Below, one piece after another: positions 1 through 64,000 of a stretch of 64,000 nucleotides of DNA. This stretch comes from Rahnella inusitata (lineage in GTDB: Bacteria; Pseudomonadota; Gammaproteobacteria; Enterobacterales; Enterobacteriaceae). The stretch's first letter is position 1; each line of letters starts with the position of its first letter. Position numbers and translations under genes: made by a program. The notes below the pieces were generated by a model, which was given only the letters and a program-made list of their open reading frames with translations, was not told the origin of the DNA and ran no database searches. The stretch spans positions 186,001 to 250,000 of the forward strand of contig NZ_JYDE01000015.1 of assembly GCF_003263515.1 (NCBI RefSeq), read 5' to 3'.

Positions 1-428
1 GCACCGGGCATTTTACTCAGCCATAGCAACAGGACGGGGATCAGGCTGACCAGGACAGTCCAGGCGATAAAATGGGTACCGATGGATTCTTTCGATAAAT
101 CGATGGAGTCGGAGGCCAGCGCGGCCGCCAAAATACCGTAACCGATATCGACGTTGAACAGGATCATGTAGTAGCTGGCCGCGGCGGAGGAAATCACCAC
201 CACGCTCATCAGCACGCGGAACACCGTTTTCCCGGTAAATGACAGCAGCACACAGAGGAAATACACCAGCGCGAAGGCCGCCAGCATTTCAACGGCAATC
301 GACAACGCGTTGTCATAGTGCAACTGAGAGTAACGTCGGAAGAAAATCGGAAGGTTAAGCAGGATCCCAAGATAAAGCGCAATGAACAGAAAAATGCTCT
401 GTTGCGAAAGTAATCGTAATTTTTGCAT
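1..428 (-). CDS. eptB: EptB-like Kdo2-lipid A phosphoethanolamine transferase, N-terminal part (cut by window edge)
   Basis: Inner-membrane enzymes of this family transfer phosphoethanolamine to LPS; EptB modifies the outer Kdo and lowers surface negative charge. Only about 142 N-terminal residues are inside the window. They start MQKLRLLSQQ and form hydrophobic segments typical of the EptA/EptB/CptA membrane domain. The stretch SAAASYYMILFNVDIGYGI and the following DSIDLSKE resemble remembered E. coli EptB closely and do not resemble OpgE, which is the neighbour of ompX in E. coli. The periplasmic sulfatase-fold domain lies off the left edge. The gene follows the sensor kinase on the same strand after a 233-base gap, so it probably has its own promoter. 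Membership of the phosphoethanolamine transferase family is firm; the EptB assignment is a good inference. Confidence 0.8.
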   Translation of the reverse strand, partial: MQKLRLLSQQSIFLFIALYLGILLNLPIFFRRYSQLHYDNALSIAVEMLAAFALVYFLCVLLSFTGKTVFRVLMSVVVISSAAASYYMILFNVDIGYGILAAALASDSIDLSKESIGTHFIAWTVLVSLIPVLLLWLSKMPG

Positions 429-661
429 TGGTAATAAATGGCTCTTTGGTGAGTCTGTTTACGTCGTATTGACCGCTCGTGCCGGAGGATTGAACTTACT
501 CCTTAGGACTATTCAGACTCCGGGCCGCGTATTTTCGTTCAAAGTGATTGGTATCTTCCAATGTGATAATGTAACAGAATTAACGAAACCTTTATCTTTC
601 AGTTATATAAACCAGATAATTTTCTTACGCGTCATGCCCCTTTTTTAGGTTTATTGAGAAA

Positions 662-2089
662 CTATTGAGAAAACTTGTGATCCTCACGTGGGAAAGTCAG
701 CGTAAATCGTGTTTCGCCCTCCGCCGAACTCACCACCCGGACGCTGCCCTGATGCAGCGCCATAATGGCCTGAACGATGGACAATCCCAGGCCGCTGGAG
801 CTGCCACCTTCGCTGCGTGAAGCATCGGCGCGATAGAAGCGATCGAACAGTTTGCCGAGCTTTTCTGGCGGGATCGGGTCGCCCTGGCTAATCACATGGA
901 TATCCATTCCACTGGCGTGCGGTTCGGCACGAACGACGATGGGTGTGCCTTCATGCGCATATCGCACGGCGTTGGCGACCAGATTGCTCAGCGCGCGCTG
1001 GAACAAAATGGCATCGGCGTACAAAATCCCCTCCCCCGCGCTGTGCAGCGTCATTTCCCGCTCTTCCGCCAGACCTTCAAAGTATTCCTGAATCCGCGTC
1101 ATTTCCGCCGAAACATCAATACTGGTGATGGTCAGAACCGAACGCGCATCGGTCGCCCGCGCCAGGAACAGAATGTTTTCGACCATGCGTGAAATACGCT
1201 CCAGCTCCTCCATATTATTGGCCAGCAGCGTTTCATATTCCTCTGTGCTGCGCGGCTGATAAAGCGCCACCTGACAATGCCCCATCAACGCCCCCACCGG
1301 CGTGCGGATCTCGTGCGCCAAATCGGCAGAGAACTGCGTCAGGCGCTGATATCCTTCTGCCAGTCGTTCGAGCATGTCGTTAAATGAATAGATTAACTGC
1401 TGCAATTCCTGCGGCGCATTATCACTGCTAAGACGCGTGGACAGGCTGGCTGGATGGATTTTCGTCGCCTCCAGCGCCATGTGCCGCAGTGGCCGCAATC
1501 CACGGCGGATCACCACATAACCGAGCGCGGCAATCAGCAGATAGGCGAACAGCACCGCGCCGGTGATTTCCCAGCGGAACGTCTGCAACATCCGCGCTTC
1601 GCCGGTCATGAAGTGCGCGGCGGTAATCTCCACCGTGCGGCCATCCTGAATTTTTACGGCGGCGCGGGCGAAGCGAACCGGCGTGTCGTCGGGGGCGGAA
1701 AGCGTGTGAACGGTGCTCAGCGTTAACGGCTGGCCGTCGGGTACCGGCGCGACCGGAGGCAGCGCAAGGCGCGACGGATTGACGTTGATAATCGGCGGTT
1801 CATCGCTCAGACGGAAAGTCAGGATATCCCGCTCGTTGCCGAGCATGTTTTCGAACAGACCCGGATTATGGCTGAGTTGAGAAAGCGGAAACTCACTGGC
1901 CAGCAGATGACGAAAATACTGAACGCGCCCGCTCACCTGATAATCGGCGCGGCGGACCAGTTCTTTTTCCAGCGAGTAATAGAGATAAACGCCCACGGCG
2001 CTCACCACCAGTGAGGCCAGCAGCGCAAACAGCAGCGTGGCGCGCAGCGTCAGAGACATCGCGCGTTGCGGTTTTTTCTGCTCAGTCAT
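662..2089 (-). CDS. Heavy-metal/redox-type sensor histidine kinase (CusS/HprS family)
   Basis: Two-component sensor kinase of 475 residues. TM1 spans about residues 16-38, a periplasmic sensor domain covers about 40-172, and TM2 spans about 174-195. A HAMP linker follows, then a HisKA domain with the phospho-acceptor His259 in DLAHEIRTP, and a C-terminal ATPase domain with a G-box ending [11 protein letters not shown]. The ATG at 2089 is chosen because it overlaps the regulator's stop by 8 bases, typical of translationally coupled pairs; an upstream in-frame ATG at 2119 would extend far into the regulator. The architecture is that of CusS, CopS and HprS (YedV). The divergent molybdoenzyme/cytochrome genes favour an HprS-like role, but the input signal cannot be read from sequence. 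Confidence 0.9.
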
Positions 2090-2756
2090 GACGCACTTCG
2101 CATACGTAGCCGATCCCACGCACGGTATGAATCAGTTTGACGTCAAAAGCACGGTCGATTTTGGCGCGCAGGCGTTTGATTGCCACATCCACCACGTTGG
2201 TATCGCTGTCAAAATTCATGTCCCACACCTGCGAGGCAATCATGGTGCGCGAAAGCACTTCGCCCTCCCGGCGCATCAGTAAATGCAAAAGCATAAATTC
2301 CTTATTGGTCAGCGCAATGGTCTGATCCTGACGGGTTACGCGGCGGCGCAGCAGATCGAGATTGAGATCGGCGACGCTATAGATATCCGGCTCACGGGCG
2401 GCGGGACGACGCAGCAGCGTGCGAATGCGCAGCACCAGTTCGGTGAAGGAAAAAGGTTTGATGAGGTAATCGTCCGCGCCCAGCTCCAGGCCGTGAATGC
2501 GATCCTGTACTTCGTCGCGTGCGGTCAGGAACAGCACCGGCACGTCGCTTTTCTTGCGCAGCACTTCCATCACTTGCCAGCCGTCGAGCCCCGGCAGCAT
2601 GACGTCGAGGATCACCGCGTCATACCCGTCTTCGAGCGCCAGAAACAGACCGTCGGCACCGTTACGCGCCAGATCTACGCTGTAACCCGCTTCGGTCAGC
2701 CCTTTTTTCAGATAATCGCCCGTGCTGACATCATCTTCTATCACCAGTATCCGCAT
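2082..2756 (-). CDS. OmpR-family response regulator (CusR/HprR type)
   Basis: Response regulator of 224 residues. The receiver domain has the acidic pocket Glu7-Asp8-Asp9, phospho-acceptor Asp51 in VILDVMLPG, and Lys in LIKPFSF. The C-terminal winged helix includes the segment [13 protein letters not shown], which resembles both E. coli CusR and HprR in the DNA-recognition region. It is first in an operon with the sensor kinase, overlapping it by 8 bases. It diverges from the DUF5666/cytochrome/molybdoenzyme genes across a 212-base gap holding a 22-base palindrome that fits the CusR-type box. Autoregulation and control of the divergent operon are therefore likely. CusR versus HprR orthology cannot be decided here: the box favours CusR, the neighbours favour HprR. 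Confidence 0.92.
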
Positions 2757-2831
2757 TCAGGCCCTCAGCGCCGCACGACCATTCACCCAAAGAATGATTC
2801 CAGAGAAGTTTATCAGTTTCGTCAGACACCT

Positions 2832-2853
2832 TTGATGACAATTTTGTCATCAA
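2832..2853. promoter_or_regulatory. CusR/HprR-type operator palindrome
   Basis: Perfect 10-base inverted repeat TTGATGACAA / TTGTCATCAA separated by TT. It matches the CusR box core ATGACAANNTTGTCAT known from E. coli. An extra half-site, CTTGTCATCT, follows at 2854-2863. It lies 76 bases upstream of the regulator start and 116 bases upstream of the divergent gene, so it could serve both promoters. Confidence 0.75.
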
Positions 2854-2968
2854 CTTGTCATCTGCCAATCCCGGTTTATCGTCCACTCTTAATGAAGTCA
2901 TTCATCACTGGCACCCTCAGTGATTCCTCTACCCGAATGAAAATACGTAAGAAACTGGAGAGATAAAC

Positions 2969-3592
2969 ATGAATACACCAACACGCCTTGCAGGTCTTTT
3001 ACTCGGTTCACTGCTGATGTGCAGTGGGATGACATCCGCTTTTGCGGCTGACAACGTCATCAAGCCAACGCGCGGAACCATTGAATCCGTAAATGATTCT
3101 TCGATGCAAGTCACTACCCGCCAGGGCGAGAAGCTGGACGTTAAGCTGACTGATCAGACCAAAATCAACGCCGTAACCAAAGGCCAGATCAGCGATATCA
3201 AGGCCGACAGCTTCATCGGTACTGCGGCGGTGCCACAGGCCAACGGCACGCTGAAAGCACTGGAAGTTCATGTATTTGCGCCAAGCCTGCGCGGCAGCGG
3301 TGAAGGTTTCAACCCGTTTGAATCCGCCGATGGCAAAATCAACACCATGACCAACGGCACCGTCGGCAAACTGGTTAACGCCAATGGCCGTACGCTGACC
3401 GTGAAATATCACGACGCAGAAAAAACAGTTGTCGTTCCTGACGATGTGCCGGTGGTTCTGCTGGCGCCGGGCGATCGCAGCCTGCTGAAACCGGGCACTA
3501 AAATCGTGCTGTTCGCGATGAAAGACGACAAAGGTGCACTGGTTGCCCGTGGTATCGCCGCCGGTAAAGATGGCGTCGCGCCACCGATGTAA
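2969..3592 (+). CDS. Exported DUF5666-like periplasmic protein
   Basis: Protein of 207 residues with a signal peptide (about residues 1-27, ending SAFA-AD). The mature part is made of two repeated small beta units: 'RGTIESVNDSSMQVTTRQGE' near residue 35 and 'NGTVGKLVNANGRTLTVKYH' near residue 130. Such G-x-V-x-x-V/I-x(n)-L-T/Q-V units are typical of DUF5666/OB-like beta-barrel proteins. A GGAGAG ribosome site lies just before the ATG. It is the first gene rightward of the divergent regulator, followed by a terminator and then the cytochrome b and molybdoenzyme genes. Its biochemical role is unknown; a periplasmic accessory to the redox enzyme or a metal-binding protein is a guess from context. 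Confidence 0.75.
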   Translation: MNTPTRLAGLLLGSLLMCSGMTSAFAADNVIKPTRGTIESVNDSSMQVTTRQGEKLDVKLTDQTKINAVTKGQISDIKADSFIGTAAVPQANGTLKALEVHVFAPSLRGSGEGFNPFESADGKINTMTNGTVGKLVNANGRTLTVKYHDAEKTVVVPDDVPVVLLAPGDRSLLKPGTKIVLFAMKDDKGALVARGIAAGKDGVAPPM

Positions 3593-3601
3593 CCCTTAGC
3601 G

Positions 3602-3646
3602 CTTACGCCGGCGGGCCGTGTCTGTCAGCCGGAGTAAGTTGTTTTT
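3602..3646 (+). terminator. Rho-independent terminator after the DUF5666-like gene
   Basis: Stem CTTACGCCGGC (3602-3612) pairs with GCCGGAGTAAG (3628-3638) with one mismatch and is followed by TTGTTTTT. It probably reduces read-through into the cytochrome b gene. Confidence 0.75.
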
Positions 3647-3650
3647 GAAG

Positions 3651-3692
3651 AACTGCGCAGGGTGAAACCTCCCTCTTTCACTTTGCGCAGTT
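3651..3692 (+). other. Long leader hairpin upstream of the cytochrome b gene
   Basis: A 17-base stem (3651-3667 with 3676-3692, loop CCTCCCTC) with only two G-U wobble pairs. It ends 11 bases before the AGGAG ribosome site used at 3704-3708. There is no U-tract after it, so it is more likely an mRNA-stabilising or translation-controlling leader structure than a terminator. Confidence 0.55.
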
Positions 3693-3715
3693 TCTCATTA
3701 CGCAGGAGCTTATCC

Positions 3716-4387
3716 GTGAAATCTCAACCCTCCCCGCTGCGTACGTCAAATTCAAATATTCCTCTGTCGAAAAAAAAGCGCATCCATTCCTGGCCGGTTC
3801 GCATTTGCCATTGGATCAACCTGCTGGCGATGATTGGCATGGTGATGAGCGGCTGGGGAATTTATAACGCCGATCCGATTTTCCCGTTCACCTTTCCGCA
3901 AAGCACCACGCTCGGCGGCTGGCTGGGCGGCAACATTGCCTGGCATCTGGCCGTGATGTGGCTGATGGCCGCTAACGGCCTGTTTTATGTGGTGTGGGGG
4001 ATTTTTACCGGCCACTTCAGGCGTGACTTTTTTCCGTTTACGCCGCGTACCGTCTGGCGGGATACCGTCCGCGCCCTGACGTTCCATCTTCCACATAAAC
4101 TCGGCCAGTACAACGCGGTGCAGAAACTGATGTACGTCGGCGTGCTGCTGCTGGGCGTATTGCTGGTGCTCTCGGGGTTATCCATCTGGAAACCGGTGCA
4201 GTTCAGCGGCCTGGTGTGGCTGTTTGGCGGTTTTGATATCGCCCGCTATGTCCATTTCTTTGCCATGAGCGGCGTGATGTTGTTCGTGGTGGTTCACGTT
4301 CTCATGGTGTTGCTGGTGCCGAAAACCTTTGTCGCCATGATTACCGGCGGTAAAAAAATCAGTACGGAGGAAAGCGCTGATGAGTGA
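3716..4387 (+). CDS. Membrane cytochrome b (b561 / Ni-Fe-hydrogenase b-subunit type)
   Basis: Di-heme-type membrane electron carrier of 223 residues, presumably passing quinol electrons to the molybdoenzyme encoded next. Four membrane helices lie at about residues 29-49, 72-96, 136-155 and 176-200. Candidate heme ligands are His32 (ICHW), His77 (AWHL), His180 (YVHF) and His194 (VVHV). The GTG at 3716 is chosen because AGGAG sits 7 bases upstream; an in-frame GTG at 3662 lies inside a leader hairpin and lacks a ribosome site. The gene overlaps the following gene by 8 bases, indicating coupling. Function is analogous, not homologous in detail, to E. coli MsrQ. Confidence 0.85.
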   Translation: MKSQPSPLRTSNSNIPLSKKKRIHSWPVRICHWINLLAMIGMVMSGWGIYNADPIFPFTFPQSTTLGGWLGGNIAWHLAVMWLMAANGLFYVVWGIFTGHFRRDFFPFTPRTVWRDTVRALTFHLPHKLGQYNAVQKLMYVGVLLLGVLLVLSGLSIWKPVQFSGLVWLFGGFDIARYVHFFAMSGVMLFVVVHVLMVLLVPKTFVAMITGGKKISTEESADE

Positions 4388-5144
4388 TAAATCAGACCGG
4401 CCCAAAATCATTATCGAACCCGATCAGCGCAAACAACTGGTGAATATACAGCGCCGTTTGCTGCTGCGCTCAGGTCTGACGCTGGGTGCAGTATCGATGC
4501 TGACTGGCTGTAATTTGCAGGATGGCGATCAGGTCGACAAAGTTTTGTGGGCGATGTCCCGCTGGAATGACCGCGTGCAGGGCTGGCTGTTCAGCGGCCA
4601 AAAGTTGGCACAAACCTATCGTGAAGATCAGATAACCACGCCGTTCCGCTTCAATGCGTTCTACCCGGAATACAATGTGCCGGAGATCGACATTCCCAAT
4701 TACCGGCTGGAAGTTTCCGGTCTGGTGCAGAAAAAAGCCTCGTGGACACTGGAACAGTTGCAGCGCCTGCCGCAGGAGAGCCAAATCACCCGCCTGATTT
4801 GCATCGAAGGCTGGAGCGCCATCGGCCAGTGGAAGGGCGTCCCGCTGAAAACCTTCTTGCAACACGTCGGCGCAGACCTCACGGCAAAATACGTCGGGTT
4901 CAAATGCGACGACCGCTACTATTCCAGCATCGATATGGCCACGGCCTTGCATCCGCAAACCATACTGGCACTAGATTTTGGTGGCAAACCGCTGCCACCG
5001 GACTTTGGCTATCCGCTACGTCTGCGTATGCCGACCAAACTCGGCTTCAAAAACGCCAAACATATCGGCGCAATTTTCGTCACCAATGAGAACCCTGGCG
5101 GTTACTGGGAAGATCAGGGGTATAACTGGTTTAGCGGGATTTGA
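4380..5144 (+). CDS. Tat-exported molybdopterin oxidoreductase lipoprotein (sulfite oxidase fold)
   Basis: Protein of 254 residues. The N-terminus carries twin arginines (Arg25-Arg26 in QRRLLLRSGL), a hydrophobic stretch and a lipobox LTGC (Cys44), so it should be exported folded by Tat and lipid-anchored. Residues 105-250 form the sulfite oxidase/YedY molybdopterin domain, with the likely Mo-ligating Cys141 in RLICIEGW. The C-terminus, around PGGYWEDQGY, is typical of this family. It is translationally coupled to the cytochrome b gene. By family it should carry a Moco-type cofactor and could reduce oxidised methionine or an S/N-oxide, as MsrP does; the substrate is not deducible. The modABC genes at 53-56 kb would supply molybdate. 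Confidence 0.85.
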   Translation: MSDKSDRPKIIIEPDQRKQLVNIQRRLLLRSGLTLGAVSMLTGCNLQDGDQVDKVLWAMSRWNDRVQGWLFSGQKLAQTYREDQITTPFRFNAFYPEYNVPEIDIPNYRLEVSGLVQKKASWTLEQLQRLPQESQITRLICIEGWSAIGQWKGVPLKTFLQHVGADLTAKYVGFKCDDRYYSSIDMATALHPQTILALDFGGKPLPPDFGYPLRLRMPTKLGFKNAKHIGAIFVTNENPGGYWEDQGYNWFSGI

Positions 5145-5257
5145 TAGCTACCACGGTAAGTGCATAATTTCGCAGTGAATAACAAAGCCTGAAGCTTTGC
5201 CGCATAAATCCCTTTCCGATTTTATTCCCCCCCTATCCACCGATATGCTCAGAACGG

Positions 5258-5293
5258 CCCCTCCCCCTGCGAAGGGGAGGGTTGGGGTGGGGT
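5258..5293 (+). repeat. REP-like GC-rich palindromic repeat, copy A
   Basis: CCCTCCCCCTGCGAAGGGGAGG followed by a GGTTGGGGTGGGG tail. The core stem (CTCCCC / GGGGAG around TGCGAA) recurs at 31823, 31917 (inverted) and 34363, always outside genes. It lies at the end of the molybdoenzyme operon. Confidence 0.75.
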
Positions 5294-5411
5294 ATTAAAG
5301 TAAAATCGAAACGTAAAAGTGTGCTTTAACAAGTCTATTGCGAACTTCCACTCCTCCCGGCCTCCCCATTTACAGGGGGTTAGCGCTAAACACTCGCCAA
5401 ATCCCAGACAT

Positions 5412-5440
5412 AAAAAAACCGCTCAAGTGAGCGGTTTTTC
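5412..5440 (-). terminator. Rho-independent terminator of ompX
   Basis: CCGCTC / GAGCGG stem (5419-5434) flanked by an A-run on the left and a T-run on the right. Read on the minus strand it gives a hairpin plus U-tract 46 bases after the ompX stop; it can act in both directions. Confidence 0.85.
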
Positions 5441-5485
5441 ATTTTCGAATTGGCGTAACGTTAAACGTTACTCAATCTCGAAGAA

Positions 5486-6019
5486 TTAGAAGCTGTAACC
5501 AACGCCAGCGATCCAGGTGCCAACATCAACACTGCGGATACGGGACTGTTCGTAGGAAACGTCCAGAGCAACGTTCTGGATTGGGTTGAACTGCAGACCA
5601 GCGCCGTAAGATACGCCGTAGTCGCTGTTGTCAAATTTCTGACGGTTTGCAGTAGATGCAGCATTATCGTTCTGCTGGAATTTACCGTAGCCCACACCTA
5701 CAACACCGTAGATGGAAACCCAGTCAGCCAGACGGTAAGCAGGACCTGCAGTCAGACCGTAGTATTGTGCTTTACGGTAGTCACCAGAAGACGGAGTGCT
5801 GTCGTCTTCGATGTAGGTGAATGAACCGATAACACCCAGTGGGTTGTTATCTTGTTCCCAACGGTATTTCAAGTTGAAGCCGTTTGCTTTGTTAGCAACG
5901 CCTTGCATATCACCCTGAGCGTAACCAGCGGTTACGGTGCTGGTGTCAGCGAATGCGCTTGTTGAAACGCCCAGTGCTACTACGCAAGCTAATGCGGAAA
6001 GACATGCAATTTTTTTCAT
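5486..6019 (-). CDS. ompX: Outer membrane protein X
   Basis: Small eight-stranded beta-barrel of the OmpX/Ail family, 177 residues (E. coli OmpX has 171). The signal peptide is MKKIACLSALACVVALGVST...AFA. The mature protein has alternating aromatic/polar strands and ends in the outer-membrane signature GVGYSF with terminal Phe. The ATG at 6019 has a GAGG site 6 bases upstream and reproduces the MKKIACLSALA start known in enterobacteria; an upstream in-frame start at 6031 is disfavoured. It diverges from rhtA as in E. coli. OmpX-type proteins contribute to adhesion and surface charge and are usually controlled post-transcriptionally by small RNAs through the 5' leader. Confidence 0.96.
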   Translation of the reverse strand: MKKIACLSALACVVALGVSTSAFADTSTVTAGYAQGDMQGVANKANGFNLKYRWEQDNNPLGVIGSFTYIEDDSTPSSGDYRKAQYYGLTAGPAYRLADWVSIYGVVGVGYGKFQQNDNAASTANRQKFDNSDYGVSYGAGLQFNPIQNVALDVSYEQSRIRSVDVGTWIAGVGYSF

Positions 6020-6439
6020 AAACCACCTCAAAATGGGAAACCAAAGTAACCTTCACGTTTGAAAATATAACAAAAACCAGCGTGAAACTCTGCCTGAATA
6101 TAGATGTCCAAAGCACTCTATCGTGTAACATAAAGTTTCCAACAGGGTATATCTTATTAATTTTATTGTGATTTTCGTCACCAAAACTATAAGAAAAACT
6201 TATTGAACTTTTTGAGATTAGCAGATAATTCCTAAAGTTTTGGGCAAAAAATCGACATTTTTTTGCAACATTTCCAAAAATTTAGGATTTTTTTCGGAAA
6301 ATCTCACTCCGAAAAAAACTTTTTTCACTGATTTTTTCTTCCCTCATTTCCCTCTACACTGACTGCGCTTTACCTTTCTTTTCAAAACTATAAATCTGAA
6401 CATTCTGGATGAATCGGATCACCTCAAAAGGCGCAATGG
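6020..6439. other. AT-rich divergent promoter region ompX/rhtA
   Basis: 420 bases, very rich in A- and T-tracts (for example the runs at 6246-6262 and 6290-6335). This suggests curved DNA and possible H-NS binding. It must hold the ompX promoter and a long leader as well as the rhtA promoter. No specific operator could be named. Confidence 0.6.
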
Positions 6440-7414
6440 ATGACACAGTCAGAAAAAAAATCGCAGACTACTCTGCCCGCTGATGAACACAACAACAGCC
6501 CGCCGTTACCGGCTTTACCTAAAAAAGCCTCTCCTCTGGTTGCGATTCTGTTGCTCCTCATCGCCATGCTCTCACTGCAGGGCGGCGCTTCCCTTGCGAA
6601 AACCTTGTTTCCGGTCGTCGGGCCTCAGGGCGTTACGGCGCTGCGTCTGGGCCTTGGCTCCATTTTGTTGCTGCTTTATTTCCGTCCGTGGCGCTTTAAA
6701 ATGCGCGGCGGCAATTTTCGCGCCCTGCTGATGTACGGGCTGGCGCTCGGTTGTATGAACTATAGCTTCTATCTGGCACTGCGCACCGTGCCGCTGGGCA
6801 TTGCCGTTGCACTGGAGTTTACCGGGCCGCTGGCGGTCGCGATGTTCTCATCCCGCCGTCCTGTGGATTTCGTCTGGGTGGCGCTGGCTGTGGCTGGTTT
6901 ACTGTTCCTGCTGCCGCTTGGCCAAAGCGCTGGCGGTGTGGATCTGAAAGGTGCCTGCTTTGCGCTGATCGCCGGTGCCTGCTGGGCCGTCTATATTCTT
7001 GCCGGACAGCGTGCAGGCAGCAGCTACGGACCTGGCACGGCGGCCATGGGCTCGGTTATCGCTGCGATTATCTTCTTCCCGATTGGCGTCGCGCAGGCGC
7101 ATACCTCTATCTTTACCTGGGAAATCCTGCCGCTGGGATTGCTGATCGCCCTGCTCACTTCCGCCATTCCTTATTCACTGGAGATGATGGCGCTGACCAA
7201 ACTGCCCGCCAAAACCTTCGGTACGCTGATGAGCATGGAACCGGCAATGGCCGCGCTCTCAGGGATTATCTTTTTAGGGGAGTTTCTGACGGCTTCTCAG
7301 TGGCTCGGTCTGGCGGCAATTATTGCGGCGTCGGCAGGTTCCACGCTGACCATCCAGCGTAAAACCAAAATCGAAACGGTGGACGTGCCGGGAAATACTC
7401 CCTCGGGTAAATAA
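6440..7414 (+). CDS. rhtA: Threonine/homoserine exporter RhtA (EamA family)
   Basis: Inner-membrane exporter of threonine, homoserine and related compounds, 324 residues with ten predicted helices arranged as two EamA repeats. The residues VPLGIAVALEFTGPLAVAMF and FGTLMSMEPAMAALSGIIFL match RhtA closely. The N-terminus carries about 30 extra residues before the first helix compared with E. coli (295 aa). The extension is polar and proline-rich (NNSPPLPALPKKASP), so either it is a real cytoplasmic tail or an internal start is used. Its place between ompX and dps matches E. coli synteny. A strong terminator follows at 7433. Confidence 0.93.
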   Translation: MTQSEKKSQTTLPADEHNNSPPLPALPKKASPLVAILLLLIAMLSLQGGASLAKTLFPVVGPQGVTALRLGLGSILLLLYFRPWRFKMRGGNFRALLMYGLALGCMNYSFYLALRTVPLGIAVALEFTGPLAVAMFSSRRPVDFVWVALAVAGLLFLLPLGQSAGGVDLKGACFALIAGACWAVYILAGQRAGSSYGPGTAAMGSVIAAIIFFPIGVAQAHTSIFTWEILPLGLLIALLTSAIPYSLEMMALTKLPAKTFGTLMSMEPAMAALSGIIFLGEFLTASQWLGLAAIIAASAGSTLTIQRKTKIETVDVPGNTPSGK

Positions 7415-7432
7415 CATTCATCACCCTTCACG

Positions 7433-7467
7433 AAAAAAAAACCACGTCTCATCGCGTGGTTTTTTTC
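7433..7467 (+). terminator. Rho-independent terminator of rhtA
   Basis: A-run plus ACCACG (7441-7446) pairs with CGTGGT plus T-run (7455-7467). This is a strong stem with a long U-tract 19 bases after the rhtA stop. Confidence 0.9.
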
Positions 7468-7605
7468 TCTTTAATCAAGACACTAAAAATTACTTTCGGT
7501 TATTTCACTTATTTTCATCATTTCCTGCATCCAAAAGCAGGGGCTCATTCGTATGTAGTGATGTGAGGCAAGACCTTACCTACTCAACATACGAAGGACA
7601 TCATC

Positions 7606-8166
7606 ATGAAAACATTACTCCGTACCGCTATCTGTGCATCTCTTCTGCTGAGCACCGCGTCAATGGCTGCAATGTCTCAAAACACCACCATGGTCGGTGG
7701 CGCTGAAATGTATCCGTCCAAAAATATCGTAGAAAATGCCCTGAATTCTAAAGACCACACCACGCTGGTCGCCGCCGTGAAAGCCGCCGGTCTGGTGGAT
7801 ACCTTGCAGGGCAAAGGCCCGTTCACCGTGTTTGCACCCACCAACGCCGCGTTTGCCAAACTGCCAGCAGGCACCGTCGATAATCTGGTGAAACCAGAAA
7901 ACAAAGCCACGCTGACCAGCATCCTGACCTACCACGTGGTGGCGGGTAAATATGAAATGAAAGATCTGGAAAAACTGCTGAAAAAAGGCAACGGCACCGC
8001 GGAACTCAAAACCGTGAACGGCCAGCCACTGTGGATCCTGAACAACGGCCCGCACAATATTCAGCTTAAAGATGGCAAAGGTAATATTGCCAACATCAGC
8101 ACCTATGACGTCCAGCAGAAGAACGGGGTGATTGATGTTATCGATACCGTCCTGATGCCTAAATAA
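7606..8166 (+). CDS. Exported fasciclin (FAS1) domain protein
   Basis: Secreted or periplasmic protein of 186 residues: a signal peptide (about 1-21, ending SMA) and one FAS1 domain. The two conserved FAS1 segments are visible: H1 in GPFTVFAPTNAAFAKLP and H2 around ILTYHVVAGKY, followed by the C-terminal NGVIDVIDTVLMP strand. FAS1 domains mediate weak protein or surface adhesion. A GAAGGA site precedes the ATG. The gene is followed 64 bases later by an ECF sigma factor and its anti-sigma factor. Since SigK/RskA controls FAS1 proteins (MPT70/MPT83) in mycobacteria, this gene is the likely target of that pair; that is an inference by analogy. Confidence 0.92.
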   Translation: MKTLLRTAICASLLLSTASMAAMSQNTTMVGGAEMYPSKNIVENALNSKDHTTLVAAVKAAGLVDTLQGKGPFTVFAPTNAAFAKLPAGTVDNLVKPENKATLTSILTYHVVAGKYEMKDLEKLLKKGNGTAELKTVNGQPLWILNNGPHNIQLKDGKGNIANISTYDVQQKNGVIDVIDTVLMPK

Positions 8167-8230
8167 TACCGACTATACTGAGAGCTGGATCCCCTTATAA
8201 AACAGCATCTCAGACAGTCAGGACGGGCGA

Positions 8231-8812
8231 ATGCATGACCCTTTGTTAAATACGCCAACACCAGAGAAAGCGCTGGAAGTACAGCGTGAGCTGATGAGCG
8301 CCATGGCCGTTGGCGACCGTCAGGCATTTGAACAGCTTTACCGTCTGACCTCCCCGAGGCTTTTCGCCGTCGCATTACGTATGCTGCGGCGGCACGCCTG
8401 GGCGGAAGAAGTCTTGCACGACAGCTACATCACCGCGTGGAACCGGGCGGCGTCTTACAACCCCGCCCTCAGTTCCCCGATGACCTGGCTTACCCACATT
8501 GTCCGCAACCGCGCCATCGACTGGATGCGCGGGCGCGACAACCAGACAGACGAACTTGACGACAGCGTGGCGGACCTTTACGTCGAACAAAGTGATGAGC
8601 CCCTGCAACGTTTGCAGCAGGACAGCGATGCCAAAATTCTGGCCAACTGTCTGGCGCACCTTCCCGCAGAGCAAAGACAAAGTCTGATCCTGGCCTATTA
8701 TCAGGGTCTGTCTCATGGCGAGGTTTCATCTCATTTACAACAACCGCTGGGGACGATTAAAAGCTGGATCCGTCGCGCCCTGGAACACTTAAAGAGCTGC
8801 GTCGGACTATGA
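8231..8812 (+). CDS. ECF RNA polymerase sigma factor (SigK-like)
   Basis: Sigma-70 family ECF factor of 193 residues. Region 2 covers about residues 30-100, including the AEEVLHDSYITAWNRAASYNP and MTWLTHIVRNRAIDWMR segments. An acidic linker follows, then region 4 at about 135-190 with the helix-turn-helix YQGLSHGEVSSHLQQPLGTI and KSWIRRALEHLKSC. The stop overlaps the anti-sigma start (ATGA), showing coupled translation as usual for sigma/anti-sigma pairs. The recognised promoter is probably upstream of its own operon and of the fasciclin gene. Confidence 0.92.
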   Translation: MHDPLLNTPTPEKALEVQRELMSAMAVGDRQAFEQLYRLTSPRLFAVALRMLRRHAWAEEVLHDSYITAWNRAASYNPALSSPMTWLTHIVRNRAIDWMRGRDNQTDELDDSVADLYVEQSDEPLQRLQQDSDAKILANCLAHLPAEQRQSLILAYYQGLSHGEVSSHLQQPLGTIKSWIRRALEHLKSCVGL

Positions 8813-9486
8813 AAAGCAGAAGCCATTATCATGCTGCACTCGCGGCTGAATATGCGCTCGGCACCTTGCGCGGCGCAGCAAAAATTCAGTTCGAGCAAAA
8901 AATGCGTGACGACCCTGAACTGGTGGCCGAAGTGGCCCGCTGGCAGGAAGCCTTCACGCAGCTGGATAACCACATTATGCCGGTGATCCCCCCTGCCTCG
9001 GTGTGGAAACGCATCCGACATAATCTGGATCTACAACCGGTTAAACGCACGGTAACGCCGAAAACGCCCGTTCGCGGTTATCTCGGCTGGGCGCTGGCCG
9101 CAGGTCTTGCAGCATTGCTGCTGATCCCGCGTCTGCTGGTGCAACCTGCCGCGCCACTGCCGGTAGCCATACTTGCCAGCAGCACCGGTGCTCAGGGCGG
9201 GCAATGGGTGGTAAGCGCTGACATGAGCACGCGCAGCCTGATGCTGACGCCGCTGAATGCCCAACGCGTGGCGGCAGACCGCAGCCTCGAACTCTGGGCT
9301 ATTGCGCCGGGGGGCAAACCGCAATCGCTTGGGTTACTCAATACCCAACAACCGACACAGCTTACACTGGCCGCCAAAATGCCGGATCCGGGCTTTACGC
9401 TGGCGATCAGTATTGAACCGCACGGTGGCTCTCCGACCGGCCAGCCGACTGGCGCGGTACTCTACAGCGGGGCTCTGGCACTCTGA
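8809..9486 (+). CDS. RskA-like transmembrane anti-sigma factor
   Basis: Protein of 225 residues. The N-terminal cytoplasmic part (about 1-88) has the features of an anti-sigma domain, including LAAEYALGTLRGAAKIQFEQ and the W-x-x-x-F motif. One membrane helix at about 90-110 follows, then a periplasmic RskA C-terminal domain (about 115-225) with LELWAIAPGGKPQSLGLL and the FTLAISIEPHGGSPTGQPTG motif. It should hold the upstream ECF factor at the membrane until released by proteolysis on an extracytoplasmic signal. It overlaps the sigma gene by 4 bases. Confidence 0.9.
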   Translation: MKSRSHYHAALAAEYALGTLRGAAKIQFEQKMRDDPELVAEVARWQEAFTQLDNHIMPVIPPASVWKRIRHNLDLQPVKRTVTPKTPVRGYLGWALAAGLAALLLIPRLLVQPAAPLPVAILASSTGAQGGQWVVSADMSTRSLMLTPLNAQRVAADRSLELWAIAPGGKPQSLGLLNTQQPTQLTLAAKMPDPGFTLAISIEPHGGSPTGQPTGAVLYSGALAL

Positions 9487-9513
9487 GAGTACAAATTTCC
9501 GACAGTCATTTTC

Positions 9514-9558
9514 ATCAATAATCAACGGCGGGAAATATTTACGCCGTTGATTATTGAT
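9514..9558. repeat. Perfect 17-base inverted repeat after the anti-sigma gene
   Basis: 9514-9530 pairs without mismatch with 9542-9558 (stem ends ATCAATAATC... / ...GATTATTGAT, loop of 11 bases). No U-tract follows on either strand, so a standard intrinsic terminator is doubtful. It may protect mRNA 3' ends or bind a dimeric protein. Confidence 0.7.
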
Positions 9559-9828
9559 AAGGCTGGATATTATGGAGTAAATAATCATTCGCAAGCGTTA
9601 ATATTTCTCATTCTCGTGCCAGCGCATTGGGAATATATATCCCCACACGTCATGTAACATTCTTAAATATTTAACACTTACCGTACGCGATTATTTTCCT
9701 CCGTTCAGGAACATTCCTATCCACCTTTAAAATCAGCATGATAAGTTAATTACAACTGTTCGTGATGCATTATTTGGCACACGCTATCAGAACGATAGGA
9801 AGGACTTTCCAGCAAAACTGAGATTTAT

Positions 9829-9837
9829 TGCTATACT
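9829..9837 (+). promoter_or_regulatory. Sigma-S type extended -10 of dps
   Basis: TG followed by CTATACT, matching the sigma-S preferred -10 element CTATACT. It lies 57 bases upstream of the dps start, in keeping with stationary-phase expression of dps. Confidence 0.6.
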
Positions 9838-9893
9838 GAATCCAGTTACGAAACAAAGTCATTTATAACAACTCAATGAAGAGGATATCTATT

Positions 9894-10397
9894 ATGAGTA
9901 CAGCCAAACTGGTCAAAACGAAATCTTCTGAACTCATTTATACACGCAACGATGTAGATGAAAGTGTAAAACTGGATACGATCAAAGTGTTGAACCGTCT
10001 GGTAACTGAGTTTATCGATCTGTCGCTGATCACCAAGCAGGCGCACTGGAATATGCGTGGCGCTAACTTCATCGGCGTACATGAAATGCTGGATGGATTC
10101 CGTACTGCAATCACCGAGCATCAGGACACCATCGCAGAACGTGTCGTGCAGTTAGGTGGCGTGGCGCTGGGTACCGTACAGGTAGTTAACGATAAAACGC
10201 CACTGAAAAGCTACCCGACCAACATTCATACCGTGCAGGAACACCTGAAAGCACTGGCAGAACGTTACGCCGTGGTCGCGAATGATACGCGTAAAGCGAT
10301 CGGTGAAGTGGAAGATGAAGACACCGCAGATATATTCACCGCCGCGTCCCGCGACCTGGATAAATTCCTGTGGTTCATCGAATCCAACATCGAGTAA
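9894..10397 (+). CDS. dps: DNA-protecting ferritin-like protein Dps
   Basis: Dodecameric ferritin-like protein of 167 residues, the same length as E. coli Dps and very similar to it. It binds and compacts DNA and oxidises ferrous iron with hydrogen peroxide. Inter-subunit ferroxidase residues are present in the [20 protein letters not shown] segment (His, His) and the following [17 protein letters not shown] (Asp/Glu). The lysine-containing N-terminal tail [12 protein letters not shown] used for DNA binding is conserved. The ATG at 9894 with upstream GAGGAT is preferred over an in-frame ATG at 9876. In E. coli glnH is next to dps; here the capsule locus separates them. Confidence 0.97.
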
Positions 10398-10456
10398 TCA
10401 GGACTCGATTACCGCAGTTGAAAGCTGCGGCATAATAACGGATCAATGCTAAAAAG

Positions 10457-10488
10457 AAGGTCAGTGGCGAAAGCGACTGGCCTTTTTT
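10457..10488 (+). terminator. Rho-independent terminator of dps
   Basis: AAGGTCAGTGGC (10457-10468), GAAA loop, GCGACTGGCCTT (10473-10484) and a T-run. One mismatch in the stem. Confidence 0.9.
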
Positions 10489-10673
10489 GTTTCCATGCCT
10501 CATCCCTCTCTGCAATCCTCTTTTTGCCTCTGAATTTACCCTTCAACGTACATTTGCATACCAATCTGAATAATAACCATTATGAATAGTTTCACCATAA
10601 ACTAATTGATGACTATTGCGTCGTGAAACCGGTACCACTATGCGACTGATTATTAGGACTTTTATTATCGTCC

Positions 10674-10687
10674 TAAGAAACATCTTA
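10674..10687 (+). promoter_or_regulatory. Possible RcsAB box
   Basis: TAAGAAACATCTTA agrees with the RcsAB consensus TAAGAATATTCCTA at 10 of 14 positions and keeps the symmetric TAAGA/TCTTA-like ends. It lies about 350 bases upstream of kpsM. The match is by eye; binding is unproven. Confidence 0.45.
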
Positions 10688-10969
10688 GACCCATAGGCCA
10701 GATGAATGGTTTAAGGCAAATTAATAGACCAAAGCAATTTTACAAGTTTGTGAGATGACCTGTAACTTGCTGAAATATTTGGTCGTAACCTTTACTTTTT
10801 TGTGAATTTAAACATTTCACTAAATCAATGAAAGTAAAAGAAATTCAGACAAGGGACGTTCACACCGGCATTAATCCTCAGAAAGCGACTTATGGATAAG
10901 TGACTCCCCTCCCCGGCGGCATGACAGCAGTGAAATGCTAAGCCGCTTCCCACAATCTGACCCCGATCT

Positions 10970-11007
10970 CAGCACATTGGTAGCAGTAAGCCAGGGGCGG
11001 TAGCGTG
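10970..11007 (+). promoter_or_regulatory. JUMPstart element with ops site (RfaH recruitment)
   Basis: The sequence follows the JUMPstart consensus, including GGTAGC, AAGCCAGGGGCGG and the 12-base ops element GGCGGTAGCGTG at 10996-11007. Ops pauses RNA polymerase so RfaH can load and suppress termination in long surface-polysaccharide operons. It ends 29 bases before kpsM, as in E. coli group 2 region 3. Confidence 0.92.
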
Positions 11008-11036
11008 GAAAATCGTAAAAAAACTGGAATAAATCG

Positions 11037-11813
11037 ATGGCACGTAGTGGCTTGGAAGTACAAAAAGCGGCGATTAAAGCGCTCTTTTTAAGGGAAATCA
11101 AAACCCGTTTTGGTAAGTTCAGACTTGGCTACCTGTGGGCAGCATTAGAGCCTATGGCGCATATGCTGATTTTGTTGGCTATTTTTGGCTATATCATGCA
11201 CCGCACCATGCCAGATATTTCTTTTCCGGTATTTTTGATCAACGGTATTATTCCCTACTTCGTCTTTAGCAATATCACCAACCGGTCAATTGGGGCAATA
11301 GAGGCCAATCAGGGATTATTCAATTATCGTCCTGTTAAACCCATTGATACAATTCTCGCCAGAGCGATATTAGAGACCGTGATTTATGCAGTTGTCTATG
11401 TATTGCTGATGGCCATTGTCGGGTTGCTCGGTGAAGAATTTGAAGTCACTAAACTCATTACACTTGTTATGGTATGGGTGCTGCTGGTTTTATTCTCCTG
11501 CGGCATTGGCCTTATTTTTATGGTTGTCGGCAAAACCTATCCTGAGACTGAGAAATTCCTGCCCATTCTCGTCAAGCCACTCTATTTCATCTCATGCATC
11601 ATGTTTTCGCTCCACAATATCCCGAAAGAATACTGGCCTTATTTATTGTGGAATCCGATTGTTCACGTCGTGGAACTCAGCCGTGAGGCAGTTGTTCCCG
11701 GTTATATCAGCGAAGGCGTCAGTTTAAATTATCTGGCTGGCTGTACGTTGGTGGTCTTATTCATCGGCCTGGCCCTTTACCGCAATCGTGAAGAGGCGAT
11801 GCTGACATCATGA
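11037..11813 (+). CDS. kpsM: Capsule ABC exporter permease KpsM
   Basis: Inner-membrane permease of the ABC-2 family exporting lipid-linked group 2 capsular polysaccharide, 258 residues with six predicted helices. The sequence from MARSGLEVQK to the end (ALYRNREEAMLTS) is very close to remembered E. coli K1/K5 KpsM, including LFLREIKTRFGKFRLGYLWA and RPVKPIDTILARA. It is the first gene after the ops element and overlaps kpsT by ATGA. It works with KpsT, KpsE and KpsD in the trans-envelope exporter. Confidence 0.97.
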   Translation: MARSGLEVQKAAIKALFLREIKTRFGKFRLGYLWAALEPMAHMLILLAIFGYIMHRTMPDISFPVFLINGIIPYFVFSNITNRSIGAIEANQGLFNYRPVKPIDTILARAILETVIYAVVYVLLMAIVGLLGEEFEVTKLITLVMVWVLLVLFSCGIGLIFMVVGKTYPETEKFLPILVKPLYFISCIMFSLHNIPKEYWPYLLWNPIVHVVELSREAVVPGYISEGVSLNYLAGCTLVVLFIGLALYRNREEAMLTS

Positions 11814-12475
11814 TAAAAATTGAGAATCTGACTAAATCTTACCGTACGCCTAAAGGCAGACATTACGTCTTTAAGGATCTTAATGTCGAACTCCCCTCGG
11901 GTAAAAGCGTCGCCTTAATTGGCCGTAACGGGGCAGGTAAATCGACTCTGCTACGTGTTATTGGCGGTATCGACCGCGCTGATTCAGGCTGCATTCATAC
12001 CGATAAAACCATTTCATGGCCTGTCGGACTTGCCGGTGGGTTTCAGGGCAGCCTGACCGGGCGAGAGAACGTCAAATTTGTCGCACGTCTCTATGCCAGA
12101 CCTGAAGAACTCAAGGACAAAGTCGCCTTTGTCGAAGAGTTTGCAGAACTGGGTAAATACTTTGATATGCCTATTAAAACCTATTCTTCCGGCATGAAAT
12201 CACGACTTGGTTTCGGCCTGAGCATGGCGTTTAAATTTGATTATTATCTGGTAGACGAAGTCACAGCGGTTGGCGATGCGAGGTTTAAGCAGAAATGCGC
12301 AGACCTCTTTAAAGCCCGCCATAAGGAAGCCAGTTTTCTGATGGTTTCTCATAGTCTGGGATCACTGAAGGAGTTTTGTGATGTGGCGTTGTTTATTGGC
12401 AGAGATAATAAAGTTAAATATTTTGAATCAGTAGCAGATGCCATCGAAACGTATAAGACTGACGAGGGCATATAA
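11810..12475 (+). CDS. kpsT: Capsule ABC exporter ATPase KpsT
   Basis: ATPase subunit of the capsule exporter, 221 residues. Walker A GRNGAGKST is at about 38-46, the signature YSSGMKSRLGFGLSMA at about 128-143, and Walker B YYLVDEVTAVGD around 150-161, followed by the H-loop in MVSHS. Translationally coupled to kpsM. It lies at the junction where composition changes: the next genes are clearly AT-rich. Confidence 0.97.
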   Translation: MIKIENLTKSYRTPKGRHYVFKDLNVELPSGKSVALIGRNGAGKSTLLRVIGGIDRADSGCIHTDKTISWPVGLAGGFQGSLTGRENVKFVARLYARPEELKDKVAFVEEFAELGKYFDMPIKTYSSGMKSRLGFGLSMAFKFDYYLVDEVTAVGDARFKQKCADLFKARHKEASFLMVSHSLGSLKEFCDVALFIGRDNKVKYFESVADAIETYKTDEGI

Positions 12476-12574
12476 AAACTTGCAATAGCCGAAAACAATG
12501 AAACATGCATCCTCAATATATAAGTCAACGGTGCTATTGATAAACATAAAATCCTTTCAGGATTGTCGCTCTGT

Positions 12575-13681
12575 ATGAAAAAAATTAGAAAGTTCATAAA
12601 AAGCCCCGGTGTATTTTTTCGGGACTACTTTAACAAAAAATATCCAATCATAAGAAATGAAATATTGTGCCCTGAGTTAGAGGAGAATATTCTACTTCGT
12701 CACGATCTGGCGATGGAAGAACTCATCCATATCAACTTCCCGATAGACGTTGTTTTTACATGGGTTGATGATTCAGACCCTATATGGAAAAAGAAATATC
12801 AGCACTTTAAATCAGTTGCGGAAGCGGGATCACTAGGTAACTTTGCTACAGATACCGCAAGATTCAGCAATCATGATGAGATCAGGTATTCAATTAAAAG
12901 CATTGAGAAGAATATTCCCTGGGTAAGAAATATTTTTATAATCACTGACGACCAAAGACCTGCGTGGCTTAAATCTGATGATAAGATCAGAGTTATTGAT
13001 CATAAAGATATTATTGATAAAAAATACTTACCCACTTTCAATTCTCATGTAATAGAAGCTCATCTTCACAAAATTCCGGATCTCGCTGAACATTTTATCT
13101 ATTTCAATGATGATGTATTTGTAGCAAGACCTCTTCCTCCAGGGCATTTCTTCAAAAACAGAGGAATATCATCTCTATTTTTATCACAAAAAAGCCTGAG
13201 ATCTATGCAGGAACGGGGAACGAATACACCAACCTTGTCAGCATCCTTGCAAGCTTCAGATACTTTTGAGAGAGATTTCAAAATCTTAATCGATACGCCT
13301 TTAGTTCATACGTATGTCCCCCTTCGGAAAAGTATCTTTGAGGAAGCATGGCGTCTGTATGAGACGAAAATCAATGGCTTCTTATCAAATAAATTTAGAA
13401 CAAACCACGACTTGAACTTAGCAACGTTTTTTGTGCCCTGGCTTAGCTATATTACCGGTAAGGCCACACCGGCGAGAGACATTTGTTATTACTTCAATAT
13501 CAGATCTACCGCAGCGAGAAGTTACTTTAAAGCGTTAAAACAGGCACGCAAAGACGGTGTTCTCCCCCACTCTTTTTGTGCTAATGATTTCAACACGCAG
13601 AAAGCTTCGCTAGAAAAATATCAACTCGTCTTAAGTACAGCACTTAAATATCACTTTGAATCTGAGAATGAAAATGTTTAA
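12575..13681 (+). CDS. Stealth-family capsular polysaccharide phosphotransferase
   Basis: Protein of 368 residues. Stealth conserved region 1 is [13 protein letters not shown] (about 57-69). Region 2 runs from [16 protein letters not shown] and [12 protein letters not shown] through [10 protein letters not shown] (about 95-185). Region 4-like sequence with [15 protein letters not shown] follows near 275-300. Stealth enzymes (for example CslB, SacB, XcbA) transfer sugar-1-phosphate from UDP-sugars, making phosphodiester links in capsules. The ATG at 12575 is preferred over an upstream TTG at 12563. The N-terminus ([18 protein letters not shown]) has the same charged/aromatic motif as the next protein. 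AT-rich coding, typical of an acquired serotype region. The sugar transferred is unknown. Confidence 0.85.
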
Positions 13682-16600
13682 TAGAAAACTGAAAAAATTA
13701 ATTCGCGATCCTAAATTGTTTTTTCATGATCTGATAAAGAAACACGAGAAAAGAATTAAAACACTGAAAAAAATCCAAATTAAAGGCGGTTATAAATACA
13801 CAGTAGTATCAGCTGTATATAATGCGGAAAATTATTTAGATGAATTTTTCAAATCTCTGACATCTCAATCTTTATGTTTCAAAAAACACATTAAAATAAT
13901 TGTTGTTGATGACGGTTCGCAAGATAATTCTTACAAAGTAATAGAAAAGTGGTGCCGCAAATACCCAAATAATATCTTCGGGATGCAGAAAGAAAATGGT
14001 GGACAGGCGTCCGCGAGAAACTTAGGTTTAACAAAAGTTGAAACTGAGTGGGTAGGTTTTATAGACCCAGATGACTTCGTTAACAAAGAATATTTTGCAA
14101 CTATAAACTCTCATATTGAAAATAATAAAACTATTGATATAGTAGCCTGCAAAATGATTGTTTATAAAGAAGAGAGCAAAAGCTTTGCTGATACTCAACC
14201 TCTGAAATTCTGTTTCGATAAAAAAGAAACCTTAAAAAATTGTAATGATCTTGAAGAACTTATTCAACTATCTGCTAGTTCAGCTTTGTTTAAAACTAAA
14301 ATAATTAAAGAAAATGAAATAACATTTAATCATGAAATTAAACCAAACTTTGAAGATGGTAAGTTTGTAATTGATTACATGAGTAATTGTGGTGGGAAAA
14401 TAGCATTTATAAATCAGGCCAATTACTTTTATAGAGTTCGTGAGGACAACAGTTCAACGACTAATACACAGTGGGAAAAAGTTGAAAAATATAGTAATGT
14501 TCTTGAATACGGATTACTCGCGATGCTCAAGGACTACCATCAAAAAAATAATGGTAAGGTTCCAAGATTCGCTCAACGCACAGCATTATACTTTTTAATA
14601 CAGTACTATAATAGAATTCTTAACAATGAATCATCAATAAGTTTTTTAAACGATGTACAGAAAAAGTCACTCCTTACGCATCTTGATAATATCTTTAATT
14701 ATATTGATGACAATGAGATTTTAAAATTTAATTTACTTGGGGCTTGGTTCTTTCATAAAGTTGGCATGCAAGCGCTGTTCAAATCTGGTGCTGGATATAA
14801 CTTCCAAATTGCATACATTAAAAACTTTGATACATTTAAAAAAGAAGTACTAATTTCATATTTTTGTAGCAGCCCAAATATAGAAGAAATTAAAATAGAT
14901 GGTCAGCAAATTATACCAAACAATATAAAAACAATTAAACATACTTTTTTGGGAAGAGTGTTTATTGAGCGGTTAATATGGGTTAATTTCAGCGATACAA
15001 AACAAAAATTGTCTATTAAACTTCACAAAAATACCGATATATCTGTAATTGGGCAAAACTTCAAAGGCTCTGTATCTTTAGAAAAAGTCAAAAATATATT
15101 TTTCTCTAAATCACCAACTAAACATGAAGATAGGAATACTTGGCTCTTTATGGATTCCGACACTAGAGCCGATGATAATGCAGAACATCTCTATCGTTAT
15201 GTTAGAAAATATCATCCGGAAATAGATTCAGCTTTTGTGTTGAGAAAAAGTTCAGAAGACTGGGGTAGATTAGTAAATGAAGGATTCAATCTAGTAGAAT
15301 TTGATACACCGGCCTTCCAGAGTTATTACGAAAAAGCTGGTGTCCTTTTAAGTTCACATATCGATAAGTGTTTTACTCAGTACAAAGGTAAATATTCATT
15401 AGCAAAGAAGAAATTTATTTTTCTTCAACATGGCGTTACCAAAGATGATATTTCTTCATGGCTTAATAACACATCTCGAATAGATGGTATTTTAACTTCT
15501 ACTTATCAAGAGTACGCTTCATTAAGTAATCCACATTCCCCATATAATTTTGATCCAAGATGTGTAGCGTTAACTGGCATGCCACGTTATGACAATTTGG
15601 TTTCAATTAGTAAGACTAGTAGTAAAACAAATATTCTTATAATGCCTACATGGCGCAGAGATCTAGTTGGTAAGACTTTAAAACAAACATCTGGAAGAAG
15701 TTATAACCCAGAATTGAAAAACTCTGATTACTTTATATATTGGCAAAATGTATTATCTTCAAATGCGCTAAGAAAAATCGCATCAGAAGGGAAATTGAAT
15801 GTTGTATTTATGCCTCACCCTAACTTAGTCCCTTACATCAATGACTTTTCAATCCCAAGTTACATCGAGATCATTAAATGCAATGAAACTTCTGTGCAGG
15901 ATTTGATTTCTAAAACAAAACTATTATTAACAGACTACTCTTCAATAGCATTCGATGTCGCATTATCTGGTGGCGAATGTATCTACTATCAGTTTGATGA
16001 AAATCAAGTGTTTTCAGGAATGCATACATACTCTCGGGGCTACTATAGTTATAAAAATGATGGTTTTGGCCCTGTGGTCTATAATGAAGTTGACCTTTTT
16101 GATCAAATCACAGCTATTTTAAATGGAAAGTTGAAATCTTCTTTTACCGCCCCAAATAGTGTTTTTTCCTTCATTGATGAAAATAACTGTGAAAGAGTCG
16201 TATCCGCGATTTCAAAAATAATTTCACCGGAACAAGTTACTGATAAATCATCTGTCATCTATGAATATGCAAATATGGCTATGGCAAATGAAAACTGGGA
16301 ACTAGCACTTAGCAGATGGTTTATGCTTATTACTGAGCCACATGAGGTCTATCACACAGAAGCAAAAACTAATATTATTAACCTTCTTCTTAAGCTAAAT
16401 AAATTCGCTGAAGCTATTAATTTATTCCCAGAATTTTTTGGCGAAAACATCGATGAATTGACACCAGAACTAATTATAATTTTAGCAAAAATTAAGATGA
16501 TTAATTATAATTGGTCAGATGCTGTTTCAATATTAGAATCTAAGTTAATTCTTTCTAGAAGTGAAGAGATTTTAATTTTGCAATGCCTAGCAGAACTAAA

Positions 16601-17486
16601 CGATATAAATTCATTCGAGGCTATTTTAGGCAAGCATGAGAATAAAATACAGGATGAGTCTGAAGTATTATGTACTTCGTTAAAATATCTATGCCTAAAA
16701 GAATGGATAGAGTTAGCAGAGTATCTATCTGCTAATATCTATTTATTCAAGGAAAGTGAACACATCGAATTCAAACCCTATTTATTATTATCTCGTGCCT
16801 ATCAGGAGATTGGTGATTTAGACCAAGCTAATATTTGTCTCCAGCAGCAGGAGTCATTTGATAAAGGTAATATATTACTTCGCTATCAAATTGCAAGATT
16901 GGCCAATAAACGTAAACAATGGAATAAGGTTACATCCCAAATATTAGCTACTAATATTTCTTTAGATATTATCCCGCTAGATTTACTGACAATTTATATT
17001 CGCGCCTTACGTTTCCAAGGTAAACAACTGGAAGCTCTTCAAATTATTGATTCATTACCAAAAACAGCTCCTATAAATAGTGAACTTCTAATTGAAATAG
17101 CTGAATTGCATTTTGAACTTAAGAACTGGAATCTCTCGGCAGATGTTTGGATGAAATTAACTCAAGAGTGTGACCTCTCATATTACAAATTAGCATTTAT
17201 TTATCGCAGATTAGGTATGATTGAAGAAGGCCTGAGTTTATTACTGAAGAAAGGACTCCGTTCACCTATAATGCTCGAAGAATGGATATTACGTGCTGAG
17301 CTCGCTGAATTAGTAGGGGAATGGGATGAGGCGACACACAGTTGGTCATCGATCCTACGCTATCATTCAGAGAATGCACCAAACTATTGCTGGGAAAGAC
17401 TTAGTAACTCAAGGATCTTAAGTAATATGAGTTTATTATCAGGTTCAATTTCTAACCGTGATAACAACAATGTAAATCGCATGTGA
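13674..17486 (+). CDS. Multidomain capsule polymerase: GT2 + TagF-like + C-terminal helical repeats
   Basis: Very large protein of 1270 residues, probably the main polymerase of this capsule. An N-terminal RDPKLFFHD motif is followed by a GT-A family 2 glycosyltransferase (about 38-300) with Asp79-Asp80 in VVDDGS and a DPDD metal motif at 131-134. A middle domain of the CDP-glycerol:poly(glycerophosphate) glycerophosphotransferase (TagF) type (about 490-840) has the two expected catalytic His, His586 in LQHG and His715 in MPHPNL, and the [11 protein letters not shown] motif. From about 860 to the end lie repeated helix pairs resembling TPR units. The ATG at 13674 overlaps the previous stop by 8 bases; ATG 13668 and TTG 13656 are alternatives. 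AT-rich. It should add alternating sugar and polyol-phosphate residues; substrates are inferred from family only. Confidence 0.85.
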
Positions 17487-17519
17487 CAGTCCTAGCAACC
17501 AATGAATTAGATAAATAAA

Positions 17520-19160
17520 ATGTCGAAAATAGAAAACAAACATTATTTCAAAGATTACCATGTACAATATGTGTTTTCCCCTGCAAAACAAGATAGAAAA
17601 CATCTATTGGTTGTATTTTCTGGTTTTGGCCTTGATTATGATTTTTACGGGGCTACTTTAGATGGTTGCAGATCTAATATCCTCTGGATCAAAGATGAAT
17701 TCAAAGGAGGTAACACATATTACTTATGTGTTAACCAAGATTTCACAATAGAAGAAGCTGTTATAGACCTGATAAATACAACGTTGGAAAAATTACTTCT
17801 TACTGAAAAACAATGTACTTTATCGGGTTTTTCAAAGGGAGGCAGTGCTGCTTTATATTATGGTCTAAAGTATAACTTCTCAAACATTCTGACTTCATGC
17901 CCTCAAATTAAAATTGGGAGTTATCTAAAAAATAACTGGCCATCTAAAGTTGAACACATCTTCGGAAAGCATTCTACAAATGAAACGGTAGATTTCTTTG
18001 ATTCGTTAATACCAAAATTATTAGAAACTAAAGATATTTCACAAAAAAACATATATTTTATTACCTCAATCAAAGATGAGCAGTATCCTGACCAAATAAA
18101 ACCTTTTTTGTCATACTATATCAAATGTAATAATTTCAATATAATAGATACTAATTCAACGTTAGCCTGGCAACATAATAAGATTACTAAATATAATATA
18201 CCTATTATCTTATCCATAATTTACGCTCACGGAGAGGGAGTTTTTCCTCATTTTGGATATGTTTCAAATGGAATCCCCGAGTATAATGACATAACGTATC
18301 AAGAAGAATTAAAAACCCTTCAAAGTAGGAAAGAAGTTGTCGCAAAAATAAATAAAGTTAAGCTCGACTCAAGTATATTTCACCTCGATGGAATAGGATT
18401 AATTAAAGGCTACGAGTGTAATTCGTATGAGAAAATAAAACATAAAGTGATATTTTCCTCAGATACTAAATCTTATGAATATCCTCTTGGTAAAATCCTG
18501 AATGAAGATTTATCTTATCAGTTTTTTGAAAGTGTATTTTGCGACTATACTGCGGCACAAGTCACCTCTATAGGTCAGAAAGGGATTGATATATCTGCTT
18601 TATCTGAAGGAGTCTATGAGGTTAAGTGCCTAATTGAAGTTAATAAGTTATCTATTATCGAAAATTTTGAGTTTGCAAATAACTCTAACGTTCAAAGTAC
18701 TTACGATAATAAAATAATAAGTATATTTAGTAAAACTGGGAAAATTTTTATTAGTGTTAATAATCTAGATAAAATAAATGAACCGAAAGTATTTTCTGTA
18801 GAACAGAAATGGCTCCGTGATGGGAAACTTCACTATGAAGGGGTGTATGTAATCAAAGGAGTGGAGATAAATAATTGGGGTGATGCTGGTTATTATATAA
18901 AATTCATTTCTGATGGATGTACAATAATAAAAAAAATAGGTTTGTCACATCGTGAATCTTTAAATAAATGTTTCTCTGATCATTTCGGGCTTTATTCTAA
19001 GGCTTACTATTCTACTATTGGGAATGAAGGTATTTATATTAATGACCTACCTGATGGTATATATAAAATAAAAATAATCTTGAACAAGCAAGGTTTGATT
19101 TTCGAGGAAGACACTGGCGATCTTCTTGAGATCAAAAATAATAATTATGCAATCAAGTAA
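17520..19160 (+). CDS. Alpha/beta-hydrolase-like capsule-region protein with duplicated C-terminal domain
   Basis: Protein of 546 residues, not recognised with certainty. The first 260 residues look like a serine hydrolase: beta strand LLVVFSGFG near 30, nucleophile elbow GFSKGG with Ser105, and a later Asp/His region (TSIKDEQYPD, LAWQHNK). No signal peptide or membrane segment is visible, so it should be cytoplasmic. Residues about 281-378 and 435-530 are two diverged copies of one beta-rich unit (compare GIGLIKGYE...GIDISALSEGVYEVK with GVYVIKGVE...GIYINDLPDGIYKIK). Asp2-like acyl-transfer enzymes and XcbB/CpsF-type capsule proteins are possible relatives. Its location between polymerase and acetyltransferase suggests capsule modification. 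Strongly AT-rich. Confidence 0.6.
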   Translation: MSKIENKHYFKDYHVQYVFSPAKQDRKHLLVVFSGFGLDYDFYGATLDGCRSNILWIKDEFKGGNTYYLCVNQDFTIEEAVIDLINTTLEKLLLTEKQCTLSGFSKGGSAALYYGLKYNFSNILTSCPQIKIGSYLKNNWPSKVEHIFGKHSTNETVDFFDSLIPKLLETKDISQKNIYFITSIKDEQYPDQIKPFLSYYIKCNNFNIIDTNSTLAWQHNKITKYNIPIILSIIYAHGEGVFPHFGYVSNGIPEYNDITYQEELKTLQSRKEVVAKINKVKLDSSIFHLDGIGLIKGYECNSYEKIKHKVIFSSDTKSYEYPLGKILNEDLSYQFFESVFCDYTAAQVTSIGQKGIDISALSEGVYEVKCLIEVNKLSIIENFEFANNSNVQSTYDNKIISIFSKTGKIFISVNNLDKINEPKVFSVEQKWLRDGKLHYEGVYVIKGVEINNWGDAGYYIKFISDGCTIIKKIGLSHRESLNKCFSDHFGLYSKAYYSTIGNEGIYINDLPDGIYKIKIILNKQGLIFEEDTGDLLEIKNNNYAIK

Positions 19161-19238
19161 TATTTCATTGATATGTATTCTCTAATATTTGAGAAATATG
19201 TTTATAACGCATTATTTAATTAGACCAGGGTCATTATT

Positions 19239-19958
19239 ATGTATCTAAAAAATCATTCTGATATTGCAAATAATATTATTAATTATTCAGACAAAGAAAA
19301 TGATAAAATTAAAGTTCTTTTTTTTGGGAAAAATAATAAATTAACTGTCCATCCCGAGGCTAAAATAGCAGGCACTACCATCCGGTTTGATTGTGATGAT
19401 GGTGTTTGTACTATTGGAAATAATAGTTTCAACGGATTCATTCGTATTGGACAGGGATGCTCCGTAACTATAGGTGACCAAGTCACATGCACCAACGGAT
19501 GCTATATTTCCACAGCAGAGAATACAAGTGTTACTATAGGTAATGATTGTATGATAGCATCGGCCAATGAAATACGTACAGATGATGGACATCCGATTTT
19601 TGATATAATCTCTGGTAGGAGAATAAATCTATCGCGTTCAATAACAATTGGAGATCATGTCTGGCTTGCAGCTAAATCAATTGTTCTCAGTGGATCATCA
19701 ATTGGCAGGGGTAGTGTTATTGGTTTGGGAAGTATCGTCAAAAGTGCTATTCCAAATAATAGCATTGCAGTTGGAGTACCTGCTAAAACAATCAAAAAAA
19801 ATATCGCTTGGGAGAGACCGCATCTAACTTTGGTTAAACCTTTTATAAAACCTGACTCCTCATTTATTACTAAATCACAATATTGGGATTTAACCTGTGA
19901 GGAGGAACCTGTAGTTATCAAAAAAAAGAGTATCTTTTCTAAGATTTTTAGATTTTAA
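19239..19958 (+). CDS. Hexapeptide-repeat (left-handed beta-helix) O-acetyltransferase
   Basis: Protein of 239 residues with many [LIV]-G-x-x-x-x hexapeptide repeats from about residue 40 to 190, for example VCTIGNNSFNGFIRIGQGCSV, SVTIGNDCMI and SITIGDHVWLAAKSIVLSG. The DDGHPIFD segment holds the probable catalytic His. The C-terminal coil with IAVGVPAKTIKKNI is typical of the NodL/WbbJ/CysE-like acetyltransferases. It probably O-acetylates a capsule sugar using acetyl-CoA. Last gene of the rightward serotype region, separated by 75 bases from the convergent kps operon. AT-rich like its upstream neighbours. Confidence 0.85.
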   Translation: MYLKNHSDIANNIINYSDKENDKIKVLFFGKNNKLTVHPEAKIAGTTIRFDCDDGVCTIGNNSFNGFIRIGQGCSVTIGDQVTCTNGCYISTAENTSVTIGNDCMIASANEIRTDDGHPIFDIISGRRINLSRSITIGDHVWLAAKSIVLSGSSIGRGSVIGLGSIVKSAIPNNSIAVGVPAKTIKKNIAWERPHLTLVKPFIKPDSSFITKSQYWDLTCEEEPVVIKKKSIFSKIFRF

Positions 19959-20033
19959 AATTAAACAACGTATAACTATCATAAAATTTATTTTTTATAT
20001 TCCCGCAAGTAATATTACACGAACGCTACTTTT

Positions 20034-21026
20034 TTAGTTACTAATTTTATTATCATTCCCGTTATCTGATATTAATTTTCCTCCTGCCACAAACCTATTC
20101 CCCTCCACCAAATTATCATCCGCATAATCGTTAAAATACTTCCTGCTTCCATCTCTCGGCTTATCTCCACAATCAAATCCTGATAAGTCCCGGTTCTGCC
20201 GGGATGCCAGCCAGATGCCTACGGGCTCATTCACAAACGTATTATTGCGGATGACGTTATGGTCGCTATGCTGCCAGCGGATCACCGATTTGCCGGTGCT
20301 GAAATGCTCGCCGCAGTTCTTATACAAAAACACGCCCCCTGCCCCGTTGGATTCGAAACGGTTGCCTTCGATAAGGTTATAGGCCGATGAATCCACGGCC
20401 AGCCCTTCGCGTTTACCCTTGCCGAAACTCTTGTGTCCGTTATTGATGATTTGGTTACCGACAATGGCGTTGTTGCGCGATGAATGTTCCAGATAGATGC
20501 CGGACATATAGGAGTCGCGAACGACTGAGTTCTTTAGCGTGGAATGGGTGACGTAATCATCAAAATAAATCCCTACGCGGCCACTGCCGGTGACTTCAAC
20601 GTTCTCGAGGTTCACACGGGTCGGCGTGCGCCGGTAGTTCTCAGCGTGGTTGGGGCTCAGTTTGTTGGCGGCGATGTCGGAGGTGATGCAGATACCGCTG
20701 TGCGTATAGTTTTGAATTTTGCAGTTTTTGATGGTGACATCAGACAGCGGTTTGCCTTTGCTGTTAACAACAATACCAAATGACTTTTCGTTACGGCCAT
20801 CAAGGATTGCGCCACGGCAATCCAGGGTCGTATGGCTACGCGTTATCATTATCTCCTGATGATAAACGCAGGATGGCTGTAACGAGACGTGGCCGTTAAT
20901 CACCGGCACTTTGCATTCACGTGAATCAGAGGCAGAAGCGCGGTCGGCGCAGGCTGAGAGGGATAAAGGCAGAACAACCATCAGAGAGAAAAATGCACAG
21001 GGTGTAAACTTCAGGGTTTCTCGCAT
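20034..21026 (-). CDS. Right-handed parallel beta-helix lipoprotein of the kps operon
   Basis: Protein of 330 residues with a lipoprotein signal (lipobox LSAC near residue 26). The mature protein is rich in PbH1/NosD-type coils: repeated N-x-[IV]-x-x-N-x-[IVF] units such as HNVIRNNTFVNEPVGIWL, YNLIEGNRFESNGAGGVFLY and NAIVGNQIINNG. The fold is that of polysaccharide lyases, epimerases and pectinase-like proteins, but no catalytic site could be assigned. The start is 22 bases after the kpsS stop on the same strand, so it is probably co-transcribed with kpsFEDCS. E. coli group 2 loci have no such gene. It could trim, bind or anchor capsule in the outer membrane; this is a guess from context. 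Confidence 0.75.
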   Translation of the reverse strand: MRETLKFTPCAFFSLMVVLPLSLSACADRASASDSRECKVPVINGHVSLQPSCVYHQEIMITRSHTTLDCRGAILDGRNEKSFGIVVNSKGKPLSDVTIKNCKIQNYTHSGICITSDIAANKLSPNHAENYRRTPTRVNLENVEVTGSGRVGIYFDDYVTHSTLKNSVVRDSYMSGIYLEHSSRNNAIVGNQIINNGHKSFGKGKREGLAVDSSAYNLIEGNRFESNGAGGVFLYKNCGEHFSTGKSVIRWQHSDHNVIRNNTFVNEPVGIWLASRQNRDLSGFDCGDKPRDGSRKYFNDYADDNLVEGNRFVAGGKLISDNGNDNKISN

Positions 21027-21048
21027 CTGTGCATAGTCCTCTTGTCTG

Positions 21049-22335
21049 TCAGGAAAGCTGTCGCTTAATGTAGTTAATTACCAGTTTCTCACTGATAAAT
21101 ACCGGCTTGTATTGGGAGTCGGCAATGGCCGCTTTGTCCTTCTTATACCCGCCATAAAACACCGCATTAATCTGCGTATTCTTCAGCAAGTATAGCCGGA
21201 ATTGTTTGAACAACTTCATATCAGGCGCGAATCCTGAGCACCAGAACTGGTTCAGATGTCCCTGATAGGTAATGCCTTTGATGTCATACAGTGCGTTGCC
21301 CATCACCTTCAGCGGCTTGTTGTGGATCAGTGCTGAGATCCCCGCCGTGCTGTTGATGGTAACCACCGCTTTTGCATGTGTGAGCAGCTCCGGCATCGGC
21401 AGGTCATGCACGTAGATCACCCGATTGGCGATGCCGTATTTTTTGCCCAACTGGCGGATCAGCGGCGCGTATAACCGATGTCCGCGATCCATCGGGTGAT
21501 GCTTAATCACCAGAAACTCGGTTGAGGCCGCTTTCTTAGCGAAGGAATGCATCACTTCATTAATGTAATCGCGCACATCTTTATACGGGCTGTGGTTGCG
21601 GATCTGGCTGTCGTTGTACACCTGCAAAATCGCCAGGAAGTAACGCTGATCCAGCCCGGTCTGTAACTGTTTGAGGACATTGCGCTGGTCAAAAGCATAC
21701 AGCTTCTTACGCCAGGCTGCGCGGATCCAGCAGCGGGCCTCGTACCACGGCGAAAAGGATTTATGGTGGCGGTATTTTGGGAACTCGTTTCGGTGACGCC
21801 AGCCCGCCAGATAGTAAGCGGTCGCATGCCAGTAGCGTGAAGCCGCGCTTGGCTTGAGATGTTCGATCTCCGGCATGGTCATCTCTGGCAGACGACGATA
21901 AAACTCGGCATCGCGCGGCAGGCCGGAGTAAGCATTCACACCGTTCTGTTCCAGCGTGATGTAGTGCGGACGCAGGTAGCCTTCTTCGAACGCCAGGAAC
22001 CGGATGCCTTTGGCTTGCGCCCAGCGTTTAGCGGCCTGATGTAAAGGACGACAATCCCCGAAACACACGATGGTATCGAAGTCGTATTCCTGCCAGGTCT
22101 CTTTCAGCCAGGTCGGAAACTCATTCGGGGTCTGCTGGTACAAGCGGTATTCACGATTGCGCGAATACCGCCTGTCGCCGCCGTTAAAGACGACGTTCAC
22201 CGCTTCCCGCCCCAGAGACTCAAGCCACTGTGCTAAATCGCTGAAAAAGGGTCCCATCGGGCCCTGCAACAGCAGATATTTTTTTCCAGAAAGTAATGTC
22301 GTCAGCGCCTTACTGTCCATTTTCATCCACACCAT
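21049..22335 (-). CDS. kpsS: KpsS, initiating Kdo transferase for the capsule lipid anchor
   Basis: Cytoplasmic retaining Kdo transferase of about 428 residues. In group 2 capsules KpsS adds the first Kdo to lyso-phosphatidylglycerol. Family segments are FLAFEEGYLRPHYITLEQNGVN, the KHHPMDRG motif and the VVTINSTAGISALIHNKPL motif near the C-terminus. Three in-frame ATG codons (22335, 22326, 22320) are possible starts and none has a strong ribosome site. It follows kpsC after 22 bases and precedes the beta-helix lipoprotein gene. Confidence 0.94.
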   Translation of the reverse strand: MVWMKMDSKALTTLLSGKKYLLLQGPMGPFFSDLAQWLESLGREAVNVVFNGGDRRYSRNREYRLYQQTPNEFPTWLKETWQEYDFDTIVCFGDCRPLHQAAKRWAQAKGIRFLAFEEGYLRPHYITLEQNGVNAYSGLPRDAEFYRRLPEMTMPEIEHLKPSAASRYWHATAYYLAGWRHRNEFPKYRHHKSFSPWYEARCWIRAAWRKKLYAFDQRNVLKQLQTGLDQRYFLAILQVYNDSQIRNHSPYKDVRDYINEVMHSFAKKAASTEFLVIKHHPMDRGHRLYAPLIRQLGKKYGIANRVIYVHDLPMPELLTHAKAVVTINSTAGISALIHNKPLKVMGNALYDIKGITYQGHLNQFWCSGFAPDMKLFKQFRLYLLKNTQINAVFYGGYKKDKAAIADSQYKPVFISEKLVINYIKRQLS

Positions 22336-22357
22336 AAATACAGAGTAATGAACTGAT

Positions 22358-24397
22358 TCACTTAATAAATGTAACCCGAATCAGCATGAGCAATTTTCTG
22401 TAATAGCGGACTATCCTGCCCGCTTTAATTCTTGTGAACTGCAATTCAGCCCGTGGCGTTGCAGCAAGTAATTCAACCGCCTGCTCCGCTAAAATGGGCT
22501 CCCGACTTTGCGGGTTGATATACGACGGGTAGGCAATCAGCGCCTGATAAACCACATCGTCTAACCGGAGGCGGCGCGTACGGCGTGAACATGAATGTTC
22601 ATCCTGCGTCAGCCCCCATCCGGCATAAAATGGCATGCCGTAACACACCACTTTTTTACCGTGCAATAAGGCTTCAAATCCTGACAGTGAGGTCAGCGTG
22701 TGCAGCTCGTCGGCGGCCTGAATACACTGAATAATGTCTGCATCTAACGCCTGACTGTCTGCCCAGCGGCGGACATCCTCCTCTGGAATCTGCCCCTGCC
22801 GGTTCCCCACCAGAACGTCCGGGTGCGGTTTATAAATGATGTAGGCATCCGGATTACGCTCGCGCACGGTGCGCAAAAGCCCGCCATTGGTATTCACAGA
22901 TATCGTACCGGTCAGGATCGACGCATCGTCCTCGACCTGCCCTGGTACCAGAATCACGGTCTTGCCAGAAGCCCCGGCGGGTAACGTGAACGCCGCACCG
23001 AGGTTATATTTACTGACTTTGCTGGCAACCAGCGTCTCGCGCAGCGCGGCAGCGCGTTGCTGCTGATACGCCGTCAGGTCGCTGTTACCGAGCAGCAGCT
23101 CGAGATCGCTTGGGCGTGTGGCATCGTAATAAATACCGGTTTTATCCAGCACCAGCGAAAGCGGCGGATGCAGGTCAGAGCCCAGACCGGCCGAGCGCAG
23201 AAAACCGTCTTCCATACGCCATTGCGGTAACTGGTGTTGCTCTGCGTTGGCAGACCACTTCGCCTCACCTTTTATGCCCCACACGACGCAGGCGGACTCA
23301 CCGGCAAAGCGTTTACTGAAATTCACTTTGTTGCTTTGGGTGCGCAGAAACGGTGCCAGAATACTGCGCTTCCATAGCGTCAGGCCGGGTGACCACAGGC
23401 GCCCTGCCCGCTGCTGGTGATGCTGGCGTTGCATCAGCAGCCAGTTCAGGACATCAAAAATTATGCCACGCTGACCGTTCACCGGGTTGATATAACGCGA
23501 GTAACGCAAACACGCCGCACTGAACAACTCTTCGAGAGTGGCTGCGCCGCGTCGCGCATTCAGCGTTGCCGATTGCGCGTGGCGATCGTCCGTCAATCCC
23601 CAGCCGGCATACCACGGCTGGCCAAATACGCTGACCGGTTTGCCGGCGATCAGCGCCTCAAAGCCGTAATTAGAGGTCACCACGTACACGCGGCTGACCA
23701 GACGCAGCAGCGACTGCGGGCTGACATCCGTCGCCAGCAATCTGATGCGCGGTTGCTGTTTCGCAAGTTGCGCAATCTGACTGAAATATCCCGCTTTTTT
23801 ACCCTGAAGTACGTCCGGGTGAATCTTCACCCAAATCTCGGCTCCGGGGTTCTCCGCTATTGCGGCCTGCAACATGCTGTCGAACTGTTCTGCTCCGGCG
23901 TTGCCGTAAACCACGGCCATATCACCAAAGGTCTGATCGACCACCAGCACCGCGCCCTGCGGCGGCTGCGTGAATGTGCACGCCGGTGCCTGGTTGTATT
24001 TGGATAAATCCCCGCCGACGATCATCTGCATCGCCTGACGTGCATCTTCATGCAATAACTGGTTCTGTTCCCGCTGGTGAATCAACGTCTCCAGCGAGCT
24101 TGGGCGCGAGGCGTCGTAATACATCCCCTGCGTATCCAGCACCATCGAGAGTGGCGGCGAACCGGTCACTCCCAGCCCGAGAGAACGGATAAACCCGTCT
24201 TCGAGGCGCAGCACCGGCAGTCGCTTTTTCTCCGCCAGCACAACCGCTTTGGCGCCGGTCGGGCGATAGCCCCACACGGCAACCTGCGTGATATCTTCCG
24301 GCAGCGGCCGCACCAGCGACACCTTGCAGAAAGGCTCACCGAGGAACTGCTCAAGATGCGGGATACGTGCGATCCCGCCAGAAAAAATCCCAATCAT
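22358..24397 (-). CDS. kpsC: KpsC, dual-domain Kdo transferase building the poly-Kdo linker
   Basis: Protein of 679 residues with two homologous halves. Each half contains the signature [14 protein letters not shown] / [14 protein letters not shown], a [16 protein letters not shown] / [16 protein letters not shown] segment, a [13 protein letters not shown] / [13 protein letters not shown] segment and a [18 protein letters not shown] / [18 protein letters not shown] segment. KpsC extends the Kdo started by KpsS into the beta-Kdo linker. Its start codon overlaps the kpsD stop (TAATG-type overlap), so the two are coupled. Confidence 0.96.
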
Positions 24398-26073
24398 TAC
24401 AGGGTCAGAACCACTTTCGCGGCCACGGCCAGCTGGTAAAGAATGGTCGAGATGCCACGCGTGACTTCGATGTTCTTCGATTCGTACTTCGGCAGAACCA
24501 TCAGCTCGTCGCCCGGTTGCAGCGTTTTCACATCTTCCGCATTCAGCGCTTCGCCGTTCTGCTTGATCAGGATGACTTTGGAGTTACCCGCTTTCTGGGT
24601 GAATCCACCGACTTTCTCGATGTAATCTTCCGGGCTGAGACCTTTCTGCCAGCTCACCGCGTTCGGGAACAGCACTTCGCCGTGGATCATAACCAGCGAG
24701 GTTTTCTCAGGAATGTTGATGACGTCGCCATCTTCCAGAATCACCTGATTCAGGTTGTCTTCGCTCAGTACCACTTCACCTTTCGGTACCACCTGACGCG
24801 CTTTGTTAACAAAGCGGCTGACCAGCTGGGCTTCCTGCATACGCAGACGGCCTTCTTCCTGAGTGGAAGACTGGGCAGACAGCGAGGCTTCTTCGAGTTT
24901 TTGCAGCGTCACATCCAGCATCTCTTTCTGGCGCAGGGCAACCGAGCGGCGATAAAGCTGGATAGCGTTAATCTGCGACATGCTGTTAGTGCGAATTTTT
25001 GGTAACAGCTGGCTCATGGTCGCGCCGTAAGGCAGTACCACGGCGTGTTCGCCGGAATGAGCGCCTTCGATACGCACCTGAATGGTTCCCGCATAGCGGT
25101 CAGAGCTGACGATCAGTTTGTCGCCATCCTGTAATGAGCGGCCAGGTGCAGAACTCAGAGGGTAATACTCGCTGCGCTTCATGCTGCCCTGCTGGCGAAT
25201 GATGGTCATGTGGGTTGCGCCCGGCTTCGGACGTGCCCAGCTCAGCGCTTCGCTGACCGGAATGGTGCTGTCGCGAAATTCGAAGTCGTAGCTGTTGAAC
25301 ACGTCGCCCTCTACGCTGAACGTATGCTGACGCGGGCCGACCACAATGGTGTCGCCGTCGGAGAACTGCGAAAGACGCAGATCGCCGTTAAGCAGGAAAT
25401 CATAAAGATTGATACGGGAACGGACGCGGTCGTTGTGCTTGACCACAATATCCACGTAGCTGCCGCGCTCGGTATCCACCCCGCCCGCTTTGCTCAGATA
25501 CGAAAGCAAGGAGTCAGAGGCCACGCCGCCGTACAAGCCAGGATTAGTGACATAACCGGTCACAAACACTTTTACCGGCTGCGCCTGAAGCAGTGAGGCG
25601 TACACATTCACGTTCGCCTGATACACCTGTTTCACCTTAGTGGTGATCACGCTGTTCAGCTGGCTGTTGGAAATCCCGGCCACTTTCAGCGGGCCGACGT
25701 TTGGCAGGAAGATGTTCCCTTTCGGGTCAACGGTCAGCGCACCGTCGAAATTGAACGCGCCCCACAGGCGGATCTGCACCTGATCGCCCAGCCCGATGAT
25801 GTAGTTCGGGTTAAAGCCGATGCTTGCGCCGTTGTCTGACGCGGCGCTGCCGTTAAACAGCTGTGCGCCAAACATGCGGCTCATCACCGCCGAGGCCACC
25901 GGACGCGGCGAATCATCAAAACCGCTGTCAGACGTGGTCTGCTGAGATTGTCCCGACAGGAATCCCGGCAACGGCGCAGCGCCGGTCATATTCGGATCGG
26001 CATTAATCCCGACGGCATGGGCCTGTGTTAACTGGCAGGCAAGTAAAATCAAAATGGACTTCAATAATTTCAT
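24397..26073 (-). CDS. kpsD: KpsD, outer-membrane polysaccharide export protein
   Basis: Protein of 558 residues, the same length as E. coli KpsD, with a signal peptide (about 1-20, ending AHA). The polysaccharide export domain begins around [18 protein letters not shown] and is followed by SLBB domains with the pattern [30 protein letters not shown] and, near the C-terminus, [13 protein letters not shown]...[13 protein letters not shown]. KpsD completes the periplasmic and outer-membrane part of the exporter with KpsE. In operon between kpsE and kpsC. Confidence 0.96.
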
Positions 26074-26127
26074 AACAAGCTCTGTGTGCGATTCTTCAGG
26101 CTAAAAGGGATAGCGGAACAAACCGCG

Positions 26128-27291
26128 TTAATCTTTGTGGTCATCGATGACCGCCAGCAATAATTTGATCGTTCCGAACAGCAGGCAGCAGATCAGCAGC
26201 CAGCTGGCGATCATGTAAGGCGTATTCGGGAATTTGGATTCCTGCGGCAGTTGCGGTGAACTGATCACCGACAGCACTTTCAGTTTGCGCGCCGCTTCAA
26301 CGCGGGTCTTTTCAATTGACGTCAGCGTGAGTTTGTAGAGATCGGTATCGAACTGAACTTTGGCTTTAATCTCTTCAAAATCCACCGCCATGCTGTTGAG
26401 CTTGTGGCCGTCCGGCGCGGTGATTTTGCTTTTTTCCTGATCGATCTGTTTGCCCAGTGACGTAATCGCATTCTGGGCGCTGATGACCTGCGGTGCATCT
26501 TCACGCAGATAGGTCAGCAGATTACGTAACTCCGCCTCCATCTGAATTTTCTGGCCAACCAGCGTATTCACCAGCGTGGTGGCCGCGATAGCCTGCGCTT
26601 CAGGATCGAGAATGTTGTTCTGGTTCTGGTAGGCGAGTAACTGCGTTTTGCTGGTATTCAGACGCGCACGCGCTTGCAGCATTTCATTTTCAGCAAACGC
26701 CTGCTGGTCGCGGGCGATTTTATGCGAGATTTCGTTGATGAAACGTTCTGACTCTTTCAACACCGCTTTGTTGAACTGCTCGGCAAATTCAGGGGTAAAA
26801 CCCTGTGTACCAATCGTCAGCAGGCCGGTTTTGTCATCGTAAGTGACAGAGATACGGTCGCGGTAATAATTGAGGAACTGTTCACGGGTGGAATCTTTTG
26901 GCAGGTGATAGAAGAAATCCAGGCCGCTCTGACCAAAGACTTCATGGAAATTAAGTTGTTTATCCAGCACCGCGAGCATATCCGGAGAGTTGATATACTC
27001 TTTTAAATACATTGCGTCTTCAGCCGTACTCGGGTTCGCGGCACCGAGCAGCAAACCGACATTCAGGCTGCTGCCGCTGATGTCATTAGAACTTTTGATA
27101 GCAACGGTGGATTCACTGAGATAACGCGGATGACTGAAAATCAGCAAATAGACGATCAGCAACGCCATCGGCAAGCCGATGATGATTTTACCCAAATTCT
27201 GGTTGAGCGTAGCCAAACTCAGGAGAGGAGATCGACGAACCCTGGCAATGTGTTCACCGGGCCATGCGGACTTCAATTTTTCAATAAACAT
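26128..27291 (-). CDS. kpsE: KpsE, capsule export inner-membrane/periplasmic adaptor
   Basis: Polysaccharide co-polymerase-like protein of 387 residues. TM1 spans about residues 33-53 (GKIIIGLPMALLIVYLLIF). A long helical periplasmic region contains coiled-coil segments around 190-310, and C-terminal TM2 spans about 357-380 after the PQLPQESKFPNTPY segment. It links KpsMT in the inner membrane with KpsD. A 54-base gap separates it from kpsD. Confidence 0.95.
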   Translation of the reverse strand: MFIEKLKSAWPGEHIARVRRSPLLSLATLNQNLGKIIIGLPMALLIVYLLIFSHPRYLSESTVAIKSSNDISGSSLNVGLLLGAANPSTAEDAMYLKEYINSPDMLAVLDKQLNFHEVFGQSGLDFFYHLPKDSTREQFLNYYRDRISVTYDDKTGLLTIGTQGFTPEFAEQFNKAVLKESERFINEISHKIARDQQAFAENEMLQARARLNTSKTQLLAYQNQNNILDPEAQAIAATTLVNTLVGQKIQMEAELRNLLTYLREDAPQVISAQNAITSLGKQIDQEKSKITAPDGHKLNSMAVDFEEIKAKVQFDTDLYKLTLTSIEKTRVEAARKLKVLSVISSPQLPQESKFPNTPYMIASWLLICCLLFGTIKLLLAVIDDHKD

Positions 27292-27398
27292 TTCTTATCA
27301 TCATGACAAATAGCACGTTTTTAACATCGTGCTTTATTAAAAGTACCGTGAACCTGCTCATGTATCCCTTGCAAATGGATCACGGTGCGCAATGTTTT

Positions 27399-28385
27399 TT
27401 AGTCGAAGATTCGAACCAGCCCGGCGACGTTATTCTCGTTATCGGTCACCAGCAGCACCGAGACGCGGTGCTTTTGCATCAGTGTTTCTGCGTCGGTGAT
27501 CATCATGTCCACCGGCAAAGTCAGCGGCGAGCGGGTCATCATGTCTGCAGCACAGGCATTGTCGAGCTGTGCACTTTTTTCCATATAGCGGCGTAAGTCG
27601 CCGTCGGTAATAATCCCGACCAGCTGCTGCTGTGCATTATTGACCGCCACCATTCCCTGACAGCCACAGGTAATGGCTGAAATCACCTGACGAAAACCGG
27701 TTTCCTCCCCAATCGTGGGAACATGAGTTTGCATGACGTCCGAAACACGGGTTAGCAAACGGCGTCCGAGAGAACCACCAGGATGATAACGGGCGAAATC
27801 AGTGGGCAGGAATTTACGCTGACGGATCAACGCGACGGCCAGCGCATCGCCAATTGCCATGGTCAGCGTGGTCGACGTCGTCGGTGCCAGATTATTCGGG
27901 CAGCTTTCACTTTCCATCATCAGCTCAAGCGTGGCGTCGGCGTGCTTCGCCAGCGTCGAGTCGCTGTGATTGGTAATCGCAATAATGCGGTTACCAAACT
28001 GGCGCAGTGACGGGATTAATTTAAGAATTTCATCGGTTTCCCCGCTGGCTGAAATGAGAATCAGCAAATCGTACGGGGTGATCATGCCCAAATCGCCGTG
28101 GAAGGCTTCAGCGGGATGAATAAAGAAACTTGGAGTACCGGTAGACGCCAGCGTCGCGGAAATTTTTCGTCCCACATGGCCGGATTTACCCATACCCGAA
28201 AGAATGACATGACCTTTGCATTCGATGATCAGCTTAAGCGCTTGCTGATATTGCTGGCTGTCGAGCTGCGTAGAAAGGCGATGCAGTGCTCCGGCCTGTT
28301 CAGAAAGCGTACTGCGTACTGATTCAATCAGACCGGGTTGTATAGAAGCGCCCGTTATGCCGCCAACTACCTGATTATCTGCCAC
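27399..28385 (-). CDS. kpsF: KpsF, D-arabinose-5-phosphate isomerase
   Basis: Converts ribulose-5-phosphate to arabinose-5-phosphate, the first step of Kdo synthesis for the capsule linker. 328 residues: an SIS domain (about 45-180) with SGMGKSGHVGRKISATLASTG and LISASGETDE, then a CBS pair (about 205-328) with GIITDGDLRRYM. First gene of the leftward operon kpsF-E-D-C-S, with a 107-base gap to kpsE. No kpsU (CMP-Kdo synthetase) follows kpsD, so the housekeeping KdsB presumably supplies CMP-Kdo. Confidence 0.96.
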   Translation of the reverse strand: MADNQVVGGITGASIQPGLIESVRSTLSEQAGALHRLSTQLDSQQYQQALKLIIECKGHVILSGMGKSGHVGRKISATLASTGTPSFFIHPAEAFHGDLGMITPYDLLILISASGETDEILKLIPSLRQFGNRIIAITNHSDSTLAKHADATLELMMESESCPNNLAPTTSTTLTMAIGDALAVALIRQRKFLPTDFARYHPGGSLGRRLLTRVSDVMQTHVPTIGEETGFRQVISAITCGCQGMVAVNNAQQQLVGIITDGDLRRYMEKSAQLDNACAADMMTRSPLTLPVDMMITDAETLMQKHRVSVLLVTDNENNVAGLVRIFD

Positions 28386-28895
28386 GTTAATGCCCTGATT
28401 GGGTAAAACACACTCAAAAGCTACTGCCCGAGTGGTTACTCATTATGGTTAGCCGATCAAGTAAAATGTGCCCTGAAGAAGTCCATTTCATGGTCTGGCC
28501 GGTCGCTACTGCGATGCAGTATGAGAAATTGAATGAGGGTCGAAGGATGCACATCCGCAAAGCTGTGTATTTTCTGCTGACTAAAAAATTTTCTGCTGAC
28601 TAAAAAAGTTACAGATTAGCGAAAAAACACACAAATTCACGCGTGTGATAAACAATAGAAACACATTCACTCAATCGATGCATTTTTTAACATAGAGCAC
28701 GATATAACACAAACTCTATCGGAGTATTCTTAGGAGAAAACCGACTATAATTAAGGATTATTGTGTGGCCAGAAGATTTCAATAGTTTGTTATATAACAA
28801 ATAGTTATTTGTATATGACAAAGTTTTTCACTGGTCGAATTGTAAACGAATTGGATTTTTCTCAATAAATCAGTCGTATAAAAAGTGAGGTCATT
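28386..28895. other. Divergent promoter region kpsF/ybiI
   Basis: 510 bases. It holds the region 1 capsule promoter(s) reading left and the ybiI promoter reading right. The AT-rich right half (28600-28890) contains ATATAACA-type repeats (28792-28803). A perfect tandem 19-base duplication lies at 28570-28607. No gene is seen. Confidence 0.6.
28570..28607. repeat. Perfect tandem 19-base repeat upstream of kpsF
   Basis: TTTTCTGCTGACTAAAAAA occurs twice without a gap (28570-28588 and 28589-28607). It lies 185 bases upstream of kpsF. The unit could be a slippage duplication or a paired binding site. Confidence 0.85.
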
Positions 28896-29162
28896 ATGGC
28901 AAGCGGATGGGCGCAAGATGGCGCAGTTCAAGATCAGATTGATTCCACGGTAAACGATGCAGTCGATCGCGCACGTCAGGCATTAGGCCATGGCGAAAGT
29001 GCGGAATTTTGTCACGAGTGTGGTGAACCTATTCCCGAAGCACGCAGAAAGGCGCTCAGGGGCGTGCAGTATTGTGTGACCTGTCAGGCTGCGCTGGACA
29101 AAAAACAGCAAGATCACGCGGGTTACAATCGTCGCGGCAGCAAAGACAGCCAGCTACGTTAA
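28896..29162 (+). CDS. ybiI: DksA/TraR-type zinc-finger protein YbiI
   Basis: Small protein of 88 residues with a C4 zinc finger, CHECGEPIPEARRKAL...YCVTCQAALD (cysteines near residues 43, 46, 64, 67). This is the DksA/TraR C-terminal zinc-finger motif; the N-terminal helical part (DQIDSTVNDAVDRARQAL) is short. The match to YbiI is by family pattern. In E. coli ybiI is near ybiO/rlmF, so its place here agrees with a shared ancestral neighbourhood. A role at RNA polymerase is possible but unproven. Confidence 0.88.
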   Translation: MASGWAQDGAVQDQIDSTVNDAVDRARQALGHGESAEFCHECGEPIPEARRKALRGVQYCVTCQAALDKKQQDHAGYNRRGSKDSQLR

Positions 29163-29412
29163 TCTCCCTCCCTGTGTTCTTTAACAAGGGTTGCACCATT
29201 ATGGTTCAACCAAAGTGATTTCCCCCGTGAATATCCGGTTCCCCGCCTTAACATCTGCTTCAAAATTGAGCACAGGTTTTGCTCCCGTTCTTAAAAAGTT
29301 AGAGCGAGTTATCATTTGCGCAGCGTAGTTGTTAATTAATGATTGTTTAAAACACAACATCTGGTTAATGATAAAGCGCTGCACCACAAGAGAACATTGC
29401 AAAGTGTAACAA

Positions 29413-29429
29413 TGCACCACATCAGTGCA
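29413..29429 (+). promoter_or_regulatory. NtrC (GlnG) binding site
   Basis: TGCACCACATCAGTGCA agrees with the NtrC palindrome TGCACC-N5-GGTGCA. A second half-matching TGCACCA starts at 29380. The site lies about 73 bases upstream of the sigma-54 -24 element, a usual enhancer position. Confidence 0.75.
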
Positions 29430-29501
29430 TTACCCTCTCAATTTACTGCTTTATCGGTTCAGCTTGCCGTTAACCCATTGAATTTTAATATTCATCAATT
29501 T

Positions 29502-29517
29502 TGGCATAAATTTTGCA
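29502..29517 (+). promoter_or_regulatory. Sigma-54 promoter of glnHPQ
   Basis: TGGCAT, five bases, TTGCA: the -24/-12 pattern TGGCAC-N5-TTGCA with one change. It lies 56 bases before the glnH ATG, as in E. coli glnHp2, and indicates nitrogen-limitation control. Confidence 0.85.
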
Positions 29518-29572
29518 TTAAAGCGTCGTAACATAAGATCGTTCCCATAATATGTACAAAGGAAATTCACTG

Positions 29573-30316
29573 ATGAAGTCACTCTTAAAAGTTTCCCTGG
29601 CCGCGTTAACTCTGGCCTTTGCCGTTAGCTCACACGCAGCAGACAAAAAACTGATCGTAGCTACCGACACTGCGTTTGTACCGTTTGAATTCAAACAAGG
29701 CGACAAGTATGTCGGCTTCGATATCGACCTGTGGGACGCGGTCGCTAAAGAGATGAAAGTCTCTTATGAACTGAAACCAATGGACTTTGGCGGCATCATC
29801 CCTGCCCTGCAAACTCACAACATCGATCTGGCGCTGGCAGGTATCACCATTACGCCTGAACGTAAAAAAGCGATCGACTTCTCTGACGGCTATTACAACA
29901 GCGGCCTGATGGTGATGGTTAAGAGCAACAACGACGCCATCAAAAGCGTGAATGATCTGAAAGGCAAAGTGGTTGCAGTGAAAAGCGGCACCAGCTCCGT
30001 TGACTACATGAAAGCCAACGTGCAGACCAAAGATCTGCGTCAGTTCCCGAACATCGACAGCGCCTACATGGAGCTGGGCACAGGCCGTGCGGATGCGGTG
30101 ATGCATGACACCCCGAACATCCTTTACTTCATCAAAACTGCCGGTAAAGGTCAGTTCAAAGCGGTTGGCGATTCACTGGCTGGCCAGCAATACGGTATCG
30201 CATTCCCGCAGGGCAGCGAACTGCGCGAGAAAGCCAACGCCGCGCTGAAAACCATCAAAGAGAATGGTACCTACGCTGCAATCTATAAAAAATGGTTCGA
30301 TACCGAACCTAAATAA
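29573..30316 (+). CDS. glnH: Glutamine-binding periplasmic protein GlnH
   Basis: Periplasmic binding protein of the glutamine ABC importer, 247 residues (E. coli 248). Signal peptide about 1-22 (ending SHA-AD). Family 3 solute-binding motifs are present, including [26 protein letters not shown], and the Arg/Asp ligand residues in [18 protein letters not shown] and [15 protein letters not shown]. The ATG at 29573 with upstream AAAGGAA is chosen over an in-frame ATG at 29552. A partial terminator separates it from glnP. Confidence 0.97.
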
Positions 30317-30366
30317 GCGTCGTTCATTTAAGTCGTTCCTTTTATAGATATATGACTTGAGATAAA

Positions 30367-30407
30367 GCGCCTGTACGACATCGTCAGTTCAGGCGCAGTT
30401 TTGTTTT
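30367..30407 (+). terminator. Intra-operon attenuating terminator glnH/glnP
   Basis: GCGCCTG (30367-30373) pairs with CAGGCGC (30390-30396), followed by AGTTTTGTTTT. It probably lowers glnPQ transcription relative to glnH, giving excess binding protein. Confidence 0.7.
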
Positions 30408-30422
30408 ACCAGGAGAATATCC

Positions 30423-31082
30423 ATGCAGTTTGACTGGAGCGTAATTTGGCCCGCTCTGCCTATCCTGCTCGAAGGCGCCAAGATGACATTGTGGATCTCG
30501 GTCCTCGGTCTGGTTGGCGGTCTGATTATCGGTGTGATTGCGGGTTTTGCCCGCGCGTTTGGTGGCTGGTTTAGCAGCCATATCGCACTGGTCTTTATCG
30601 AGCTCATTCGCGGTACGCCAATTGTCGTACAAGTAATGTTCATCTATTTCGCCCTGCCGATGATGGTTCCCGATCTGCGTATCGATCCCTTCAGCGCGGC
30701 AGTGGTTACCATCATGATCAACTCCGGTGCGTACATCGCTGAAATTACGCGTGGCGCGGTGTTGTCAATTCACAATGGCTTCCGTGAGGCCGGGCTGGCG
30801 CTGGGTCTGTCCCGCCGCGCGACCCTGCGTTACATCATCATGCCGCTGGCGCTGCGCCGCATGCTGCCACCGCTGGGTAACCAGTGGATTGTGAGTATCA
30901 AAGATACCTCGCTGTTTATCGTCATCGGTGTCGCCGAGCTGACCCGTCAGGGCCAGGAAATCATCGCCGGTAACTTCCGCGCCATGGAAATCTGGAGTGC
31001 GGTTGCCGTTATCTATCTGATCATCACGCTGGCTCTGAGCTTTGTTCTGCGCCGCTTAGAACGCAAACTGAAAATTATATGA
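30423..31082 (+). CDS. glnP: Glutamine ABC transporter permease GlnP
   Basis: Inner-membrane permease of the HisM/GlnP type, 219 residues with about five helices. The cytoplasmic EAA loop is seen in [37 protein letters not shown] (about residues 119-156); the [19 protein letters not shown] segment is typical of polar amino acid permeases. AGGAG precedes the ATG, and the stop overlaps glnQ (ATGA). Confidence 0.97.
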
Positions 31083-31801
31083 TTGAATTCAAGAACGTCT
31101 CAAAACACTTTGGCAAAACCCAGGTGCTCCACGACATCGATCTGAACATTTCTCAGGGTGAAGTCGTGGTTATTATCGGTCCATCAGGTTCCGGTAAATC
31201 CACACTGCTGCGTTGCATTAATAAGCTGGAAGAAATCACCTCAGGCGATCTGATCGTTGATGGTCTGAAAGTGAATGATCCGAAAGTAGACGAACGTCTG
31301 ATCCGCCAGGAAGCCGGTATGGTTTTCCAACAGTTCTACCTTTTCCCGCACATGACGGCACTGGAAAACGTGGCCTTCGGCCCGATCCGCGTCCGTGGTG
31401 CATCAAAAGAAGAAGCCAATAAACTGGCAAAAGAACTGCTGGCGAAAGTCGGTCTGTCTGAACGCGCGCATCACTATCCTTCAGAGCTTTCCGGTGGTCA
31501 GCAACAGCGTGTAGCGATTGCCCGCGCGCTGGCGGTGAAACCTAAACTGATGCTGTTTGATGAGCCCACGTCGGCGCTCGATCCGGAACTGCGTCACGAG
31601 GTGCTGACCGTAATGAAGCAACTGGCTGACGAAGGCATGACGATGGTTATCGTGACCCACGAAGTCGGTTTCGCCGAGAAAGTCGCCTCGCGGTTGATCT
31701 TCATCGACAAAGGTCGCATTGCGGAAGACGGCAAACCGGCGGATCTGGTGAATAACCCACCGAGTGAGCGTTTACGCGAGTTCTTGCAGCACGTTTCTTA
31801 A
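31079..31801 (+). CDS. glnQ: Glutamine ABC transporter ATPase GlnQ
   Basis: ATPase of the glutamine importer, 240 residues, same length as E. coli. Walker [11 protein letters not shown]-loop in [18 protein letters not shown], signature [16 protein letters not shown], Walker [15 protein letters not shown] and H-loop VTHE are all present. Last gene of glnHPQ; a GC-rich repeat 22 bases after the stop may act as its transcription end. Confidence 0.97.
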
Positions 31802-31822
31802 GGCAGAAGCCGCTGGATCTTA

Positions 31823-31859
31823 GCTCCTCCCCCTGCGAAGGGGGAGGCTGGGTGGGGGT
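31823..31859 (+). repeat. REP-like GC-rich palindromic repeat, copy B
   Basis: Core CTCCCCCTGCGAAGGGGGAG followed by GCTGGGTGGGGGT. Same orientation as copy A. Confidence 0.8.
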
Positions 31860-31916
31860 ATAGCAAGCAATACCTTTGTTCAAAGCACACATCAACTTCT
31901 TGATTTGACTTTAAAA

Positions 31917-31953
31917 CCCCACCCCAACCCTCCCCTTCGCAGGGGAGGGAGCT
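31917..31953 (-). repeat. REP-like GC-rich palindromic repeat, copy C (inverted)
   Basis: Reads on the minus strand as a CTCCCCTGCGAAGGGGAG core followed by GGTTGGGGTGGGG, nearly identical to copy A. With copy B it forms an inverted pair like a bacterial interspersed mosaic element. Confidence 0.8.
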
Positions 31954-32112
31954 GTTGCAGAGACCTTTATATTTGTACTGTTAATCCCCACTCCCCCGCC
32001 TATGGCACGTCCCCCCACAACGTTTTGCCACAAATTATCTACAATACGGTCACTCTTGCTTTACCCTTAGGGCTGCATGATTTCGATTAACCGTCATTTT
32101 GAGAGAGGAACA

Positions 32113-34347
32113 ATGCCGCATAACGACAGGACTCCGTTGGCTCACCGCATCCATACACATCTATTTTCGGCTCTGCTGTTTATCACCCTCGCCATGTTCA
32201 GTGCCTTCAGCCACGCGGCTGAGGAGAAACCCGTTGCGGGCGATCAGCAAAAAGCCTCTTACGCCGCGCTGGCCGATATTCTTCAGGATGACAAAGCCCG
32301 CGCTGAACTGATTATGCACCTGCGTGAAGCCGCACGCGCTGAACCGGCAGCAGCAAACGCAGAAACCAAAATGAATGAACCGCAGGCCGAACAGCTATCG
32401 CTGATTGACCAGCTGGTGGATACCACTCAGCAGACGGCCTCCGGGATCATGAAGCGCGTGCAGGAATTGAAGAACACCATCAATTCCGGGCCTCAGCATC
32501 ATTTTAATGCTGCGCGATTCTTCCCCGCGCTGGGCTATTTTCTGCTGACCGTCGCCGTGACCTTTGCATTTTTCCATCTGATCCGCCGGTTAATCGGCCC
32601 GCTGTACCTGCGCCTTGGCCGCTGGGGAAATCATGCCCGGATGAAAGAGACGCACTGGTACAAACTGCCCGCCAGCATCATCGGTGCGTTCGCAGTCGAT
32701 CTTGGTATTTTGCTGCTGACCGTCGCCGCCGGTAATTTATTTGCCCAATACGTCAACGGCGGCAGCCCGCTGATTGCGCGGTTGCAGGCCTTATTCCTCA
32801 GTGCCTTCGCGGTGATCGAATTCTTCAAAGCCGTCCTGCGACTGATCTTTTCACCGAGCTTCGGTTATCTACGCCCTTTCCCGCTGGCTGACGTCACCGC
32901 CCGCTACTGGAATACCCGTCTGGCGTGGGTGAGCGGCCTGATCGGCTATGCGCTGATGGTCGGCGTGCCGGTGGTCGCCACACAAATCAACTACACCACC
33001 GCCGCCGTGGTGAATTTTGTGGTCATGCTGGCACTGACGATTTACGCCAGCTGGCTGATCCTGCATAACCGCCGCACCATCCATCATGAATTTAACCAGC
33101 TGGCCGAACGCTCGATGGCGTTTTTCAGCGTGATCCTGCGCGCCCTCGGCCACGTCTGGCACCTGCTGGCAGTCAGTTATTTCGTGGTGCTGTTCTTCCT
33201 TTCGCAGTTTGATTTCGCTGGTAGCCTGCGCTTTATGATGGCTGCGACCATTAAAAGTCTGGTGATTATCGGCCTCGGCGCGCTGATCTCCGGCCTGCTT
33301 TCGCGCTGGATCAGCCGCCGTATCACACTGCCTGACGACGTCAACCGCCGTTATCCGTTGCTGCAAAAACGCATTAATTCCTACATTCCGGCGGGTCTGA
33401 AAATCATCCGCGTGCTGGTAGTGCTGAGCGTGACGCTTTCTCTGCTAGATGCATGGCAGATCTTTAACCTCAACAAGTGGTTCATGACCGAAACCGGTGA
33501 GAAGGTGATTAGCAGTCTGGGGCATATGCTGTTTATTCTGTGCTTCGCGATTGTTGCCTGGACTCTGCTGGCCAGCGTCATCGAACACCGTCTGGCGCAG
33601 GAACTCAGTAACGGCGCGCGCCCGAGCGCCCGCGAGCGCACGTTGCTGACGCTGTTTCGCAACGTGCTGGCGATCGTGATTTGTACCATCACCATTATGA
33701 TCATGCTGTCGCAGGTCGGGCTCAATATCGCCCCGCTGCTGGCCGGTGCCGGTGCGCTCGGTCTGGCAGTCAGCTTCGGCGCGCAAACGCTGGTAAAAGA
33801 CGTGATCACCGGGATTTTCATCCAGTTCGAAAACGGCATGAATACCGGCGAATACGTCACGGTGATGGGCATCAGCGGCACCGTCGAGCGTATGACCATC
33901 CGCTCAATTGGCCTGCGCGACATTTACGGCGTCTATCACATTGTTCCTTACTCTTCGATCACCACGCTCTCCAACTACGAACGTGAGTTTGGCGTTTACC
34001 GCGCCAGTTATAACGTCAGCCGCGACGAAGACGTCGATGCCGCCAACGCCGTTCTGCGCGAGGCCGTCGAAGCGCTGAAGCAGGACGAAAACATCAAACC
34101 GCTGCTGCTCGGCGAACCGACCTATCAGGGCGTCGTGGGATTAGGCGATCAGTTCTTCACCCTGCGCGTGCTGGTGCGGACCAAAGCGCTGGAGCAATGG
34201 ACGGTGCAGTATGCGCTTGACCGGTTGGTGAAGAATCACTTCGCGAAGGCGGGAATTGAGATGCCGAGGCAGGCAGTTCAGATTTATAAAGATGAAGCAG
34301 GTGCTGGTGCCAGCGAAGCCTTTCCGCTTGTTGGGCCTGAACGGTAA
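32113..34347 (+). CDS. ybiO: Moderate-conductance mechanosensitive channel YbiO
   Basis: MscS-family channel of 744 residues (E. coli YbiO 741). A signal peptide (ending SHA-AEE) is followed by a periplasmic helical region, several membrane helices (about residues 130-480) and the MscS core (about 520-700). The pore helix is the Gly/Ala-rich VGLNIAPLLAGAGALGLAVSFGAQTLVKD, followed by the beta domain GITGIFIQFEN...GTVERMTIRSIGLRD. The ATG at 32113 with GAGAGAGGAA upstream is chosen over an in-frame ATG at 32077. Opens on hypo-osmotic membrane tension. The same neighbour relation to glnQ exists in E. coli. Confidence 0.94.
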   Translation: MPHNDRTPLAHRIHTHLFSALLFITLAMFSAFSHAAEEKPVAGDQQKASYAALADILQDDKARAELIMHLREAARAEPAAANAETKMNEPQAEQLSLIDQLVDTTQQTASGIMKRVQELKNTINSGPQHHFNAARFFPALGYFLLTVAVTFAFFHLIRRLIGPLYLRLGRWGNHARMKETHWYKLPASIIGAFAVDLGILLLTVAAGNLFAQYVNGGSPLIARLQALFLSAFAVIEFFKAVLRLIFSPSFGYLRPFPLADVTARYWNTRLAWVSGLIGYALMVGVPVVATQINYTTAAVVNFVVMLALTIYASWLILHNRRTIHHEFNQLAERSMAFFSVILRALGHVWHLLAVSYFVVLFFLSQFDFAGSLRFMMAATIKSLVIIGLGALISGLLSRWISRRITLPDDVNRRYPLLQKRINSYIPAGLKIIRVLVVLSVTLSLLDAWQIFNLNKWFMTETGEKVISSLGHMLFILCFAIVAWTLLASVIEHRLAQELSNGARPSARERTLLTLFRNVLAIVICTITIMIMLSQVGLNIAPLLAGAGALGLAVSFGAQTLVKDVITGIFIQFENGMNTGEYVTVMGISGTVERMTIRSIGLRDIYGVYHIVPYSSITTLSNYEREFGVYRASYNVSRDEDVDAANAVLREAVEALKQDENIKPLLLGEPTYQGVVGLGDQFFTLRVLVRTKALEQWTVQYALDRLVKNHFAKAGIEMPRQAVQIYKDEAGAGASEAFPLVGPER

Positions 34348-34362
34348 GGCATGAGGATATGT

Positions 34363-34402
34363 CGTTCTGCTCCTCCCCGTGCGAAGGGGGAGGAGCAGAA
34401 CG
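34363..34402. repeat. REP-like palindrome, copy D, between convergent ybiO and the chemoreceptor gene
   Basis: A perfect 16-base stem (34363-34378 with 34387-34402) around GTGCGAAG. It shares the TCCTCCCC-TGCGAAG-GGGGAGGA core with copies A-C but lacks their GGTGGGG tail. It can act as a bidirectional transcription end, lying 15 bases after the ybiO stop and 3 bases from the convergent gene end. Confidence 0.75.
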
Positions 34403-34405
34403 TAA

Positions 34406-35716
34406 TTAGTGCCTTGTCTGCCCCTGCTCCCTCGCGATCACCGAAAACTCCGCCATCATCCGCACCAGATCCTGCATCCCCAGATTCACCTGATTAATGA
34501 CATCACCTGCATTGCGGCTAAGCGTAACACCGCCGCCAGCGCGGTTAACGCAGTTGCCCATGCCGTCAATCGCGGCCATTACGCCCTCGCGGATGTTCTG
34601 CGTAAGCTGGTCAATTTCAACGGCGGCTTTTCGGGACTGATCGGCCAGTGACCGGACTTCCCCGGCGACGACGGCGAAACCTCTGCCCTGCTCCCCGGCG
34701 TGGGCAGCTTCAATGGTGGCGTTGATAGCCAGCAGATTGGTTTGTGAGGAAATGCGCCGGATGGTATCCACCATCTCGCCGATGCGTTCGGATGTCTGGC
34801 CGAGCTGGCCGATGATGTCGGACGTGCGGCGTGCTAACGCCTCAACTTCCTGCATATCTTCCACCGCTTTTTGCACGATGGTGACACCTTCGGCAGCGGT
34901 TTTATCTGTGGTGAGAGAAAGCTCGTGAACGTGAGTCATCATGCTTTCCTGCTGACGCTGCTGAGTCATCTGGCTGGTGATGTCCTGCGCGATTTTGACC
35001 ACTTTCAGTACTTTGCCATCGTCGTCTATCACCGGGTTATAACTTGCTTCCAGCCAGATGCTTTGCCCGCGGCCATTGATGCGTTCGAAACGTCCCAGAA
35101 TAAACTCACCGTTCTTCAGACGTTGCCAGTGATTACGATAATCATGGGAATCACGATATGTCGGCATGCAAAACATCGAATGGGAATGACCTTTAATCTG
35201 TTGCAGAGAATAACCCATGACTTTGAGGAAGTTATTATTGGCGGAAATGATGTGACCATCTGGAGTAAAGGTAATGAGCGCCATGGAACGTTCAAGTGCC
35301 TGATAAATTCCATTGTGCTCGTGTGATTCATTAACCCTTTCAGAAACATCGCTGGCAATTTTAATTATTTCAGTGACTTTGCCTTGCTTATTTTTCACCG
35401 GAATATAGGTCGCTTCCAGCCAGAGGATGTTGCCGTTTTTATGCACCCGTTTAATATTCCCGCTGACCGACTTTCCCTGCCGAAGCCCTTCCCAGTGCAG
35501 CCGGTATGCATCACTGGCGACAAACTCCGGGGTGCAAAATATCCGGTGTGGCTGCCCGATGACTTCCTCCCGGCTGTAACCCATGCCGTTAAGGAACAAA
35601 TCGTTGACTTCAAGGACTACGCCGTCTGTCGTGAAAGCGATCATAGGTACTGCCTGCTCAATTGCAGAGAATTTTTCACGCCATGCCGTACTAAATTGAT
35701 GAGAGAATAATTGCAT
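34406..35716 (-). CDS. Soluble tandem-PAS chemotaxis transducer (BdlA-like)
   Basis: Protein of 436 residues without membrane segments. PAS-PAC 1 covers about 20-130 ([18 protein letters not shown]...[17 protein letters not shown]) and PAS-PAC 2 about 140-255 ([17 protein letters not shown]...[16 protein letters not shown]). A methyl-accepting signalling domain covers about 270-430 with the hairpin tip [33 protein letters not shown]. The layout and length match Pseudomonas BdlA and the tandem PAS may bind heme or flavin. No CheR-docking pentapeptide is at the C-terminus. It would couple internal redox or energy state to chemotaxis or biofilm dispersal; the ligand is unknown. No FliA promoter was seen upstream. 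Confidence 0.88.
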
Positions 35717-36054
35717 AGGACAGACACCCTGTGGCTGATAACGTGAATTAATGCGTAAACGCCATTAATTGAAATATAAACACGCGCTAAGTCCGCAGAT
35801 TATTAGTGATATTGCTAATAAGCAGCGAAACATTAGTCTGACCCCTGGGTGGGTTTCAGGCAGGTACCAACACAATCAACAATGCTGTGATAATAAAATA
35901 ACGCAAAGAATCATTACTTTGATAACTAATAAGCTTTTTTATAGTGAATTAAGCATAATTTAATCCACTCAAAAAGAAAGGGGGCGACCGGACTATTTTT
36001 CCAGCGCGCTCATGAACAGATGAACACGCTGGAATGTTTCATTTCACGTCGTGA
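35717..36054. other. Intergenic region chemoreceptor/rlmF
   Basis: 338 bases, AT-rich. It should hold the chemoreceptor promoter (reading left) and the end of rlmF. No repeat, RNA gene or named site was found. Confidence 0.5.
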
Positions 36055-37020
36055 TCAGACTGACCAGCGTTTAATTGCCCAACTTTTTTGCTGCGATGGC
36101 GTCAGGAAGGTCCATGCGACAAAGCGGCTGATTTTGTTACCGTGGACCATTTCGATGGTCCGAATATCCGTTACGCCTTCTTCATTCAGCGCGTCATACA
36201 GCAACGGCAGCGTGGTTTTTTTAGAAACCAGCACGGTGTACCAGAAACAGTTCTGCGCTTTACCCGCGCTCTCTTCCGCCATGCGCGCCACAAAGGCTTC
36301 TTCGCCGCCTTCACACCACAGTTCGTTGTGCTGACCACCGAAGTTCAGTTCAGACGTGGCGCGGCGATCCAGACCGAGATTCTGACGCTTACGCTGGCTG
36401 CCTGATGCCGCATCCGCTGCCGAAGAGTGGAATGGCGGGTTGCACAACACGGCGTCGTAGCGCTCGTCGTGGCGGATAATGGTATCGAGAATACGCTGCG
36501 GTTTAGCCTGCAAACGGAAACGTACCTGATTGGTCAGCTGCGGGTTGGTCGCCACGATTTTCTTGGCAGCAGCCATAGAAACCGGGTCGATCTCACTGGC
36601 GGTAAAGCGCCAGCCATATTCGCGCAGGCCGATAATCGGGTAAATACAGTTCGCGCCAACGCCGATATCCAGCACGGAAATATCTTTACCCTGCGGAATA
36701 TTGCCGTTGTTGCTGCTCGCCAGCAAATCGGCCAGATGGTGTACGTAATCCGCACGCCCCGGAATTGGCGGGCACAAATAATCCGCCGGAATATCCCAGT
36801 TTTCAATCTGATAGCAATCATGCAGCAATGCGCGGTTCAGCGCTTTGACTGCCTGCGCATTGGCGAAATCAACCGACAAATCGCCCCATTTGTTTTCAGT
36901 GACGAACGGCGCCAGGTCGGGATTGTTGGCAATCAGGGCCGGGAAATCATAGCGGCTGCGATGACGATTTCGCGGGTGAAGACCGCTTTTTTCCTGAGGG
37001 AAGACTTTCTTTTTTTCCAC
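36055..37020 (-). CDS. rlmF: 23S rRNA (adenine1618-N6)-methyltransferase RlmF
   Basis: Methylates A1618 of 23S rRNA using S-adenosylmethionine. 321 residues from the preferred start (E. coli 308). Motif I is LDIGVGANCIYPIIG and the catalytic motif IV NPPF is in LCNPPFHSSAADA; LHPRNRHRSRYDFPALI near the N-terminus and VDFANAQAVKALNRALL are RlmF hallmarks. The GTG at 37020 is chosen because GGAGAG lies 8 bases upstream; ATG codons at 37062 and 37107 are in frame but lack a ribosome site and add residues absent from relatives. Confidence 0.93.
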   Translation of the reverse strand: MEKKKVFPQEKSGLHPRNRHRSRYDFPALIANNPDLAPFVTENKWGDLSVDFANAQAVKALNRALLHDCYQIENWDIPADYLCPPIPGRADYVHHLADLLASSNNGNIPQGKDISVLDIGVGANCIYPIIGLREYGWRFTASEIDPVSMAAAKKIVATNPQLTNQVRFRLQAKPQRILDTIIRHDERYDAVLCNPPFHSSAADAASGSQRKRQNLGLDRRATSELNFGGQHNELWCEGGEEAFVARMAEESAGKAQNCFWYTVLVSKKTTLPLLYDALNEEGVTDIRTIEMVHGNKISRFVAWTFLTPSQQKSWAIKRWSV

Positions 37021-37225
37021 CTGAGTGACTCTCCGAAAAGGTGTGCGCGACGCATAAAACATGCGATGGGGCGTGGGATATTCATTTATTGCCGCACAAG
37101 ATACCACAAACCGTCGCCGCCTGCCGGATGCTCACCGGCGGGGGCACATAAAAACCGCCAATCCACGCTCAAAATGGGTAATCTGCTATTCAGAAACTAA
37201 ATCAATACATTGCCAGAGGAAAATC

Positions 37226-37855
37226 ATGAACACTGATGATCGCTATTATTACGAACCCGCAGCCGGTCACGGTCTGCCGCACGACCCGCTCAATGCCATA
37301 GTGGGTCCGCGCCCGATCGGCTGGATTTCCTCACGCAATGCCGCAGGCCAGCGTAATCTCGCGCCCTACAGCTTCTTCAACTGTTTCAATTATCGTCCAC
37401 CGATCATTGGTTTCGCCAGCAGCGGCTGGAAAGACAGCGTGGCGAATATCGTCGAAACCGGTGAATTCGTCTGGAACCTGACGACGCGGGCATTGGCGGT
37501 GAAAATGAATGAAAGCTCGGCTTCGCTGGAACGCGGTAACGACGAATTCGACTTCGCCGGTCTGACGCCGCAGCCGGGCAAAATCGTCGCTGCCGATCGC
37601 GTTCTGGAAAGCCCGGTGAATTTCGAATGTAAGCTGACGCAGTGCATTCAGTTGAAAACTGCGGCCGGTGGCGATATTGATACCTGGCTGGTGCTCGGTG
37701 AAGTTGTCGCCGTGCATATCGCCCCGCACTTACTGGTGGATGGCATCTATCAGACCGCCCTCGCCGAACCGGTCTTACGCGCCGGTGGCCCTTCCGCCTA
37801 TTACGGGATTTCGGAAGAGCTACGCTTTGATTTAACCCGCCCCGACGCCCGCTGA
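37226..37855 (+). CDS. Flavin reductase-like / FMN-binding split-barrel protein
   Basis: Protein of 209 residues of the flavin reductase family: IVGPRPIGWISSRNAAGQRNLAPYSFFN is the flavin-binding start of the split barrel, with PPIIGFASSGWKDSVANI and GEFVWNL following. ATG at 37226 with AGAGGAAA upstream; longer in-frame starts overlap rlmF on the other strand. It probably binds FMN and either reduces flavin with NAD(P)H or belongs to the related family of uncertain activity. Single gene ending in a strong shared terminator. Confidence 0.85.
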   Translation: MNTDDRYYYEPAAGHGLPHDPLNAIVGPRPIGWISSRNAAGQRNLAPYSFFNCFNYRPPIIGFASSGWKDSVANIVETGEFVWNLTTRALAVKMNESSASLERGNDEFDFAGLTPQPGKIVAADRVLESPVNFECKLTQCIQLKTAAGGDIDTWLVLGEVVAVHIAPHLLVDGIYQTALAEPVLRAGGPSAYYGISEELRFDLTRPDAR

Positions 37856-37870
37856 CCGCACCGGGACAAT

Positions 37871-37915
37871 AAAAAAACCGCCGCCGGATTTCAGTCCGGC
37901 GGCGGTGTTTATTTT
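37871..37915. terminator. Bidirectional terminator between flavin reductase and M3 peptidase genes
   Basis: A-run, then CCGCCGCCGGA (37878-37888), loop, TCCGGCGGCGG (37895-37905), then GTTTATTTT. Serves both convergent genes. Confidence 0.85.
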
Positions 37916-37930
37916 GAGGCTTTCAGGCGG

Positions 37931-39793
37931 TTACTTCGCCGGATAGTTCTGTTCAACGAAGTCCGCAAAATCCTGACACATCGCCTCGTCGCCATCGGCG
38001 CTGTCGGCCAGAATGCGTTTGCCGTCGATCACCCGGATATGCACGTTGAGGTCAAAATCCGCTTCCGGCTGTTCGCGTTTGGATGCTTCCCCGATGGTCA
38101 GCTGCGCGTCCTGCCACGCCGCATCGACAGTCTGATTGCACGCCTGCGCCAGATACGCCGGATTGAACCCTTCACCGGTCAGGCTGCGCAGCGTATCGTC
38201 GTGACTTACGCTATTGCCCGGCGTCCAGTAATGTTTCGCCAGATCGGGGCCGATCGCCGGATTATCGGTGAGATAGCCGTCGCGTTTGAGGAAGAACGCG
38301 CGAGTTTGCTCGACGGCCATCATCGCCAGCAGATACCCCTGATAAGAGCAGGCCGATTCCATCGACAGCAGATGCGGGATAGCCAGCGTTGGACGCGGGC
38401 TGCCGGTCACGCCGAGAATATGGGTTTCAATGTCACGCGCCAGCGCGATCATCGCTTCCGGCGTACGTTTTTCATCAGGCCACTGATACAGCTGCCATTC
38501 GAAATACGGCACCAGCAAAATGTGACGTTCGTTGAACGAACGCATCGGCTGGCGGGCTTCGATACTGGCGCGGATCAGTTCGTCCGGCACGGATTCACCG
38601 GCGGCATTCTTCGCATAACGCTTCAGCCAGTCGGCATCATCAAGCAGACTGTCGCAAAACATAGACTGCGTTTCGGCATAGGCCATCGACGTCGGTGGGA
38701 ATTCCTGCGAGAAGCACGGCGCATTCTGGCGGATATTGGCGAAGTGCGCCGCGTGGCCGCCTTCATGGAACAGCGTATTCAGGCCACTGGCACCGCTGCC
38801 GATCTGGTCAGGTTTCGCCAGACTGGTAAAGTTGATCACCGCAGGCACCCACTTACCGTTATCAAAGAACGGTGGAACCGGGCCATGCATGAAGCCATTT
38901 TCGTATTTGCCTTCGCGCACCAGCAGATCCAGCTGCATATCCGCCCCGTTAAAACCAATATTCAGGCGCTTGAAGCTGTCAATCCAGCGACGCAGGGAAT
39001 CGGCAAACGGGAAGTAAGGATCGAGCTGACGCGTGACGTCACCGGCGCTGGCAAAGCGGATGTTCCACGGCAGCAGCGCAGCATCGCCTTCGCGCGCGAC
39101 CAGCTCATTCAGGCTGCGCGTATTACTTTCGCGGGTTTGCTCTTCGAAACGATCGAGGATGGCGAATAACTGTTCCGGCGTCATGCGCTCGGTTTTATTC
39201 ACTTTATAGTCGAAATAGTTGCGGTAACCGAGCTGGCGCGCAAAACGGTTACGTAAACCAATCAGCTGCGGTAAGCCATTGTGCAGCAGCCACTCTTCCA
39301 GCTCACGCAACGCATTTTGCGAACTGCGACGGTAAGTTTCGTTTTCGTTGTTCGCCTGATTGGTCAGCAGCTCACCAAGCGAAGCGCTAACACGCTCGCC
39401 TTTGCTGTTGATATGCGTCATGCGGTACTGCTTACGCTTAGCAAACAACGCGGATTCGGCCTGAATAATTTCATCCAGCAACGCCTGCGCTTTGGGGTCT
39501 TCAATCACATTGCAGTCGAAGAAACTCAGCCAGCCGCGCAGGCCATGAAGCAGCGCCTCAACCTCTTTGTCGGACGGTTGGCTTTCGAGTTGTGCGATGA
39601 CTGTGCGTAATTCCGCCGGGCGGGAAGGTTCGGCGATAAAGCGTTTGTAGGCGGTTTCGGCGGCGGAGAATGCTTCACTGACGTTGTCATCACCGATGCC
39701 CATATAGTTTTGCCAGAACAAATTTTCTTTGTCCTGATGAACTTTAAGGTAATCGTGGTTGAGGGCGTTAAGGTAGTCCTGAGCCTGTTTCAT
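37931..39793 (-). CDS. M3-family zinc metallopeptidase
   Basis: Protein of 620 residues resembling the M3 family (thimet oligopeptidase/oligoendopeptidase type). The zinc motif is HEGGH at 343-347 in GLNTLFHEGGHAAHF, with the third ligand Glu in MAYAETQSMFCD about 25 residues later. No signal peptide, so cytoplasmic; it should degrade short peptides. It differs from PrlC and Dcp in length (these are about 680), so it is a separate subfamily. Confidence 0.88.
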   Translation of the reverse strand: MKQAQDYLNALNHDYLKVHQDKENLFWQNYMGIGDDNVSEAFSAAETAYKRFIAEPSRPAELRTVIAQLESQPSDKEVEALLHGLRGWLSFFDCNVIEDPKAQALLDEIIQAESALFAKRKQYRMTHINSKGERVSASLGELLTNQANNENETYRRSSQNALRELEEWLLHNGLPQLIGLRNRFARQLGYRNYFDYKVNKTERMTPEQLFAILDRFEEQTRESNTRSLNELVAREGDAALLPWNIRFASAGDVTRQLDPYFPFADSLRRWIDSFKRLNIGFNGADMQLDLLVREGKYENGFMHGPVPPFFDNGKWVPAVINFTSLAKPDQIGSGASGLNTLFHEGGHAAHFANIRQNAPCFSQEFPPTSMAYAETQSMFCDSLLDDADWLKRYAKNAAGESVPDELIRASIEARQPMRSFNERHILLVPYFEWQLYQWPDEKRTPEAMIALARDIETHILGVTGSPRPTLAIPHLLSMESACSYQGYLLAMMAVEQTRAFFLKRDGYLTDNPAIGPDLAKHYWTPGNSVSHDDTLRSLTGEGFNPAYLAQACNQTVDAAWQDAQLTIGEASKREQPEADFDLNVHIRVIDGKRILADSADGDEAMCQDFADFVEQNYPAK

Positions 39794-39905
39794 GCAATCT
39801 TCTCTGCTGAAAGTTAACGAGATTATGCATTGAGTGTATGTTTAAGCGGCGGTTCTGTCGATACGGCAAAACCGCGTTTAACCATCAGGCTTCAGTGGCA
39901 ACCGA

Positions 39906-40247
39906 TCAGTTCTTTTTAACGAACTCGGATTTGAGTTTCATCTGGCCAAAACCATCAATTTTGCAGTCGATGTTGTGATCGCCTTCGCAAAGGCGAATGC
40001 CTTTAACTTTGGTGCCGATCTTCAGCATTGAAGAACTGCCTTTCACTTTGAGATCTTTGATGACCGTAACGGAATCGCCATCAGCCAGGAGATTCCCGTT
40101 AGCATCGATAACTTTCAGCACGTCGTCTTCTGCGGCTGCGTCACCCGCCAAAGGCCAGACATGCCCACATTCAGGACAATTGAGCATATCGCCATCCTGC
40201 CATGTGAATTCGGACTTACAAGTTGGACAATTTGGTAACGTTTCCAT
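39906..40247 (-). CDS. yjdM: YjdM/PhnA-family zinc-ribbon protein
   Basis: Protein of 113 residues (E. coli YjdM, formerly PhnA, 111). The N-terminal zinc ribbon is [10 protein letters not shown]...[10 protein letters not shown], and the C-terminal domain has [41 protein letters not shown]. Start ATG 40247 with AGGAG upstream; longer in-frame reading is unsupported. The precise function is not established; the old link to phosphonoacetate hydrolase is not applicable to this subgroup. Confidence 0.93.
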
Positions 40248-40588
40248 AATAAAAGCTCCTATTATGCTTTTAAAAAAGCCATTTAAATCATGATTAAAAT
40301 CCTTTAATAGGGGTATTTTAATCTTTAATCGCAAATTTTGATAGCGGGAAGAGGATTTACGGCAATATCCACCTGAAAACTGACCGCGCATTTTGCTCCT
40401 CACCCTTTGGAAAGAAGGAACTGCACGAGGTCCTGACCCTTGATTTTGAGTTTAGATCTTTTTGAACTTACTTATCCCATTTAATCCCTTGCTTAATCCC
40501 GCGAATATGTTAAAAATTTGCAATTAACAGATTACAGACGGCTAAACGTCTAACCCCCCATCCGTCTATATAAAAGGTTAATCCAAGC
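40248..40588 (+). other. Divergent promoter region yjdM / sugar-type ABC transporter
   Basis: 341 bases. The right end has an array of 8-base met-box-like units (40536-40567). No substrate-binding protein gene or other ORF is present. Confidence 0.6.
40536..40567 (+). promoter_or_regulatory. Possible MetJ operator (met boxes)
   Basis: Consecutive in-register octamers AGACGGCT, AAACGTCT, AACCCCCC and ATCCGTCT. Octamers 1 and 2 match the met box AGACGTCT at 7 of 8 positions and octamer 4 at 6 of 8. It lies 21 bases before the transporter start. Match by eye only. Confidence 0.4.
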
Positions 40589-42091
40589 GTGAGTTCCTCC
40601 CTTCTTGAGATGCGCAATATCTCGATTTCATTTGCGGGTTTTCCCGCCCTGCGCCAGGTTGATTTCACGCTGGAAGGCGGCTCTGTCCACGCGTTAGTCG
40701 GCGCGAACGGTGCGGGTAAATCCACGTTAATGGCGGTGCTGTCTGGCACCCACGACCATTACACCGGGCAGGTCACCATTGACGGCCACCCGGTGAATAT
40801 CAGGCTGCCGCATCAGGCCCGTGACCACGGAATTCACCTGGTGCAGCAGGAAGTGGACGTTGCACTGGTGCCGACGCTGAACGTCGCTGAAAACATTATG
40901 CTCGACAGGCTTTCTGAGCCGGGTCATTGGCATAACTGGTCGCAGCTTTATCTTCAGGCACAGCGACTGACCGCAGAACTCGGGCTGAATATCGATCTCC
41001 GCGCGCGGATTGAAAGCTGCACGCTGGCGGAGAAACAGCTGATTTTGCTGGCACGGGCGTTATCGCATAAGTGCCGGTTTCTGATCCTCGATGAACCGAC
41101 CGCCCCGCTCGATCAGGCGGAAAGCGCGAGGCTGTTCGCGCTGGTGCGCAAGCTGAAAGCCGCAGGTATGGCTGTCGTATTTATCTCCCACCGAATCCAC
41201 GAACTGCGTGATATCTGTGACCGCATGACCGTGCTGCGCGACGGGCGTCTGGTCAGCGATGACAGCATGGACGGCCTGAGCAACGAACACATCATTGAGA
41301 AAATGATCGGCCATCAGCTCGATGATATTTATCCACCGCGCCGCCCTGCGCACAGCGGTGAGACGCTGCTGCAAATCCAAGGCATGCACGACAGAGACAA
41401 ACTGCGCGATATATCCCTGCGGCTGCATCGGGGCGAAATCCTTGGGATCGCCGGGCTTGCCGGAGCGGGGAAAACCGAACTGTGCAAAGCGCTGTTTGGC
41501 GCGACGCCGAGTCAGGTGGAAAGCGGTGAACTGAATGGCAAACCGTGGAAGCCGAAAGAACCGCACCTTTCGGTGGAACAGGGTCTGGCGTTAGTGCCGG
41601 AAGAACGACGCAAGGAAGGGATTTTTATCGATGAGGATATCCCGATGAACCTGAGCGTCACCGCCGACGACACCTTCTCGCGCTGGAGTATTTTTAACCG
41701 CCGCCAGTCGCTGTCGTGGGCGAAGGATATTATCAGCCGCTTAGGCATTCGCGCTTCCGGGCCGATGCAGAAGCTGGCGCGGCTTTCCGGCGGTAATCAG
41801 CAAAAAGTGGCCATCGGAAAATGGCTGCGCAGTGAGAGTCAGGTGTTGATCTTCGACGAACCGACCAAAGGCGTGGACATCAAAGCCAAAACGGACGTGT
41901 TCAGGCTGATTGACGGCCTGGCGCAACAGGGAAAAGGCATTATTTATGCTTCCGGTGAGTTCGCCGAACTGGTCGGTTTATGCGACCGCATTCTGGTCTT
42001 ATGGGATGGCCGTATCGTGGCCGAACTGGATGCCGCAGACGTCGACGAAGAAACCTTATTAGTCTATTCAACCGGAGGAACACCCGCGTGA
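40589..42091 (+). CDS. Sugar-type ABC transporter ATPase (RbsA/MglA family)
   Basis: Dual-domain ATPase of 500 residues. The first half has Walker A GANGAGKST, signature-like CTLAEKQLILLARAL and Walker B FLILDEPTAPLD. The second half has the degenerate Walker A GLAGAGKTE, signature LSGGNQQKVAIGKWL and Walker B VLIFDEPTKGVD, followed by YASGEFAEL. This is the pattern of ribose/galactose/AI-2 class importers. The start is GTG at 40589. The stop overlaps the permease start. Neither a periplasmic binding protein nor a catabolic gene is adjacent, so the substrate is not evident; met-box-like octamers upstream raise the possibility of a methionine-salvage sugar such as methylthioribose. Confidence 0.9.
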   Translation: MSSSLLEMRNISISFAGFPALRQVDFTLEGGSVHALVGANGAGKSTLMAVLSGTHDHYTGQVTIDGHPVNIRLPHQARDHGIHLVQQEVDVALVPTLNVAENIMLDRLSEPGHWHNWSQLYLQAQRLTAELGLNIDLRARIESCTLAEKQLILLARALSHKCRFLILDEPTAPLDQAESARLFALVRKLKAAGMAVVFISHRIHELRDICDRMTVLRDGRLVSDDSMDGLSNEHIIEKMIGHQLDDIYPPRRPAHSGETLLQIQGMHDRDKLRDISLRLHRGEILGIAGLAGAGKTELCKALFGATPSQVESGELNGKPWKPKEPHLSVEQGLALVPEERRKEGIFIDEDIPMNLSVTADDTFSRWSIFNRRQSLSWAKDIISRLGIRASGPMQKLARLSGGNQQKVAIGKWLRSESQVLIFDEPTKGVDIKAKTDVFRLIDGLAQQGKGIIYASGEFAELVGLCDRILVLWDGRIVAELDAADVDEETLLVYSTGGTPA

Positions 42092-43098
42092 ACAAAGCCG
42101 TGGTGAGTAAAGAAAGCGTACCCGAAGCCAGTCAGCCCTGGCGTCATCAGCTGTTCGAGTTTTTGTATAAATGGGGCATGTTGCTGACCGTGGTATTGCT
42201 GATCGCCGGTTTTGGCGTGGCATCGGACAACTTCCTCGAACCGTCGAATATCATCAATATTCTGCGCTCTATCGCCATCGTGACGGTGATTGCCATCGGC
42301 GTCTCGATTTCGCTTTCGGTCGGCGGGTTTGATTTATCGGTCGGTTCGACCGCCTCGCTGGCTAATGCGCTGGTGATTTCGATGTTCGTCTGGCACGGCT
42401 TTGGCACCACCGAAGCCATTCTGATCACGCTGGCGCTCTGCACGCTGGTCGGTCTGTTCAACGCTTTTCTGATCGTTATTCTGAAAATTCCCGACATGCT
42501 GGCCACGCTCGCCAGCCTGTTCGTGATTCAGGGCGCGGCGATGACCTACAGCTACGGCGGTTCGATTACCGAAAACATGGTGCTGCCAAGTGGCGACATG
42601 GCCGAAGGCGCAGTGCCGGCGGTGTTCAGCCTGCTCGGTCAGGTACCGGTGATCGTGATTGTCATGGCCGTCGTGACGGTCGCCGTCCAGCTGTTTATGT
42701 CGCTGACCAAGCATGGGCGCCGCATGTACGCCATCGGCGGAAATCCGCTGGCGGCACGTCTGGCAGGGATCCGCACGGCGCGTTATCGCGTCATCGCTTA
42801 CGTGATTTCCTCGGTCCTCGCGGGCGCTGGCGGCATTTTGCTGGCATCACGCATTGGCTCATCCCAGGTGAACGCCGGTGGCGGTTATCTGATGGATGCG
42901 GTGGCTGCCGCGTATATCGGGTTCTCGCTGGCAGGATCCGGCAAGCCTAATGCGCTGGGGACGTTGCTGGGCGCGGTGATTTTGGGCGTTCTGTCTAACG
43001 GGCTGGTGATGTTATCTGTGCCGTATTATGCGATGGATATCATTAAGGGATTGGTGCTGGCGGTGGCGCTGACGCTGACCTACATTCAGAAACGATAA
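42088..43098 (+). CDS. Sugar-type ABC transporter permease (RbsC family)
   Basis: Inner-membrane permease of 336 residues with about eight to ten helices. RbsC-family hallmarks include SLSVGGFDLSVGSTASLANALV (about 82-103), the conserved cytoplasmic loop TKHGRRMYAIGGNPLAARLAGI, and GGGYLMDAVAAAYIGFSLAGSGKPNALGTLLGA. The GTG at 42088 overlaps the ATPase stop (GTGA) and has GGAGGAA upstream; an in-frame ATG at 41980 inside the ATPase gene is rejected. The hairpin at 43105 probably ends the operon. Confidence 0.9.
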   Translation: MNKAVVSKESVPEASQPWRHQLFEFLYKWGMLLTVVLLIAGFGVASDNFLEPSNIINILRSIAIVTVIAIGVSISLSVGGFDLSVGSTASLANALVISMFVWHGFGTTEAILITLALCTLVGLFNAFLIVILKIPDMLATLASLFVIQGAAMTYSYGGSITENMVLPSGDMAEGAVPAVFSLLGQVPVIVIVMAVVTVAVQLFMSLTKHGRRMYAIGGNPLAARLAGIRTARYRVIAYVISSVLAGAGGILLASRIGSSQVNAGGGYLMDAVAAAYIGFSLAGSGKPNALGTLLGAVILGVLSNGLVMLSVPYYAMDIIKGLVLAVALTLTYIQKR

Positions 43099-43104
43099 GC
43101 CATT

Positions 43105-43140
43105 CCGGCCAGCGAGGAAACGCCTTCCCTCGCTGGCCGG
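43105..43140 (+). terminator. Hairpin ending the ABC transporter operon
   Basis: CCGGCCAGCGAGG (43105-43117) pairs perfectly with CCTCGCTGGCCGG (43128-43140). The following TCCCTTCTCCC is only moderately T-rich, so efficiency is uncertain. Confidence 0.6.
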
Positions 43141-43215
43141 TCCCTTCTCCCTGGGTGACCCGAACTGCATACCCTCACAGGATTTTAAAGGGCAAAATTA
43201 CAGAATCAGAAACTA

Positions 43216-43929
43216 TCAATACTCTGAATTTACCACGACTTCTTCGCCATAGGCGCCTGCCTGCGGCAGAGGTTTATAGCTGGAGTTAGAGGCGCGCAGC
43301 ACGCGGATACCTCTGGCGCCGGCAGCCTGCGCGGCGGTGATGTCATTGTCGGAGTCACCGTAGAAAATCTTGATTTGCTTGTCTTTCAGCCACTGCGTTT
43401 TAGTGTTCTGCCCGGCTTTGTCACCCGCGAAAATCACCGGATTCACTTTGTCTTGTGGGATCTGGAAATCCTCCTGCAAGGTTTTCGTGACCGTTTCGGT
43501 TTTCGTTTCGCTGCGTCCGGTCACGAAGTAGATGCTGTCACCACGTTTGAGATGCATCGCAATCAGACTTTTGGCCACTTCTTTTGGCATGCTGAACTCA
43601 TCCCAGCCATTGTTCATCTTTTCCCAGAACTGCGGATTTTTCAGGTAATCCTGTTTGCCCGGCGAAAATTCCAGCTGGCCGCGGTAGAAACCCGGCGAGG
43701 AGAACAGCACGGTGTCATCGATATCAAAACCTACCGCAACAGGCGCGCGCCCGTTAAGGCTGTTTTCGATCTGCGCGACGGACACCCAGTGAACCGGTGA
43801 CTGCTGCGCGAGTTGCGCCACGTTGACGCCAGGATAGAGCGGCGCAGGGGCGGACTCTTTGGCCATAGCGGAGTGATTGAGGCTGAGCAGCAGGCAAATG
43901 GCACTCAGTGCCAGTGTGGTTTTACGCAT
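43216..43929 (-). CDS. aphA: Periplasmic class B acid phosphatase AphA
   Basis: Non-specific phosphatase/phosphotransferase of the periplasm, 237 residues, the same length as E. coli AphA. Signal peptide about 1-23 (ending SAMA-KES). The HAD catalytic motif is GFDIDDT with Asp69 (nucleophile) and Asp71. Motif [16 protein letters not shown] and motif [14 protein letters not shown] are intact. ATG 43929 is preferred, with AGGGA upstream; ATG 43932 is equivalent. The enzyme dephosphorylates nucleotides and other small phosphomonoesters for uptake. Confidence 0.95.
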
Positions 43930-44200
43930 CATGATCCCTTTTTTATGCTTATTAATCTTGAAGATAAAGTGGAGCAACTGGTCAAAAATCTTACCGAACA
44001 TACCTGCGTATATTTCAGAGTGAAAGGGTTTTCTCGGCGGGTGTCATAGGAAAAGATGATGATCACACTTTAGGGGAGAATCGTCTGACTTATTGCCGCA
44101 GAGCATCAGACGCTTCATTCAAACAAGATTATGCGGCCTATACTTATTCCCTATTGTTTCGAGTTTTAACTCTCTTATATACAAACGGAAAGGAACAGGT

Positions 44201-45238
44201 ATGCCTCAATTACAATCCGAAAACCGCCGCATCGTACTGGCGTCACGCCCTCACGGTAAGCCCGTTGACGATAACTTCCGTCTCGAAAAAGCCCCTTTAC
44301 CGCAGGCCAAACACGGCCAGCTTTTACTGCGCACCGTATGGCTTTCACTCGACCCGTACATGCGCGGTCGCATGAGCGATGCGCCCTCTTACGCCGCGCC
44401 GGTTCAAATTGATGATGTGATGACCGGCGGCGCGGTGTCCCGCGTGGTGGAATCTCACAGCCCGGACTTTAAAACCGGCGATATGGTGGTCGGCAGTACC
44501 GGCTGGCAGGAATACTCGGTGGCCGATGCCAATACCGTGAAAAAGCTGGAAGGCGCAGCGCTCAAACAACCTTCACTGGCGCTGGGCGTGCTTGGAATGC
44601 CGGGCTTCACCGCCTTTATGGGGCTGCTGGATATTGGTGAACCTAAACCCGGTGAAACGCTGGTCGTGGCCGCCGCAACCGGCCCGGTCGGTTCACTGGT
44701 CGGACAGATAGGTAAGATCAAAGGCTGTCGCGTTGTGGGTATTGCCGGGGGCGAAGAAAAATGCCGTTACGCAGTCGAACATTTTGGTTTTGACGAATGT
44801 CTGGATCACCGCGCCCCCGATCTGGATAAGCGCCTGAAAGACGCCTGCCCGGACGGTATCGACGTGTATTTTGAAAACGTCGGCGGTGCGGTCTTCGACG
44901 CCGTGCTGCCGTTGCTCAATACCAAAGCGCGTATTCCGGTGTGCGGTTTGGTCTCGCAGTACAACGCTACCGGCCTGAACGACGGCCCGGATCGCCTTTC
45001 TCTGCTGACCGGGACTATCCTTAAGAAACGAATGCGTATGCAGGGCTTCATCATTTTTGATGATTATGGTCACCGTTATCCCGAATTCGCCAAACAGATG
45101 AGTGAATGGTTTGAAGACGGAAAAGTGAAGTTCCGCGAACATGTGGTTGAAGGTCTGGAAAACGCGCCGCAGGCATTCTTCGGACTGCTTGAGGGGAAAA
45201 ACTTCGGCAAACTGGTTGTCCGTGTCGGGCAGGATTGA
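44201..45238 (+). CDS. curA: NADPH-dependent MDR oxidoreductase (CurA/YncB family)
   Basis: Zinc-independent medium-chain reductase of 345 residues, the same length as E. coli CurA. Segments RRIVLASRPHGKPVDDNFRLE, WLSLDPYMRGRMSD, LGMPGFTAFMGLLDIGEPK and VAAATGPVGSLVGQIGKIKGCRVVGIAGG match closely. The family reduces alpha,beta-unsaturated ketones and aldehydes (curcumin in E. coli). ATG 44201 has AAAGGAACAGGT upstream. Followed at 42 bases by a DJ-1-like gene and then a PEBP gene on the same strand, a probable electrophile-response operon. Confidence 0.93.
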   Translation: MPQLQSENRRIVLASRPHGKPVDDNFRLEKAPLPQAKHGQLLLRTVWLSLDPYMRGRMSDAPSYAAPVQIDDVMTGGAVSRVVESHSPDFKTGDMVVGSTGWQEYSVADANTVKKLEGAALKQPSLALGVLGMPGFTAFMGLLDIGEPKPGETLVVAAATGPVGSLVGQIGKIKGCRVVGIAGGEEKCRYAVEHFGFDECLDHRAPDLDKRLKDACPDGIDVYFENVGGAVFDAVLPLLNTKARIPVCGLVSQYNATGLNDGPDRLSLLTGTILKKRMRMQGFIIFDDYGHRYPEFAKQMSEWFEDGKVKFREHVVEGLENAPQAFFGLLEGKNFGKLVVRVGQD

Positions 45239-45279
45239 CAGCTGATAACGACGCTTTGTTCACGTCCACAGGAGGTAAC

Positions 45280-45975
45280 ATGAAATTACTGATTGTATTG
45301 ACATCGCACGATAAACTCGGCGAAACCGGTAAGAAAACCGGCTTCTGGCTGGAAGAATTCACTGCACCCTATTACGAATTTCTGGATGCGGGCGCGACCC
45401 TGACGCTGGCTTCGCCGAAAGGCGGTCAGCCGCCGCTGGATCCGAAAAGCGATGAACCGGATGCACAGACCGAAACCACCGACCGTTTCCGTAAAGATAA
45501 GGACGCGCAGCACGCGCTGGCAAACACCTTGAAACTGGCAGAGGTGAAAGCCGATGATTTCGATGCGGTGTTTTATCCGGGCGGTCACGGTCCATTGTGG
45601 GATCTGGCAGAAGATGCACATTCTATCGCATTAATTCAGGCTTTCTGGAAAGCGGGCAAACCGGTATCAACGGTCTGCCATGCGCCGGGCGTTTTGCGCA
45701 ATGTGCTGCTGGAAGACGGTACGCCGCTGGTGAAAGATAAACGCGTCACCGGGTTTAGCAACAGCGAGGAAGACGGCGTAGGTCTGACCGACATCGTGCC
45801 GTTCCTGGTTGAAGATGAGCTGAAAAAACATGGCGGCGATTACAGTAAAGCGGCCGACTGGCATCCGTATGCGGTGACCGACGGCAAACTTATCACCGGT
45901 CAGAATCCGGCCTCTTCCACCGCCGTCGCGAAAGCGTTGCTGAAAATGCTGGGCGGAGGCGAAGTCGCCAAGTAA
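45280..45975 (+). CDS. DJ-1/PfpI superfamily protein (glyoxalase III-like)
   Basis: Class I glutamine amidotransferase-like protein of 231 residues. The catalytic triad candidates are Glu in WLEEFTAPYYEF (near 27), Cys and His in STVCHAPGVL (near 130), and the oxyanion GGHGPLWDL (near 105). Members close to this form convert methylglyoxal to lactate without cofactor or deglycate proteins. Strong GGAGGT ribosome site before ATG 45280. It is not hchA itself (which has an extra domain). Gene context with curA supports aldehyde detoxification. Confidence 0.87.
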   Translation: MKLLIVLTSHDKLGETGKKTGFWLEEFTAPYYEFLDAGATLTLASPKGGQPPLDPKSDEPDAQTETTDRFRKDKDAQHALANTLKLAEVKADDFDAVFYPGGHGPLWDLAEDAHSIALIQAFWKAGKPVSTVCHAPGVLRNVLLEDGTPLVKDKRVTGFSNSEEDGVGLTDIVPFLVEDELKKHGGDYSKAADWHPYAVTDGKLITGQNPASSTAVAKALLKMLGGGEVAK

Positions 45976-46012
45976 TCTGGCTGATCACAACACACCATCA
46001 GATGAGGGTTTT

Positions 46013-46495
46013 ATGGCATTTACACTGACCAGCAACGATCTGCGCGACGGCGAGAAAATGCCGGAAACGCAGGTCTTTAACGGAATGGGCTACACCGGCG
46101 AGAATCTGTCGCCACATCTGGCCTGGTCCGGCGCACCGGAAGGCACCAAAAGTTTTGTGATAACCGTCTATGACCCGGATGCGCCTACCGGCTCCGGCTG
46201 GTGGCACTGGGGTGTCGCCAATATTCCTGCTGATGTGACCGAACTGCCGCAGGGTGCGGGCTCGGGTAAAGGCGGTTTACCTGCCGGTGCAGTGCAGACC
46301 CGCACTGACTTTGGCAAAGCCGGATATGGCGGTGCCGCACCTCCGCAGGGCGAACATCACCACTATCATTTCACCGTATATGCCCTTGATGTTGAGCAGC
46401 TTGAAGTCAATGAAGAAGCCAGCGGTGCCTATCTCGGCTTCAATGTGCATTTCCATACGCTCGGCAAAGCATCACTGACAGTGATATATAGCTGA
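46013..46495 (+). CDS. ybhB: YbhB/YbcL-family phosphatidylethanolamine-binding-like protein
   Basis: Protein of 160 residues (E. coli YbhB 158) of the PEBP/RKIP fold. Segments LSPHLAWSGAPEGTKSFVITVYDPDAPTGSGWWHW and the GGAAPPQGEHHHYHFTVYALDV motif form the ligand-binding pocket. No signal peptide, so cytoplasmic like YbhB rather than exported like YbcL. It lies just before pemB/ybhC, as ybhB and ybhC are adjacent in E. coli. Ligand unknown. Confidence 0.92.
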   Translation: MAFTLTSNDLRDGEKMPETQVFNGMGYTGENLSPHLAWSGAPEGTKSFVITVYDPDAPTGSGWWHWGVANIPADVTELPQGAGSGKGGLPAGAVQTRTDFGKAGYGGAAPPQGEHHHYHFTVYALDVEQLEVNEEASGAYLGFNVHFHTLGKASLTVIYS

Positions 46496-46522
46496 TTCCT
46501 GTGGTATAAAAGAACCAGAAAA

Positions 46523-46553
46523 GGTGGTCAGTTTTGCTGACCACCGTTTTTTT
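46523..46553 (+). terminator. Rho-independent terminator after ybhB
   Basis: GGTGGTCAG (46523-46531), loop TTTTG, CTGACCACC (46537-46545), then GTTTTTTT. Ends the curA-DJ-1-ybhB cluster. Confidence 0.9.
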
Positions 46554-46617
46554 ATTGCGGCCTTCGTCGCGACATTGAAAAAAAGAATAAATGTTCTTCA
46601 TCTAGGAGTCAGTCACA

Positions 46618-47898
46618 GTGAAAATTTCCACCCTGTCGCGCGCGTGCGCCGTGTTGTCTGCCGGCCTGTTTCTGGCGGCATGTAGCAGCAGCCATGAAGG
46701 CAAATCGAGCCAGGTTGCTCCCGGCACCGCGTCCTTGCCCGTGTTAACTGCGGACGAAGCGGCCAACTTTACAGCGAAAAAATATCTGGCCTTTGGCGGC
46801 CCTTCTTTGCAGGTTCAGCAACAGAGCTGGTTCCCGAAACTGGTCAGCACTGACGGTGTGAAAACTGACTTCGTGGTCGGCCCGCAGTTAGGCACCGACG
46901 GCGCAGCCTATTCCAGCGTGCAACTGGCGGTCAACGCGGCGCTGGCCGTGCGTAACCACGGTGAACGCATCTTCATCAAAATCCTGCCAGGGACTTACAC
47001 CGGTGCGGTTTACATTCCTGCAGGTTCTCCGCCAGTGACCTTATTTGGCGCGGGCAACAGCTCCGCTGACGTGACGCTGTCTCAGGGTCTGGAAGCGGCC
47101 AGCACACCAGCCACCTACCGTTCTACCGTCAGCCCTAATGGCCAGTTCCTGCCAGGCGACCGCGCGAACTATATGTTCCGGAACTGTGCGACGCAGACCA
47201 CTGAAACCATCGGTACCGGTTGTTCTGCTACCGTCTGGTCACAGAGCAACGGCCTGCAACTGCAAAACCTGACCATCGGTAACGCCCTGCTCGATACCGT
47301 TGACGCGGGCGATCACTCCGCCGTGGCACTGCGTACTGATGGCGATAACGTGGTTATCGACAACGTGCGTCTGATTGGCCGTCAGAATACCTTTATGGTC
47401 AACACGGCCAACATCCATAACGAAACCGATAACAAACGCTATAGCCGCGCTTATGTGCACAACAGCCTGATCGTCGGCGATGTGGATTACGTGTTTGGCC
47501 GTGCCGTGGCGGTCTTCGACCATGTTGAATTCCACACTGTCAGCAGCCGTGGCGTGAAAGAAGCGTCCATCTTTGCGCCGAACACTCCGGCGAACGCAGC
47601 ATACGGTTTCCTGGTCACCGACAGCAATCTGACCGGCGACCGTGGTTTCGAGCAAGCCGCGAAAGCCAAAATGGGCCGCGCATGGGATATTGAGGGTGCC
47701 AGCAGCCAACTGGTGATCCGCGACAGCAACTTCGATAACAGCTACGACCAGATGAACCCGTGGGGCGCAGCGGCGTTCTCAGGCCGTCCGTTCGCCGGCA
47801 ACGTACCGAAAGATGAAAAACAGCAGCGCGACCTGAACGATCCTAACTTCAACCGCCTGTGGCAGTACAACAACGTGCTGACTCAGCCAGCGAAGTAA
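46618..47898 (+). CDS. ybhC: Outer-membrane pectinesterase-type lipoprotein (PemB/YbhC)
   Basis: Protein of 426 residues (E. coli YbhC 427) with lipobox LAAC near residue 21. The pectin methylesterase beta-helix is visible: YSSVQLAVNAAL near the start, the GRQNTFMVN segment, the catalytic Asp motif GDVDYVFGRAVAVFDHVEFH, and ARAWDIEG-like 'GRAWDIEGASS' near residue 358. The start codon is GTG, with AGGAG upstream. PemB of Dickeya demethylates pectic oligomers, while E. coli YbhC lacks that activity; which applies here is unclear, but a plant-associated host would favour PemB function. Confidence 0.9.
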   Translation: MKISTLSRACAVLSAGLFLAACSSSHEGKSSQVAPGTASLPVLTADEAANFTAKKYLAFGGPSLQVQQQSWFPKLVSTDGVKTDFVVGPQLGTDGAAYSSVQLAVNAALAVRNHGERIFIKILPGTYTGAVYIPAGSPPVTLFGAGNSSADVTLSQGLEAASTPATYRSTVSPNGQFLPGDRANYMFRNCATQTTETIGTGCSATVWSQSNGLQLQNLTIGNALLDTVDAGDHSAVALRTDGDNVVIDNVRLIGRQNTFMVNTANIHNETDNKRYSRAYVHNSLIVGDVDYVFGRAVAVFDHVEFHTVSSRGVKEASIFAPNTPANAAYGFLVTDSNLTGDRGFEQAAKAKMGRAWDIEGASSQLVIRDSNFDNSYDQMNPWGAAAFSGRPFAGNVPKDEKQQRDLNDPNFNRLWQYNNVLTQPAK

Positions 47899-47923
47899 TG
47901 ACGAAAAGATAAATAATAATGTT

Positions 47924-47950
47924 AAACCGCCGTTAAACGGCGGTTTTTTA
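47924..47950 (+). terminator. Rho-independent terminator of ybhC
   Basis: AAACCGCCGT / ACGGCGGTTT stem with a TAA loop and a T-run, 25 bases after the stop. Confidence 0.9.
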
Positions 47951-48100
47951 TTTGTGTGAATATAAACCCTTATCTGAAGTCATAAGAGCGCAATCGCTAA
48001 ATCAACTCATTATTTCTATTTTGAATATCAGGAATAGCATTGATCATGTTATTGTTGAATGAATAATTAAAGGAAGGTTTTTGACCAAGGATTGTTAAAC

Positions 48101-48649
48101 ATGAAATTACTATTAAATATGTTATTGCTGTTTTCCATTTGCTTATCTTATGAATCGTTGGCTTATACCAAACCTGGGGTTTATTCTGTCAATAATACGG
48201 GGCTGTCTCTGTTATCGGCTAATAGTGGATCTTCTAAAATGGATGAGTTCGAGTGCCAGGACTGTGGGAAATTCATGCGTGTCAGAATTATGGGTACTGA
48301 TCCACAACCGCAACTGTCTCATTACAAGGATGAAGAAGTCATTGCATACATAACGAGCCCGGCCTGGAAAAATGAATTTCATAAATTTTTGAAGGGATTT
48401 TTACAGGCGGATAAAAACACTGACTTTGTTATTCATACCGTACGAAAAGGTTCTATCGCGGGACATAATGCGATTAAAACGGTGGTGACACGAAAAACAA
48501 AAGGCAACAGAGCTTATACATCTCATATATGGTTAACCTATTCAAAAGGGAGACTGTACGGTTTTGGTGTCTTATATTTCCCCGGGCAATTTACCGGCAA
48601 TTCGGTGACGCGCTTCAATCAAATGTTCGCGTCATTTAAAACACTGTAA
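48101..48649 (+). CDS. Secreted protein of unknown function
   Basis: Protein of 182 residues, not recognised. It has a clear signal peptide (MKLLLNMLLLFSICLSYESLA, about 1-21). The mature part has two cysteines in a C-x-x-C pair (FECQDCGKF near residue 52), which could form a disulfide or bind metal, and a C-terminal part with alternating strands (SHIWLTYSKGRLYGFGVLYFPG). ATG 48101 has AAGGA upstream. Base composition is noticeably more AT-rich than its neighbours, suggesting recent acquisition. It sits alone between ybhC and a chemoreceptor gene, where E. coli has other genes. Confidence 0.7.
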   Translation: MKLLLNMLLLFSICLSYESLAYTKPGVYSVNNTGLSLLSANSGSSKMDEFECQDCGKFMRVRIMGTDPQPQLSHYKDEEVIAYITSPAWKNEFHKFLKGFLQADKNTDFVIHTVRKGSIAGHNAIKTVVTRKTKGNRAYTSHIWLTYSKGRLYGFGVLYFPGQFTGNSVTRFNQMFASFKTL

Positions 48650-48667
48650 TTTTATCCTCCTTAATAA

Positions 48668-48702
48668 AGGGTTTCTTTCAACAAACAGAAACCCTGATAT
48701 TT
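48668..48702 (+). terminator. Probable terminator of the secreted unknown gene
   Basis: AGGGTTTCT (48668-48676) pairs with AGAAACCCT (48687-48695), followed by GATATTT. A moderate stem with a weak U-tract. Confidence 0.5.
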
Positions 48703-48758
48703 ATAGCGACACTGCAACGCATAATATAGACCCTGATACGTGTCACATATCGGGTTAA

Positions 48759-50270
48759 TTACCTTGCCTCGTTCCCCAATCTGAACACCGATACCGTGCG
48801 TTCCAGATTCACCGCTTGTTCGTCAAGCGATGCCGCTGCACTGGCCGATTGCTGCACCAGTGCCGAGTTTTGCTGGGTGACGGTATCCATTTCCGCTACG
48901 GCCTGCGCAATCTGGCTAATCCCGCGGCTTTGTTCGTCCGATGCCGATGCGATTTCATGAATGATCTGGGTGACATGGCGCACGGAACCAACGATGTCTT
49001 CCATGGTGTCTCCGGCTTTGGCCACCAGCTGTGAGCCGTTGTTCACATTGACCACTGATTTCTGGATCAGCCCTTCAATCTCTTTCGCCGCCTGCCCGCT
49101 GCGCTGTGCCAGGCTGCGCACTTCGCTGGCAACAACGGCAAATCCGCGCCCCTGCTCACCCGCTCTGGCGGCTTCGACGGCCGCATTCAGCGCCAGAATG
49201 TTGGTCTGAAACGCGATACCGTTGATCACGGTTGTGATTTCAGAAATCTGCTTCGAACTCACCGCAATTTCTTTCATCACACCCACCACGTCGCTGACCA
49301 GTTTGCCTCCGCGTGCGGCGGTGTTTGCGGCATCGGATGCCAGCTGGCTGGCCTGCGTGGCATTGTCCGCATTTTGTTTAACCGTAGAAGTCAGCTGTTC
49401 CATGCTGGCAGCGGTCTGGCCTAGCGCAGCCGCTTGTTCTTCGGTACGCGCAGAGAGATCAATATTCCCCGCTGCAATCTCGCTGGAGGCACGCGTCACC
49501 TGCGTCACCCCTTCGCGAATATTACCAATGATGCCGTGCAGATTTTTATTCATGCCTTCAATGGCGCGGCTTAACTGGCCAACCTCATCAAAACTGTGGC
49601 TGGTGACGTGCATCGATAAATCACCAGCGGCAATGCGTTCTGCCGTCGCTAACGTCCGGCGCAGCGGCAGGGTCAGCTGACGAGTCATGCGCCATGAAAT
49701 CAAAGCACCGGCAATAATGGTCGCGATAACGATGCCTACCATTTCCCTGATGGTCTGACTGACTTCACGATGAGTGTTGGCGATTTCGTGATCAAGCATG
49801 GTGTTGGAGGCGGAGGTCAGCGCCAGCCCGGCAGCGGCGAGTTGGGCAGCAATCTCTTTCTGGTCGCTTCCGACCGGAGGATTCAAGGTTTGCTGCCAGC
49901 TCTCGCGATAACGGCGGATGTTTTCCGGCATCGCTTCTTCCAGTGGAAGATCACGGGCATCCCACGAATAGGCGGCGACATCCGTCAGCCTCGCTTCCAG
50001 CTTATCCAGCGCCTGTGCGTTCTCTTCCACAAATTTAGGGTCTTTGGTCGCCATATAGGACAGGCGGGAAAATTTCGCGCTGCTCAGCAGATCGTTAACG
50101 GTTTTAAGCAGCGTCACTTTTTCTGCCCGCTCATTGATGTTGGTCAGATGGTAAATGCCGGATACGGCAACGAGTGAACCCAGCAGCAGAACCAGCGCAA
50201 AACCGGCACCGAGTTTATTAGCGATAGTGGCGTGGCGAACCTGGCCAGCGATCCCTGAAAGTACGTTCAT
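48759..50270 (-). CDS. Transmembrane methyl-accepting chemotaxis protein
   Basis: Chemoreceptor of 503 residues. TM1 is near 20-40, a four-helix-bundle periplasmic domain covers about 40-180, and TM2 about 182-202. A HAMP domain follows, then a signalling domain with tip [35 protein letters not shown] (near 365-400). No NWETF-type CheR/CheB pentapeptide is at the C-terminus (ends FRLGNEAR), so adaptation would depend on other receptors. ATG 50270 with GGAGAAGAA upstream is preferred over ATG 50291. A FliA promoter lies upstream. The ligand is unknown. Confidence 0.92.
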   Translation of the reverse strand: MNVLSGIAGQVRHATIANKLGAGFALVLLLGSLVAVSGIYHLTNINERAEKVTLLKTVNDLLSSAKFSRLSYMATKDPKFVEENAQALDKLEARLTDVAAYSWDARDLPLEEAMPENIRRYRESWQQTLNPPVGSDQKEIAAQLAAAGLALTSASNTMLDHEIANTHREVSQTIREMVGIVIATIIAGALISWRMTRQLTLPLRRTLATAERIAAGDLSMHVTSHSFDEVGQLSRAIEGMNKNLHGIIGNIREGVTQVTRASSEIAAGNIDLSARTEEQAAALGQTAASMEQLTSTVKQNADNATQASQLASDAANTAARGGKLVSDVVGVMKEIAVSSKQISEITTVINGIAFQTNILALNAAVEAARAGEQGRGFAVVASEVRSLAQRSGQAAKEIEGLIQKSVVNVNNGSQLVAKAGDTMEDIVGSVRHVTQIIHEIASASDEQSRGISQIAQAVAEMDTVTQQNSALVQQSASAAASLDEQAVNLERTVSVFRLGNEAR

Positions 50271-50348
50271 TTTCTTCTCCCTGATTTCCAAAATGGACTG
50301 ACTCTGATAGTGGCGAAGCCACTTAAGAATGAGTGAATAACGGGAGAG

Positions 50349-50375
50349 TTATCGACCGGATAGGCACAATATTTA
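50349..50375 (-). promoter_or_regulatory. Sigma-28 (FliA) promoter of the chemoreceptor gene
   Basis: On the minus strand TAAATATT, 11 bases, GTCGATAA. The FliA consensus is TAAAGTTT-N11-GCCGATAA, so 13 of 16 bases match at the exact spacing. It lies 79 bases upstream of the start codon. Confidence 0.75.
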
Positions 50376-50420
50376 GAGGGGAATGAAAATAAGTCTTAAC
50401 AATGGCACGGGATGCTCAGG

Positions 50421-50449
50421 AAACAAAAAAGCCCCTAATACAGGGGCTT
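50421..50449 (-). terminator. Rho-independent terminator of pgl
   Basis: AAGCCCCT (50429-50436) pairs with AGGGGCTT (50442-50449); on the minus strand the stem is followed by TTTTTTGTTT. Confidence 0.8.
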
Positions 50450-50520
50450 GATCATTATTACGGGGTGGGATTATTCATTAATATCAAACCAATCATTAAG
50501 TTCGTTAATTAATGATTCTG

Positions 50521-51525
50521 TTATCCACGAATTTCCAGAATGCTCACCCACATCGGACCTTTACCTACGTTGTAGGTGTTAAGCGTCGTCAGTTGACCGT
50601 TTTCAGGATTAATTTTCGCGACTTCAATAGCGTCAGACTTCTGACCGGCGGTAATAACAAACTTGCCGGTGTGATCGATATTGAACCCGCGCGGCTGCGT
50701 TTGCGTGGCGTGATGTCCCACCAGTTCAAGCACACTGCCATCTTCGGACACGGTCAGCACGGAGATCAGGCTGGCGGTACGATCAGACGCATACAGGAAT
50801 TTGCCGTCAGGCGTGATGTGCAGATCGGCTGCCCAACAGGTGCCAGTAAAATCGGCAGGCATAATGCCCAGCGTTTGCACCTGACGGTATTCGCCGCTGG
50901 TGACGTCTTTCTGATACACATCCACGCTGCTGTTCAGCTCATTTACGCAGTAAGCGAAATGATGATTTGGGTGGAAGGCCATGTGGCGCGGACCGGCACC
51001 TTCGACAGTGCGCAGTTCGGCAGAATCATGCGGCGTGGCTTCACCGTTGACGCTGAAATCGAACTGACGAATACGGTCTTCTTTCAGCGCGGGGATCATC
51101 AGCAACTGGTTGGTCGGATCGATATTGGCAGAGTGCGGTGCCTGTATATTTTCCAGAACCTGGGTATGAGCAAGTGCGTGGCCCTGCTCGTCCAGCGGAT
51201 GAATGCTGACGTTATTGAAGCTGTAGGAAGCCGAGAAAACAAAGCGCCCCTGAAGATCGATCCCCAGATGCGTCGGACTGCCCGGCAGCGGAGCCATCGA
51301 CGCTTCTTCGAGTTTACCTTCGTTATCGATACGGTAAGTGAGAACGCCGAACGCAGGACGCACACCCACATACAGACGGTGGCCGTCAGGATGGATAACC
51401 ATCGGCTGAACTTGTCCCGGCACTTCCACGGTTTGCAGCAGGCTCAGTTCACCATTGTCCGCCAGACGAAATGCGTGGATTTGCTGGCTATCAGGGCTGG
51501 CAACGTAGACAACTTGCTTCATCAC
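50521..51525 (-). CDS. pgl: 6-phosphogluconolactonase Pgl (YbhE type)
   Basis: Hydrolyses 6-phosphogluconolactone in the oxidative pentose phosphate pathway. 334 residues forming a seven-bladed beta-propeller (E. coli 331). The start [20 protein letters not shown], and the segments [39 protein letters not shown] and [21 protein letters not shown] are typical of the YbhE/lactonase family. Adjacent to ybhA as in E. coli. Confidence 0.96.
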
Positions 51526-51729
51526 AACTCCTTATTAAATCTCATTAGATTTGAAAGCGTAGTTCAGGATAACCCAACAACCCCAAACCCTCCACGCCCT
51601 AAATAAACCGGGGAGCCGACAAGGCATTCACTGCACCACGTCTGGCGGGTTTGAAGGTTTAATTAGCAGGCTTAACACGGTAACATGGTGATAATTTCTT
51701 CGATCCTCTCACTTTATGATGGACTGACC

Positions 51730-52551
51730 ATGACTTATCGCATTATCGCACTCGATCTCGACGGTACGCTGCTCGACCGTCAAAAACGTATCCTGCCTGA
51801 ATCCCTGTCCGCGCTGGCCGATGCCCGTGCTCAGGGTATCAAAGTGGTCATCGTCACCGGGCGTCATCACGTGGCGATCCATCCGTTTTATCAGGCCTTA
51901 CAGCTCGATACACCGGCTATCTGTTGTAACGGAACGTATCTTTATGATTATCAGGCACGTAAGGTACTGACGTCCGATCCCATGGATAAAGTGAAGGCCA
52001 AAAAAGTGGTCGATTTGCTCGAGTATCACGGCATTCATGGCCTGCTGTATGTCGATGACGCGATGCTTTATCAGCAACCGAGCGGCCATGTCAGCCGTTC
52101 AATCGCCTGGGGCGAAACGTTGCCGGAAGGCCAGCGCCCGAACATCGTGCAGGTCAACAGCCTGCGTGACGCGGCCGACGATGCGCACTCCGTGTGGAAA
52201 TTTGCCACGTCGCATCAGGATCTCAATGCGCTGCATACTTTTGCCGCGCAGGTGGAAAACGAACTGGGTCTGGCCTGCGAATGGTCATGGCACGATCAGG
52301 TTGACGTCGCCAAGGGTGGCAACAGCAAAGGCCGTCGTTTACAGGAGTGGGTCGAATCTCAGGGTATGAGTATGCAGGACGTGATCGCCTTTGGGGATAA
52401 TTTCAACGATCTGAGCATGCTGGAAAACGTCGGGTTAGGCGTGGCAATGGGCAATGCGGTAGATGCCATTAAAGAGCGCGCCGCGCTGGTGATTGGCGAT
52501 CATGAAACGCCGGGCATCGCGGACGTTATCCGCAGTAAAGTGCTGAGCTGA
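51730..52551 (+). CDS. ybhA: HAD-family phosphatase YbhA (pyridoxal phosphate phosphatase)
   Basis: Cof-type HAD phosphatase of 273 residues (E. coli 272). Motif I is ALDLDGTLLDR with the Asp nucleophile at residues 9-11, motif II is VIVTGRHH, the motif III Lys is in KGGNSKGRRL, and motif IV is AFGDNFNDLSML. ATG 51730 is chosen (MTYRIIALDLDG start); an in-frame ATG at 51685 is unlikely. E. coli YbhA acts on pyridoxal phosphate, fructose-1,6-bisphosphate and erythrose-4-phosphate. Confidence 0.94.
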   Translation: MTYRIIALDLDGTLLDRQKRILPESLSALADARAQGIKVVIVTGRHHVAIHPFYQALQLDTPAICCNGTYLYDYQARKVLTSDPMDKVKAKKVVDLLEYHGIHGLLYVDDAMLYQQPSGHVSRSIAWGETLPEGQRPNIVQVNSLRDAADDAHSVWKFATSHQDLNALHTFAAQVENELGLACEWSWHDQVDVAKGGNSKGRRLQEWVESQGMSMQDVIAFGDNFNDLSMLENVGLGVAMGNAVDAIKERAALVIGDHETPGIADVIRSKVLS

Positions 52552-52560
52552 TGAGGTCAT

Positions 52561-52602
52561 AAAAGAAAACGCCCTCTTCTGTCATTGAGGAAGGCGTTTT
52601 GT
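52561..52602. terminator. Bidirectional terminator after ybhA
   Basis: AAAACGCC (52566-52573) pairs with GGCGTTTT (52593-52600) plus inner pairs. It also ends the convergent HTH gene at 52623. Confidence 0.8.
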
Positions 52603-52622
52603 AGGACAATCCAGAGGTATCG

Positions 52623-52889
52623 TCATTCCGCCTTTTTCTTTTCCGCCCTGACGCATCGCGGAATTGAACGGTGATTTTCGTCGAAATAACGGCTTGGCCA
52701 GATCGCTGAAGGCGGCATACCCAACGCCTGGGCGATAATCTTCTCACCCTTTGCCCACGGGCGGGCCAGTGCGTTGGATAGCGTTGACGATCCTAAACCG
52801 GCTTCACGTGAGACTGCAGCCAGCGTGGTTTTCCTTTTGCGCAACCCGGCAATGATGTCCGCCGGATGCCAGTCATTTTCCATTTTCAT
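52623..52889 (-). CDS. Ner/SfsB-like helix-turn-helix regulator
   Basis: Small DNA-binding protein of 88 residues, similar to phage Ner and enterobacterial SfsB (Nlp). Key segment: DWHPADIIAGLRKRKTTLAAVS, then REAGLGSSTLSNALARPWAKGE and IIAQALGMPPSAIWPSRYFD. ATG 52889 with AAGGAAG upstream. Its regulatory target is unknown; it diverges from a second small HTH gene. Phage-derived regulators of this type are common in enterobacterial chromosomes. Confidence 0.85.
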   Translation of the reverse strand: MKMENDWHPADIIAGLRKRKTTLAAVSREAGLGSSTLSNALARPWAKGEKIIAQALGMPPSAIWPSRYFDENHRSIPRCVRAEKKKAE

Positions 52890-53025
52890 CGTTCTTCCTT
52901 TTGTTGTCGGTACTGCCTTTGAAATGAGGTCTACTCTTTCCAGTAACATCGTTCAGTAACTCTAAACAACAATATGTTAAGTGATGCTTAACATGACGTC
53001 AATACAGTTTATATGGTTATTGAAG

Positions 53026-53289
53026 ATGATCCCGCACAGACTGAAATCAGCACGAAAAAAAGCCGACCTCACGCAGGAAAAACTCGGTGTGTTGGGTGGC
53101 ATTGATGAGAGCACGGCGCGCTCAAGGGTTTCGCAATATGAGAGCGGCACGTACAGCCCGAACTTCGACACGATGTGTCATTTTGCCCGCGTGCTGAACG
53201 TACCGGAATGCTATTTCTATATTCTGGACGACGACTTTGCCGAACAGGTGTTGGCGTTGTATGAAACCTTTAACGCGCCAAAAGCTTAA
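53026..53289 (+). CDS. XRE-family helix-turn-helix regulator
   Basis: Protein of 87 residues with a Cro/C1-type domain: [22 protein letters not shown], then [19 protein letters not shown] and [20 protein letters not shown]. The start is uncertain: ATG 53026 begins the conserved fold, but the ribosome site is weak, and ATG 52993 or GTG 52981 would add an extension of 11 to 15 residues. The stop overlaps the convergent modC end by 4 bases. It stands alone, so its target cannot be inferred; autoregulation or control of the divergent Ner-like gene is possible. Confidence 0.8.
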
Positions 53290-54347
53290 CGGTTTAATGA
53301 CACGCTTTTGATCTGCGCATACAGCCACTGGCCTGCGCGGATCATCAGCTCATCGCGCGCCCAGGGTGTAATGCGTGCCCAGATAATATGGCCGGCCATC
53401 GCGAGTTTCACTTCAATCTGGTGGCCCACGTCAAGACATTCCAGCACCTGCGCAGGCAGGACGTTTCGGATGCTGCTGTTATTGGCCGTCGGCTGCAACA
53501 CCAGTGAAACGTCGGTGGCATTAACCCGCACCCGCATAGGCGTCCCCGGTTCTTCGTCAACTTTACTGATCCACAGCCGCTGATCGCCAATGGCCAGCGC
53601 GGTCATTTCGTAGCGCGGATGATGTTCCAGTACGCTGACGTTCAGCACACTGCTCTGTTCTTCTTTTGGCAGCCACGGGCGCATCACGTTGCTCGCCCAG
53701 ACGTCCTCCAGATTGCCCATCGCCAGCACTTTTCCACCGTCAAGCACCAGCACTTTTTCCGCCAGGCGCAAAATTTCATCCAGACTGTGCGTGACGTACA
53801 GAATCGGAATATTGACTTCCTGCGCCAGCCGCTCGAGATAAGGCATCAGCTCGCGTTTACGCGGGAGATCCAGCGCTGCCAGCGGCTCATCCATCAGCAG
53901 AATTTCCGGTGCCGTCAGTAGCGCACGTCCGATCGCCACGCGCTGTTTTTCACCGCCGGAGAGCGTCAACGGAAAGCGATCGAGCAAAGATTCAATGCCG
54001 AGCAGCCGTACTATGCTGTCGAACTGGCCGCGCATCGACGCCGCCATGCCATATTGCAAGTTGCCTTTCACGCGATAATGCGGGAACAGACGGGCGTCCT
54101 GAAATACATATCCCACACGGCGCTTTTCAGGCGGCAGGAAAATTTTGTTATCGGCATCAGATAACACCCGGCCATTGAGCGAAATATGTCCGCTGTCGGG
54201 TTTCGTCAGACCACCGATGGCGTTGATCAGTGACGTTTTCCCCGCGCCGGACAAACCGAAAATCGCGGTGATGCCCTGTGCCGGTAAGGTTTGTGTGACC
54301 TGCAAATTCAGCTCACCCAGTTGCTGACTGAAATCCAGTTCCAGCAT
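53286..54347 (-). CDS. modC: Molybdate ABC transporter ATPase ModC
   Basis: ATPase of 353 residues (E. coli 352). Walker [10 protein letters not shown] near 33, signature [16 protein letters not shown], Walker [13 protein letters not shown] and switch YVTHSLDEI are present. The C-terminal TOBE (molbindin-type) domain covers about 290-350. Third gene of modABC, one base after modB. Supplies molybdate for enzymes such as the molybdoprotein encoded at 4380. Confidence 0.96.
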
Positions 54348-54348
54348 A

Positions 54349-55038
54349 TCAGCCTCCCAGCCGCGTTCGGCTGCGTTTCGCCAGCCAGTCAGAAATCAGT
54401 AAGGCCGCCAGAGACAACAGGATCGCCAGCACGCACAGACGTGCGGCTGCGCTTTCTGCGCCGGGAGTTTCAATGAGGGTGTACATGGCCAGCGGAATGG
54501 TGCGGGTTTCGCCGGGAATGTTCGAGACGAAGGTAATGGTCGCGCCAAATTCGCCCAGCGAACGCGCGAACGCCAGCACCACGCCGACTATCACACCGGG
54601 AACTGAAAGCGGCAAGGTGATGGTGAAAAACACCCGCCACGGCGACGCTCCGAGCGTGCGGGCGGCGAGCTCCAGTTTCGGATCCACGGCTTCCAGGGAC
54701 TGGCGGATAGCGCGCACCATCAGCGGAAACGCCACGACGGCAGAAGCCAGCACCGCGCCGTGCCAGCTGAAACTGAAGCTAAACCCAAACCAGTCATATA
54801 ACCACTGGCCCACCACGCCCCGCCGCCCCATCACCACCAGAAGCAAATAGCCAATCACCACTGGCGGTAACACCAGCGGCAAATGGATAATACTGTCGAG
54901 CAGGGATTTGCCGAGAAAGCGGCAGCGGACCAGGATCCACGCCATCAGAATACCAAGTGGCAGACTGCAAACTACGGACAGGCTCGATACTTTCAGACTG
55001 AGAAATACCGCCTGCCACTCATATTCACTCAACATCAT
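54349..55038 (-). CDS. modB: Molybdate ABC transporter permease ModB
   Basis: Permease of 229 residues, the E. coli length, with about five to six helices. The EAA loop is seen in [28 protein letters not shown], preceded by [24 protein letters not shown]; the [30 protein letters not shown] segment is typical of ModB. Shares one base with the modA stop, so it is translationally coupled. Confidence 0.96.
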
Positions 55039-55808
55039 TAGCGTGGCGTAAATCCATAATGTTTGAAGATCTCTGCGGCAGCGGGTGTTTTCAGATAATC
55101 ATAAAACGCGCTGACCGTCGGATTTTCGTGGCCTTTAACAATAGCCATCGGGTATTCCACCGGCTTATGGCTTGCAGCCGGGAAGATGCCGACAACCTTC
55201 ACTTTTTTGCTGGCAATGGCATCAGAACCGTAGACGATACCCAGCGGAGCTTCTTCACGCTCGACCAGCGCCAGAGCGCCACGAACGTCGCTGGCACGCG
55301 CCAGTTTAGGTTCCAGCGTGGTCCAGGCGCCCAGTTTTTGCAGCGCTTCTTTGGCATAAATGCCCGCCGGGACGTGGTCCGGATCTCCGACGGCTAAGCG
55401 GCTGTCACCAATCAGTTTAAGCCACTGCGTTTTTTCAGAGATATCGACTTTGTCGATTTTGCTGGTTTTTGCAGAAACCAGCACCAGCTCATTGCCGAGC
55501 AGAGTATAACGGGTGTTATCGACAATTTGCTGTTTGCCGATGGCGTAATCCATCCACTGCTGATCGGCAGAAATAAACAGATCCGCCGGTGCGCCTTGCT
55601 CAATCTGGCGCGCCAGCGTAGAAGACGAGGCGAAGGAAGATACCACCTGCACGCCTTTCTCTTTCTGATACTGCGTCGCGATGTCCTGCAACGCGTTGGT
55701 CAGCGACGCCGCGGCAAAGACCGTAATTTTGTCTGCGGCCTGCGCCTGCACGTTCAGCCCTGCCACCAGCACAGTCGCCGTAAATAATGTTGTCCAGGAA
55801 GCTTTCAT
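55038..55808 (-). CDS. modA: Molybdate-binding periplasmic protein ModA
   Basis: Periplasmic binding protein of 256 residues (E. coli 257). Signal peptide about 1-24 (ending AQA-AD). Ligand-site segments are VFAAASLTNALQDIA, FASSSTLARQIEQGAPADLFISAD and AVGDPDHVPAGIYAKEAL; the C-terminus AAAEIFKHYGFTPR is conserved. First gene of modABC, with the ModE operator about 44 bases upstream, so repressed when molybdate is plentiful. Confidence 0.97.
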   Translation of the reverse strand: MKASWTTLFTATVLVAGLNVQAQAADKITVFAAASLTNALQDIATQYQKEKGVQVVSSFASSSTLARQIEQGAPADLFISADQQWMDYAIGKQQIVDNTRYTLLGNELVLVSAKTSKIDKVDISEKTQWLKLIGDSRLAVGDPDHVPAGIYAKEALQKLGAWTTLEPKLARASDVRGALALVEREEAPLGIVYGSDAIASKKVKVVGIFPAASHKPVEYPMAIVKGHENPTVSAFYDYLKTPAAAEIFKHYGFTPR

Positions 55809-55851
55809 CGTTTTCCTCGCCTGTTATCCGTTATTCATACATCAGGTGATG

Positions 55852-55875
55852 CGTTATGTAGGCAACAATATAGCG
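55852..55875 (-). promoter_or_regulatory. ModE operator of modABC
   Basis: On the minus strand CGCTATATTG, TTGCCTACATAACG, differing at only two of 24 positions from the remembered E. coli modA ModE site CGTTATATTG, TCGCCTACATAACG. Placed across the presumed modA promoter. Confidence 0.9.
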
Positions 55876-55984
55876 CAGGAAAATGGGTTGTCATCTGATT
55901 TATCGGCGGAAACTGGCAGAACTTGAAGTTTGTTGATCTGGCTGCGGTGAATATTTTTTTCAGGAGCTTTGTGCTGCTCGCAGA

Positions 55985-56014
55985 AAAAAGAAAACCCGGC
56001 ACAATGGCCGGGTT
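55985..56014 (-). terminator. Rho-independent terminator of acrZ
   Basis: AACCCGGC (55993-56000) pairs with GCCGGGTT (56007-56014); on the minus strand it is followed by a T-rich tail. Confidence 0.85.
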
Positions 56015-56042
56015 CTTCGGATTCAGACTGCATCACGACAAC

Positions 56043-56198
56043 TTAGTAATGAGGCTTACTGCGGGACTCTTTAGAGTGGCCGATAACGGAAATAACGTTG
56101 AAGACGGTACCCAGTCCCCAGATCAGACCCAGGATCACCGCGATGAAGACCGGCACCATGATGGCAGCAAATACCAAACTTTCGATTAATTCTAACAT
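56043..56198 (-). CDS. acrZ: AcrAB-TolC efflux accessory membrane peptide AcrZ
   Basis: Small protein of 51 residues (E. coli AcrZ 49) with one membrane helix at about 8-30 ([21 protein letters not shown]). The start [11 protein letters not shown] matches E. coli MLELLKSLVFA. It binds the AcrB pump in the inner membrane and changes its drug range. ATG 56198 with GAGG upstream is chosen; an in-frame ATG at 56246 is rejected by comparison. Located between modA and modE, as in E. coli. Confidence 0.95.
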
Positions 56199-56371
56199 GA
56201 TAGCCTCACTTGACTGGCTGGATCGCACAACGACGGCGATGTTCATAAACTGTATGACAGACTGTCACAGATAATAGCAGTACGGGGCTGGAATTACTTT
56301 AGCATTTCGCCAACTTGCCTGCGGACGGGTTAAACGGCGACAATACATCTTCGTCTATTAAGGAAGCTGAC

Positions 56372-57154
56372 ATGCAAGCTGAAATTCTGTTAACCCTCAG
56401 GCTACAAGAGCGGCTATTCGCCGACCCGCGCCGTATCGAATTACTGCGACAGGTGCGCTATACCGGCTCGATCAGCCAGGGCGCAAAGCTGGCAGGGATC
56501 AGCTATAAAAGCGCGTGGGACGCCATCAACGAGATGAATCAGCTGGCGGATGAAACGCTGGTAGAGCGCAGCACCGGCGGCAAAGGCGGCGGCGGCGCAA
56601 TCCTCACGCCTTACGGCGAACGTCTGATTCAGCTGTACGAGCTGCTGGCGCAGATCCAGCAAAAAGCGTTTGATGTACTCAAAGAAGATTCCCTTCCCCT
56701 CGACAGTTTGCTGGCCGCCATTTCCCGTTTCTCGTTACAGACCAGTGCGCGCAATCAGTTCTTCGGCAACGTAGTGGAACGCAGCCATGAGAGCGTCCAG
56801 CAGCATATCAATGTGATGCTGGCCGACGGGAAAACACAAATACGCGCCGCCATTACCGAGCAAAGCGCCGATCGCCTGGCGCTGACGCCCGGCAAGGAAG
56901 TGCTGGTGCTCATCAAAGCGCCGTGGATTACTCTGGGTTTCAATGCCGAAAATCCACACAACGCGTTGCCGGGCGACATCACCCATATTCAGCGCGGCGA
57001 CATGAACAGCGAAGTGCTGCTGAAACTTCCCGGCGGCGAGACGCTGTGCGCCACGGTGCCGAACGAGGAAATGGATACGCTGAAGCTCGAAACCGGTCAG
57101 AGGGCATTTGCTCAGTTTGATGACGACAAAGTGATTATCGCCACGCTGTGCTGA
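56372..57154 (+). CDS. modE: Molybdate-responsive regulator ModE
   Basis: LysR-like winged-helix regulator of 260 residues (E. coli 262). The N-terminal HTH is RQVRYTGSISQGAKLAGISYKSAWDAINEMN (about 28-58). Two C-terminal molbindin domains bind molybdate (SARNQFFGNV near 128 and the VLVLIKAPWITLG segment near 180). ATG 56372 is chosen, with AAGGAAG upstream. It should repress modABC at the operator at 55852 and activate molybdoenzyme genes. Diverges from acrZ. Confidence 0.96.
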   Translation: MQAEILLTLRLQERLFADPRRIELLRQVRYTGSISQGAKLAGISYKSAWDAINEMNQLADETLVERSTGGKGGGGAILTPYGERLIQLYELLAQIQQKAFDVLKEDSLPLDSLLAAISRFSLQTSARNQFFGNVVERSHESVQQHINVMLADGKTQIRAAITEQSADRLALTPGKEVLVLIKAPWITLGFNAENPHNALPGDITHIQRGDMNSEVLLKLPGGETLCATVPNEEMDTLKLETGQRAFAQFDDDKVIIATLC

Positions 57155-57235
57155 AAAAACACTGATAATCAGTATCTTGCAGAATCAGCGCTGACACTTT
57201 GCAGAATTGTCAATTGACTCAGAGAACCTGAGCGC

Positions 57236-57274
57236 TTATCCCTTAATTCATCATTATTTCGAATTAAGGGATAA
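57236..57274 (+). promoter_or_regulatory. Perfect hairpin covering the modF ribosome binding site
   Basis: TTATCCCTTAATTC (57236-57249) pairs perfectly with GAATTAAGGGATAA (57261-57274) around an 11-base loop. The 3' arm contains the AAGGGA ribosome site of modF, whose ATG is at 57277. In RNA this stem would block translation initiation until opened; in DNA it would be a dimer-protein site. Confidence 0.75.
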
Positions 57275-57276
57275 CA

Positions 57277-58743
57277 ATGTCGTTACATATTTCGCAAGGC
57301 ATTTTCCGCCTGAGCGATACCCGAACCCTCGCACTTCCCGATCTCACTGTTCAGCAGGCCGATACCTGGGCGTTCGTTGGCTCCAACGGCAGCGGAAAAT
57401 CCGCACTGGCCCGCGCCCTGGCAGGCGACCTCACATTGCTCAAAGGCACCCGCGAAAACGGCTTTGGCCACATCGTCCGGCTTTCCTTCGAGCAACTGCA
57501 AAGACTGGTGGCCGATGAATGGCAGCGTAACAACACCGATTTGCTGAGTGAAGGTGAAGATGACACCGGCCGCACAACCGCCGAAATCATTCAGGAAGAG
57601 GTGCAGGATCCGGCGCGCTGTGCCGCCCTCGCCGCCCAGTTTGGCATTGAGAAATTGCTCGACCGCCGTTTCAAATATCTTTCCACCGGTGAAACGCGCA
57701 AAACGCTGCTGTGCCAGGTGCTGATGCAACAGCCTGACTTGCTGGTGCTTGACGAGCCTTTCGACGGCCTCGACGTCAATGCGCGCGCCCAGCTGGCAGC
57801 GTTGCTGGCCACGCTGGCCGGACAGGGCCAGACCATGGTGCTGGTACTAAACCGCTTTGATGATATTCCTGAATTTGTGCAGAACGTCGGCGTGCTGGCG
57901 GATTGCACGCTGGCCTCCGTCGGCCCGCGCGAACAGGTGATGGCCGATGCGCTGGTGGCGCAGCTGGCCCACAGCGAAAGCCTGAGCGGCATGGCGGTGC
58001 CCGAAGCGGAGGATCCGACTGCCCGCGTCAGTCCGCCGGCAGACAGCCCGCTGATTGTGCTGCGCAACGGCGTGGTGCAGTACGACGATAAACCGATCCT
58101 GCACAATCTGAGCTGGCAGGTCGATCACGGACAACACTGGCAGATCACCGGGCAAAACGGTGCAGGGAAATCGACCCTGCTGAGTTTGATCACCGGCGAT
58201 CACGCGCAGGGTTACAGCAACGATCTGACACTGTTTGGCCGCCGTCGCGGCAGCGGCGAAACTATCTGGGATATCAAGCGCCACATCGGTTACGTCAGCA
58301 GCAGCCTGCATCTCGATTACCGCGTCAGTACCAGCGTGCGTAACGTGATTACCTCCGGCTTCTTCGATTCCATCGGCATTTATCAGGCGGTTTCTGACCG
58401 GCAACGTTTACTCACCAGCCAGTGGCTGGCCCTGCTCGGCCTCGGTGGCGCAGCCGGTGAGATGCCGTTCCACAGCCTGTCATGGGGGCAACAGCGTCTG
58501 GCGCTGATCGCCCGCGCGCTGGTCAAACACCCTGCGCTGCTGATTCTCGACGAACCTTTGCAGGGGCTGGATCCGATTAACCGCCAGCTGGTGCGCCGCT
58601 TTGTCGATATCCTGATCGGCGAAGGGGAAACCCAGCTGTTGTTCGTATCTCACCATGCAGAAGACGCGCCGGAGTGCATAACGCATCGTCTGAGCTTTAT
58701 TCCGGACGGCGATATCTACCGGTATCAGATCGAGCAACGTTAA
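57277..58743 (+). CDS. modF: ModF, dual-ATPase protein of the molybdate region (PhrA-type)
   Basis: Soluble protein of 488 residues (E. coli ModF 490) with two ABC ATPase domains and no membrane partner. Domain 1 has Walker A GSNGSGKSA, signature LSTGETRKTLLCQ and Walker B LVLDEPFDGLD. Domain 2 has Walker A GQNGAGKST, signature LSWGQQRLALIARAL and Walker B LILDEPLQGLD. Its role in E. coli is not settled. Separated from modE by 122 bases containing a hairpin over the ribosome site. Followed by a clear terminator. Confidence 0.94.
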   Translation: MSLHISQGIFRLSDTRTLALPDLTVQQADTWAFVGSNGSGKSALARALAGDLTLLKGTRENGFGHIVRLSFEQLQRLVADEWQRNNTDLLSEGEDDTGRTTAEIIQEEVQDPARCAALAAQFGIEKLLDRRFKYLSTGETRKTLLCQVLMQQPDLLVLDEPFDGLDVNARAQLAALLATLAGQGQTMVLVLNRFDDIPEFVQNVGVLADCTLASVGPREQVMADALVAQLAHSESLSGMAVPEAEDPTARVSPPADSPLIVLRNGVVQYDDKPILHNLSWQVDHGQHWQITGQNGAGKSTLLSLITGDHAQGYSNDLTLFGRRRGSGETIWDIKRHIGYVSSSLHLDYRVSTSVRNVITSGFFDSIGIYQAVSDRQRLLTSQWLALLGLGGAAGEMPFHSLSWGQQRLALIARALVKHPALLILDEPLQGLDPINRQLVRRFVDILIGEGETQLLFVSHHAEDAPECITHRLSFIPDGDIYRYQIEQR

Positions 58744-58752
58744 AAACACAGC

Positions 58753-58780
58753 GGCCTTCCCGGTGCGGAAGGCCTGTTTT
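58753..58780 (+). terminator. Rho-independent terminator of modF
   Basis: GGCCTTCC (58753-58760), loop CGGTGC, GGAAGGCC (58767-58774), then TGTTTT. Confidence 0.85.
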
Positions 58781-58859
58781 CCTCATTTTCCCCGCACTTT
58801 CCTCCCCTGCCAGACGCTTTACCACCGAAAAACCGTTTTCAGATAATGCGAAACTTTAA

Positions 58860-58875
58860 GTGTAAGCGATTACAC
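58860..58875 (+). promoter_or_regulatory. GalR/GalS operator OE
   Basis: GTGTAAGCGATTACAC, a full match to the GalR consensus GTGNAANCGNTTNCAC. Confidence 0.92.
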
Positions 58876-58968
58876 CAAGCGCCATTTCTGGTCTGTAGCG
58901 TTATTCTTCTGGCTTTCCTTACCGCTGGTATCAGCTGTTTAGCATGGTAGAAAGGTGCTAAACTGTTT

Positions 58969-58984
58969 GTGTAAGCGATTCCAT
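58969..58984 (+). promoter_or_regulatory. GalR/GalS operator OI
   Basis: GTGTAAGCGATTCCAT keeps the left half and centre of the GalR consensus, with a change at the right end. Centre-to-centre distance to OE is 109 bases, close to the 113-114 bases that allow looping in E. coli gal. Confidence 0.85.
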
Positions 58985-59061
58985 TTTATTGGGGATGGAT
59001 CACCTTTTTCAGCCCTGCAGCGTGATATCGTTGCAGCATTGATAATCATCGGGGAGCGATT

Positions 59062-60078
59062 ATGTACGTCTTAGTCACAGGTGGTAGCGGTTACATCGGC
59101 AGTCATACTTGCGTGCAATTGATTGATGCGGGTTATACGCCAATTATTCTGGATAACCTTCACAACAGTAAAGTCAGCGTGCTGGAGCGTATTAACACGC
59201 TGACCAGCAAAACGCCGCTGTTCTACGAAGGCGATATTCGTGACCGTGCGATCCTCGATAAAATTTTCAGCGAACACAAAATTCACTCAGTGATCCACTT
59301 TGCAGGCTGGAAAGCCGTGGGTGAATCCGTCGCGAAACCGCTGGCGTATTACGACAACAACGTCACCGGCACGCTGGTACTGGTAGAAGCGATGCGCGAA
59401 GCAGGCGTCAAAAACCTGATTTTCAGCTCATCGGCTACCGTGTATGGCGATCAGCCTAAAACGCCTTATGTCGAAGACTTCCCGACCGGCAACCCTTCCA
59501 GCCCGTATGGCCGCAGCAAACTGATGGTCGAGCAGATCCTGGAGGATGTACAGCGTGCGGAACCAGACTGGAGCATTACGCTGTTGCGCTACTTCAACCC
59601 GGTCGGCGCACATCCGTCGGGTCTGATGGGCGAAGATCCGCAGGGCGTACCTAACAACCTGATGCCGTTCATCGCACAGGTTGCCGTTGGCCGTCGTGAA
59701 TCTGTCGCGGTGTTTGGCAATGATTATCCAACCAAAGACGGCACCGGCGTGCGCGATTATATCCACGTTGTCGATCTGGCCGACGGCCATCTGGCCGCCA
59801 TGAAAACCCTGCACAACAAACCAGGCGTCCACATTTACAACCTCGGCGCAGGCTTTGGCCAGAGCGTACTGGAAGTCATCAATGCCTTCAGCAAAGCCTG
59901 TGGCAAGCCGGTGAAATACACCTTTGCGCCACGCCGTGACGGTGACCTGCCGGCTTACTGGGCGGATCCGACCAAAGCGGAAAAAGAGCTGAACTGGAAA
60001 GTGACCCGCACGCTGGAAGATATGGCCAATGACACCTGGCTCTGGCAGTCGAAAAACCCGCAGGGTTACCCAAACTAA
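59062..60078 (+). CDS. galE: UDP-glucose 4-epimerase GalE
   Basis: Interconverts UDP-galactose and UDP-glucose with bound NAD+. 338 residues, the same length as E. coli. The N-terminal Rossmann motif GGSGYIGSH is at 7-15. The catalytic pair is Ser in FSSSATVYGD with Tyr149-x3-Lys153 in PYGRSKLMVE. First gene of galETKM, 18 bases before galT. UDP-galactose also feeds LPS and possibly capsule. Confidence 0.97.
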   Translation: MYVLVTGGSGYIGSHTCVQLIDAGYTPIILDNLHNSKVSVLERINTLTSKTPLFYEGDIRDRAILDKIFSEHKIHSVIHFAGWKAVGESVAKPLAYYDNNVTGTLVLVEAMREAGVKNLIFSSSATVYGDQPKTPYVEDFPTGNPSSPYGRSKLMVEQILEDVQRAEPDWSITLLRYFNPVGAHPSGLMGEDPQGVPNNLMPFIAQVAVGRRESVAVFGNDYPTKDGTGVRDYIHVVDLADGHLAAMKTLHNKPGVHIYNLGAGFGQSVLEVINAFSKACGKPVKYTFAPRRDGDLPAYWADPTKAEKELNWKVTRTLEDMANDTWLWQSKNPQGYPN

Positions 60079-60096
60079 GGCGGATAAGGAATCTTT

Positions 60097-61146
60097 ATGA
60101 CCACGTTTGACCCGATTGAACATCCGCATCGCCGCTACAATCCGCTGACCGATCAGTGGATTTTAGTCAGCCCGCACCGCGCCAAGCGCCCGTGGCAGGG
60201 ACAGCAGGAAGCCGTTTCCGATGAAGTGCTGCCCGCGCACGATCCGGACTGCTTCCTGTGTCCGGGAAATACCCGCGTTACCGGCGATGTGAATCCGCAA
60301 TATAGCGGCACGCACGTCTTCACCAATGACTTTGCCGCGCTGATGCCTGATACACCGTTTGCCCAGAAAAGTACCGATCCGCTGATGCGTCTGGAAAGCG
60401 CGCGCGGCACCAGCCGTGTCATTTGTTTCTCGCCCGATCACAGCAAAACGTTGCCGCAACTGTCGGTAGAAGCACTGACCGAAATCGTCAAAACCTGGCA
60501 GGAACAGACTGCGGATTTAGGTAAAACCTACCCGTGGGTGCAGGTTTTCGAGAACAAAGGCGCGGCGATGGGGTGCTCCAATCCGCATCCGCACGGCCAG
60601 ATTTGGGCCAACAGCTTCCTGCCGAATGAAGCGGAACGCGAAGACCGTCTGCAACGCACATATCTTGAACAGCAGGGTTCGCCGATGCTGGTGGACTACG
60701 TGCAACGCGAGCTGGCCGACGGCAGCCGTACCGTGGTGGAAACCGAACACTGGCTGGCGGTGGTGCCTTACTGGGCGGCATGGCCGTTCGAAACGTTGCT
60801 GCTACCGAAAGCGCACGTCAAACGCATCACCGATTTGTCCGAAGCACAGCGCAGTGATTTAGCGCTGGCGCTTAAACAGCTGACCAGCCGCTACGACAAT
60901 CTGTTCCAGTGCTCTTTCCCATATTCGATGGGCTGGCACGGCGCGCCATTTACCGAGGGCGACCACGAACACTGGCAGCTGCATGCCCATTTCTATCCGC
61001 CGTTGCTGCGTTCAGCCACGGTGCGTAAATTCATGGTCGGCTATGAATTGCTGGCCGAAACCCAACGCGACCTGACGGCTGAACAAGCCGCTGAGCGTCT
61101 GCGCGCGGTGAGTGATGTCCATTATCGTGAGGCCGGAGAAAAATAA
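60097..61146 (+). CDS. galT: Galactose-1-phosphate uridylyltransferase GalT
   Basis: Transfers UMP between UDP-glucose and galactose-1-phosphate. 349 residues (E. coli 348). The catalytic HPH is in [12 protein letters not shown] (near residue 165). Other family segments are [25 protein letters not shown] at the start and [27 protein letters not shown]. The stop overlaps the first base of galK. Confidence 0.97.
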
Positions 61147-62294
61147 TGAATCTGAAAACTAAAGTCCTTGAAATCTTTGCTGATAAATTCGGCTACCCCG
61201 CGACCATCACCATCAAAGCGCCGGGCCGTGTGAACCTGATCGGTGAACATACCGACTACAACGACGGTTTCGTGCTGCCGTGCGCCATCGACTATGAAAC
61301 AGTGATCGCCTGCGCCCAGCGTAACGATCGCCAGATCCGCGTCATCGCCGCAGATTACGACAACGAAGAAGACAGCTTCTCACTTGACGAACCCATCCTG
61401 CACAGCGACGCACATCCGTGGGCCAACTACGTACGCGGCGTGGTGAAACATCTGATGTTGCGTAACAAAGATTTCTCCGGCGCGGACATGGTGATAAGCG
61501 GCAATGTGCCGCAGGGCGCGGGTCTGAGCTCCTCGGCGTCGCTGGAAGTGGCCGTCGGTCAGGCGCTGAAATCTCTGTATGATTTACCGCTGGACGGCGT
61601 TGCCCTGGCGCTGAACGGTCAGGAAGCGGAGAACCAGTTTGTCGGCTGTAACTGCGGCATTATGGATCAGCTGATTTCTGCACTCGGCAAAGAAAACCAT
61701 TCCCTGCTGATCGACTGCCGCTCACTGGAAACCCGCGCGGTCTCCATGCCGAAAAACGCCGCGGTAGTTATCATCAACTCCAACGTCAAACGCGGTCTGG
61801 TGGACAGTGAATACAACGCGCGTCGCGAACAGTGTGAAGTGGCTGCCCGCTTCTTCGGCGTGAAAGCATTGCGCGACGTAGATCCTGCCCTGTTCTTCTC
61901 TATTGAGGATGAACTGGATCCGGTGGTATCACGCCGTGCTCGTCACGTCATCACCGAAAACGACCGTACACTGGCTGCGGCTGACGCCCTGGCCAGCGGC
62001 GACCTGAAACGCATGGGCGAGCTGATGGCAGAATCTCACGCCTCCATGCGCGATGATTTTGAAATCACCGTACCGCAAATCGACAAGCTGGTTGAAATCG
62101 TCAAAGAAGTGATTGGCGACAAAGGCGGCGTGCGCATGACCGGCGGTGGTTTCGGCGGCTGCATCGTGGCACTGGTTCCGCAAGACATGGTGGAAAAAGT
62201 GCGTCACGCAGTGGAAGAACAATATCAGGCGCACAGCGGCCTGAAAGAAACCTTCTACGTTTGCACCGCATCACAGGGAGCTGGCGTATGTTAA
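61146..62294 (+). CDS. galK: Galactokinase GalK
   Basis: Phosphorylates galactose at C1. GHMP-family kinase of 382 residues, the same length as E. coli. The galactokinase signature [19 protein letters not shown] is near 27-45. The ATP motif [20 protein letters not shown] is near 118, and the third motif [10 protein letters not shown] near the C-terminus. Overlaps galM by 7 bases. Confidence 0.97.
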
Positions 62295-63334
62295 AACCTG
62301 AAAATACGCAGCTGGCGCCCGATGGCCAGCCGTTTGAACAGGTGACGCTACAGAATGCGGCGGGCGCTACCGCCACGTTCATGGACTGGGGCGCGACCTG
62401 GCTGTCCTTCACGTTGCCGCTGGCCGATGGCACCACGCGCGAACTGCTGCTTGGCTGCCAGTCACCGCACGATTATATGAATCAGAGCGCCTATCTCGGT
62501 GCGACCGTCGGGCGCTATGCCAACCGCATTGCCCGTGCGCAGTTTGAGATCGAGGGTAAACCGCATCTGGTGGTCGCCAATCAGGGCGTACACCAGTTGC
62601 ACGGCGGGCCGGAAGGTTTCCATGCGCGCCGCTGGAAGATCCTGTCTCAAAGTACGCAGAAAGTCAGTTTCCAGCTGTTCTCCGCCGACGGCGATCAGGG
62701 TTTTCCTGGCAATATGACCGCCACGGTGCATTACCAGCTGACCGACGATAATCGTCTGGAAATCCGTTACGACGCGACGGTCGATAAGCTGTGCCCGGTC
62801 AATCTGACCAATCACGCTTATTTCAACCTTGATGGCGAAGGCACCGATGCGCGTCAGCACAAGCTGCAACTGTTCGCCGACCGCTTCCTGCCGGTCGACA
62901 GCGACGGTATTCCGTGCGCCGATCCGACCACGGTAGAAAACACCGGCATGAACTTCAACGCGCCGAAAACGCTGGCGAAGGATTTCCTCAGCGATCGCGA
63001 TCAGCAGCGTGTGAAGGGCTATGACCATGCCTATCTGCTCAACCGCACCTGCAATTCCGGGGAATTCCCGGCGGCGCATTTGTGGTCTGCCGACGGTAAA
63101 GTGCAGATGACTGTTTTCACCTCTGCGCCAGCGTTGCAGCTTTACAGCGGCAATTTCCTCGGTGGTACGCCGAACCGCACCGGCGGCGAATATGCCAGCT
63201 ACAGCGGCGTGGCGCTGGAAAGTGAATTCCTTCCCGACAGCCCGAATCACGCCACCTGGCCGCAGCCCAGCTGCTGGATAAAACCGGGCCAGACCTATAA
63301 ATCTGCCACGACCTACCAGTTCTTCGCGCTGTGA
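62288..63334 (+). CDS. galM: Galactose mutarotase GalM
   Basis: Aldose 1-epimerase of 348 residues (E. coli 346), making alpha-galactose for GalK. The substrate segment [20 protein letters not shown] is near 75, the catalytic His is in [14 protein letters not shown], and the catalytic Glu is in [20 protein letters not shown] 62288 overlaps the galK stop by 7 bases; an in-frame ATG at 62261 lies inside galK and is unlikely. Last gene of the operon, followed by a strong terminator. Confidence 0.97.
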
Positions 63335-63341
63335 TCCTGAT

Positions 63342-63371
63342 GGACAGGATCGCCAGATCCTGTCCTGTTTT
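63342..63371 (+). terminator. Rho-independent terminator of galETKM
   Basis: GGACAGGATC (63342-63351), loop GCCA, GATCCTGTCC (63356-63365), then TGTTTT. Confidence 0.92.
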
Positions 63372-63476
63372 GTGACTTACCCCGCATCTGCGTCAGCACA
63401 TTTTCAGCTAAAGAGTTCAGCCACATCTACGCTTAGTGAGTGTCCTGCGAAAAGGACGTTTAATAAGGAGTTCGTT

Positions 63477-63809
63477 ATGCGTTTACCCGTTGTATTAACC
63501 CTGCTGGCCACCTTGTGTGCGGCGGGTTCTGCGCTGGCCGCTGATACGGTCAAAGCACCTTCTGCGGCACAGACTGCGCAACGACAGAAAATGACCGATT
63601 GTAATTCGCAGGCCACCACGCAATCCCTCAAAGGCGAGGACCGCAAAAAATTCATGAGTAATTGCCTGAAAGCGGAAAGTAACGCCACTGAAAAACTGAG
63701 CCCGCAACAGGAGAAAATGAAAACCTGTAATGCCGATGCGGCGAAGAAAGAGCTGAAAGGCGATGCACGTAAAACTTTCATGAGCACCTGCCTGAAAAAA
63801 GCCAGCTAA
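63477..63809 (+). CDS. psiF: PsiF-family periplasmic protein
   Basis: Exported protein of 110 residues (E. coli PsiF 106) with signal peptide about 1-21 (ending ALA-AD). Two copies of the PsiF repeat are seen: QKMTDCNSQATTQSLKGEDR then KKFMSNCLK, and EKMKTCNADAAKKELKGDAR then KTFMSTCLK, each with two cysteines. PsiF is induced by phosphate starvation in E. coli; no clear PHO box was found here. ATG 63477 with AAGGAG upstream is chosen over an in-frame ATG at 63372. In E. coli psiF is next to phoA, so its location after galM is different. Confidence 0.93.
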   Translation: MRLPVVLTLLATLCAAGSALAADTVKAPSAAQTAQRQKMTDCNSQATTQSLKGEDRKKFMSNCLKAESNATEKLSPQQEKMKTCNADAAKKELKGDARKTFMSTCLKKAS

Positions 63810-63826
63810 TTACGCTGCACTTTTAT

Positions 63827-63869
63827 ACAAAACGCGTGGTTCGGGCGACCGTCTGCGCGTTTTGTTTTA
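63827..63869 (+). terminator. Rho-independent terminator of psiF
   Basis: ACAAAACGCG (63827-63836) pairs with CGCGTTTTGT (63856-63865), followed by TTTAC. Confidence 0.8.
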
Positions 63870-63940
63870 CATCCCCGCAGCAAATTCGTTATGTTTAACC
63901 TCAAACGGTGTGACACAACGGCGATCAGGGTACATACCGA

Positions 63941-63970
63941 TTGCCGATGAGGATGCCAAGACCCTATAAT
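63941..63970 (+). promoter_or_regulatory. Sigma-70 promoter at the right edge
   Basis: TTGCCG (63941-63946), 18 bases, TATAAT (63965-63970). The -10 overlaps the Fur box. It should drive a gene to the right of the window. Confidence 0.65.
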
Positions 63971-63986
63971 GATAATTGTTATCATT
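63968..63986 (+). promoter_or_regulatory. Fur box
   Basis: AATGATAATTGTTATCATT: a perfect 8-base inverted repeat AATGATAA / TTATCATT around TTG, fitting the Fur consensus of GATAAT hexamers. It covers the promoter's -10, so iron repression of the next gene is predicted. Confidence 0.88.
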
Positions 63987-64000
63987 GAAAATTCAGTTAA

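Follow-up and report, generated by a model that had tools for sequence, protein, structure and literature searches.

This locus raises the question of which capsule polymer Rahnella inusitata would assemble, and of what brings the assembling enzymes together. The window, i.e. the whole stretch of 64,000 nucleotides analysed, contains an uninterrupted open reading frame of 1270 residues at 13674..17486 (+), which starts with ATG at 13674; alternative in-frame starts lie upstream (TTG at 13656 and ATG at 13668). A sequence-only reading had described its product as one chain with a GT-A transferase, a TagF-like domain and about 400 residues of TPR-like repeats. The open reading frame, Pfam and a family profile all agreed with this description. 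When each domain was searched against known families, Glycos_transf_2 (PF00535) scored 89 bits (cut-off 23.3) and Glyphos_transf (PF04464) scored 104 bits (cut-off 22.1), and a genome-wide search found PF04464 only once in the Rahnella genome. Pfam and alignment placed the GT-A core at residues 43-190 (13800..14243, +). Pfam, profile and alignment placed the TagF-like domain at residues 485-847 (15126..16214, +). For the C-terminus, the single sequence gave only sub-cut-off TPR matches (TPR_19, 21.6 bits against 25; TPR_14, 20.6 against 23.5), and positions 1055-1208 of the family profile matched solved TPR proteins (CTPR3, other consensus TPRs and BBS4; E from 2e-5 to 8e-4). From these two kinds of match the TPR-like region would span about residues 860-1250 (16251..17423, +; limits approximate). 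The domain folds are predicted from sequence profiles, and, with its weak TPR signal, the C-terminal stretch of some 400 residues is the least secure part of the assignment.

The surrounding genes are those of an ABC-transporter-dependent capsule, with KpsM, KpsT, KpsS, KpsC, KpsD and KpsF-like members. The claim of a bifunctional capsule polymerase in a kps locus also stood. Upstream are a KpsM-like permease (11037..11813, +; it scores 189.7 bits against the KpsM model, whose cut-off is 300) and a KpsT-like ATPase (11810..12475, +; ABC_tran, KpsT by position). Downstream are an Asp2/XcbB-CpsF-like protein (17520..19160, +; 47.5 bits to XcbB_CpsF, below the cut-off of 125), for which acylation is a guess, and a hexapeptide-repeat acetyltransferase (19239..19958, +) that likely serves capsule O-acetylation. 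The opposite strand encodes KpsS-like (21049..22335, -; scoring 396 bits against the KpsS model, whose cut-off is 600) and KpsC-like (22358..24397, -; four stretches of Capsule_synth) beta-Kdo transferases, a KpsD-like polysaccharide export protein (24397..26073, -), a KpsE-like protein (26128..27291, -; named by position, no Pfam match) and a KpsF-like sugar-phosphate isomerase (27399..28385, -; SIS and CBS).

Searching the genome contigs with the polymerase as a single sequence gave no matches. With an alignment as the query, at least 78 loci were obtained, counted among the best 80 of 146 relatives. The E. coli genomes held no DNA relatives at the blastn level. We aligned the query with 41 relatives chosen from 67 candidate ORFs (42 members). 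The catalytic residues named in the sequence-only reading were found where it had put them: Asp79 and Asp80 were each kept in 40 of 42 members, and within DPDD 131-134, Asp131 was kept in 40, Asp133 in 41 and Asp134 in all 42. His586 (codon 15429-15431, +) and His715 (codon 15816-15818, +), both in the TagF-like domain, were invariant (42/42). The first lies in a QHG motif that 41 of the 42 members share, Rahnella included, and of the five TagF active-site motifs TDYSS is seen as well. For the GT-A domain, the family profile also matched K4 chondroitin polymerase (2z86). With both histidines, the GT-A Asp motif and an ABC-transporter locus, the protein fits the GT-A/TagF-like subgroup of group 2 TagF-like capsule polymerases (Cps1B, CslB and Ccs2). 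A TPR domain at one end is a feature of most, but not all, of its members.

The domain set is not new. The same three-part fusion is the architecture of Cps1B from A. pleuropneumoniae 1, which was reported and assayed in 2018, and an enterobacterium, E. coli K2, was already listed among bacteria with teichoic-acid-like capsules (Litschko 2018). Compared by residue numbers and printed primers rather than by whole sequence, Cps1B (1246 aa) has the same order of GT-A, TagF-like and C-terminal TPR domains as the Rahnella polymerase (1270), and its D133xD135, H587 and H717 occupy nearly the same positions as DPDD 131-134, His586 and His715. The truncation that removed its TPR domain was made behind residue 858; the TPR-like region of Rahnella begins at about 860. 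One pair of cps1B mutagenic primers encodes F-I-[A]-P-[A]-D-F-L and the next encodes L-Q-[A]-G-I together with K-D-D-L-S-Q-W-F, and these motifs equal those of the Rahnella polymerase. The label of this second pair, H743A, carries the number of a Cps7D residue, and we took it for a slip. What differs is the setting, for the Rahnella gene has Stealth and acetyltransferase genes as neighbours, in a kps locus of the Rahnella type. Judged by sequence, we assign the Rahnella protein to the Cps1B type of TagF-like capsule polymerases, and it extends the known family in Enterobacterales. Oligomerisation has been demonstrated for the TPR region of Cps1B (PMC5974469), and by analogy the C-terminal repeats of Rahnella may set oligomerisation, as had been suggested.

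Two other kinds of TagF-like enzyme were compared. Cps3D and Cps7D (TagF-like/GT-B; PDB 8qoy) share the TagF-like domain (profile match 1.4e-7), a TPR region and a group 2 capsule, but their TPR is N-terminal, their sugar domain is GT-B, their donor is CDP-glycerol and their motif is of the Gro3P type, whereas Rahnella has QHG. TagF of Staphylococcus epidermidis (PDB 3l7i) has the TagF-like fold with both histidines, and the profile also covers its N-terminal part (3.2e-30); however, it polymerises the wall teichoic acid of a Gram-positive species, with glycerol phosphate as the unit transferred.

These comparisons bear on the polymer. In the reported rule, GT-A/TagF-like enzymes make a poly(oligosaccharide phosphate) with beta linkage, and the TagF-like/GT-B sister architecture gives sugar plus polyol phosphate. 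QHG has been reported for hexose-phosphate transferases and WHG for Gro3P transferases; the first His of the Rahnella polymerase lies in QHG, not WHG. A stand-alone glycerol-3-phosphate cytidylyltransferase (TagD-like) was not found in the Rahnella genome, where the best match was 44.6 bits in a 493-residue frame, or over the cut-off in any of the 27 genomes or records from relatives (maximum 59.2 bits). As a positive control, E. coli CFT073, whose capsule enzyme we take to be that of K2, had a TagD-like gene (127.8 bits) near its TagF-like enzyme, which carries WHG and a Glycos_transf_1 domain. Because the CFT073 protein is itself below the TIGR01518 cut-off of 165.4, a score under the cut-off proves nothing alone, and we relied instead on how far apart the scores are and on the length of the frame. 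A second full-length IspD was also not found in the Rahnella genome, which has a single full-length copy. The GT-A architecture, QHG and the lack of a stand-alone TagD-like protein, together with the single full-length IspD, therefore favour transfer of hexose-1-phosphate. No gene naming the capsule sugars was recognised in the Rahnella locus.

The same observations led us to reject, as first choice, the earlier prediction that the polymer is teichoic-acid-like and contains both sugar and polyol phosphate, for which the TagF-like domain would use CDP-glycerol or CDP-ribitol. We consider it quite improbable, although PF04464 is named after CDP-glycerol enzymes and the related TagF/GT-B enzymes Cps3D and Cps7D do make such polymers. 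One relative also speaks for it: in Psittacicella hinzii, the contig with the GT-A/TagF polymerase encodes an IspD+SDR protein of the CDP-ribitol-synthase kind, together with a 420-aa PF04464 protein that bears the terminal tag described below. Polyol phosphate may therefore enter some capsules of this type. For Rahnella, sequence comparison leads us to expect a capsule with sugar-1-phosphate bridges rather than polyol phosphate.

The gene immediately upstream encodes a Stealth-family protein of 368 aa (12575..13681, +), a probable sugar-1-phosphate transferase, and the polymerase gene starts within its 3' end. It is the sole Stealth match in the Rahnella genome. Regions CR2 (141.6 bits) and CR1 (38.4 bits) were each over the cut-off, CR3 was below (22.2 against 24.2) and CR4 had no match. 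The Stealth profile was built from 27 proteins, Rahnella's and 26 of its 28 relatives. The five solved sequences that it matched include CpsY, which scored best (2.5e-53), and GNPTAB, and every match began at residue 54 or later, behind an N-terminal tag. This tag has a motif of about RKxxKLxRDPxLFFxD that opens the polymerase as well (tags at 12578..12655, +, in the Stealth protein and 13683..13760, +, in the polymerase; the latter is a basic, amphipathic stretch of 26 aa). TagF 3l7i has no such N-terminal tag; its residue 2 corresponds to profile position 43, where the match begins. The tag common to the polymerase and the Stealth protein is the new element of this locus.

With a tag profile of 39 rows (A4), taken from the same loci that were later counted, there were 77 matches, compared with none in each of 20 trials with column-permuted profiles of equal composition. 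Lys5, Pro10, Phe13, Asp16 and Pro23 were invariant in 27 Stealth proteins, which were picked by length (300-420 aa) and not by tag; two of 29, L036 and L044, were omitted, and L044 starts behind the tag. In 25 genomes the profile matched the polymerase and the Stealth protein and hardly any others. These genomes were picked for having the pair, so recovery of the pair is by construction, but the near absence of other matches is not. Length and identity filters retained 33 of 34 tag peptides in one set and 38 of 40 in another. L027-L029 were excluded from the tag count as copies of L035, L036 and L064, and L042 from the alignments as a near copy of L041. The tags of the Stealth protein and polymerase of one locus were no more alike than shuffled pairs. 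Therefore, no private pairing was seen, and we rejected that idea.

Elsewhere, the tag occurs on unrelated capsule enzymes, at either terminus. Matches independent of the construction of A4 were found in Neisseria (L041, C-terminal), Kluyvera (L145) and Psittacicella (L146), and further ones outside its sources in Pasteurellaceae and Neisseriaceae genomes and in E. coli loci, the latter with A4 alone (3.4e-6 and 3.6e-5). In Bcs3-like Pasteurellaceae proteins, the motif lies inside the C-terminal amphipathic stretch. A 'core' profile additionally holds eight C-terminal tags. Among the Pasteurellaceae rows, 20 of 45 (E 0.005-0.01) were partial matches to one conserved protein of about 400 residues and were treated as chance (13 inspected). 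The C-termini of E. coli L175, L176 and L178 looked tag-like by eye, escaped the profile and were left uncounted. L113 (332 aa), which no Pfam model matched, carries a weak tag at its C-terminus.

Of the 35 loci whose polymerase is tagged by the core profile, 27 had a Stealth gene within 1.5 kb, compared with 6 of the 43 whose polymerase lacks the tag (27, 8, 6 and 37 in at least 78 loci; the counts ignore kinship). We infer that the Stealth partner is probably a second sugar-1-phosphate transferase, and most likely the transition transferase that would start the chain on the poly-Kdo anchor of KpsS and KpsC. It seems unlikely that the Stealth protein instead makes the bulk polymer, with the TagF-like protein as primer, or that the two make separate blocks of one chain. 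Stealth-family capsule polymerases do make phosphodiester-linked polymers unaided, and in three genomes (G400, G440 and G505) the sole tagged protein at E<=0.01 was a Stealth. However, the Rahnella Stealth has 368 aa, compared with a 549-residue Stealth frame in one Neisseriaceae genome, and enzymes related to the TagF-like protein carry out both steps of polymerisation in vitro. The candidate transition transferases of App1, Cps1A and Cps1C, did not act on Kdo acceptors in vitro, for which the authors considered construct or conditions as a possible cause; this inactivity would count against a transition role for Stealth if Cps1A were a Stealth protein.

What the tag does can be approached through truncations. 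Cps1B without residues 1-31 is still active, and its codon 32 (KHLPVKYE) lies just behind the tag, aligned by eye with an Actinobacillus relative (L057). Bcs3 truncated at the corresponding stretch (last 53 aa) likewise retained activity. We therefore read the tag as an address, either for assembly or for the membrane. Terminal amphipathic modules of Bcs3, KrkA (1023-1113) and KpsC (657-675) are thought to bind membranes and can be removed with activity retained, although KpsC product lengths change. They resemble the tag in being terminal, removable and putatively membrane-binding, but the passages on them treat each singly and name no common sequence motif. For the polysialyltransferase of N. 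meningitidis B, each C-terminal truncation tested abolished activity.

A real possibility, which we nevertheless somewhat doubt, is that the tag is just an amphipathic helix with unspecific membrane affinity that arose more than once and has no common partner. The helical moment of the 26-mers peaks at 100 degrees and their mean net charge is about +7, as such a helix would have; the modules on KpsC, Bcs3 and KrkA, and the lack of matching within loci, point the same way. E. coli NeuS, by analogy, may do so too, its membrane association being reportedly independent of other kps or neu products. The five fixed residues and the failure of permuted profiles argue against it, as does K5 synthase, which reportedly needs KpsC for its membrane location. 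We give even weight to the idea that ABC-transporter-dependent capsule systems share a portable terminal tag (about RKxxKLxRDPxxFFxD) that addresses unrelated enzymes to one common receptor in the assembly complex. Its carriers would be Stealth, GT-A/TagF and Bcs3-type proteins, GT2 and Capsule_synth-type fusions, DUF6716 transferases and possibly KpsE-like proteins.

Taken as a whole, we consider a Cps1B-type polymerase of a group 2 capsule the likely explanation of this locus. The GT-A domain would transfer a hexose from a UDP-sugar and form a beta linkage. The TagF-like domain would next add hexose-1-phosphate, with His586 as base and His715 holding the donor pyrophosphate, and alternation of the two steps would yield the poly(oligosaccharide phosphate). 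The TPR-like region would probably serve oligomerisation and grip the chain, the Stealth protein would act as starter, and the shared tag would hold both enzymes at the membrane or export complex.

The expected polymer is thus corrected from polyol phosphate to sugar-1-phosphate. The tag weighs more than the polymerase, since a peptide shared by unrelated enzymes, if true, would be a simple handle on how soluble capsule polymerases reach the lipid anchor and exporter. It could explain why several of these enzymes had to be trimmed at one end before they gave active protein in soluble form or good yield, and it points to candidate capsule enzymes with no recognised family.

The polymerase is encoded by a single open frame of 1270 residues (window 13674-17486, + strand), with Pfam matches to Glycos_transf_2 and, downstream of that domain, to PF04464. 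The fusion of a GT2 and a TagF-like domain in one chain, proposed in the sequence-only reading, was thereby confirmed. The positions it gave for Asp79-Asp80, Asp131-Pro-Asp-Asp134, His586 and His715 were all correct, and each of these Asp and His residues is kept in 40 to 42 of the 42 aligned members. The family profile matches TagF (3l7i, 3.2e-30), TarL (8va1), Cps3D (8qoy, 1.4e-7) and the K4 chondroitin polymerase (2z86); at the sequence level, this speaks against a middle domain without the TagF fold. The proposed TPR-like repeats were weakly supported: at positions 1055-1208, the family profile hit BBS4 and TPR proteins of designed sequence, but from the single Rahnella sequence the Pfam TPR matches in the last ~400 residues were sub-threshold. 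PF04464 and Stealth_CR2 each have one match in the Rahnella genome.

Two architectures of TagF-like capsule polymerases have been described: GT-A/TagF-like enzymes, whose product is a beta-linked poly(oligosaccharide phosphate), and TagF-like/GT-B enzymes, which make poly(glycosylpolyol phosphate) (Litschko et al. 2018, PMC5974469). Cps1B is of the GT-A/TagF-like kind: it has 1246 residues, with D133xD135, H587 and H717, and carries its TPR region at the C-terminus; as a construct, residues 32-858 are active but monomeric (PMC5974469). As far as the available text of that paper describes Cps1B, the Rahnella polymerase agrees with it in every testable feature, weakly so in the TPR region. It is a new member of an already known kind.

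On the + strand, the capsule locus runs KpsM, KpsT, the Stealth protein (12575..13681), the polymerase, an Asp2/XcbB-like protein and a hexapeptide acetyltransferase; on the - strand, it runs beta-helix protein, KpsS, KpsC, KpsD, KpsE-like and KpsF-like. The 3′ end of the Stealth gene overlaps the start of the polymerase gene. The genome shares its genus with R. bonaserana and R. ecdela. Among the best 80 of 146 relatives listed, the closest is Ewingella americana, with 58% in its best segment. The NosD/beta-helix protein beside kpsS (window 20034-21026, - strand; TIGR03804, PF13229) could act on the capsule, and R. bonaserana has an ORF of similar length (335 residues) in the same place (L027:6335-7342). 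Directly ahead of the dps and kps genes (window 7606-9486, + strand), a Fasciclin protein, an ECF sigma factor and an RskA-type anti-sigma factor are encoded consecutively; both Rahnella relatives (L027, L028) show this order too, with ORFs of matching lengths.

Stealth and polymerase both start with a short peptide of the same kind, basic and amphipathic (about RKxxKLxRDPxLFFxD), here called the tag. When the first 60 residues were searched with a regular expression, it turned up in 34 of 40 Stealth ORFs, 40 of 92 GT-A/TagF ORFs, one of 37 GT2 ORFs, none of nine TagF-only ORFs and three of 3269 others. Plasmid capsule loci account for two of these three, both "sugar transporters" that are KpsE-like by position; the third adjoins a Campylobacter polymerase. 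A 26-position tag profile (A4) gave 77 matches at E<1e-3 on 5011 ORFs, and 20 column-permuted profiles gave none each. On 25 genomes and 3 plasmid records, picked because they carry such loci, A4 gave 61 rows at E<=0.1, 58 of them below 1e-5; Stealth and polymerase genes, among them one broken polymerase gene, made up 54 of the 58, and the other four were different proteins, each in or near capsule loci on inspection. One of the three weak rows was a polymerase. With a polymerase-only profile (A2), three of 274 sampled genomes of the class matched at E<=0.01, namely the own genome and two weak matches. A4 matched 18 of 82 Neisseriaceae genomes (E<=0.001) and 36 of 121 Pasteurellaceae genomes (E<=0.01), many of the latter by a chance match to one conserved protein. 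The tag thus tracks capsule loci of this type. Polymerases of actinobacterial loci had no tag (0 of 18).

Capsule loci with Stealth and TagF-like genes were also seen on plasmids (L002, L003, L004, L005, L006) of Citrobacter freundii, Citrobacter sp., Klebsiella oxytoca and E. coli ST131; the C. freundii plasmid is a conjugative IncF with blaTEM-1 nearby. In Pantoea rwandensis (L056:8001-10852), the polymerase gene is apparently broken, its tag occupying a 43-codon frame of its own; there are intact relatives. Some Actinobacteria (L090, L098, L106) have at least two GT-A/TagF-like ORFs per locus, some with overlapping frames in L106, and neither tag nor Stealth in the stretch examined.

Of 35 loci with a tagged polymerase, 27 had a Stealth gene at most 1.5 kb from the polymerase, versus 6 of 43 loci without a tagged one (78 loci from named genomes; Fisher 1.5e-8, which ignores relatedness and contig-end cuts). 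Among the matches of the Stealth profile are CpsY and GNPTAB, which are named as phosphotransferases; these matches begin behind the tag. The Stealth protein might prime the chain on poly-Kdo; against this suggestion, no activity on Kdo acceptors was seen in vitro for Cps1A and Cps1C, the candidates from A. pleuropneumoniae serotype 1, according to the available text of PMC11666461.

The tag is portable, judging from its positions in other proteins. A 755-residue protein of Neisseria sp. 83E34 and N. wadsworthii has it at its end (residues 732-752); in the former, this protein has GT2 and Capsule_synth domains. Four ORFs of Pasteurellaceae (frames of 1215-1276 residues, covered by C-terminal pieces) have it 31-32 residues before the C-terminus; the one compared is Bcs3 (808 bits). 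It is C-terminal in two DUF6716 transferases and, in a Neisseriaceae genome, in a GT2-type protein (L191). N-terminal placement is seen in a Stealth protein (L195) whose frame spans 549 residues and, in Psittacicella, in a PF04464 protein of 420 residues. Of eight E. coli group 2 loci examined (out of 1800 records with a match), two carried the tag: one in a 336-residue protein, close to its N-terminus, the other in a 748-residue GT/Capsule_synth protein, close to its C-terminus. Three E. coli proteins (L175, L176, L178) have C-termini with a K-K-x-x-K...F-x-x-D that is tag-like by eye but that the tag profile missed, possibly a diverged form; the L178 protein is KrkA-like (260 bits to 9yfx). 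A second kps locus of Kluyvera cryocrescens (L145:5181-10357) encodes an untagged 800-residue PF04464 and Glycos_transf_1 protein, followed by two tagged ones, of 366 residues (Stealth-like by eye) and 318 residues (no Pfam match).

The helical moment of the tag peaks at 100 degrees, and the observed mean moment was reached by 14 of 1000 joint column shuffles for Stealth and 3 of 1000 for the polymerase. A membrane is favoured by this amphipathic pattern, a specific receptor by the fixed Pro, Phe and Asp. Stealth and polymerase tags of the same locus match no better than shuffled pairs, a result compatible with either a single conserved receptor or plain membrane binding. Cps1B works without residues 1-31 (PMC5974469), and its codon 32, placed by eye against the Actinobacillus relative L057, is directly behind the tag. 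Bcs3 without its last 53 residues works, with a fourfold protein yield (PMC10299916); the tag of Bcs3-like proteins falls in the corresponding stretch, and the Hib protein's own end is absent from the solved construct. KrkA works after removal of its C-terminal helices for solubility (PMC12887879), and removal of the terminal amphipathic helix of KpsC alters product lengths (PMC10148158). These three papers each treat the respective end as probably membrane-binding, and their available parts name no motif common to the three; searches of open-licence papers yielded no description of the tag motif. In contrast, the N. meningitidis B polysialyltransferase was inactive in every C-terminal truncation (PMC2169525). 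The K5 synthase needs KpsC for membrane placement, as cited in PMC2408645, whereas NeuS of K1 does not. The tag is a supported observation at the level of sequence, and membrane and receptor binding are candidate roles.

The polymer predicted in the sequence-only reading, of sugar plus polyol phosphate, was disfavoured. Gro3P polymerases have WHG and hexose-phosphate transferases QHG, in the part of Litschko et al. (2024, PMC11666461) that was available. QHG was found in 41 of 42 members of the polymerase family. The E. coli CFT073 enzyme (L173; K2 capsule) has WHG, a Glycos_transf_1 domain and a nearby TagD-like gene at 127.8 bits. The best match of the TagD model in the Rahnella genome reached only 44.6 bits, within a 493-residue frame; relatives gave a match in 22 of 27 genomes or records, at best with 59.2 bits and none above the cut-off. 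The Rahnella genome has only one full-length IspD, a second match covering model positions 2-43 in a 479-residue frame. In Psittacicella hinzii (L146:4438-7151), the tagged PF04464 protein adjoins an IspD+SDR protein of the CDP-ribitol-synthase kind, and the pair lies upstream of a GT-A/TagF polymerase on the same contig; this IspD+SDR protein argues for caution in reading the linkage as sugar-1-phosphate. Given the GT-A architecture, the QHG, the low-scoring TagD matches and the single full-length IspD, the Rahnella capsule polymer should contain sugar-1-phosphate bridges.
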